Positions 1-34,806 of a stretch of 34,806 bases of DNA are shown piece by piece. The stretch is from contig CALJZP010000201.1 of assembly GCA_937983545.1 (NCBI GenBank), positions 1 to 34,806 of the forward strand, in the 5' to 3' direction. The position numbers and the translations under genes were made by a program. This DNA comes from an uncultured Azonexus sp. (lineage in GTDB: Bacteria; Pseudomonadota; Gammaproteobacteria; Burkholderiales; Rhodocyclaceae). The notes below the pieces were generated by a model that worked only from the letters and a program-made list of their open reading frames with translations, did not search any database and was not told the DNA's origin. Every line of letters starts with the position of its first letter. Position 1 is the first letter of the stretch.

Positions 1-978
1 CTGGCCGAGATCAAGGCCGAAATACCGCATACCGTGTCGCTGGGCGAGGAACGCCGGCGGGCGACCAAGCTGCTGCGCGAGGCGAGCAACACGGTGAGCG
101 GCCTGATGCTCTCCGCCAAGGCCGGCCTCAGCGTCGATGCCGCGCAACTCGAGCCGGTCGTGTCGAAAATGCTTGAATCGGTGACGCGCAATCCCGATGC
201 CCTGGCGCCCCTGTCCCGCTTGAAGAGCGAAGATGCCTATGCCTCCGAGCATGCCGTCGCCACCGCCGCCCTGATCATCGCGTTCGGCCGCCAGCAGGGC
301 CTGCCCGAACCGGAGATCGAAAAGCTCGCCCTCGGCACCATGGTCAAGGATGTCGGCCACGCCGCCATCGATGCCCGGCTGATCACCAAGCCCGGCGTGC
401 TGTCGCAGGCCGAGTTCTCCATCGTCCAGGGGCACGTCGAGGAAGGCCTCGCCGTGCTGGAAGCCACTTCGCGCCTCTCGGAAACCTCGGTTGCCGTGGT
501 GCTCGAGCATCACGAGCGCTACAACGGCTGTGGCTACCCCTACCGCATGGCCGGCGACGAAATCTCGCTCGCCGGGCGCATGGCCGCCATCGTCGATACC
601 TACGACGCGATGACCTCGGCCCGGCCCTATCGCGCCGCGATGTCGCCGTCGCTTGCGCTGCGCCAGCTCTACGAAGAGGGCGGCAAGCAATACGACCCCA
701 CGCTGGTCGCCGCCTTCGTCAAGACCGTGGGCATCTTCCCCGTCGGTACGCTGGTTCTGCTCGAAAGCGGCCATCTCGCCGTCGTCGAGCAACTGAACCC
801 GGACAACATGCTGACGCCCGTCGTGCTGGTCATCTACCACACCGGCCGCCAGCAATACCTCACGACGCCTGCCCAGGTCGACCTCTCACGCAAGGTCGGC
901 AACCACTACGGCCAGATCGTTCGCGCCGAAAGCTACGAGCGCTGGGGCATCAGCGCCTTGCGCTGGCAACCTGCCTGA
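1..978 (+). CDS. HD-GYP domain protein, 5' end outside window, degenerate HD pair
   Basis: The reading frame is open from base 1, so the N-terminus lies outside the window; a GTG at 34 is probably internal. HD-GYP proteins hydrolyse cyclic di-GMP through a metal centre built by the HD pair plus further His/Asp residues and the GYP loop. Counting from codon 34, a helix with SEHAVA comes first. The position where the family normally reads HDxGK then reads KDVGH (K105, D106). The later motif HHERYNGCGYP and the following VDTYDAMTSxRPYR are intact. The first metal-binding His is thus replaced by Lys, which could abolish phosphodiesterase activity while keeping the fold. The C-terminal ~90 residues form a small beta-rich tail typical of this family. 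The gene overlaps the 3' end of convergent mutY by 29 bp. Family assignment is firm; activity is doubtful. Confidence 0.88.
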   Translation: MAEIKAEIPHTVSLGEERRRATKLLREASNTVSGLMLSAKAGLSVDAAQLEPVVSKMLESVTRNPDALAPLSRLKSEDAYASEHAVATAALIIAFGRQQGLPEPEIEKLALGTMVKDVGHAAIDARLITKPGVLSQAEFSIVQGHVEEGLAVLEATSRLSETSVAVVLEHHERYNGCGYPYRMAGDEISLAGRMAAIVDTYDAMTSARPYRAAMSPSLALRQLYEEGGKQYDPTLVAAFVKTVGIFPVGTLVLLESGHLAVVEQLNPDNMLTPVVLVIYHTGRQQYLTTPAQVDLSRKVGNHYGQIVRAESYERWGISALRWQPA

Positions 979-1987
979 TCAGCTGACGGATCGGCGCCGG
1001 TACCCCGGCATCGGCAGCACGGGCGAGGTCCACCCACTCCAGACCCGGCTCGCCCAGGCCGGCAGTGCCGGCAACGGTGCACAACACCGGCTCCAGCGTC
1101 AGGCGAAAGTGCGTGAAGGTGTGCTTGAAGGGCGGCAGGGCCTGCCGTTCGCCGAGTGTCAGGCCGAAGCGGGCCGCCACGCCGGCCGGGTCGCCCTCCG
1201 GCGGCACCAGCAGGCCGCCCCACAGGCCGCTCGGCGGGCGGCGTTCGAGCAGCAGCCGGTCGCCGTCGATCAGCAGCACGAAGGTGGCGCTCCGTTCCGG
1301 AATCGCTGCCCGCGGCTTGCTCGCCGGCAGTTCGCCCTGCCGGCCTTCGCGCCGGGCCACGCAATCCGCCGCCACGGGGCATTCTCCGCAGCGTGGCCGG
1401 TTGCGGGTGCACAGGGTCGCGCCGAGATCCATCAAGCCCTGCGTGTAGCGCTCGATGTCGCCCGCCGGCAGCAGTCTTTCAGCCAGCGCCCACAACTGCC
1501 GGTGGATCGCCGCCTGCCCCGGAAATCCCGCGATGCCGAACTGGCGGCACAACACGCGCTTGACGTTGCCGTCGAGAATCGCCGCCCGCTGCCCGAAGGC
1601 AAAAGCCGCCACGGCCGCCGCCGTCGACCGGCCGATGCCCGGCAGTTCCGCCAGTTCGTCGGCATTGGCCGGAAACTTGCCGCCGAAGCGCGTCGCGACC
1701 TGCTGCGCGCACCGGTGCAGGTTGCGCGCGCGAGCGTAATAACCGAGGCCCGCCCAATGCTCGATCACCGCCTCGATCGGAGCCGCCGCCAGCGCCTCGA
1801 CGGTCGGAAAACGTTCGAGAAAACGCAGGTAATAGGGGATGACCGTACTGACCTGCGTCTGCTGCAGCATGATCTCGGAAAGCCAGATCCGGTAAGCATC
1901 GCGGGTATTTTGCCAGGGCAGGTCGTGGCGTCCGGACACCTTCTGCCAGGCGATCAACTGTTCGGTAAAGCGGTGGGTGGCGGTCAA
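950..1987 (-). CDS. mutY: A/G-specific adenine DNA glycosylase MutY
   Basis: MutY removes adenine mispaired with 8-oxoguanine in base excision repair. The 345-aa protein has the full family layout. The catalytic Glu is in SEIMLQQTQV (E38). A helix-hairpin-helix follows at ELPGIGRSTAAAVAAFAFG (about 114-132), then the catalytic Asp in ILDGNVKRV (D139). The [4Fe-4S] cluster cysteines have spacing C-x6-C-x2-C-x5-C (C193, C200, C203, C209). The C-terminal third is the NUDIX-like domain that reads 8-oxoG (LLIDGDRLLLERRPPSGLWGG). The start is a TTG, chosen because the protein aligns from TATHRFTEQLIAW and a GAGG lies 6-7 nt upstream. It is divergent from the flavin reductase gene and overlaps the HD-GYP gene tail to tail. 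Confidence 0.96.
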   Translation of the reverse strand: MTATHRFTEQLIAWQKVSGRHDLPWQNTRDAYRIWLSEIMLQQTQVSTVIPYYLRFLERFPTVEALAAAPIEAVIEHWAGLGYYARARNLHRCAQQVATRFGGKFPANADELAELPGIGRSTAAAVAAFAFGQRAAILDGNVKRVLCRQFGIAGFPGQAAIHRQLWALAERLLPAGDIERYTQGLMDLGATLCTRNRPRCGECPVAADCVARREGRQGELPASKPRAAIPERSATFVLLIDGDRLLLERRPPSGLWGGLLVPPEGDPAGVAARFGLTLGERQALPPFKHTFTHFRLTLEPVLCTVAGTAGLGEPGLEWVDLARAADAGVPAPIRQLIRQVASARR

Positions 1988-2059
1988 ATTCTGCCTCGAC
2001 TCAGGCTACGGGAGCACGGATAATACGGCCTTTTTCCCCCGGCCCCCCCGTTCCACCCG

Positions 2060-2557
2060 ATGACCCAAGCCCAATCCGATAGCCGCGCCCTGCGCAATGC
2101 CCTTGGTCGTTTCGCCACCGGCGTTGCCGTCGTCACGGCCATCGACCCGGACGGCCACCCCATCGGCCTGACCATCAATTCCTTCTCGGCGGTCTCGCTC
2201 GACCCGGCGCTCGTCCTCTGGTGCCTCGACAACAATTCGCACAGCCTGGCCGCCTTCCGGAAAGCCAGCCATCACGCCATCAACATCCTGTCGGCCGATC
2301 AGGAGAACCTCTCCAACCGCTTCGCTACCTGGCCGGCCGACCGCTTTGCCGGCCTGCCCTGGCAAGCCGGTCTCGGCGGCGCTCCGGTCTTCCCCGGCTG
2401 CTGCGCCACCTTTGAGGTCGCCAACGAAGTCGCCCATGCCGGCGGCGACCACACCATTTTCATCGGCCGTGTCGAACGCTTCGCCGAAACCCCGAATCTC
2501 GCGCCGCTGCTTTTCCATGCCGGCCGCTACGGCCGCCTCGTCGCCGGTCAGGAGTGA
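2060..2557 (+). CDS. Flavin reductase-like FMN-binding split-barrel protein
   Basis: This 165-aa protein matches the small flavin reductase family (HpaC/RutF-like), which bind FMN or FAD and use NAD(P)H to supply reduced flavin to a partner monooxygenase or act as stand-alone reductases. Visible family features are RNALGRFATGVAVVT near the N-terminus, the GLTINSFSAVSLDPALVLWCLD strand pair, the HSLAAFRKASHHAINILSADQ segment, and a C-terminal HTIFIGRVERF followed by PLLFHAGRYGRL. Length is normal. No clear Shine-Dalgarno is seen before the ATG; the upstream stretch is C-rich. It diverges from mutY and no partner oxygenase is adjacent, so the substrate system is unknown. A tRNA promoter starts directly after its stop codon. 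Confidence 0.85.
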   Translation: MTQAQSDSRALRNALGRFATGVAVVTAIDPDGHPIGLTINSFSAVSLDPALVLWCLDNNSHSLAAFRKASHHAINILSADQENLSNRFATWPADRFAGLPWQAGLGGAPVFPGCCATFEVANEVAHAGGDHTIFIGRVERFAETPNLAPLLFHAGRYGRLVAGQE

Positions 2558-2586
2558 TTGAACCGCCGGCCTTCTGCGCTTAGAAT
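2558..2586 (+). promoter_or_regulatory. Sigma70-type promoter for the split tRNA-Gly
   Basis: TTGAAC (2558-2563) and TAGAAT (2581-2586) are separated by exactly 17 bp, a near-consensus housekeeping promoter. It begins right after the stop codon of the flavin reductase gene and ends 17 bp before the tRNA 5' end at 2604. A start near 2593 would give a leader of about 11 nt to be removed by RNase P. The transcript would run through the tRNA 5' exon and the whole intron. Confidence 0.7.
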
Positions 2587-3682
2587 GCAGCCTCTTGCCC
2601 AGAGCGGGCGTCGTATAATGGTAATACCCAAGCTTCCCAAGCGTGCGATGCGAATCGCAAGGTTTACGAGTCCCCAGTCAGACGCTTAATTCTGACGAAT
2701 CTTGACTCGCTTTATCCACCCGCCCGGGTGGGTTCCTTGTCGGTGAATGCCGAACAAGTAATTGTGCTGCTATCTATAAGGGCCTGTGATCGTCCGTTGG
2801 AGACAATGGAGTAGCAGGGGCAAGAAAATAGACAGCACCGGGGTTTCAGCACCCCGTAGCCTAGGAGCAGTGCGTCACTGGTAACGGTGAGGTGCTAAGC
2901 GCTCTGACAATGTAGCCACCTTTAGGGGTACGCCATACCCCGCGAGGGGTTCTGGCGTGATATCGGAAGTTGCATCCGATTGAGGCGCTGGCTGGGCTGG
3001 TTGGCCAACGTAAGTGAATCGCTGCTAAACACCGTCAAGCTTGATGAGCCAAACGCAACTTGTTGTATCGGGCTCTGCCAAAAGGCACGTGATCGGTTGT
3101 CCTCCTGCTTGGTGGGGACACGCTGACATGGCATCACCGGTGGAAAAGCGGGGCCTTCCCAGTTCTGTTACTGGTTCGGAACGCAGTAAGCCTGATTAGG
3201 CGTTCTTTAACAATTAGGCAATCCATAACACCCCGCCCAGTCGTGAGACAGGTTGGGAATGTTAATGCTTACGTGTTTGTTGTTCAGTCCATCTGTGCGT
3301 TGTATCTGGTTAACATATTGATTCCAAAGGCCGGCACCAGTGCCGGTTGGGAAGCTGATATGTGAAAACTGGAAGCATAGGTGGTCCGAGCACTTACCGG
3401 ATACCTGCTTTTGCACGTCAACGTGCAAAGGAAGGGAACACCGGAAAGAACAAGGCGCCCCGCAAGGGTCGCTTTACCTAAGCAGGTAGAGGAGGATGGA
3501 AAAAGCGAATGCCTGCCTGTAATGGGCGGGATAGGGGATGAAACGATTGCCCTGACGTGAAAGCGTGCTGACTTCCATCTGGTGACTCTTCGTGAGAAGG
3601 GTCTGTGTAATCGCGAACCCAAGGGGGTTGATGCTACAATCCCCGCCCGGGGAACGGTTGCGTCTTCCTCCAAAGGTTCAGA

Positions 3683-3757
3683 GCGGGCGTCGTATAACGG
3701 CTATTACCCTTGCTTCCCAAGCAAGAGACGAGGGTTCGACTCCCTTCGCCCGCTCCA
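3683..3757 (+). tRNA. Intact tRNA-Gly(CCC) inside intron domain IV
   Basis: A complete 75-nt tRNA. The acceptor GCGGGCG pairs with CGCCCGC. The D arm is GTA-TAACGGCTAT-TAC. The anticodon stem is CTTGC/GCAAG with loop TTCCCAA (anticodon CCC). The T arm is GAGGG-TTCGACT-CCCTT, and CCA is encoded. It has the same anticodon as the gene the intron interrupts but differs in the D loop, anticodon stem, variable loop and T stem. It is therefore a distinct isoacceptor gene, not a recent copy of the split one. It lies 17 bp before the ATG of the intron protein. A possible -10 (TACAAT, 3635-3640) lies upstream without a convincing -35. It could supply tRNA-Gly(CCC) whatever the fate of the split gene. 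Confidence 0.93.
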
Positions 3758-3774
3758 TACAACCGGAGGTTGAT

Positions 3775-4584
3775 ATGGACGCAACGCAGTTCAATTGCGA
3801 TGTCGCCTCTACGGCTTGGCAGTCTTGGCACGAGATTCAATGGGTCAAGGCTTATCAAGTTGTCGCGAGGTTACAGACACGTATTGCGAAGGCAGCAAAA
3901 GCAGGGGAGTGGCGGAAGGTTCGCACCTTGCAGAGACTCCTGACTAAATCCAGCGGCGCGAAAGCGCTGGCAGTTCGGCGGGTCACGGAGAATCAAGGCC
4001 GGAAAACTCCAGGTGTGGATCAACAAACCTGGGATACGCCGGAAGCGAAGTGGAACGCGGTCGTTGATCTTGGCAACAAGAGATACAAGCCGTTACCGCT
4101 ACGTCGCATCTACATTCCGAAAGCAAACGGTGACAAACGCCCTCTGGGCATTCCCACCATGCGCGATCGGGCGATGCAAGCGCTGCATTTACTGGCGCTG
4201 GAGCCTGTCGCTGAAACAACTGGCGATCATCATTCCTACGGATTCCGACGTGAGCGCTCGACGGCAGATGCCATCGAACAAGTGCGAAACGTGCTGGGCC
4301 GGAAAGCTTCCCCGAAATGGGTGCTGGAAGGAGACATCAAAGGCTGTTTTGACAACTATCATCGAAGTCAGATGGCATCCCGGACGTTTGCAAAGTGCGA
4401 CCATCAAATCTGGCATGCATTGTGGCGCTGGGCGTGCCGCCGTCATCTTCACCACATAATCAAACGATCTCAGCGAGGTTCGGACAAGCTGACCAATCTG
4501 GTTCTGCTGCATCCGAATTGCCACATGCAACACCACGTCTTGGAGAAAACCGGAATTGCTGCCGGTACCTCGATGTTCAAGTAG
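3775..4584 (+). pseudogene. ltrA: Internally deleted group II intron reverse transcriptase/maturase (RT fragment joined to HNH fragment)
   Basis: Start at ATG 3775 with GGAGG at 3765-3769; 269 aa against roughly 450-600 for intact intron proteins. Residues 1-90 match the N-terminal region (TAWQSWHEIQWVKAY, then VTENQGRKTPGVD). Residues ~100-190 cover RT blocks 1-3 (RRIYIPKANGDKRPLGIPTMRDRAMQ, SYGFRRERSTADAI, VLEGDIKGCFDN). The sequence then jumps directly to the thumb/X region (HQIWHALWRWACRRH), and again to the end of an HNH nuclease domain (HHI...GSDKLTNLVLLHPNCH). The YADD catalytic block, most of the thumb and the zinc-finger start of the HNH are missing. The frame has stayed open through at least two deletions. 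It cannot be an active reverse transcriptase. Whether the remnant still helps splicing is unknown. Confidence 0.9.
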
Positions 4585-4603
4585 GGGTGCTTATGGGTTG
4601 CTT

Positions 4604-4678
4604 GAGCCGTATGCGGGGAAACTTGCACGTACGGTTCTTAGGGGAGGGGGTGGCCGTGAGGCCACCTCCTTACCCGCC
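4604..4678 (+). ncRNA. Group II intron domains V and VI
   Basis: Domain V (4604-4637) is a 34-nt hairpin. The lower stem GAGCCGTA pairs with TACGGTTC and carries the AGC catalytic triad. A two-base bulge follows, then the upper stem TGCGGG/CTTGCA closed by a GAAA tetraloop. Domain VI is a 13-14 bp stem (4641-4655 with 4660-4675, loop GTGA) whose only unpaired base is A4672, the expected branch-point adenosine, 6 nt before the 3' splice site at 4678. These are the two most conserved intron parts and appear intact. Confidence 0.9.
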
Positions 4679-4721
4679 TTGTGCCGTGGGTTCGATTCCC
4701 ATCGCCCGCTCCACATCGAAT

Positions 4722-5993
4722 TCAGGCAGGTCGTTGATTGAGTGTGCCGTTACCCGCTTCGCGCACGGTGATTGGCGTCGGCAACACAAGAAATGCCTGG
4801 AGTTGGTTTTCAATTTCTGCCCAGTTTCGCTCACGCTTTACCGTGCGAGTTCGTGGTTTGGGCTGGGGTAGGTTCAGAACTAGCTGCGGCTCAATTTGCG
4901 GGCACACCCACGTCGATAAATCTCCGCTCAAAAGCTGTGTCAGGCTGGCTCCACTGTGAGCTGCAATCTTTAGGCTGGCCTTCAGGGTCGGTGTGCCATC
5001 ACCCTTCAACCAGTTGTGGACCGTGCTTTTGGCGACGCCAATACGTCGAGCGAAGAGAGCACTTTGCCCGTTGTCCATCTCCTCGATGATTTGCGAGATA
5101 GCATTGATGAGGTTGTCGCGCGTTGGTGTGCTCGCCAAAGTTTGCTGAGCATGAACCAACTCACCAATTTGCCGTGCGGCCCATCGTGCGGCAGGGTCGA
5201 TTGAGGCCGTAGCTGGCATTTCCCCCGCTTTCCCAAGGAACTCTCCACAATGAGTGCACCAGCCGGGAACTACATAGGCAGCGGTATGACGAATATTGTC
5301 TTTACCGCAACGCTCGCAGTGCACAACGTGAATGCGCCGTGCCAATTGCCCAGAGAGTGAAACTAGCTGGTAAAGGTCATACGAGCCCACCATGACTATC
5401 TGGGAGCGTCCCTTGTTGGCCAAAGATTTCAACGTGTCCAACTGGATTTCGAGGCGGCTCCGCCGTGTTTGACGAATGATGTGTGCTGCCTCATCGATGA
5501 CGACAAAGCGCGTATCACGCTCCTTCAGGCAGCGCTCTACCGCGGTCCGTAGGCCGGCTAGGCCACCCGGGCTAATGCCGCGAGGACGGACCATTTTCCC
5601 GGTGGTTGCGTCAATCCCATACGCAACCTTGGGGGCGCTCAAGTCTTCCCCCAGTTCGGCCAGTGCTTGGGTATAAAACAGGCGCCAGGAGAAATCGTCC
5701 TCACCCGATGATGGGGCTTCGACATAGACAGCAGGAATCAGCCCCGCATCCGTGTTCATCTCGGGGGTGGCGCCCTCCACTGCTTGTTCGACCATGTAGC
5801 GGGCCAATGTGGTTTTGCCTGCCCCGGTCGGGCCAATCACGAGCAGGATGCTGTCCTGGCTCCCCGGGTAAATCAGGGTATTGAGCTCATTAATGACCTG
5901 CTTGATGCGGGTGTGTTTGATGCGAAGGTTCAGCAGGGATTCGGCCGAGGCGGGAACCGGCGTCAGGGCCGACGGGGAATTTTTGTGAGTCAT
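4722..5993 (-). CDS. tnsC: TnsC-like AAA+ ATPase fused to a TniQ/TnsD-like C-terminal region, probably 3'-truncated
   Basis: This 423-aa protein is the transposition ATPase that links target choice to the TnsAB transposase. Walker A GPTGAGKT is at 54-61, Walker B FVVIDEA at 163-169, a sensor-like VGSYDL at 202-207, and an ARR arginine pair at 218-220. Where a TnsC would continue with its lid, this protein has a zinc ribbon (C226, C229, C246, C249, with PGWCTHCGEFLG). A TniQ-like helix-turn-helix follows (GQSALFARRIGVAKSTVHNWLKG, ~309-331), then an Arg-rich linker and a start of a second HTH (NWAEIENQLQ...TPITVREAG) that stops abruptly at ~412. The last 11 residues look unrelated, so the natural 3' end seems lost beside the tRNA 8 bp away. 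It starts 8 bp after tnsAB, with AGGTG before the ATG. Assignment as ATPase is firm; the TniQ half is inferred from motif pattern. Confidence 0.8.
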   Translation of the reverse strand: MTHKNSPSALTPVPASAESLLNLRIKHTRIKQVINELNTLIYPGSQDSILLVIGPTGAGKTTLARYMVEQAVEGATPEMNTDAGLIPAVYVEAPSSGEDDFSWRLFYTQALAELGEDLSAPKVAYGIDATTGKMVRPRGISPGGLAGLRTAVERCLKERDTRFVVIDEAAHIIRQTRRSRLEIQLDTLKSLANKGRSQIVMVGSYDLYQLVSLSGQLARRIHVVHCERCGKDNIRHTAAYVVPGWCTHCGEFLGKAGEMPATASIDPAARWAARQIGELVHAQQTLASTPTRDNLINAISQIIEEMDNGQSALFARRIGVAKSTVHNWLKGDGTPTLKASLKIAAHSGASLTQLLSGDLSTWVCPQIEPQLVLNLPQPKPRTRTVKRERNWAEIENQLQAFLVLPTPITVREAGNGTLNQRPA

Positions 5994-6001
5994 GGGTCAC
6001 C

Positions 6002-8707
6002 TTAAAAAGTGTCAAAGTCAGGAAGGATTTGCGGTGCTGTCGCCTCAGGCAGCGAATCGCGGGAAGGGATGGAAGGTGATGACCTGTCTTCCGCCATGGA
6101 TGGGGCGGTACTCGATGTTTCCTTGGTGAGGCTGAATTTTTTCAGGGGAGCAACGGGGTTGATGCTGCCAACTTGCAACGTGTTGTAGAGCGATTTGTTT
6201 TCTTGCTGGCGTTCAAGCGCCTCGGCCAAAGCGCCCTCCGGCGTGAACACCTGCATAAACTCCCGCAGACGCTGGCTGGCGCGCTCATCGTCGCCGGCAT
6301 TACCACTGCGGTGGGTGTATTCCTCGGTCAGGGCGCGCCGTTCGAGTTCGGTCAGTTGGCCCAGGCCGAGTAGATTGCGGCAGGTCGCGTGGAGCCAGCG
6401 GTCCTTATGGCGGACGTATACCGACGAGGCATCCCAAGGGTCATAGCGGACGGGCAGACTTTGGCCTGCTATACGAGGGTCGTGGAATTCCGGGTGCCAG
6501 TACAACTGGTCATTCACCTTGACCCCGCGTTGGCGGTTGACGAGGCGAACTCCAGCGCGGTCGACTGGCGGGCATGTCGCAATCAGAAAATCCTGGTTGA
6601 AGAGAATCTGCCGCTGTGGCCGAGCGCCGCTTTCCTTCAGACCGCGCTGAAATGCTTCTCGGGGGCTGCAATCCAAGGCCGGATGACGCTCGTTGTCGTA
6701 AAACTCCGTCGCCCAGAATTCGAGACCAAAGTACGTCGCTTCCAGCGTCCATTCCGCAAAATTAGCCGGCAGATGCTTGCCGGTCACCATGCGTACGTTC
6801 TTGGTGGCTTTCGTGTTGCCAGACAAGTTATGGACGTATTCGCTGTGCGCCCGCCCGAACATGCGTTCGAGGACCGCACCGTGCCGCGGCTGACCGGCTG
6901 GCCGGAAACGCAGATGCACCCCCATCGCCTGGAGGAGGGTCTCAAACGCCGATGACATAAAATCACGGCCATTATCAACGACGATGAACTCAGGCAGCCG
7001 TTCGAAGCGGCGAACCATATCGCGTATCACCATCATCACTGAGTGATAGCACGGGGGGTCGAAGGTCAGGTACATCGCCACGATGCGGCGCGACCAGGCA
7101 TCGACGGCCAGAGTGAGCCAGGGGCGCCCCAAGGGTTTGCCGGTACGACTGGAGACTACCTCCAGGTCGAGCTGGGTATGGTCGATATGCACATACTGGA
7201 ACGGGCGACTGCCATGGACCGGGGTGTCGACGTAGAGCACATCAACAAACTCGCTCATTTGGTAGGCCATGCGTTTGCCATGGCGAACGCGCAGGTCGTG
7301 GGTAGTTTCTTCGGCTTTGATGCGGGCGATGAGGGTCGGGTAAGACGGTACCTTGATGCCTGCTTCATCACAGGCTGCCTTGAGTTTCCGGTAGCACGCC
7401 TTGTAGTTAATGGCCTTATGGCTGCGCCAGTGAGTCTCGATGACGCTTTGAAGAATTTCCTCCTGCTGTTCTGTCAGTCGTGCTGTGCGATTGCCCCGGG
7501 CATCGGTATGCGGTACTAGGGCCAGCACCTCATGGCCGCCATTAAGCAATACAGCGTTCTGGCGTGCCAGCCAGCGTCGCACCGTACGGTCGCAAACGAT
7601 GGCTGGGGGGGTATCAGATTGCAGTATGGCTCGGCGCTGCAACGCTATGTCCAGTTGTGCCTGGTCATAGCGAGCCAGGTCCAGTTTGGCCCTACCAGTT
7701 TCAGTCACTGGCGCAATCCGCTTATGCCTGAGCGCATCGGATAGCCAATCGCGGCTCAGTGTTACGGGTGAGCCACTGCGGCGGGTACAAACGACTTCCG
7801 ATTCACCGACCAGCGAAATGGTCAGCTCCTGGGATTCGTACTCGAAGCGAGTTCCCTCGGCAATGTCGAGGACGAAATGCTCCTGTCCAGGGAGTGTGGC
7901 CGGGGCAACCTCTCCCGCCATGAAATCGCGTACCGTTGTATCGCGGTACAGTCGGCAGCGTCTTGGTTCCATCAGTTTTTCTCGGTCGAGGTCGGCGACA
8001 ACCTGATGGTCTGCGACGGCCTTGAGCAGAACGTCAGCCGAAAAACCATAAGGCTCGGCCATCAACTCGGCGAGATAGCAGGCACCATGTTGGGCAAGTA
8101 CCGCAGCTAGTCGCTTCAAATCGCTTTCAGGGCAGGGCTCAGCGCCTGGATGGAAATAGTCCGCGAGATGCAGGAGGTTCTCGACACGGCGACGAGGAAT
8201 GGCTTCGTCACTGTAGATACGGTAGCGGATTCCCAGGTCAGCCAACTGTCGTTCAATTTGGGGCGATGACCACTGCCCGTCCAAATCCTTGATATAGCGG
8301 TAGGGGTATCGCTCGGCAAGGCGAGCCAGCTTCGGTGCGGACTTCCATTCTTCGAGTGTGAAACCGTCCTCTCGAATGACCAGAAAGTCCGGAAAGTGGT
8401 GGATGTTCCGAATCTCCCCGGTGGCAGAGTCCACAAGTTCCAGCTTCAATTCACAGGGCTGGGCGTAATACTCAATGACTTGGTTGTCGAATTCATGGTC
8501 GACGGCGGCAGCAAACTCAATATGCCGGCTCTCCGTGCGGATTTCACACCCCATCTTACGGCTCGCCATTAGGGTAATGACATTGCCGCCACGGGATTTG
8601 ACCTCGCGTACCGGTGCCAGGGTGCGTGCCTTCAAAATGAGTTCGCGCCCGGCACGGGGGGTGCCGAGGTGTTCGAAGAGTTCGGTAATCTGTTCCTTGT
8701 CCAACAT
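6002..8707 (-). CDS. tnsAB: TnsA-TnsB fusion transposase
   Basis: About 901 aa from the ATG at 8707 (MLDKEQITEL); an in-frame ATG at 8752 would add 15 residues inside the promoter region. Residues 1-170 are a TnsA-type restriction-like endonuclease, which cuts the 5' transposon ends: catalytic pattern E59 (TESRHIEF), D107 (FPDFLV), E120-x-K122 (EEWK), then the conserved RYPYRYI and IRYRIYSDE segments. A helix-turn-helix region lies at ~350-390. The DDE integrase core follows, with Asp in YVHIDHTQLD, Asp in FIVVDNGRDF and Glu in GAVLERMFG. A Mu-type beta-barrel comes next (VNRQRGVKVNDQLYW, WDASSVYV), and then a basic/proline-serine tail likely to contact TnsC. Separate in Tn7, the two subunits are one polypeptide here. 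It forms an operon with the tnsC-like gene. All catalytic residues are present. Confidence 0.9.
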   Translation of the reverse strand: MLDKEQITELFEHLGTPRAGRELILKARTLAPVREVKSRGGNVITLMASRKMGCEIRTESRHIEFAAAVDHEFDNQVIEYYAQPCELKLELVDSATGEIRNIHHFPDFLVIREDGFTLEEWKSAPKLARLAERYPYRYIKDLDGQWSSPQIERQLADLGIRYRIYSDEAIPRRRVENLLHLADYFHPGAEPCPESDLKRLAAVLAQHGACYLAELMAEPYGFSADVLLKAVADHQVVADLDREKLMEPRRCRLYRDTTVRDFMAGEVAPATLPGQEHFVLDIAEGTRFEYESQELTISLVGESEVVCTRRSGSPVTLSRDWLSDALRHKRIAPVTETGRAKLDLARYDQAQLDIALQRRAILQSDTPPAIVCDRTVRRWLARQNAVLLNGGHEVLALVPHTDARGNRTARLTEQQEEILQSVIETHWRSHKAINYKACYRKLKAACDEAGIKVPSYPTLIARIKAEETTHDLRVRHGKRMAYQMSEFVDVLYVDTPVHGSRPFQYVHIDHTQLDLEVVSSRTGKPLGRPWLTLAVDAWSRRIVAMYLTFDPPCYHSVMMVIRDMVRRFERLPEFIVVDNGRDFMSSAFETLLQAMGVHLRFRPAGQPRHGAVLERMFGRAHSEYVHNLSGNTKATKNVRMVTGKHLPANFAEWTLEATYFGLEFWATEFYDNERHPALDCSPREAFQRGLKESGARPQRQILFNQDFLIATCPPVDRAGVRLVNRQRGVKVNDQLYWHPEFHDPRIAGQSLPVRYDPWDASSVYVRHKDRWLHATCRNLLGLGQLTELERRALTEEYTHRSGNAGDDERASQRLREFMQVFTPEGALAEALERQQENKSLYNTLQVGSINPVAPLKKFSLTKETSSTAPSMAEDRSSPSIPSRDSLPEATAPQILPDFDTF

Positions 8708-8758
8708 CGCTGACCTACAAAAGCTGCTGATGTGAACGTGTAGGAACCTCACCTACGC

Positions 8759-8788
8759 TAAAATGACGGTTCGGTCGTATATGACCGA
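8759..8788 (+). promoter_or_regulatory. Promoter and palindromic operator between tnsAB and the DUF6471 gene
   Basis: TAAAAT (8759-8764) resembles a -10 for rightward transcription, without a clear -35. Just downstream TCGGTC (8771-8776) and GACCGA (8783-8788) form a perfect 6-bp inverted repeat around GTATAT, placed where a repressor would block transcription start. Upstream, GTAGG and CCTAC form a second short inverted repeat (8740-8755), with another CCTAC near 8714. The divergent arrangement suggests joint control of both genes. Experimental support is absent. Confidence 0.45.
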
Positions 8789-8831
8789 TTTCGGAGTTTT
8801 TCCCCTCTGCCTTACGGAGGCACTGATTCTG

Positions 8832-9143
8832 ATGCGCCAACCGACATCGCCCGAAAGTATAGTGACTGGACCACTGAAACTGCGTCCGGAGGTTGCCTAC
8901 ACTCCCTGGGAAGACCGCGCCAAGGAATTGTTGGTGGCGGAGATGGAGTATAGGAAGCTTGGCTACAAGGAGTTGGCTCGTCTCCTGGAGCCGTACGGCA
9001 TCGACGAAACGCCAGACCAGATTAACCGCAAGGTCAACCGGAAGCGATTTTCCGCCGCATTCATGCTGGCTTGCCTGGCGGCGATGGGGGTGGCTGCAGT
9101 TAAGGTGCCGGCACAATTGGGGGCGCCGAAGGTGCACAAATAG
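8832..9143 (+). CDS. DUF6471-like small protein, possible regulator of the transposition module
   Basis: About 103 aa from ATG 8832 (MRQPTSPES), with GGAGG at 8816-8820. An upstream ATG at 8763 would place the palindrome inside the gene and is less likely. The core (ELLVAEMEYRKLGYKELARLLEPYGIDETPDQINRKVNRKRFSAAFMLACLAAMGV) matches the pattern of DUF6471 proteins, a short all-helical fold with a Cro-like look (KELARLL ... INRKVNRKRF). It lies divergent to tnsAB across a palindrome. Small genes of this kind often accompany transposition or integration modules, so a role as repressor or accessory DNA-binding factor is plausible but unproven. Confidence 0.65.
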   Translation: MRQPTSPESIVTGPLKLRPEVAYTPWEDRAKELLVAEMEYRKLGYKELARLLEPYGIDETPDQINRKVNRKRFSAAFMLACLAAMGVAAVKVPAQLGAPKVHK

Positions 9144-9493
9144 CGAAATCCGGCTAGCCGAATTTGCTGGTGCACGCCAGCCTGATAAATGCCTATGTTC
9201 TTTTTTCTGCATTGTTCCCACCATCTTGTCCGTTCACAAAATGGGGGGGCTGCCGATTGTCTCTGTGACAATTCGGGTGCAGAAAGCACAGCAAAAATCA
9301 TGTTGGCTCAACAGCCTGCATGAAAGTTATAGCAAAGTAGGTTGTCAAGCAAGGCTGGAGAACGGGATTGGTTTCTGGGTTGATGCCAAGCAGTGATGGG
9401 TAAAGCGTCGCCTAGGCTGAATTTGGTTCGTGGTTTCCCGCTCTGTTTGGGATAATGCCCACGGTCTACAAAAGAAAAGCTCAAGGTTCTGCG
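9144..9493. other. Gene-free stretch with short inverted repeat, possible transposon-end region
   Basis: I see no credible gene here. ATTGTC (9256-9261) and GACAAT (9267-9272) form a 6-bp inverted repeat, and TTGTC occurs again near 9223 and 9343. The region lies between the tns module and the helicase operon and must contain the helicase promoter. It could hold transposase binding sites, since Tn7 sites also carry a GACAA core, but no second end was found to match. Confidence 0.3.
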
Positions 9494-12400
9494 ATGGATG
9501 TATTTGAATTTCGTACCAAGCTGGTATCCGAATATGCGGCTTTTACCCGAAGCTTCACTCGCATCCAGGCCCCAGACATTAAGGCTTTTGTCGACGAGGC
9601 CTACAACTCCGGACGTTATTGGCCTGCTCCCCTTGTTCAGGTCAATCCCAATTTCAAGACAGGCGCCACGGTCGAAACGCTAGTCCAGCAGGGTGGCTTG
9701 CATGCTGAGTGCAGCCGCATCTTCCGAGCTGGCAAATCCACTTCCAGCGCAGGCGTCTCGCTAAGCCTATTCAAACACCAGGAAGAAGCCATCAGCTTCG
9801 CCCAAGGCGGCGAAAGCTACGTTCTGACCACCGGGACGGGTTCAGGTAAGTCACTGGCTTATTTCATACCGGTAGTTGACGCCATTCTCAAGGCGAAGGC
9901 TGCTGACCCCGCACCACAGACTCGAGCCATTGTCATCTACCCAATGAACGCCTTGGCCAATAGCCAGCTCGAAGAACTTGGCAAATTCCTGGCGGACTAC
10001 GGTGACCATAAGCCGGTGACCTATGGCCGTTATACCGGCCAGGAGGATGAAGAAGAGCGCCAGCGCCTCGCATCCAATCCGCCAGACATCTTGCTGACCA
10101 ACTTCATGATGCTTGAACTCCTGATGACTCGTCAGGACGATAAAGACAAAGCTGTCATCCGTAATGCCAAGGGATTGCGTTTCCTGGTCTTGGACGAGCT
10201 GCACACCTATCGGGGGCGACAAGGGGCGGATGTGGCATTGCTGGTCCGGCGCGTTCGTGAGGCATTGGCCGACAAGCTCCAGTGCATAGGCACCTCGGCC
10301 ACCATGGCAACCGAGGGTAGTGAGCAGGAGAAAAACACCAAGGTCGCTGAAGTGGCCAGCCGCTTGTTCGGCGTACCTCTGACGGCCGCTAACGTCATTA
10401 CCGAAACCCTTCAGCGCGTTACACCGGAAGACCTGTTGGTGGACCATATCCGGTCACAATTGGGTCAAGCGATTCGTGCGGGACTCCCTTCGGGTGCATC
10501 GTTCTTGGAGTTGGCTCGCCATCCTCTGGCTATCTGGGTAGAGCTCACGCTGGGTTTGACACGCAATGAAGGCAAGTGGCGCCGAGCTCAGCCGATTACG
10601 CTGGAGGCAGCTGCCGACCAGCTGGCAGCAGACAGCGGTGTCGAGGTTGAAGTGGCCAAGCAGGTGCTGGCAGATTTTCTGTTACTTGCCTACCGCACGA
10701 CCGATAAACCCGCTGAAGAGGGTGGCCGGAGCCTCTTCGCCTTCAAGCTGCACCAATTTATCTCGGGCGGTAGCAAGGTCTACGGCTCGCTGGAACCGGA
10801 AGGCAAACGCTACCTGACGCTGGAAGGGAGCCAGTTTGTTCCGGGCGACCGGTCCCGCCGCCTCTATGCACTGCATTTCTGTCGTGAGTGTGGGCAAGAA
10901 TATGTTCCCGTCTGGGATGAAAACTCCGCAAGCGGCCGCACCTTCAGTCCGCGCAATATCGAAGAGCGCAACCACGACGACGAAGACATCAAGAGCGGCT
11001 ACTACATGCCGGATACCAGCGGTATCTGGGAGGACACCCTCGACCGTTATCCGGAGACGTGGCTCGAGCAACGTCAGAATGGCGACCTAAAGCTGAAATC
11101 CAACTATAAAAAGCGCCAGCCGTATCACGTCAGGCTCAATGCCGAAGGGGTGCATACTGCCGATGGCACGCCGGGCTGGTACATTCCGGGCAGCTTCGGC
11201 TTCTGCCTACGCTGTGGCGTTGTGCATCAGACGGCCGGCAAGGAGTCTTTGCGACTGACCGGGCTTTCCGGCGAGGGGCGTAGTTCCGCCACGACCATGC
11301 TGACCCTCTCGGCCTTGCGCTATCTCTACGAAGAGGATGAGCAGCTCAAGGCGGAAGCCAAGAAGGTTCTCGGGTTTACAGACAACCGCCAGGATGCGGC
11401 CCTTCAGGTCGGCCATTTCAACGATTTCCTTCAGGTTCTTCTGCAACGCGCAGCCCTGCTGGCGGCAGTGCAGAAAGCCGGCGGTAGCTTGACCGAGGCA
11501 GAGGTATCTGACGCGGTCTTTAAATCCCTTGGGTTCGACCGAGACGACCCCGGTGTGCGCGCCGAGTACATGCAGGACCCCGACATCAAGGGCAATGCCC
11601 GTCGCCAGGTGCAGGACATCATGCGCGCTATTCTGGGCTACAGGGTGTATTTCGACCTGCGCCGCGGGTGGCGTTTCAACAACCCGAACCTTGAGCAACT
11701 CGGCCTCGTTCATATCGAATATCAGGACCTCGACGACCTGGTGTCCGACAAGGAATCCTGGGCCGATGCGCCGCTGATTCTGCTGGCCGCCTCGCCTGAT
11801 GTTCGCAAGCGTCTGCTCATCAAGCTTTTTGATGCCATGCGACAAGGGCTTTGCCTGGCCTCCCGCTTCCTTGACCGCACGGAATTGGACCGCCTCAAGA
11901 CGTCCAGCTATGCGAACCTGCGCGAACCTTGGGGCTTTACCGAGGACGAAAACCCCATTTCCTCCAACTGGTTCATCACCACCGGCAAGCCGCGCGATGA
12001 GGACCGTCGCAACGTCGATTATCTTGTGTCGGGTAGTGCCCGCTCCAAGCTCGGCAAGGACATCAAGAAGAGCAGTGTCTGGCGGGAATTGGATGGCAGC
12101 GACAACCCCCACGCCGCCAAAATCAAGGACGAGCATTACGAGGAAATCGTCCGAGCACTGCTCAAGGCCGCTAAATCTTATGGCCTGGTCGTGGCCGAGG
12201 AAACAGAATTCGGCATGACTGGGTATCAGTTGAACGGTACCAGCCTACTTTGGACCGTTGGGGACGGGCAAAGCAAACGAGGCGCTGATGACAACGCCTT
12301 CTTCCGCAGTCTCTACGGCAATATCGCCGGCTTGCTCGCCAATCCAGTTCATCGTCTCTACGACTTCGAGGCTCGGGAACATACAGCGCAGGTCGAGCAA

Positions 12401-14800
12401 GACGACCGCCTGGAGCGCGAGGCCCGTTTCCGCTTCACGCCAAAAGACAAGGCCGACTGGCTGACTGCGAAAGGCAAGCCCTTGGAGTGGCTGCCGGTGC
12501 TGTTCTGCTCGCCGACGATGGAGCTCGGGGTCGACATCTCGTCGCTCAATACGGTCTATCTGCGCAACGTCCCGCCGACGCCGGCCAACTATGCCCAGCG
12601 CAGTGGTCGTGCCGGTCGTGCCGGGCAGCCAGCGCTGGTCATTACCTATTGTGCTGCCCAGTCGCCGCATGACCAGTATTTCTTCCGTGACCCAGTACGA
12701 ATGGTTCATGGCCAAGTGAATCCGCCCACCCTAGACCTGGCGAACCGCGAACTTATCCAGAGCCACCTGCATGCGGTCTGGCTGGCGGAGACGGGGAAGA
12801 AACTTGATAACAGCGTGCGTGGCCTGCTCGATATGAACGACCCGGCAGCACCGTTGACCGACGAGTACAAACAGCAGATGGATGCCGATGCGCCCCAGAA
12901 GCGGGCACATGTCCGAGGGCTGCGTATCTTGTCAATGCTGTCCGGGGAACTGACTCCACAGAAAGCGCCTTGGTACACAGAGCACTTTGCCGAGCAGGTC
13001 TTCCGCCAGGCATTTACCTCCTTCGACAAGGCGCTCGACCGCTGGCGCGACCTCTTCGCCGCCACCAAGCGACAGATGGAAATCAACCAGAAGGTGATGA
13101 ACAACCCTGCGGCCAGCGAACGTGACCGACGCGATGCCAAGCAGCGCCACGACGAGGCCTTTAGGCAACAGTCGCTACTCCTCCAGGAATCTGGCTCGGC
13201 CAATTCGGATTTCTATACCTATCGCTACCTGGCCAGCCAGGGTTTCCTACCCGGCTACAATTTCCCACGCCTGCCACTCATGGCTTACATCCCGGCGCGC
13301 AAGGGCAAGATTGGCCGCGAGAACTTCCTTTCCCGTCCGCGGTTCCTGGCGCTGTCGGAGTTCGGCCCCTACAGCCTCATCTATCACGAGGGTAGCCAGT
13401 ATCGGGTCACCCGCGCCATGCTCTCAGTCGGCTCTGATGACCAGGTATCCATTGGCGCCAAGCTCACGACCGATGTGGCGCGCATCTGCCCGGTTTGTGG
13501 CTATGGCCATTTCCGCAATCAGCGGGATGCCGACCGCTGTGTCTCCTGTAATGCGACACTGGCCGATGCCGTGGCCGTGCAGAACCTCTACCGTATCGAG
13601 AACGTCTCCACCAAGCGGGCGGAACGCATCACCGCCAATGAGGAAGAGCGGGTGCGCCAAGGCTATGAGATGCAGACCACCATTCAGTTCGGCGAGCAGG
13701 ATGGCAAGCTCCAGGTGATGCATGCGCTCCTGAAGGACGGCGACACCCCGATGCTGGAATTGCAATATGGCTCAGCGGCCACCGTCTGGCGCATGAATCT
13801 GGGTTGGCGGCGCCGTAAGGAAAAGAGCCTGCTCGGTTTCATGATTAACCCGGTGACTGGCCATTGGATGGGCGGTGCCGAGGAAGCCGGGGAGCCGGAC
13901 CCAGAAACGCCACCCGACAAGACACCGCCGCAGCGCATCGTTCCCTACGTCGAGGACCGGCGCAACGTCCTTATCGTGCGCCCGCTCGAAGAGTTGGACA
14001 TCAAGACCATGGCCACCTTGCAATACGCACTGAAGCGAGGCATTGAGGCGGTATATCAGCTCGAGGAGAGCGAATTGATGGCCGAGCCGCTCCCCAAGGC
14101 TGACCTGCGTCGTGCCATCCTGTTCTACGAGTCGGCTGAGGGCGGCGCAGGGGTGCTTACCCGCATTGCAACGGAACCGGACGCGCTCGCCCAGGTCGCC
14201 GCGGAAGCGCTGGCTATCATGCATTACCAGCGGCCAGCCAATGGGCATTGGGAGCAAGCGAACCTAACTGATGACCTGGGTCCGAATGGCCAGCCCATCT
14301 GCGAGGCCGGCTGCTACAAATGCCTGCTCTCGTACTACAACCAGCCGGACCACCTTCACATCGACCGCCAGGATGCGGACAACGAAGGCAAGGCGCTGGA
14401 TATTCTTTGTCAACTGACACGTTCCCACGGCGAGGTTGGCAGCTTTGGCCGTACTCCGGAGCAGCAGAAGGGCGAACTCCAACGCATTGCTGGCAGTTCG
14501 TTGGAGCAAGCCTGGCTGGATTTCGTGCAGGCCAACGGCTATCGCGCGCCCGATTCAGGGCAGCACACGATTGAACGCTGCCAGACAACCGCCGATTTTT
14601 ACTACGCCGACTGGAAGGCTGCCATATTCATTGATGGCCCCCACCATGAAGCGCCAGCGCAGGCTGGCAAGGACCAATCCATCAATGCATGCCTGGAAGC
14701 TGGCGGCTATTACGTCGTGCGCTTCCCCAAGGAAAAAGATGTCTGGCCAGCAATCTTCGAAGCGCACGCAGATTTATTCGGAGCTGGTAGGTCACTCTGA
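9494..14800 (+). CDS. Giant DEAD/DEAH-box helicase with DUF1998 and C-terminal Vsr/DUF559-like nuclease
   Basis: About 1768 aa from ATG 9494 (MDVFEFRTKL), which fits the usual start of this family better than ATG 9455. In order: Walker A TGTGSGKS (113-120); DEAH-type box DELH (234-237), then motif III GTSATMA; two zinc-knuckle halves HFCRECGQEY (~465) and FCLRCGVV (~575); the second RecA lobe with ELGVDISSLN and QRSGRAGRAG (~1035-1045); a zinc ribbon CPVCGYGHF...CVSCNATL (~1335); a DUF1998/MZB region with FYESAEGGAGVL and CEAGCYKCLLSYYNQPDH (~1545-1615). The C-terminal 100 residues (SSLEQAWLDFV...TADFYYADWKAAIFIDGPHHE) match a Vsr/DUF559-like PD-(D/E)XK nuclease. Such helicases occur in defence systems (DISARM DrmA/DrmB, Druantia DruE). 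It leads a four-gene operon. The exact system type is not certain. Confidence 0.88.
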   Translation: MDVFEFRTKLVSEYAAFTRSFTRIQAPDIKAFVDEAYNSGRYWPAPLVQVNPNFKTGATVETLVQQGGLHAECSRIFRAGKSTSSAGVSLSLFKHQEEAISFAQGGESYVLTTGTGSGKSLAYFIPVVDAILKAKAADPAPQTRAIVIYPMNALANSQLEELGKFLADYGDHKPVTYGRYTGQEDEEERQRLASNPPDILLTNFMMLELLMTRQDDKDKAVIRNAKGLRFLVLDELHTYRGRQGADVALLVRRVREALADKLQCIGTSATMATEGSEQEKNTKVAEVASRLFGVPLTAANVITETLQRVTPEDLLVDHIRSQLGQAIRAGLPSGASFLELARHPLAIWVELTLGLTRNEGKWRRAQPITLEAAADQLAADSGVEVEVAKQVLADFLLLAYRTTDKPAEEGGRSLFAFKLHQFISGGSKVYGSLEPEGKRYLTLEGSQFVPGDRSRRLYALHFCRECGQEYVPVWDENSASGRTFSPRNIEERNHDDEDIKSGYYMPDTSGIWEDTLDRYPETWLEQRQNGDLKLKSNYKKRQPYHVRLNAEGVHTADGTPGWYIPGSFGFCLRCGVVHQTAGKESLRLTGLSGEGRSSATTMLTLSALRYLYEEDEQLKAEAKKVLGFTDNRQDAALQVGHFNDFLQVLLQRAALLAAVQKAGGSLTEAEVSDAVFKSLGFDRDDPGVRAEYMQDPDIKGNARRQVQDIMRAILGYRVYFDLRRGWRFNNPNLEQLGLVHIEYQDLDDLVSDKESWADAPLILLAASPDVRKRLLIKLFDAMRQGLCLASRFLDRTELDRLKTSSYANLREPWGFTEDENPISSNWFITTGKPRDEDRRNVDYLVSGSARSKLGKDIKKSSVWRELDGSDNPHAAKIKDEHYEEIVRALLKAAKSYGLVVAEETEFGMTGYQLNGTSLLWTVGDGQSKRGADDNAFFRSLYGNIAGLLANPVHRLYDFEAREHTAQVEQDDRLEREARFRFTPKDKADWLTAKGKPLEWLPVLFCSPTMELGVDISSLNTVYLRNVPPTPANYAQRSGRAGRAGQPALVITYCAAQSPHDQYFFRDPVRMVHGQVNPPTLDLANRELIQSHLHAVWLAETGKKLDNSVRGLLDMNDPAAPLTDEYKQQMDADAPQKRAHVRGLRILSMLSGELTPQKAPWYTEHFAEQVFRQAFTSFDKALDRWRDLFAATKRQMEINQKVMNNPAASERDRRDAKQRHDEAFRQQSLLLQESGSANSDFYTYRYLASQGFLPGYNFPRLPLMAYIPARKGKIGRENFLSRPRFLALSEFGPYSLIYHEGSQYRVTRAMLSVGSDDQVSIGAKLTTDVARICPVCGYGHFRNQRDADRCVSCNATLADAVAVQNLYRIENVSTKRAERITANEEERVRQGYEMQTTIQFGEQDGKLQVMHALLKDGDTPMLELQYGSAATVWRMNLGWRRRKEKSLLGFMINPVTGHWMGGAEEAGEPDPETPPDKTPPQRIVPYVEDRRNVLIVRPLEELDIKTMATLQYALKRGIEAVYQLEESELMAEPLPKADLRRAILFYESAEGGAGVLTRIATEPDALAQVAAEALAIMHYQRPANGHWEQANLTDDLGPNGQPICEAGCYKCLLSYYNQPDHLHIDRQDADNEGKALDILCQLTRSHGEVGSFGRTPEQQKGELQRIAGSSLEQAWLDFVQANGYRAPDSGQHTIERCQTTADFYYADWKAAIFIDGPHHEAPAQAGKDQSINACLEAGGYYVVRFPKEKDVWPAIFEAHADLFGAGRSL

Positions 14801-14828
14801 TGCAATAAACCAGCAAGGGTAATGGCAA

Positions 14829-15542
14829 ATGCAATATAGAAATATCAGTCGGCTTCACTCTGCAATTCTGCTGGTAGGGAAAATGCATTTGAGTGGCTAC
14901 GAGGGGCTACGAATTATGCCGGTGCTTGCTGATGACGGCTCTTACAAAATACTCGTCGGTCCCAGGCTTTGTTTCTCCAATAAGGATGGCTCGTTTGTGC
15001 CAACCGATTTACGCGGCAGATGTGTTGTTTTCGATGGAACTGAAGATAACTTAAATGAGTTGGCTCCTAGAGAAGCAATAGAGCAGAGGTATTTTTCGCG
15101 AGGGCGTCAGTTAAGTGGAGAGGTCCAGGCACCTACCGCACAGCAATTAGCTCAGTTTGCCGAATGGCTAAGTCATGCAAAAGTTAAAGACGCTGACTAT
15201 CAGCAGTGGTTCGTATATCTATGTGGACGAATAGCAATTGACGAACTGGGACTACCGTACAAGAAGGATGATGAAGCCATCGCCCCTCGAAATTCCTTGT
15301 TCTTTGCTCGTTTTAAGGATGAAAACAGTTCGGTAGTTCGCGTAGGTGTTCCGGAGCCTTTTACAAACCCTCCTGTAGGGAAAGCTGTATCAAGTGGTCC
15401 GTGGCAAGCGAAGGCCCCGGACGTCGCTGTGGCTCAGGCGAGACCGAAAGATGCCCCTGAGCTTATCTGGTCGGTTGAAAGTGGAAAACGCGGCAATGCC
15501 CAATTGGATGAGTGGTTCGAAGACTACACTCACCGCAGCTAA
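14829..15542 (+). CDS. Uncharacterised 237-aa protein in the defence operon
   Basis: I do not recognise this family. The protein is soluble and without signal peptide or membrane segments. The N-terminal segment (HSAILLVGKMHLSGYEGLRIMPVLADDGSYKILVGP) resembles a small domain I associate with short proteins near helicases, but I cannot name it. The middle (TAQQLAQFAEWLSHAKVKDADYQQWFVYLCGRIA) is helical. The C-terminus is proline/alanine-rich and then acidic. ATG 14829 keeps the whole N-terminal segment; a later ATG at 14883 would cut it. It sits 28 bp after the helicase gene and 12 bp before the SNF2 gene, so it is co-transcribed with both. It is visibly more AT-rich and less codon-biased than its neighbours. 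Confidence 0.8.
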   Translation: MQYRNISRLHSAILLVGKMHLSGYEGLRIMPVLADDGSYKILVGPRLCFSNKDGSFVPTDLRGRCVVFDGTEDNLNELAPREAIEQRYFSRGRQLSGEVQAPTAQQLAQFAEWLSHAKVKDADYQQWFVYLCGRIAIDELGLPYKKDDEAIAPRNSLFFARFKDENSSVVRVGVPEPFTNPPVGKAVSSGPWQAKAPDVAVAQARPKDAPELIWSVESGKRGNAQLDEWFEDYTHRS

Positions 15543-15554
15543 GGAAAAATAGTT

Positions 15555-18395
15555 ATGCAGTACCAGTTTCAACCCGGTAGCCTGGTTTCAGCTCGTGGAC
15601 GTGAATGGATTGTCCTGCCACAGTCCTCTGACGACACCCTGCACCTGCGTCCGTTGGGTGCCGCGGAGGATGATGCGACGCTAATCTACCTGCCGATTGA
15701 ACCCGGCCATGTCGGTCCGGCAACGTTCCCGAAACCTTCCATCCAACAAGCTGCCAACTTCGCAGCTGGCCAACTGCTACGTGATGCCCTGCAACTGAAA
15801 CTGCGCACTGGCGCAGGCCCCTTCCGCAGCTTTGGCAACATCGCCGTCGAACCGCGCGCTTACCAGCTAGTACCACTACTGATGGCCTTGAAGCAGGAAG
15901 TCGTGCGCCTGCTGATTGCGGACGATGTCGGTATCGGGAAAACCATCGAGGCCGCGCTAATCGTCCGGGAATTACTCGACCGCGGCGAAATTAGCCGCTT
16001 GGCGGTGTTGTGCCCTCCGCACCTGTGCGAGCAGTGGCAGCGCGAGCTGAAACAACGCTTCCACATCAATGCCGTTGTTGTACGCAACACGACCGCCAAT
16101 CGCTTGGAACGCGGCCTACCCGCCAACCAATCGGTATTCGAAGCCTACCCATTTACCGTCGTTAGTCTCGACTACATCAAGTCCGACCGCCGTCGGGATG
16201 AATTCCAGCGTGCCTGCCCGGAGTGTGTAATCGTCGACGAGGCACATACCTGCACCTACAGCGGACAGGGCAAGCAGCAACGCTACACCCTGCTCAAGGG
16301 ACTGGTCGAAAACCCCGAGCGCCACCTCATAATGCTTACCGCCACTCCACACTCCGGCGATGAAGAAGCTTTCTACAACCTGTTGGGTTTGCTCAACCCC
16401 GAGTTCAAAGAACTGAAAGACATTCCTTCAGATAGCCGTCGCCCATTGCGCGAACAGTTGGCAAATCATTTCGTCCAGCGCCGCCGCCCCGACATCGAGG
16501 AATGGCAGGACAGTAGCGTCTTCCCAGAGCGCTTCTCCACCGAAGTGACTTACAAACTCACTGGTGAGTGGGGGCGGCTGTTCGATGACGTACTCGAATA
16601 TGCCCGCACCCTAGTTGTCCGTGCCGAAGGCCAGGGTCTGCTTCAGCAGCGCATGAGCTGGTGGGCGGCGTTAGCCTTGCTGCGCTGTATCTCCTCGTCA
16701 CCGGCCGCCGCCATCAACGCCCTGAGGACTCGCCTCTCAGGTACGACGCTCGCTGAGGGCGCAGCTGAGATTGAGGCACTGACCCTGGAAGAAACCGAGG
16801 AGCAGGGTCGCGAGCGAGTTCTCGATGGCCAGGAGGACAACCTTTCTACGCAGGACATTGAGCCGGGTGCCCGCACCGAGGATACCGAGTGGCTAAGCGA
16901 CCTGATTGACCGTGCCGAGGGACTGACCGGCGTTGCCAAGGACCCCAAACTCAAGCGCCTCATCGAACACCTCAAGGAGCTCACCGCAGCCGGCTTCCAA
17001 CCGGTTATCTTTTGCCGCTACATTGCAACTGCGCATTACGTGGCTGAGCAATTGCGCACGGTTTTCCGCGACCATCTGGTCACCCCTGTCACCGGCGAAT
17101 TTTCCCCTTCCGAGCGCGAAGCAACGGTGGAAGCGATGGGTGAGGCCGAGCAGCGCATCCTAGTCGCCACCGACTGCCTGTCGGAAGGTATCAACCTCCA
17201 GAACCTCTTCACCGCGGTCGTTCATTACGACCTATCCTGGAACCCGACTCGCCACGAACAGCGGGAAGGTCGCGTCGACCGTTTTGGTCAGAAGGCCCGG
17301 GAAGTGCGCACCACGATGCTCTACGGCCAGGACAACCCGGTTGATGGCGCCGTACTGCAAGTCATCCTGCGCAAGGCCGAGAGTATTCGCAAGGAGCTCG
17401 GTGTGCTGGTGCCTATGCCCGATGACGAGGGCAAGCTAACACAGGCGCTGGTCGGTGCCGTGCTGCTGCGCAAAGGGACCACGGCCAGCAAGATGCCCCA
17501 AATGGGCCTGGACTTCGGTGAGCCCGAGGCAGCCATCGACACTGCCTGGCAATCGGCTCGAGACAAAGCATCTAAGAACCGTACGTTGTTCGCCCAACGT
17601 CGTCTGAAACCCGAGGACGTCCTGCCTGAGTGGCAGAAAACCCTGGCGGTCCTGGGCGGCGAAGATGATGTCGAACGCTTTGTCAGACGTGCTGCTCTGC
17701 AACTCGGCGCACCGCTGGAAGCCGCGAGCAAGACGGGAGCTATCCACTGGAAGCTCCATGCCGGTAGTTTGCCGGGGGCCGTGCGCGAGCGGCTTGAAGG
17801 CGAAGGCCTGGCAGGCACGTTGCGTGTCGATTTCCATCAGCCTGCCGCGACGGGAGCACAGTTCATTCATCGAACCCATCCCTTGGTTTCCGCGCTTGCC
17901 GACTACCTGCTCGAGTCAGCGCTGGAGAATTCGGCCGCTAATGACAATGCCTTGGATGCTGTGGCGCGGGCCGGCGCAATTTTTACGGAGGCGGTTCAGG
18001 TCAAAACCACCGTGCTGCTGGTGCGTTTGCGTCATCAGTTGACCGTGACCCATCGCGGTGAATCGCGCTTGCTGTTGTGTGAAGAAACGCTAACCGTTGG
18101 TGTTCCGGCCGTTGAAAATCTGCCGCTTCTTGAGGACGCTGTTGCCCGCGCCCTGATGGCAGCCGAGCCCGCCCGGAACATGCCACCGCCCCTCCGCGAC
18201 CAGCATATCCAGCGTGCTCTCGACCAGTTGGATACCCAGCAGTCGACTCTGGAAATCTTGGCGCGCAAGCGGGCTCAGTTGCTGCTTGATGACCATCGGC
18301 GTGTCCGTGAGGCAGCGCAGGGTCGTGGGGAATATCGTGTGACTCCAAGTTTGCCTGTCGACGTCATGGGCGTCTTCGTCCTCATCCCGGCCTAA
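15555..18395 (+). CDS. SNF2-type helicase, DrmD-like
   Basis: This 946-aa protein is a superfamily 2 DNA translocase of the SNF2/RapA type. The Q/I region reads LLIADDVGIGKTIEAALIVRELL (D123 onward; Walker A VGIGKT). Motif II is VDEAHT (~D228) and motif III is LTATPHSGDEEAF. The second lobe is near 490-600: VTGEFSPSERE, LVATDCLSEGINLQNLFTAVVHYDLSWNPTRHEQREGRVDRFGQ, which contains motifs V and VI. The N-terminal 90 residues are a small barrel-like region; the last 300 residues are helical and lack a known motif. The layout matches DISARM DrmD-type helicases, which run with an Eco57I-like methylase as here. It starts 12 bp after the previous gene, and AAGGA precedes the ATG. Confidence 0.88.
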   Translation: MQYQFQPGSLVSARGREWIVLPQSSDDTLHLRPLGAAEDDATLIYLPIEPGHVGPATFPKPSIQQAANFAAGQLLRDALQLKLRTGAGPFRSFGNIAVEPRAYQLVPLLMALKQEVVRLLIADDVGIGKTIEAALIVRELLDRGEISRLAVLCPPHLCEQWQRELKQRFHINAVVVRNTTANRLERGLPANQSVFEAYPFTVVSLDYIKSDRRRDEFQRACPECVIVDEAHTCTYSGQGKQQRYTLLKGLVENPERHLIMLTATPHSGDEEAFYNLLGLLNPEFKELKDIPSDSRRPLREQLANHFVQRRRPDIEEWQDSSVFPERFSTEVTYKLTGEWGRLFDDVLEYARTLVVRAEGQGLLQQRMSWWAALALLRCISSSPAAAINALRTRLSGTTLAEGAAEIEALTLEETEEQGRERVLDGQEDNLSTQDIEPGARTEDTEWLSDLIDRAEGLTGVAKDPKLKRLIEHLKELTAAGFQPVIFCRYIATAHYVAEQLRTVFRDHLVTPVTGEFSPSEREATVEAMGEAEQRILVATDCLSEGINLQNLFTAVVHYDLSWNPTRHEQREGRVDRFGQKAREVRTTMLYGQDNPVDGAVLQVILRKAESIRKELGVLVPMPDDEGKLTQALVGAVLLRKGTTASKMPQMGLDFGEPEAAIDTAWQSARDKASKNRTLFAQRRLKPEDVLPEWQKTLAVLGGEDDVERFVRRAALQLGAPLEAASKTGAIHWKLHAGSLPGAVRERLEGEGLAGTLRVDFHQPAATGAQFIHRTHPLVSALADYLLESALENSAANDNALDAVARAGAIFTEAVQVKTTVLLVRLRHQLTVTHRGESRLLLCEETLTVGVPAVENLPLLEDAVARALMAAEPARNMPPPLRDQHIQRALDQLDTQQSTLEILARKRAQLLLDDHRRVREAAQGRGEYRVTPSLPVDVMGVFVLIPA

Positions 18396-18414
18396 AACAG
18401 GAGTTCAGAAAAAT

Positions 18415-21400
18415 ATGGCTCGCCGTAACAATCAGGAACTCGCCTTTCCCGCCCTTAGCATTGAAGGTGGCCTGCTCGCCCCGGACTTTCTCAACAAGGT
18501 TGCCCATCTCGAAGCCAGCGAGCAGACGGAAGCGGATTACGACATTCCTCGCGGCCTCAAGCTCCGTGACGAAATCGGCCGCTACTGGAAGATTGCCCAA
18601 AACCTTTGGCAGGACTTCGCCGCCAAGCGAACCCGCACTGACCTCAACACCCATGCGCTGACCGTCAAGGAATTGCTTGAACCGCTGCTGCGTCACGTGT
18701 TTTGTTTTGGCGACCTCAAGGCTGTCGGCCAAGTCACGCTCGATGAGCGCGTCTTCCCAATCGGTTTCGCTGCCGGCGAGGGCAAGGTTCCCGTCGTGTT
18801 GGCTGCCTACGCCCAATTCCTCGACAAACCGGATGCGCGCTTCGGTGACGGCGTGCGCCGCCGCTCGCCGTTCCTGCTCGCCCAGGAATACCTAAACGCC
18901 AGCGATGGTGCCCTCTGGGCTGTCGTCGGTAATGGCCTCAAGCTGCGCATCCTGCGTGACAACCCCAGCCTAACTCGACCCGCCTATATCGAGGCGGACC
19001 TCGAAGCCATTTTCAGCGAAGGCCTCTACCCAGACTTCACTGCCCTCTGGTTGTTGGCCCATGCTTCCCGCTTCGGCAAGGTCGGTAACGAACCTGCGAA
19101 TTGCCCGCTGGAACGCTGGCGCAACACCGCTCAGGAAGACGGCATCCGTGCCCGTGACCGCCTGCGCGTCGGAGTAACCGAAGCACTGCGCTCTCTTGGC
19201 ACCGGTTACCTCTCCCATCAGGCCAACACGGAACTGCGCCACCGCCTCGAAGTTGGCGAACTCACCACGCAAGCCTATTTCGAGCAACTGCTGCGCCTCA
19301 TCTATCGCTTCATCTTCCTCGCCACCATTGAGGACCGCGAACTGGTTTTTGCACCAGAGGCTGCTGCTGACGCCAAGGCCCGCTATCTAGCCGGCTACAG
19401 CCTGACCCGCCTACGCCAGTTGGCCGCCCGCCGCCGTAGCTATGACCGGCATGCCGACCTCTGGCAAGCGCTAACCATCACCTTCGCCGGCCTCGGCCAA
19501 GGCCAGCCAGCGCTCGGGTTACCAGCCCTCGGTGGCCTCTTTGCCGCCAGCCACTGCCCGGACCTCGACACGGCCCAGCTCGACAACAGCTCACTGCTTT
19601 CGGCCCTGTTCAGCCTCTGCTTCTTCCGCGACGGCGCGGCGCTCTCCCGCGTCAATTACCGCGACATGGATTCCGAGGAACTGGGCAGCGTCTATGAAAG
19701 CTTGCTCGAATTGGTGCCAAATTTGACGTTGACCGCAGGTGTCCGCCATTTCGGCTTCATTGGCGACGAGGATGAGGGCAGCACCAAAGGTAACGCCCGC
19801 AAGCTGACTGGTTCCTACTACACCCCGGACAGCCTGGTGCAGGAACTCATCAAGAGCGCGCTGGAACCGGTCATCGAACGTACGCTGGCCGACAATCCGC
19901 AGGAGCCGGTCAAGGCCATGCTGGCCCTGTCGGTCTGCGACCCAGCCTGCGGCTCAGGACACTTCCTGCTCGCTGCCGCCCGTCGTATTGCCGAAGAAGT
20001 GGCGCGCTTGAACGCCACCGACGGCAACCCGCTGCCTGCCGATTACCGTCGGGCGCTACGCGATGTGGTGGCCCACTGTATCTATGGCGTGGACAAGAAC
20101 CCGATGGCGGTGGAACTGGCCCGCACCGCGCTGTGGCTGGAAGCCTACACCCCGGAACGCCCGCTCACCTTCCTTGATGCCCACCTGCGTTGCGGCGATG
20201 CCCTGCTCGGCATTCTCGACCCTGCCGTACTCGACGCCGGCATTCCGGACAAGGCCTTCAATACGCTGTCCGGTGACGACAAGGAAGTGGTCAAGCGCCT
20301 CAAGAAGGCCAACCGCGACGCCCTGAAAGCCATCGAAAAGGCCAAGGCACCAGGCGGCCAGTTCAGCCTCGGGCTGGAAGCCGAGCAGGACGCCGATGCC
20401 TTTGAGCATCTGCCTGATGACACGTTGGCGGCGATTGAAGCCAAGCGCGCTGCCTTCGCCGCCTTGCAGGAAAAATTCGCCAATTCCCGTGCTCGGCTGG
20501 CCGCCGACCTCTTCGTGGCCGCCTTCGTGCTGCCCAAGACGCCCGGCAACGAGTCCAAGGTGCCAACCAGCCAAGACCTGTGGTTGGTACAGAATGGTGG
20601 TAGCCCACGGCCCGGTGTGGCCGATGTTGCCCGACATGCGGTCGACGCGGCGCAAGCCTTCCACTGGTGGCAGGCGTTTCCGCAAGTGCGAGCCAAAGGC
20701 GGCTTCGACGTGCTGCTGGGCAACCCCCCCTGGGAACGCATCAAATTGCAGGAGGAAGAATTCTTCGCCACCCGCAGCCCGCTGGTGGCCGAAGCACAGC
20801 ACAAGGCCGAGCGGGGCCGGCGTATCGGCCTGCTGGCCGAGGGCATGTTGCTGCACACCCTGTACCCGGAGGTGGAGGCAGCGCAGGGACTGGTGCCGCC
20901 CAATGGCGCGGAGCAGGCGCTATATGCGGACTTCCTCGCCGCCCGGCGCAATGCCGAGGCCGCCAGTCTGTTCGCCCACGACGCCGGGCGTTACCCGCTC
21001 ACCGGCGTCGGCGACGTGAACACCTATGCGCTGTTTGCCGAGAGCTTTGCGCAGTTGATGGCCGAGGCGGGTAGGGCGGGTTTCATTGTGCCCACCGGCA
21101 TCGCCACCGACGACAGCACCAAGGCTTTCTTTGCCGGGCTAACTCAGGCAGGGCGGCTCGCCAGCCTCTACGACATCGAGAACCGGGAGCGTTTGTTCCC
21201 GGCGGTCGATAGCCGCATGAAGTTCTGTCTACTCACCCTGGGCGCGGCGCTAGCGGCGGAATTCGTCTGCTTCGCCACCCAGACTAATCAGTTGGCCGAC
21301 CCGCGCCGCCGCTTCACCCTAACCCCGGACGAATTCCGCCTCATCAACCCCAACACCCTCACCTGTCCGGTGTTCCGCAGCGAACGGGACGCGGCTCTGA

Positions 21401-21654
21401 CCAAGAAACTCTACCGCGCCGCGCCGGTGCTCATCGCCGAAGGCCGGCCCGAGGTGAATCCCTGGGGCATCCGCTTCATGGCGATGATTCACATGTCAAA
21501 CGACAGCGGCCTGTTCTTTGATACCCTGGCCCCCAGACGTTTGCCGCTCTACGAAGCCAAGATGATTCACCAGTTCGACCACCGTTACCGCCTCCGGAAG
21601 AATCACCGCCATCTGCTGTCCATCCGTTGGTTCGTGCCGCTGCCAAGCGCCTGA
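18415..21654 (+). CDS. Eco57I/DrmMI-like adenine-specific DNA methyltransferase, C-terminus lost
   Basis: This 1079-aa protein carries an N6-adenine methyltransferase core. Motif I DPACGSGHFLLAAARRIAEE starts near residue 509 and binds S-adenosylmethionine. VDKNPMAVELARTALWLE follows, and the catalytic motif IV NPPW is at 770-773. The N-terminal 470 residues are the helical extension seen in large Eco57I/PglX/DrmMI proteins (GSYYTPDSLV just before the core). The homology-like sequence stops at LYEAKMIHQFDHRY (~21590), a motif normally followed by a few hundred residues with the target-recognition domain. What follows here is 25 unrelated residues and a stop. The gene is therefore a 3'-truncated methyltransferase, joined to the next gene by deletion. 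It starts 19 bp after the SNF2 gene, with AGGAG upstream. Base recognition is probably lost. Confidence 0.87.
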   Translation: MARRNNQELAFPALSIEGGLLAPDFLNKVAHLEASEQTEADYDIPRGLKLRDEIGRYWKIAQNLWQDFAAKRTRTDLNTHALTVKELLEPLLRHVFCFGDLKAVGQVTLDERVFPIGFAAGEGKVPVVLAAYAQFLDKPDARFGDGVRRRSPFLLAQEYLNASDGALWAVVGNGLKLRILRDNPSLTRPAYIEADLEAIFSEGLYPDFTALWLLAHASRFGKVGNEPANCPLERWRNTAQEDGIRARDRLRVGVTEALRSLGTGYLSHQANTELRHRLEVGELTTQAYFEQLLRLIYRFIFLATIEDRELVFAPEAAADAKARYLAGYSLTRLRQLAARRRSYDRHADLWQALTITFAGLGQGQPALGLPALGGLFAASHCPDLDTAQLDNSSLLSALFSLCFFRDGAALSRVNYRDMDSEELGSVYESLLELVPNLTLTAGVRHFGFIGDEDEGSTKGNARKLTGSYYTPDSLVQELIKSALEPVIERTLADNPQEPVKAMLALSVCDPACGSGHFLLAAARRIAEEVARLNATDGNPLPADYRRALRDVVAHCIYGVDKNPMAVELARTALWLEAYTPERPLTFLDAHLRCGDALLGILDPAVLDAGIPDKAFNTLSGDDKEVVKRLKKANRDALKAIEKAKAPGGQFSLGLEAEQDADAFEHLPDDTLAAIEAKRAAFAALQEKFANSRARLAADLFVAAFVLPKTPGNESKVPTSQDLWLVQNGGSPRPGVADVARHAVDAAQAFHWWQAFPQVRAKGGFDVLLGNPPWERIKLQEEEFFATRSPLVAEAQHKAERGRRIGLLAEGMLLHTLYPEVEAAQGLVPPNGAEQALYADFLAARRNAEAASLFAHDAGRYPLTGVGDVNTYALFAESFAQLMAEAGRAGFIVPTGIATDDSTKAFFAGLTQAGRLASLYDIENRERLFPAVDSRMKFCLLTLGAALAAEFVCFATQTNQLADPRRRFTLTPDEFRLINPNTLTCPVFRSERDAALTKKLYRAAPVLIAEGRPEVNPWGIRFMAMIHMSNDSGLFFDTLAPRRLPLYEAKMIHQFDHRYRLRKNHRHLLSIRWFVPLPSA

Positions 21655-22460
21655 AGCAACGAGATGGCTGGCCAGAAAACACGTTGCTCCGCTCAGCCCC
21701 CAAAGAGGTGCTGCATCTTTCAGTGACGCGAGATGCACTCGACCGGGCACTCGGGATTACGGATGCCCTTATAAAAGCACTTATCCAGCGCGGCTTTGAT
21801 GTGGAGGTCGATGGCGAGCGTAGTGCAACCACACTGAAATACATCGAAACCGGCACCACGTTGGAGTTTGCGTTGACCGAATACATTCGCCGTACGCGTC
21901 ACGAAATTACCCCAGCGGAAGAGCGCGCCCGAAAACGCTACTGGGAGCGTTCGCGTTGGGATAACTCAGTTAGTTTTCCGCATGTGCCGATGTATGACTA
22001 CACCCCAACTGGAAGTCTCACCATTCAGATTGGCCGATGGCCATCTCGAAACTGGAAGGACACCCCGAAAACCCAGCTCGAAAAACGCCTCGGAGAAGTT
22101 GTTGGTGGCATCGTAGCCCTTGCCCACGAAACGCACGCCAAAGAGCTTGAAGAGGCGCGACGCAAAGAAGCGCACCGGCGTGCTGTGGAGCGCTATGAGT
22201 TTCTAACCAAACGACGCGAAGATGAAGTCGAACGCTTCAAGGAAGTCGAAGCCAGGGCGACAGATTGGGAGCGGGCCATGCGCCTACGTGCGTTTGCGGA
22301 CGCAGTAGAGGCTCAGGCAAAGTTGGCTGGCGAACTATCTCCTGAATACGTGGAGTGGCTTGCTTGGACTCGCGCGAAAGCCGATTGGCTGGACCCACTG
22401 ATTCTAGTCAGCGACCCGATTCTCGACGCACCAGAACCCAAACGTCCTGGCTATTGGTAG
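21576..22460 (+). pseudogene. 3' part of an HTH-type hypothetical gene fused by deletion to the methyltransferase end
   Basis: The frame ending at 22460 can be read back to about 21576 as a proline-rich linker (RPPLPPPEESPPSAVHPLVRAA) that continues sensibly into the 277-aa ORF starting at 21627. From memory, proteins with this middle and C-terminal part (VTRDALDRALGITDALIKALIQRGFDVEV, then TPTGSLTIQIG, then a long charged coiled coil EEARRKEAHRRAVERYEFLTKRREDEVERFKEVE) carry an N-terminal helix-turn-helix ahead of the linker. That part is missing here. The overlap with the methyltransferase end, in a different frame, fits a deletion that removed the 3' end of one gene and the 5' end of the other. 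No ribosome-binding site is seen at 21627, so expression is doubtful. Confidence 0.7.
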
Positions 22461-22482
22461 GAGTTTCTGCCCGATAAAGCAT

Positions 22483-22511
22483 GAAGCCCATGTCGGTTAT
22501 ACATGGGCTTC
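22483..22511 (+). terminator. Perfect hairpin after the defence operon
   Basis: GAAGCCCATGT (22483-22493) and ACATGGGCTTC (22501-22511) form an 11-bp perfect stem with a 7-base loop, 22 bp after the last stop codon. There is no strong T run on the plus side, so it may work as a weak terminator or an mRNA-stabilising end. Confidence 0.6.
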
Positions 22512-22712
22512 GCAAACTTTGAACCTTGGCGCTCACGGCCAAGGTAAACGGTTCTTTACCGTTGGGGTGCTACTCGGTCATCTTGTCGAACTGCGGCGGA
22601 TTTTCAGTCATGCTGCCTCCAATCGCGTCGTTCCTGAAGGGCCTGACTAACTGCCCGTCAGGCTTCGATTCCAGATTACTCCTCCGGACAAAAAAGTCCA
22701 CGGGTAGAACGG

Positions 22713-22741
22713 AAAAACGGCCCGCCAATTGGCGAGCCGTT
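22713..22741 (-). terminator. Rho-independent terminator of the yccA-like gene
   Basis: On the minus strand the stem GGCTCGCC-AATT-GGCGGGCC is followed by GTTTTT, 25 bp after the stop codon of the membrane-protein gene. Confidence 0.85.
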
Positions 22742-22766
22742 GTGCCACCGGTCTGCATCGAGCAGG

Positions 22767-23441
22767 TTAGTCGTTGCTGGAGAAGCCAAGCATTTGCAGC
22801 ACCGACAGGAAGAGGTTCAGCACGTTCAGGTACATGCTGACTGCGGCCATCACATAGTTGTCCTCTTCGCCCCGCACCAGACGGCTGGTGTCGTACAGGA
22901 TGAAGCCTGAGAACAGGAGCGCTGCGACCGCCGATACGCCAGCCTGCATGGCCGGGACAAACATCGCAGCAATGCTGGCCAGGATGACGACAATCAAGCC
23001 TGCGAACAGGAAGCCGCCCATACGGGAGAAATCCTTGCCGGTCTTATGAACATACGCCGTCAGTGCCAAGGTGACCGCAGTGGTTATAACGGCTGCGGTC
23101 AGCACCGTGCTGCTGCCACCAGGCATGTTGATGTAGTGGGTCAGCGTCGGGCCGATACCCATGCCGCTGAGGGCGGTGAAGGTGAGCATGGCCGGCACGG
23201 CTGCCGCCGTATTCCGTTTCTTGTGCAGATAGAACAGCGGCACCAGGCCGAGCAGGGTAAATACGATACCGGCCAGCGGGCCAAAACCGGCCAGCATGCT
23301 TATACCTGCGCCTACGCCGGCGACAGCCGTTGAAAGAGCGAGCAGTTGATAGGTATTGCGAATGACACGGTTGGTGTCGGGCGCCGCAAACGTGCCATAT
23401 TCGGTTCTGCTCAGGTCGATAACACGTGCTTCAGTGCGCAT
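22767..23441 (-). CDS. yccA: Bax inhibitor-1/YccA family inner-membrane protein
   Basis: This 224-aa polytopic protein has about seven hydrophobic helices and the family ending LLFSGFILYDTSRLVRGEEDNYVMAAVSMYLNVLNLFLSVLQMLG. YccA is a substrate and modulator of the FtsH membrane protease; the wider BI-1/TMBIM family includes pH-sensitive calcium-leak channels. The N-terminal ~30 residues (MRTEARVIDLSRTEYGTFAAPDTNRVIRNTYQLLA) are cytosolic and typical of proteobacterial members. GGAGGAG lies 10 bp before the ATG. The gene runs against the defence operon, with terminators for both between them. It looks like ordinary core sequence within an otherwise accessory stretch. Confidence 0.92.
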   Translation of the reverse strand: MRTEARVIDLSRTEYGTFAAPDTNRVIRNTYQLLALSTAVAGVGAGISMLAGFGPLAGIVFTLLGLVPLFYLHKKRNTAAAVPAMLTFTALSGMGIGPTLTHYINMPGGSSTVLTAAVITTAVTLALTAYVHKTGKDFSRMGGFLFAGLIVVILASIAAMFVPAMQAGVSAVAALLFSGFILYDTSRLVRGEEDNYVMAAVSMYLNVLNLFLSVLQMLGFSSND

Positions 23442-23673
23442 GGTGGATAACTCCTCCAGTGGTTGGTGACGTCACTGTAAGTCGTAGCTCGTTACCAAAA
23501 AATCAATCCGCTGCTGATTTTATATTCGAAAAAATCGAACCCATGCAAATGGTTGGTGAGTTTTTGCAGGATGCTGACCCCAATGGGCGCACTCAGCCAT
23601 TGGGCGGGGTAGAGAGGGCAATTTTTGAGGGGAGCAGCTCAAAATCTCCCTGTCTTCCAAGCCAGTATTTTTT

Positions 23674-23775
23674 GGACACCTTATGCTTAATTTTTTGCCG
23701 ATAGGACAGTTTATGTTTTATCGGCATCCAAGGGACTCGGCGTGAGGCCTGATGCTGCGGACGGGTTATGCTTTA
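23674..23775 (+). repeat. Three imperfect direct repeats GGACnnnTTATGyTTwA
   Basis: GGACACCTTATGCTTAA (23674-23690), GGACAGTTTATGTTTTA (23704-23720) and GGACGGGTTATGCTTTA (23759-23775) share 17 bases with few differences; starts are 30 and 55 bp apart. The middle copy lies inside an inverted repeat GCCGATA/TATCGGC. A related sequence in opposite orientation is at 22471-22484 (ATAAAGCAT core, just after the defence operon). Such spaced direct repeats are typical of binding sites for transposases or site-specific recombinases at element ends, but no matching enzyme is next to them. Confidence 0.55.
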
Positions 23776-23869
23776 TTCCTCGGTCACATTACGAATAACG
23801 AAACATTGAGACTGGCACCATATTTGCGGTGATTGCAAAGATATCGTTATCAGAGCCAAATAAAGTAAG

Positions 23870-23893
23870 GCCCGCCAATCAGGTGGGCTTTTT
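23870..23893 (+). terminator. Rho-independent terminator without an adjacent gene
   Basis: GCCCGCC (23870-23876) pairs with GGTGGGC (23882-23888) around AATCA and is followed by TTTTT. No intact plus-strand gene ends nearby, so it is probably the leftover end of a lost gene or ends a small untranslated transcript. Confidence 0.6.
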
Positions 23894-24127
23894 CTTATGC
23901 GGCCTCGTTGATCGACCAATCTTTCGAAAACTTTCACACGGCCGACTGTCGGCTAACCGGAACCGTATAAGGCGGCGGCTGGCCATCAAGAGTCGTTGCG
24001 CAAGGCCCGCTTAGGGGGCAGCCCCTCCATCCCAGCAACCTCCAACACGCCTGCGGACGGCTGCCTCCTCCATCAAGCCCGCAACGGTCGTGGGATAATC
24101 CACGCACAAAACGAACCAAGTAAGCGG

Positions 24128-26728
24128 ATGACCGATCAGCAGACCCGGAACAACCACTACGTCCCGCAGTGGTACCAGCGCGGTTTCCTCGCTGCCGGTC
24201 AGTCTCGCTTCTTTCATCTCAACTTGGACCCGGATCGCAAGACGCTGCCCGATGGCCGGCAAGTGCCGCGTACGGCGCTTCACGAATGGGGCACGAAGAA
24301 CTGCTTCGTCGAGTACGACCTGTACACCACGCATTTTGGTCCAATCGTCAACGACGAGGTGGAGAAGTACCTGTTTGGCGTCATCGACGACCAGGGGGCG
24401 AAAGCACTCCGCGCCTTCGCGCTCGGCAACCACGTTGACGTGCATGAGTCGTTCCAAGACTTCTTTGAGTACATGGCAGCGCAGAAGCTACGCACGCCCA
24501 AGGGCCTGGACTGGATCCGCTCGTGTTACGGCGCGCTAGGCCAAGTCGATCTGATGGTTGAGATGCAGGCTCTGCGCCTGATGCACTGCACCATGTGGGT
24601 AGAGGGCGTGAGGGAGATCGTCTTGGCGCAGGACTCGGACGTAAAGTTCATCCTGACGGACCACCCAGTGACGGTCTACAACGCGGCGGTGGATCCCACG
24701 TCAGAGCAGTGCGCCTACCCGCAGGATCCGCTTGTAGCGGCCATGGGCTCTCAGACTGTGTTCGCGCTGGACGCCAACACCTGCCTGATCCTCACTCACC
24801 TGGAATATGCCAAGGAACCGGATCGACTAGACCTGACGCGGCTGCGCACGAACGCCCGGCACTTGGGCGTGGGCATGACGCGCACCGACAACTTCATCCG
24901 AGACCGGCGGCTGAGCCGGGACGAGGTGATCGCGATCAACCACCTGCTCAAGTCGCGGGCGAAGCGCTACATCGCAGCCGCCGACAAGACCTGGCTCTAC
25001 CCGGAGCGGGAGTTCAACGGGTCATGGGCGCAGATAGCCAAGGTGCTGCGGCCTAGGGCAGATTTGTGGCGCTTTGGCGGGGAGATCTACGTCGGCTACA
25101 AGGACGGAACCTCTGGCTATTGGGACGAGCATGGCCGCACGTCCAAGGCCCACGAGTTCCTGAGCCGCAAGTCCCCCCGCAAGAGCATCGGGGCCAACGA
25201 GTTCTGCGGCTGTGGTAGCGCCTACGCGTTCAAGGACTGCTGCCAGCGGCTGCCCGCCGCAGAGCGTCCGTCGTGGGAGGTCTACGGCCTGCGCGAGCGC
25301 AACCTGATGTTCTGCAACGCCGTTCAGGGCATCCTGGGCCTGTCTGACGGAGCGTCCTGGGAGGACGTGCGCCGCAACCTAAGCGACGAGCACGTCAAGC
25401 GTATCCATCGCGCGTTTGCGAGCTTGTGGCCCGAAGACACCGATCTGGCCTCCCTGCTACCGCGGCCCAACCCGAAAGTTCTGCGCTCGGTCTACATGGG
25501 CTTCAGCGATCCGCGCACCGTCGAGGCGACGGTGCTGGGTTGGCTGCCGTTTGTCGATGAGATCGTGCTCGTGACCCCATTCTTCCTGGGCACACGCGTG
25601 AAGCCCGAGTTCAGCCCCATCGAGTCGCCCACCGGTCACAAGATGCAGACGCTCAAGAACGTCATGCTACTCCTAGTGCTGGAGCCGTTTATCCGTGCCG
25701 GCCTCGTGCATCTGGTGCCCGATCCCGGCGAGGTCAGTGCCCCGCTCGGCCATCATGTCCGGGAAGTGCTCACGCGGCGCACCGACGGATGGAAGCCCCC
25801 TAAGGGCGGCGGCCTGCACCGCTTCCTGAAACTCGCGGAAGAGGAAACACAGCGCGTCGTCTGGATGCTGCCCGAGGCCTCCCAGCGGCGCTTCATCGCC
25901 GAGCACATGCCAGACGCCGACGCCGTGATGACGGATCGCCTCATCGCGTACTTCAAGCGCCAGGCTGAGGCCGATCCCTACACGCTGCTGCAGCCGCTTC
26001 CCGTTGGCAAGGACGGTGCTCAGTACCAGATCTTCAAGGGGCTAAGCTTGGAAGCGGCGCTGTATCTGGCATCGCTGACTGGCTCGATCATTCACGTCGA
26101 CACGGAGGCGCACTGGGCGCAGCTCCTGAAGGACGCTCAGCCTGCTGGCGCACCGTCGCAGCGCACGTGGGCGCCTGTGCGACAAGCCTTGGGCGAGATA
26201 TCGTTCCCCGTGGAACTCAACTCGCGGCGGGTGGCGGAACGCATCGCTAGCGGCGACCGTCCGCCGATCCGGTCACTGCTGTGGTGGCTAGCCGAATCGG
26301 TCTCGGCCCCGGGAGGCAGGCCCGCTCCCACCGAGCTGGCCAAGCGTATGCGCCAGGCGCGCGGCAAGGTCGAGCGGGCGTGGAAACGCGCTGGCAAACG
26401 CGCGGGCGACAGCACCCTGCTCCCCGCACGCCTGGAGCTGCATGTGCCGCCGGCTGGATTTGGCCGTCACGAAGTGCAGCGACTGCTCGTGATGTTTGCC
26501 GGCGTGACCCGACCTCGGTCCATTCCGTACGCGCTACGCTTGGTGTTCGACGAACCGGAGGATGACAGCGGAGACACTTCAGAACAGAACGATGCGGCTG
26601 GCCGAATTACCGGTTCACGCGCCGGAAGCCTTGCGGATACGCCGCCGCACCGTGGAGCACATGTTCGGAACGACCAAGGCCTGGATGGGCTCAACCCATT
26701 TCCTGACCAAGACACTGCCCCGCGTTAG
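24128..26728 (+). CDS. Large DUF4238 / SEC-C motif protein, 3' end replaced by IS sequence
   Basis: About 866 aa from ATG 24128 (MTDQQTRNNHYVPQWYQRGF), the usual DUF4238 start; the frame is open further upstream without a likely start. Residues 1-290 are DUF4238 (NNHYVPQWYQRGF, a conserved FILTDHPVTVYN at ~170), a family of unknown function. A SEC-C zinc motif follows (FCGCGSAYAFKDCC, from C360). The remaining ~480 residues have no domain I recognise; they are soluble, with an Arg/Lys-rich stretch near 740-770. From about 26580 the frame runs through sequence that encodes an IS transposase in another frame, so the last ~45 residues are not native and the real C-terminus is lost. Codon use is more GC-rich than the defence operon, which suggests a separate acquisition. 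Confidence 0.7.
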   Translation: MTDQQTRNNHYVPQWYQRGFLAAGQSRFFHLNLDPDRKTLPDGRQVPRTALHEWGTKNCFVEYDLYTTHFGPIVNDEVEKYLFGVIDDQGAKALRAFALGNHVDVHESFQDFFEYMAAQKLRTPKGLDWIRSCYGALGQVDLMVEMQALRLMHCTMWVEGVREIVLAQDSDVKFILTDHPVTVYNAAVDPTSEQCAYPQDPLVAAMGSQTVFALDANTCLILTHLEYAKEPDRLDLTRLRTNARHLGVGMTRTDNFIRDRRLSRDEVIAINHLLKSRAKRYIAAADKTWLYPEREFNGSWAQIAKVLRPRADLWRFGGEIYVGYKDGTSGYWDEHGRTSKAHEFLSRKSPRKSIGANEFCGCGSAYAFKDCCQRLPAAERPSWEVYGLRERNLMFCNAVQGILGLSDGASWEDVRRNLSDEHVKRIHRAFASLWPEDTDLASLLPRPNPKVLRSVYMGFSDPRTVEATVLGWLPFVDEIVLVTPFFLGTRVKPEFSPIESPTGHKMQTLKNVMLLLVLEPFIRAGLVHLVPDPGEVSAPLGHHVREVLTRRTDGWKPPKGGGLHRFLKLAEEETQRVVWMLPEASQRRFIAEHMPDADAVMTDRLIAYFKRQAEADPYTLLQPLPVGKDGAQYQIFKGLSLEAALYLASLTGSIIHVDTEAHWAQLLKDAQPAGAPSQRTWAPVRQALGEISFPVELNSRRVAERIASGDRPPIRSLLWWLAESVSAPGGRPAPTELAKRMRQARGKVERAWKRAGKRAGDSTLLPARLELHVPPAGFGRHEVQRLLVMFAGVTRPRSIPYALRLVFDEPEDDSGDTSEQNDAAGRITGSRAGSLADTPPHRGAHVRNDQGLDGLNPFPDQDTAPR

Positions 26729-26819
26729 CATCCAGGTGAGCCTGCATGTGCTCGCCTATCACCTGAAGCGAATGCCGAAGATCGTAGCTCAGCTCTTGAT
26801 TAGAGCTATGGCAGCTTAG
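26619..26819 (+). pseudogene. C-terminal remnant of an IS1182-like transposase
   Basis: In the frame ending at 26819 the sequence APEALRIRRRTVEHMFGTTKAWMGSTHFLTKTLPRVSIQVSLHVLAYHLKRM matches the C-terminal end of IS1182-type DDE transposases (RRRTVEHPFG..KAWMG..HFLTK). Only about 66 residues remain, without catalytic core or second inverted repeat. It overlaps the end of the DUF4238 frame and directly abuts the truncated enoyl-CoA hydratase, so it marks a rearrangement point. Confidence 0.8.
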
Positions 26820-27079
26820 GACAGCCGCGAGAATCCATGGATGGCCGACGGCGTGGCCGCGTTGAGATACTTGATGTCGGCGCCGCTGGAGAAGGCCTTG
26901 CCGCCCGCCCCGGTGATGATCACCGCAGCGATGCGCCGGTCGGCCCTGACCCGCTCGAGCTGGCGCCCAAGGCAAGCCAGCACCCCGGGGTCCAGCGCGT
27001 TCATGGCTTCCGGACGATTGATCGTGAGGAGCGCGATGGACTCCCGAAGCTCGAACAGGACCGAATGGGTCGCCCGCAT
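26816..27079 (-). pseudogene. Truncated enoyl-CoA hydratase/isomerase (N-terminal third)
   Basis: From the ATG at 27079 (MRATHSVLFELRESIALLTINRPEAMNAL) through the oxyanion-hole motif GKAFSSGADIKYL, the sequence is a normal crotonase-fold N-terminus. Homology stops at FSRL, where the IS remnant begins, and a stop follows at once. Both catalytic glutamates and the C-terminal two thirds are missing. It is similar to the intact hydratase at 31505-32290 (ADIKYLxxxTPxAxxxFSRL in both), so it is a paralogue broken by the island or IS. Confidence 0.9.
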
Positions 27080-27235
27080 GATTTTTTCCGCCTCATCAAA
27101 TGCTCGGCTGGTGGAAGCGATGTTCCGTGCCGCATGCAATCAAGCGTAGAGAAATGCGCCAAGGTGGCGATGAAACATTTTTTGCCCCGACATGAAGGGC
27201 TTTCATCGTCTGGCGCGGGTCGCCCAGCCGGGTAC

Positions 27236-28108
27236 TCAGCGGTTGCGCGCTTCGATGGCGCGCAGGACGCCGATCATGTCCAGCCCGCCATGGCCGCCGT
27301 CGAGGGTTTCGGTAAACAGCCGGTAGCACTCTTCGATCAGCGGACTGGTGATGCCGCAGCGCCGGGCTTCCTCGGCAACCAGGCGGCTGTTTTTCTGCAC
27401 GTCGGCTATCGAGGCTTGTACCGAGAAATCGCCGGCGACGAGTTTTTCCAGCTTCATTTTCGATACCGCGCTGGCCATCGGCCCGGCATCGAGGATGGCC
27501 CGGTGCAGCGCCGGATCGAGGCCGAGTTGGCGGGCGAAGTGATGCGCTTCGACCAGTCCGCTGACCATGGTAATCAGGAAGAGATTGACCGCCAGTTTCA
27601 TTTGCAGCGCCGAGGGAACCGGGCCGCAGACGAAGGTTTCCTTGCACACCGGAGCAAGCCAGGGGCGGACCTCGTTAACTGCGTCGGGGTCGCCGGCCAG
27701 CATGCCGACCAGCTGGCCGTTTTCGGCCGGCAGTCGCGAGCCGGAGACGGGTGCTTCGACGTACTGGCCGCCGGCCGCGCGGATGCGTTCGTTCAGCCCG
27801 GCGGAATAAACCGGCGAGGTCGTGCCCATGTGCACCACGATGCGCCCGGCGAAGGATTCCGGACGGCCGATGCCGGCCTGTTCGAGTACCGCGTCGATGG
27901 CATCCTCGGTGGCGAGCATGAGAATGACGATGCGGCAACGCGCCAGCAGTTCGCCGGGCGTTGCCGCGACTTGCGCGCCGAAGGGTACGAGTGCCGCCGA
28001 TTTGTCGGGGGAGCGGTTCCAGACGACGAGCCGGCCGAAATGCCGGGCCAGGTTGCGGGCCATGGGAAAGCCCATGACGCCGGTTCCGATGAAGCCAAGT
28101 GTTTCCAT
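27236..28108 (-). CDS. NAD(P)-dependent 3-hydroxyisobutyrate dehydrogenase family oxidoreductase
   Basis: This 290-aa beta-hydroxyacid dehydrogenase has a Rossmann motif at the start (LGFIGTGVMGFPMARNLA), the substrate-binding APVSGSRLPAENGQLVGMLAGD, and the catalytic Lys and nearby Asn in LQMKLAVNLFLITMVSGLVEAHHFA. A typical C-terminal helix bundle follows (LEKLVAGDFSVQASIADVQKNSRLVAEEARRCGI). Members oxidise 3-hydroxyisobutyrate, tartronate semialdehyde or related hydroxy acids; the sequence does not fix the substrate. GAGG precedes the ATG. Its neighbours (hydratases, aldehyde dehydrogenase) favour a role in branched-chain or organic-acid breakdown. In valine breakdown the dehydrogenase product would be a substrate for a methylmalonate-semialdehyde-type ALDH, but that pairing is inference. 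Confidence 0.88.
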   Translation of the reverse strand: METLGFIGTGVMGFPMARNLARHFGRLVVWNRSPDKSAALVPFGAQVAATPGELLARCRIVILMLATEDAIDAVLEQAGIGRPESFAGRIVVHMGTTSPVYSAGLNERIRAAGGQYVEAPVSGSRLPAENGQLVGMLAGDPDAVNEVRPWLAPVCKETFVCGPVPSALQMKLAVNLFLITMVSGLVEAHHFARQLGLDPALHRAILDAGPMASAVSKMKLEKLVAGDFSVQASIADVQKNSRLVAEEARRCGITSPLIEECYRLFTETLDGGHGGLDMIGVLRAIEARNR

Positions 28109-28227
28109 AGGGGTGCCTCGCTGACGATGCCGTGGTCAGGCCATCATAGAGGTGTGGAAACGGCAGGCCATGCGACTTGCTCATGGACAGGATCGAAATC
28201 CTTCATGCGGGCCGCCAGCCCCCGGCG

Positions 28228-29154
28228 TCAGCGGGCCTTTGGCTCGGGTTTCGGCTCGGGCTTCAGGGTCAGCAGCCAGTCGATGAACGCCTGCAAGGCC
28301 GGGCTGCGCGGCACGCCGGCCGGCGTGACGATGTAGTACGAGCGCGCCGACACGACGCTGTGCGGCACGGGCTGGACGAGGGTTCCATCCTGCAGCTGGC
28401 GTTCGACCAGCACGTCGTAGACCAGGGCCATGCCCTGCGAACACTCCGCGGCGGTGATGAGCAACGAGACTTCGCTGAACGAGATGCCGGCGGGTTGCGT
28501 CTTCATGTCGACCCCCTGGCTGGCGAACCAGTCCTTCCAGGAAGCGAGGTTGTGGCGCAGCAGGGTAGCCCGCTCCATGTCCTCCAGCCGGCGCAGCCAG
28601 GGATGCGCTTTCTGGTAGGCCGGGCTGCACACGGCGATCTCGTTGAGCGGAATCAGCGCGACGGCGTCGAGGCCTTCCCAGCGCCCCTCGCCGCAGCGGA
28701 TGGCGACATCGGCCTCGCCGGAGCGCAGGTTGATGTTCCTGGACGAGACGTTGATTTCCAGATTGATGTCCGGGTGCTTGCGATGGAAGGCGGACAACCG
28801 CTGGATCAGCCAGTTGGAGGCGATGGCCGGGGCCAGGCTGAGCTTGATGCAGGGTTTGCCTTCAGTGGAGATCTTGGCCAGCCCGTCGCGCAGGCAGCCC
28901 AGCCCCTCGCGGACGTAGGGCAGCAGCTCCTTGCCGGCCGGCGCCAGGCTGACCGAGTGGCCGACGCGGATGAGCAGCGAGGCGCCGAGCAGCGATTCGA
29001 GCTGGCTGATGCGGTGGCTGACGGCGCTCTGGGTGATCGAGAGTTCGTCGGCCGCCTTGGAAAAGCTGCCGTTGCGGGCCACCGATTCGAAGGCCATCAG
29101 CCCGGTGATCGGGGGAATGCGCGGGGCGTTGTTGCCGTATCCGTGGTTGTCCAT
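28228..29154 (-). CDS. LysR-family transcriptional regulator (GcvA-like)
   Basis: 308 aa. The N-terminal winged helix-turn-helix (PPITGLMAFESVARNGSFSKAADELSITQSAVSHRISQLESLLGASLLIR) is of the GcvA/AmpR subtype. It is followed by a periplasmic-binding-like effector domain (CIKLSLAPAIASNWLIQRLSAFHRKHPDINLEI). The last residues are a low-complexity Lys-Pro-Glu repeat (LKPEPKPEPKAR), unusual for the family. It lies in the same direction as the tautomerase and dehydrogenase genes and likely regulates the divergent cluster around 29700-29900; the effector is unknown. Confidence 0.9.
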   Translation of the reverse strand: MDNHGYGNNAPRIPPITGLMAFESVARNGSFSKAADELSITQSAVSHRISQLESLLGASLLIRVGHSVSLAPAGKELLPYVREGLGCLRDGLAKISTEGKPCIKLSLAPAIASNWLIQRLSAFHRKHPDINLEINVSSRNINLRSGEADVAIRCGEGRWEGLDAVALIPLNEIAVCSPAYQKAHPWLRRLEDMERATLLRHNLASWKDWFASQGVDMKTQPAGISFSEVSLLITAAECSQGMALVYDVLVERQLQDGTLVQPVPHSVVSARSYYIVTPAGVPRSPALQAFIDWLLTLKPEPKPEPKAR

Positions 29155-29293
29155 GGCTGTCGTCCGTCCTCCGAGGGGGCTTTCAGGTGCCGGTCCCTGC
29201 CTTGCCCGGTAGGCAAAAACTCTATCACGCTATCGGCAACGGGAAGGCAGGGCCGGCACCTGAGGCGCTCCGGCCGGGGATTCGTCCAGTCGG

Positions 29294-29698
29294 TCAGCCG
29301 GTCGCGGCCGCCTGGATCTGCCGGATCGAACGCCCCTTGTAGCCCCAGTCGGTGGTCGGCACACGCGTGAAGACGACATAGGGCGGCAGGATGTTCTTGC
29401 CGAGCAGGCTGCCAATGGTTTCCTGGATCGCTTTCATGGCCGTCGCCATCTTTTCTGTATCGACGGCATCCTCGGATATCCGGATGTCCACATAGGCACC
29501 GCTGCCTTCGACGGCGGCGTCGACCGGCTTGCCGGCGACCGACCAGGTGTCCGGAGCATCCCACAGGATGCGCACGGCGATCAGGGCTTTGAGCGCCCCC
29601 AGGTCGCGTTCGATGATGGTGGCCATTTCCCGATGCAGGGTGGCGATGGTGGCCGGCTCCGGCTTTTTTCCACAAAGGACTACGCTTGCGCTGGGCAT
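29294..29698 (-). CDS. Tautomerase-superfamily protein
   Basis: About 135 aa from the ATG at 29698, chosen because Met-Pro places the catalytic Pro first after Met removal and GAGG lies 9 bp upstream. The pattern MPSASVVLCGKKPEPATIATLHREMATIIERDLGA resembles the 4-oxalocrotonate tautomerase/MIF fold, with a second half (DIRISEDAVDTEKMATAMKAIQETIG) repeating the beta-alpha-beta unit. This double unit is longer than the ~62-residue 4-OT monomers. It probably acts on an enol/keto intermediate; the exact substrate is not visible. Confidence 0.7.
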   Translation of the reverse strand: MPSASVVLCGKKPEPATIATLHREMATIIERDLGALKALIAVRILWDAPDTWSVAGKPVDAAVEGSGAYVDIRISEDAVDTEKMATAMKAIQETIGSLLGKNILPPYVVFTRVPTTDWGYKGRSIRQIQAAATG

Positions 29699-29900
29699 GG
29701 TTTTACCTCGTTCCGTTAAGGGCTGATTCCCGGGGCTGACTCTAGTCATCGGCGATCGCCGCGGAATGACGTTTTTTCATGCGCTCCATGAACCGGGCTC
29801 ATTGGGGTGCGGCGCTCATGGCGGCATGCGTGGCTTTCATTGACCGATGCCGAGGCATTCGTATAGTGCTTGGTGATCGAACCGGACCAATGGAGACAAC

Positions 29901-31334
29901 ATGCACAAGCACGATCAGCTATATATCGACGGCCGCTGGGTGAGCCCCGCGTCGCCCCGGCGAATCGAAGTCATCAACCCGTATACCGAGCAGCCGGTGG
30001 GGTATGTCCCGGATGCCGACGAGGCCGATGCGGATAGCGCGGTCGAGGCGGCGCGCCGCGCCTTCCCGGCGTGGTCGGCAAGCGCGCTCGACGAGCGGGT
30101 TGCGCTGCTGAAACGCTGCCACGAAATCTTCGCTGCAAAGAGCGATGCCTTCGCCGCCACCCTGGTGGCGGAAGTGGGCATGCCGGCCAAGCTCACCCGG
30201 CGCATCCAGGTCGGTTTGCCGATGCAGCAGTTCGGCATTTTCGCCGATCTCCTGCCAACGGCCCTGGCGGAAAGGCAGATCGGCCATTCGCGGGTGCTGC
30301 GCGAGCCGATCGGGGTCGTCGCCTGCATTACGCCGTGGAACTACCCGCTGCACCAGATCGTCGCCAAGGTGGTGCCGGCGATTGCGGCCGGATGCACCGT
30401 GGTCTTGAAGCCTTCCGAAGTCGCGCCCTTGAACGCCTTCCTGCTCGCCGAGGTGTTCGACGAGGCGGGTTTGCCGCCCGGGGTCTTCAATCTGGTGACG
30501 GGCTACGGCGTGTCGGTCGGCCAGCGGCTGGCCTCGCATCCGGATGTCGACATGGTTTCCTTTACGGGATCGACGACGGCTGGTCGTGCCATCGGCAAGG
30601 CGGCCAGCGAGTCGATCAAGCGTGTCGCCCTCGAACTCGGCGGCAAATCGGCCGCCGTCGTGCTCGACGATGCCGACCTGCCGGCGGCGGTGCGGGCAAC
30701 CGTCAGTTCCTGCTTCCTCAATTCCGGCCAGACTTGCACGGCGCTGACCCGCCTGGTGGTGCCGCAGGGGCGCTACGAGGAGGCCGCCCGTCTGGCGGTC
30801 GAGGCTGCGGCGCGCTTCACGCTCGGCGACCCGAACGACGATGCGACACGGATGGGGCCGCTGGTCTCGCGGCAACAGCGGGAGCGGGTGCATTCGTTTA
30901 TTCAACGGGGCATCGCCGCGGGGGCCGAGTTGCTGCTGGGCGGCGTGACGGGGGAGGCGCTGCCGGCGAGCGGCTATTTCTGCCTGCCGACCGTTTTCGG
31001 ACGGGTCGCCCCGGGCAGCGTGCTCGATCAGGAGGAGGTATTCGGCCCCGTGCTGTCGATACTCACCTATCCGGATGGCGACGACAATGCGGCGCTGGCC
31101 ATCGCGAATGGCACGATCTACGGCCTGGCCGGCGCGGTCTGGTCGCAGGATCCGGTGCGGGCCGCCGGCGTTGCCGGCAGGATGCGTGCGGGACAGGTCG
31201 ATATCAATGGAGCCGCGTTCAATATCCGGGCGCCGTTCGGCGGCTATCGGCAATCCGGAAACGGCCGGGAGATGGGAGTGTACGGCATCGAAGAGTTCAC
31301 CGAGCTGAAGGCGATCCAGATGCCGGCAACGTAA
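29901..31334 (+). CDS. NAD(P)-dependent aldehyde dehydrogenase
   Basis: A 477-aa member of the ALDH superfamily, which oxidises aldehydes to acids. Visible features are the N-terminal YIDGRWVSP and VINPYTEQPVGYV, the WNYPLHQIVAKVVPAIAAGCTVVLKPSE cofactor-binding segment, FTGSTTAGRAIGKAA, the general-base Glu in RVALELGGKSA, and the nucleophile in NSGQTCTA (C279). The C-terminal EVFGPVLSILTY and FGGYRQSGNGREMG are also typical. GGAGAC lies close to the ATG. It opens the plus-strand cluster ALDH, hydratase and RidA, divergent from the tautomerase and LysR genes. Substrate specificity cannot be read from the sequence. Confidence 0.94.
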   Translation: MHKHDQLYIDGRWVSPASPRRIEVINPYTEQPVGYVPDADEADADSAVEAARRAFPAWSASALDERVALLKRCHEIFAAKSDAFAATLVAEVGMPAKLTRRIQVGLPMQQFGIFADLLPTALAERQIGHSRVLREPIGVVACITPWNYPLHQIVAKVVPAIAAGCTVVLKPSEVAPLNAFLLAEVFDEAGLPPGVFNLVTGYGVSVGQRLASHPDVDMVSFTGSTTAGRAIGKAASESIKRVALELGGKSAAVVLDDADLPAAVRATVSSCFLNSGQTCTALTRLVVPQGRYEEAARLAVEAAARFTLGDPNDDATRMGPLVSRQQRERVHSFIQRGIAAGAELLLGGVTGEALPASGYFCLPTVFGRVAPGSVLDQEEVFGPVLSILTYPDGDDNAALAIANGTIYGLAGAVWSQDPVRAAGVAGRMRAGQVDINGAAFNIRAPFGGYRQSGNGREMGVYGIEEFTELKAIQMPAT

Positions 31335-31504
31335 GCCGGTCCGTCGGCTGCGGGAGCCGCATGCTGCCCGCCAGTAGGGCTTTGCGGCGATCCTCAACTT
31401 CCTTCATGGGAGCCTTGCGAATCTTTCATCGCCGCCCGTGGCGAACTGAATAAGCTGTTCTTCGGCATCAACCGAAAAATCTCATTGTGGATGGAGGAAG
31501 ACCG

Positions 31505-32290
31505 ATGAACAGCAATTCAGTCGTGTTGTACGAAAAGCAAGGCCGCGTCGCCCATGTGACCCTGAACCGCCCGGAGGTGCTGAACGCCCTCAGCCTGGAT
31601 GTCCTGACCCGCCTGTCGGCCTTGCTGGAAGAGATCGGGAGCGACGACTCCGTTCGCGCGGTGATCGTCACCGGTGCCGGCGACAAGGCCTTTTCGGCCG
31701 GTGCCGACATCAAGTACCTGAGCCGGTCGACGCCGCTGGCGGTGCGCGAGTTTTCCCGGCTTGCCGTGACCGTTGCCAACCAGATCGAGCATCTGGGCAA
31801 GGTCGTGGTGGCTGCGCTGAATGGCTATACCTTCGGCGGCGGCCTGGAGATTGCCGAGGCCTGCATGATCCGAGTGGCGGCCAGGTCGAGCATGCTGGGG
31901 CACCCCGAGGTGAGTATCGGCGCGGTGGCCGGTTTTGGCGGCACGACGCGTCTGGCGCGGCTGGTCGGCCGGGGGCGGGCGGCTGAGATGCTGCTGCGCG
32001 GACGAAACGTCACGGCTGACGAAGCCTTGCAGATCGGCCTCGTGCAATTCGTCGTGGACGATGAGCGCCTGATGGCGGAGACGCAGGCCATTGTCGACGA
32101 CATCCTTGCCAAGTCGCCCAGCGCGGTGAAGCTGACCTGGGAAGCCCTGCATCGCGGCCTGAACATGACACTGGAGGAATCCGCCGCGCTGGGGGCCGAT
32201 TTCTTCGGATTGGTCGCCTCGACCGAGGACTTCCGCATCGGCACCCGGGCATTCGTGGACAAGACACCGCCGCGCTATGTCGGTTACTGA
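31505..32290 (+). CDS. Enoyl-CoA hydratase/isomerase family protein
   Basis: 261 aa from ATG 31505, preceded by GGAGGAAG; an ATG at 31487 lies upstream of this site and is less likely. A crotonase-fold enzyme: oxyanion-hole motifs AFSAGADIKYL and GYTFGGGLEIA, with both usual catalytic Glu positions present (GGGLEIAEA and GHPEVSIGAVAGFGGTTRLARLVG). Full length. It hydrates trans-2-enoyl-CoA or acts on a related acyl-CoA, as part of fatty-acid or aromatic/branched-chain breakdown. It is the intact paralogue of the truncated copy at 26816-27079. Confidence 0.92.
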   Translation: MNSNSVVLYEKQGRVAHVTLNRPEVLNALSLDVLTRLSALLEEIGSDDSVRAVIVTGAGDKAFSAGADIKYLSRSTPLAVREFSRLAVTVANQIEHLGKVVVAALNGYTFGGGLEIAEACMIRVAARSSMLGHPEVSIGAVAGFGGTTRLARLVGRGRAAEMLLRGRNVTADEALQIGLVQFVVDDERLMAETQAIVDDILAKSPSAVKLTWEALHRGLNMTLEESAALGADFFGLVASTEDFRIGTRAFVDKTPPRYVGY

Positions 32291-32340
32291 GCGAAGATGC
32301 TGACAGAGAACCCCGTCGAATCGTGGAAGGAAAAAATGCG

Positions 32341-32805
32341 ATGAGCGCCGAACAACGGATGATGGAACTCGGGATGGCGCTTCCCGCTCCCGCCTCGCCT
32401 GCTGGCCGCTATGTGTCCGCCACGCAGGCGGGGAATCTGCTCTTCACGTCGGGGCGGGCGCCCCGCGCGATGGACGGCGGGCCCGCCAAAGGAAAGCTTG
32501 GGCGGGAATACACCACGGCTGAAGGTTACGCACTGGCGCGTTCGGCGTGCATCGATCTGCTGGCGCTCCTGCGGCACGAGCTGGGAACGCTGAACCGTAT
32601 TGCCCGCTTTGTCGAAGTCCATGGCGCCATCGCTTCGACTCCCGAGTTCGAAGCCCACGCGGAGGTTCTGGATGGCGCCTCGGATTTGCTGTTCGAGGTT
32701 TTTGGCCCGGCCGGCATGCACGTGCGCTCGGTCATCGGCGTCACCTCGCTGCGCCAGGGCGTGCCCCTGACGGTCAGGGCGACAGTCGAACTCAAGCCGG
32801 ACTGA
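32341..32805 (+). CDS. RidA/YjgF family protein
   Basis: About 154 aa from ATG 32341, with GGAAGGA upstream. Longer RidA-type (YjgF/YER057c/UK114, 'YjgF_like' second group): MELGMALPAPASPAGRYVSATQAGNLLFTSGRAP, then LLRHELGTLNRIARFVEVHGAIAS, and the end MHVRSVIGVTSLRQGVPLTVRATVELK. The conserved Arg in VRSVIGV that binds carboxylates in RidA is present. RidA proteins hydrolyse reactive enamine/imine intermediates; members of this longer group are less well characterised. It closes the ALDH/hydratase cluster. Confidence 0.88.
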   Translation: MSAEQRMMELGMALPAPASPAGRYVSATQAGNLLFTSGRAPRAMDGGPAKGKLGREYTTAEGYALARSACIDLLALLRHELGTLNRIARFVEVHGAIASTPEFEAHAEVLDGASDLLFEVFGPAGMHVRSVIGVTSLRQGVPLTVRATVELKPD

Positions 32806-32884
32806 GCGGCGATTCGCTTCGCTGCGTCGGCGCCGGACACGCCGGTATTTCCCGACCGATCATCGGCCGATAGCCATGCCGGCC

Positions 32885-33784
32885 TCAGGAAAGCGCCGCG
32901 TGTTCCAGCAATTCGTCGATGAAGGCCCTGGCCGGGAGGGAAAGCACCTTGCGCCGGAGGTGCACGATGGACCACGGTTGCTGCAGCGGGAAGCCGGCGA
33001 CATCGAGGATGCGCAGACCTTCCGCTTGCGGATTCTCGCCGACCACGTGGCGGGAGAGGATGGCGAGGCCCATGCCGCTGACGACCAGGTCGCGGATGGC
33101 TTCGTTGCTGCCCAGCGATAACTTGATGTTCAGGGTATGCCCGTTCTGGGCGAGGTGGCGGTCAACGGCCCGCCGTGTGCCGGAGCCGGCTTCGCGCATC
33201 AGGAAAGGGTAGGGCCTCAGGTCGGCCAGTGTCAGCGCGCCGGCGGGCAGGGGATAGCCGGCGGGGGCGACGACGACGAGAGGGTTGTCGAGGAAGGGCG
33301 TGGCGACGACGTCGAGCTCTTCGGGTGGGAAGGACATGATGTAGAGATCGTCCTCGTTGGCGCGCAGGCGCTCGACGATGCGGGCGCGGTTGGCGACCTC
33401 GAGTTCGATGTCGATGTCCGGATAGCGCTGGCAGAAGGCGCCCAGCATGCGCGGCAGAAAATACTTGGCGGTGGTGACGAGGGCGACGCGCAGGCGGCCT
33501 TTGCGGAGGCCTTTCAGCGCGTCGATGGCCGATTCGAAGCGGCTCCAGCTGTCGTCCAGTTCGCGGGCCGTCTGCAGCAGTTCCTGGCCGGCGGCGGTGA
33601 GCTGGATGTCGCGCCCGGTTTGTTCGAACAGCGGCAGGCCGACGAGATCGGCGATTTGCCGGATCTGGATGGATACGGCCGGTTGCGTCAGGTGCAGGGC
33701 TTCCGCGGCGCGCGAGAAGCTGCCGAAGCGGGCGACCGTGGCGAAAGTTTCCAGCTGGCGAAAGGTCAGATGTCGGCGCGACAT
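32885..33784 (-). CDS. LysR-family regulator, CbbR-like
   Basis: 299 aa with an N-terminal winged helix (LTFRQLETFATVARFGSFSRAAEALHLTQPAVSIQIRQIADLVGLPLFEQ) and an effector domain (LRVALVTTAKYFLPRMLGAFCQRYPDIDIELEV). The start and the TTAKYFLPRMLGAF motif resemble CbbR/CcmR regulators of carbon fixation and inorganic-carbon uptake. It is divergent from the SbtA gene 96 bp away, with a palindrome between them, which supports control of bicarbonate uptake. The assignment to CbbR rather than another LysR is inferred mostly from context. Confidence 0.88.
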   Translation of the reverse strand: MSRRHLTFRQLETFATVARFGSFSRAAEALHLTQPAVSIQIRQIADLVGLPLFEQTGRDIQLTAAGQELLQTARELDDSWSRFESAIDALKGLRKGRLRVALVTTAKYFLPRMLGAFCQRYPDIDIELEVANRARIVERLRANEDDLYIMSFPPEELDVVATPFLDNPLVVVAPAGYPLPAGALTLADLRPYPFLMREAGSGTRRAVDRHLAQNGHTLNIKLSLGSNEAIRDLVVSGMGLAILSRHVVGENPQAEGLRILDVAGFPLQQPWSIVHLRRKVLSLPARAFIDELLEHAALS

Positions 33785-33791
33785 ATAAGTT

Positions 33792-33815
33792 TTTATAAAT
33801 GGCTATGGCTATAAA
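33792..33815. promoter_or_regulatory. Inverted repeat in the LysR-sbtA intergenic region
   Basis: TTTATA (33792-33797) and TATAAA (33810-33815) flank 12 bp (AATGGCTATGGC) between the divergent regulator and transporter genes. AT-rich dyads with about this spacing are typical LysR-type binding sites. A stretch of similar AT-rich sequence continues on both sides. Confidence 0.5.
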
Positions 33816-33880
33816 GTTTAATTGGATTTAATGGGTTTGCGATGGGATAGTTCGCGCCGTTTCGATTTCCGGTGAGTGCG

Positions 33881-34806
33881 ATGCCTTTTGAACCCGTGAT
33901 CCTCTTTTTCCTGCTCGGCGTAATTGCCGGGCTGGCGCGTTCCGATCTCAAGATACCGGCGGTGCTCTACGAATCCCTGAGCATCTTCCTGCTGCTTGCT
34001 ATCGGCCTCAAGGGCGGCGTCGAGCTGGCCCGCCAGTCGCTGTCCGAACTGCTGCTGCCGGCGCTGGTGGTCGTGGGTATCGGCGCCCTGCTGCCCCTGA
34101 TCGCCTTTCCCGTCCTGCAGCGCCTGGGCAGGCTGTCGCGCGCCGATGCCGCGTCGGTCGCGGCGCATTACGGCTCGGTCAGCGTCGTCACCTTTGCCGT
34201 CGGTGCCGCCTATCTGGCCAATATGGGCCAGGAATACGAGGGGTACATGGTGGTCTTCCTCGTCCTGCTCGAATTCCCGGCGCTGATGATCGGCGTCTGG
34301 CTGGCCAAGCGCGGCCAGGGCGATTCGAACATGGGCAAAGTCCTGCACGAGGTATTTGCCGGCAAGAGCATCGTGCTGCTGGTGGGGGGGCTGCTCATCG
34401 GCTGGCTGGCGGGAAGCGACGGCCTGAAGCCGCTCGACAACGTGTTTTTCGACCTGTTCAAGGGATTGCTGGCGATCTTCCTGCTCGAAATGGGGCTGGT
34501 TGCGGCCGGCCGGATCGGCGACCTCAAGCGGGCCGGCGCCTTCCTGCTCGGCTTTGCCGTCGCCATGCCGCTGTTCGCCGGCGCCCTCGGCGCCCTGACC
34601 GCCAGCCTGCTTGGCCTGAGCGTCGGCGGCGCCGCACTGCTTGCCACGCTGTACGCCAGCGCCTCCTACATCGCGGCACCGGCGGCCATGCGCATCGCCG
34701 TGCCCGAGGCCAACCCGGCCCTGTCCATCGGCGCGGCGCTGGGCATTACCTTCCCGTTCAACCTTGTGATCGGGATTCCGACCTATTACTGGCTGGCAAG
34801 CCGGCT
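33881..34806 (+). CDS. sbtA: Sodium-dependent bicarbonate transporter SbtA, 3' end outside window
   Basis: The frame is open from ATG 33881 (GGTGAG just upstream) to the end of the window, 308 codons, so only the last few residues are missing. About ten hydrophobic segments are seen. The signature stretches of SbtA/DUF897 are present: AIGLKGGVELA, a mid-protein AAHYGSVSVVTFAVGAAYL, LLEMGLVAAGRIGDL, and ASASYIAAPAAMRIAVPEANPALSIGAALGITFPFN. SbtA imports bicarbonate with sodium in cyanobacteria and in many autotrophic or facultatively autotrophic proteobacteria. It is divergent from a CbbR-like regulator. Confidence 0.9.
   Translation, partial: MPFEPVILFFLLGVIAGLARSDLKIPAVLYESLSIFLLLAIGLKGGVELARQSLSELLLPALVVVGIGALLPLIAFPVLQRLGRLSRADAASVAAHYGSVSVVTFAVGAAYLANMGQEYEGYMVVFLVLLEFPALMIGVWLAKRGQGDSNMGKVLHEVFAGKSIVLLVGGLLIGWLAGSDGLKPLDNVFFDLFKGLLAIFLLEMGLVAAGRIGDLKRAGAFLLGFAVAMPLFAGALGALTASLLGLSVGGAALLATLYASASYIAAPAAMRIAVPEANPALSIGAALGITFPFNLVIGIPTYYWLASR

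Follow-up and report, generated by a model that had tools for sequence, protein, structure and literature searches.

According to the parts of the literature on which we draw here, Tn7-like elements insert downstream of tRNA genes (PMC8649781), and a branch of them that combines a fused TnsA-TnsB transposase with a tRNA-targeting TnsD is the source of the I-B2 and I-D CASTs (PMC11406308). When TnsD recognizes the att site, TnsABC is recruited, with TnsC recruiting TnsAB (PMC12585508). The core shared by TniQ and TnsD comprises Hel1, a zinc finger, a connector and Hel2, to which homing versions of TnsD add C-terminal HTH domains; homing by CyCAST places the insertion 30-33 nt past the tRNA (PMC10293859). 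A fusion of TnsC with TnsD or TniQ was not found in the portions of the open-licence literature that were accessible.

The window, by which we mean the whole stretch of 34,806 nucleotides analyzed here, comes from an uncultured Azonexus sp. and harbors a transposon whose parent family is already known. Next to its tnsAB gene, a stretch that the sequence-only reading took to encode a target selector and an ATPase regulator in one polypeptide is indeed a real reading frame of 423 aa on the minus strand (Table 1); that reading had named no strand, and the plus-strand reading of 4722-5993 contains stops. Three close relatives, namely L084 (in genome G1101), L085 (G1109) and L086 (G708), share the gene order of the window, but they have tnsC and tnsD as separate genes and a complete transposon end on the tRNA side. 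Our analysis points to the one-piece protein being an accidental deletion product, most likely non-functional, within an element that belongs to a known Tn7-like branch and is decaying; to this reading we assign a probability of roughly 87%.

Table 1. Positions in the window of the transposon, its ends and target site, and the genes and junctions at its tRNA-proximal side
Feature	Position	Strand	Remarks
Tn7-like element	4743-23805		19,063 bp; delimited by the TTGAG duplication and the empty site in G708
Target tRNA-Gly(CCC), 3' part	4685..4713	plus	insertion 29 nt downstream
Target-site duplication TTGAG, left copy	4738..4742	plus	
Remnant of tRNA-proximal transposon end	4743..4752	plus	terminal 10 bp TGTGCCGTTA (TAACGGCACA read outward)
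Deletion 2 junction	4752..4753	minus	472 bp missing; C-terminal part of tnsD and subterminal TnsB sites of that end gone
Deletion 1 junction	5309..5310	minus	830 bp missing relative to L084/L085/L086; TT (2 bp) common; tnsC joined in frame to tnsD
Chimeric ORF	5993->4722	minus	423 aa, ATG start; TnsC residues 1-228, TnsD residues 160-345 and 9 residues from transposon tip/host DNA
TnsA-TnsB fusion transposase, full length	6002..8752	minus	start homologous to the L084/L085 start at about 8707
Distal transposon end with TnsB-site-like repeats	23672..23805	plus	terminus TAACGAAACA; TAACGGCACA in three relatives
Target-site duplication TTGAG, right copy	23806..23810	plus	

The extent of the element can be fixed from a related genome with an unoccupied target. 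In the empty site of G708 (L110), 60 bases identical to positions 4683-4742 of the window directly adjoin sequence that shares 91% identity with the stretch after position 23805, and the TTGAG that occurs there once is found on both flanks of the element in the window. Hence, the element is delimited as given in Table 1, inserted 29 nt past the 3' end of tRNA-Gly(CCC) with a 5-bp target-site duplication. Its TnsAB contains the Tn7_TnsA-like_N, rve and Mu-transpos_C domains of Pfam, matches PmcCAST TnsAB (9bw1_M, 6e-141) and keeps its motifs, including those residues which we take to be catalytic.

The two ends are in very different states. A TnsB-site pattern allowing up to three mismatches gave no match at the proximal end; at the distal end it gave one match where 0 were expected, with further repeats being visible there by eye. 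The distal terminus keeps these TnsB-site-like repeats, and the proximal terminus is down to its last 10 bp. The distal end is shared by relatives, with positions of about 22476-23806 being 91-92% identical in L111 and L112; two of the last ten bases at its terminus differ from those in L111, L112 and L113. More widely, 10 of 12 loci from relatives have behind tnsD an end that conforms, with slight variation, to TGGCCACTTTATGCTTAACGGCACA (it is absent in L042 and L044), and these ends adjoin tRNA-Ala(CGC), tmRNA or another tRNA gene where ARAGORN found one, with none being found in L038. Judged from its sequence, the window element is by descent a decayed and incomplete Tn7-like member. Since the proximal end is devoid of TnsB sites, we infer that the element is immobile.

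The chimeric ORF can be dissected into its two sources. Pfam profiles identify AAA_22 at residues 46-210, the best stretch of TniB at residues 148-228 and a CI-repressor-type HTH at residues 308-358. In phmmer searches against solved structures, the match for residues 20-234 is PmcCAST TnsC (8fcu_Q, 9.1e-26) and that for residues 242-357 is PmcCAST TnsD over its residues 193-315 (8v32_J, 2.4e-11). The latter match is far beyond chance, which establishes that the zinc-ribbon/HTH half is derived from TnsD; the proposal of a TniQ-family ribbon followed by an HTH and a linker was thus well founded. Retained in the chimera are the TnsC ATPase core with Walker A/B and the Arg pair and, from TnsD, the HTH and the second ribbon's full set of four cysteines. 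The description of the first half as a normal AAA+ core is accurate in part: a TnsC core with the P-loop and Walker B is recognized by Pfam and phmmer, but the C-terminal third of TnsC, a lid-side region equivalent to residues 229-346 of the L084 protein, is missing. TniQ (PF06527) is not among the best 25 of 40 Pfam families for the chimera; in the intact L084 TnsD this domain spans residues 22-153, and the chimera begins only at residue 160. Residues 346-445 of L084 TnsD, that is its C-terminal region, are likewise deleted. The TnsC and TnsD residue numbers of the chimera were counted by hand on alignments. An AlphaFold2 model of the chimera built on a 15-row alignment was too poor for use (mean pLDDT 53, pTM 0.40).

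The sequence-only reading was also right in seeing no separate tniQ or tnsD in the window. At E <= 0.001, a whole-assembly search with PF06527 recovered matches at two places on contig C17 and on contig C245, and none on the window contig, C201. As a source of TnsD in trans from the same genome the C17 and C245 proteins were rejected, as their similarity to L084 TnsD is confined to short stretches of 24-35% identity and stray matches of 9-12 residues.

We examined whether the fusion recurs among homologs of its two halves. L084 encodes a TnsC of 346 aa and a TnsD of 445 aa as separate ORFs, with 93% and 98% protein identity to the TnsC and TnsD parts of the chimera, respectively; the corresponding values are 92% and 96% for L085, and 85% and 83% for L086, both of which also have separate genes. 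L084 and L085 occupy the tRNA-Gly site of the window element; L086 lies elsewhere, and its tnsAB match comprises only the last 315 aa. Counting these, both halves were found side by side at 32 distinct sites other than the window, and at every one of them (0/32 fused) they are two ORFs, extending to two distant kin with 24-34% identity (L138 and L019/L030). These sites were obtained from 38 two-ORF neighbor rows over all loci retrieved, among which the window was the only single-ORF sequence, and the rows were merged by DNA clustering and contig: the clustering yielded 30 groups, one placing L084 and L085 together with the window and another uniting contigs L095 and L096. The G092 contig, with two copies, and L098, where tnsC is present twice, each count as one site.

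Searches of genome samples gave the same picture; the samples overlap, with the window's own genome (G000) in each, and hence their counts are not additive. Within the genus, 11 of 76 genomes match, with the fusion seen only in G000 and the halves on two close ORFs in G1101, G1109, G708 and G716. At the family level (20 of 297 genomes matched) there was no second fused ORF: the two halves (N, about residues 5-234; C, about residues 224-415) are on separate neighboring ORFs in G182, G206, G067, G034, G092 and G212, and on different contigs in G228. The order-level (11 of 399 genomes matched) and class-level (2 of 369) searches also found no fused ORF besides that of the window, and none was found in a scan of the contigs of named genomes, which brought up 25 loci, including two that are from Paenibacillus and match weakly. 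One of 42 plasmid records covers at least 80% of the query, in two pieces; the best plasmid match, L044, was examined for a fusion and has none. Some loci with a single half lie at contig ends and are uninformative: L087 (G685) displays only tnsD, the C half, because its contig ends there, and G690:C472 has part of the N half. A conserved TnsC-TnsD fusion is accordingly rejected, with none at the 32 sites and one among the 76 genus genomes, which is the window's own. The homologs bear the proposed selector and regulator as two adjacent genes, including three neighbors 83-98% identical to the chimera, which is the very outcome that the sequence-only reading had named as refuting its idea of a single polypeptide.

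The searches also brought up shortened and differently placed kin. L038, L041, L042, L043 and L122 have solo frames of 196-282 aa that match only the C half of TnsD, with breakpoints that differ among L038, L041, L042 and L043; a tRNA gene lies beside L041, L042 and L043, and in L038 ARAGORN detects none and a partial tRNA-like stretch is seen by eye. These frames are probably remnants of the family of the window element. Separately, the family members L033, L034 and L039 adjoin a tmRNA gene, with their tnsD side toward it. A literature search found no tmRNA-directed TnsD, and the word tmRNA is absent from the accessible part of PMC10293859.

DNA alignment with L084, L085, L086 and L087 indicates how the chimera arose. 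The first deletion joins tnsC codon 228 to tnsD Cys160; beyond it, tnsD can be followed to Gly345, where the second deletion brings in the terminal 10 bp of the transposon end, so that the last nine codons are supplied by the tip of the transposon and by host DNA that spans the target duplication. In protein terms, the losses are TnsC 229-346 (118 aa), TnsD 1-159 (all of the TniQ domain) and TnsD 346-445 (100 aa). The alignments show that the fusion and the absence of the predicted TnsB-binding sites at the tnsC-tnsD end go back to two deletions, apparently later than the insertion. DNA identity to L084 rises across the junction, from about 88.5-88.6% (window 9244-5309) to 97.5% (5310-4753). 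Recombination of two elements as the origin of this jump was rejected, since L084 and L085 differ likewise on the two sides (85.7% and 96.4%), and the jump is thus not specific to the chimera.

The window between 4353 and 5310 contains four deletions relative to close relatives within ~1 kb (555, 306, 472 and 830 bp), with 0-3 shared junction bases as read by eye. Such a cluster in a fragmented genome of 326 contigs and 86% completeness raises the question of an assembly artefact. However, the junctions are clean and keep the frame, and a search of the remainder of that 86% complete assembly did not recover the deleted pieces; we give this explanation scarcely any weight.

On the reading as a deletion product, the following course of events accounts for the locus. 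An ordinary Tn7-like transposon with a fused TnsA-TnsB and a tRNA-targeting TnsD entered the site past tRNA-Gly(CCC). As the alignment to close relatives shows, one deletion fused tnsC in frame to the middle of tnsD, and another left tnsD running into the final 10 bp of the element, with loss of the proximal TnsB-binding sites. Both were probably ordinary short-homology or slippage events, with 0-2 shared bases at either junction as read by eye. The presumed outcome is an immobile element with an open chimeric ORF, which is most likely non-functional, as its TnsC part has lost the C-terminal third and its TnsD part both the TniQ domain and the C-terminal region; these lost regions would presumably be essential in this element. 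Decay is supported by the shortened kin, namely the C-half frames of L038, L041, L042, L043 and L122 and the 315-aa tnsAB match of L086.

Several observations count against decay. The fusion is in frame near a domain edge, with 4/4 cysteines of the second ribbon kept, and TnsAB retains both its full length and its motifs. The chance of an in-frame joining is one in three for a single deletion; the 555- and 306-bp deletions, which lie in the neighboring group II intron ORF (compared with L116), also keep the frame, and the 3/3 frame-testable deletions in ~1 kb that do so have a chance of 1 in 27, a coincidence for which we can offer no explanation. Further, there is no clear excess of amino-acid change in the retained segments, where the DNA is too close to the relatives to tell decay from use. 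Changes unique to the window are 15 synonymous and 4 non-synonymous in tnsC and 5 and 1 in tnsD (the 1 being the junction codon), and many may predate the deletions; the corresponding counts are 22/0 (tnsC) and 5/2 (tnsD) for L084, and 22/4 and 4/3 for L085.

These observations leave some room for a functional chimera. In general terms, the deletion might have produced in one step a minimal single chain, with the TnsC core covalently tied to the TnsD ribbon and HTH, that still binds target DNA and acts on TnsAB, either as a short-circuited selector or by inhibiting intact relatives; we regard this as very unlikely. Less likely still is a regulatory by-product that would bind DNA or intact TnsC/TnsAB and thereby repress or exclude related elements at the tRNA-Gly site: the ORF is intact and its DNA-binding modules are kept, its start codon lies 8 bp past the tnsAB stop with the same spacing as in L084, and related elements are present in the genus, but the fusion is unconserved, and the solo tnsD ORFs elsewhere break at differing points, as decay predicts. 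The least probable reading is that of a working single-chain selector and ATPase regulator, in which the covalent link would replace the TniQ-TnsC contact and the ribbon/HTH half would bring the core to the tRNA site. The in-frame join near a domain edge, the preserved ribbon cysteines, Walker A/B and Arg pair and the intact upstream tnsAB are consistent with such a protein. However, the fusion was seen once only and is without the C-terminal 118 aa of TnsC, the TniQ domain and the C-terminal 100 aa of TnsD, and with the TnsB sites of one end lost the element would probably be unable to respond even to a working protein.

The surroundings and cargo of the element present features of their own. 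The host tRNA-Gly(CCC) gene is split by a group II intron (window 2604-4713), which carries an intact tRNA-Gly(CCC) at 3683-3757, just before its reverse-transcriptase ORF. Among six other loci examined in the genus, the order intron start, tRNA, intron end is found in L116, L147, L148 and L149; L151 has the intron start and tRNA only, and L150 the tRNA only. The split 3' half of the tRNA was aligned only in L116. It looks as if the intron brings along a replacement for the gene that it breaks, a situation on which a literature search returned nothing obvious. The cargo at 9455-21654 resembles a phage-defence cluster, with genes for a DruE/MrfA-like DEAD helicase (whose end weakly matches DUF559), an unknown 237-aa protein, a DpdE/DrmD-type SNF2 helicase and a DrmMI/type IIG-like methyltransferase. 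Beside the distal end, inside the element, is a Bax1-I (inhibitor of apoptosis-like) gene (22767-23441), which travels with that end in G708 and G730 (L111 and L112; 91-92% DNA identity). The ~6 kb that follow the element (23811-29826) are absent in G715 (L109), where ~100 bp separate the tRNA from sequence homologous to 29826, and also in G730 (L112), where the transposon end directly adjoins the homolog of 29838. This segment may represent a further insertion or rearrangement at the element's hotspot.

The locus mainly holds a caution, in that a single instance of a fusion, even one that is open, in frame and placed at a domain edge, can be the scar of a deletion, a matter settled here by close relatives. 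If the fusion worked, its covalent link could bypass the TniQ-TnsC interface, which would be useful for simpler programmable transposons. The analysis also yields a well-delimited tRNA-Gly-targeted transposon in Betaproteobacteria, with ends, duplication, empty site and close relatives.

Among described systems, the closest is the branch that pairs a TnsA-TnsB fusion with a tRNA-targeting TnsD and gave rise to I-B2 PmcCAST and the I-D CASTs, with the TnsAB, TnsC and TnsD parts of the window matching PmcCAST proteins. The insertion 29 nt past the tRNA 3' end compares with 30-33 nt for CyCAST in the accessible part of PMC10293859. In contrast to CASTs, Cas-named matches among the scanned ORFs are confined to the cargo helicases, which cross-match Cas3 weakly. 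One described protein, the TniQ-TnsF fusion (GenBank SCZ64694), resembles the chimera in fusing components of the target-selection pathway; however, it unites two target-selection proteins with no ATPase, and is a single case in what was accessible of the paper reporting it (PMC10293859). What sets the window element apart from the known branch is that its tnsC and tnsD have been fused and shortened by deletion and that one of its ends is lost.
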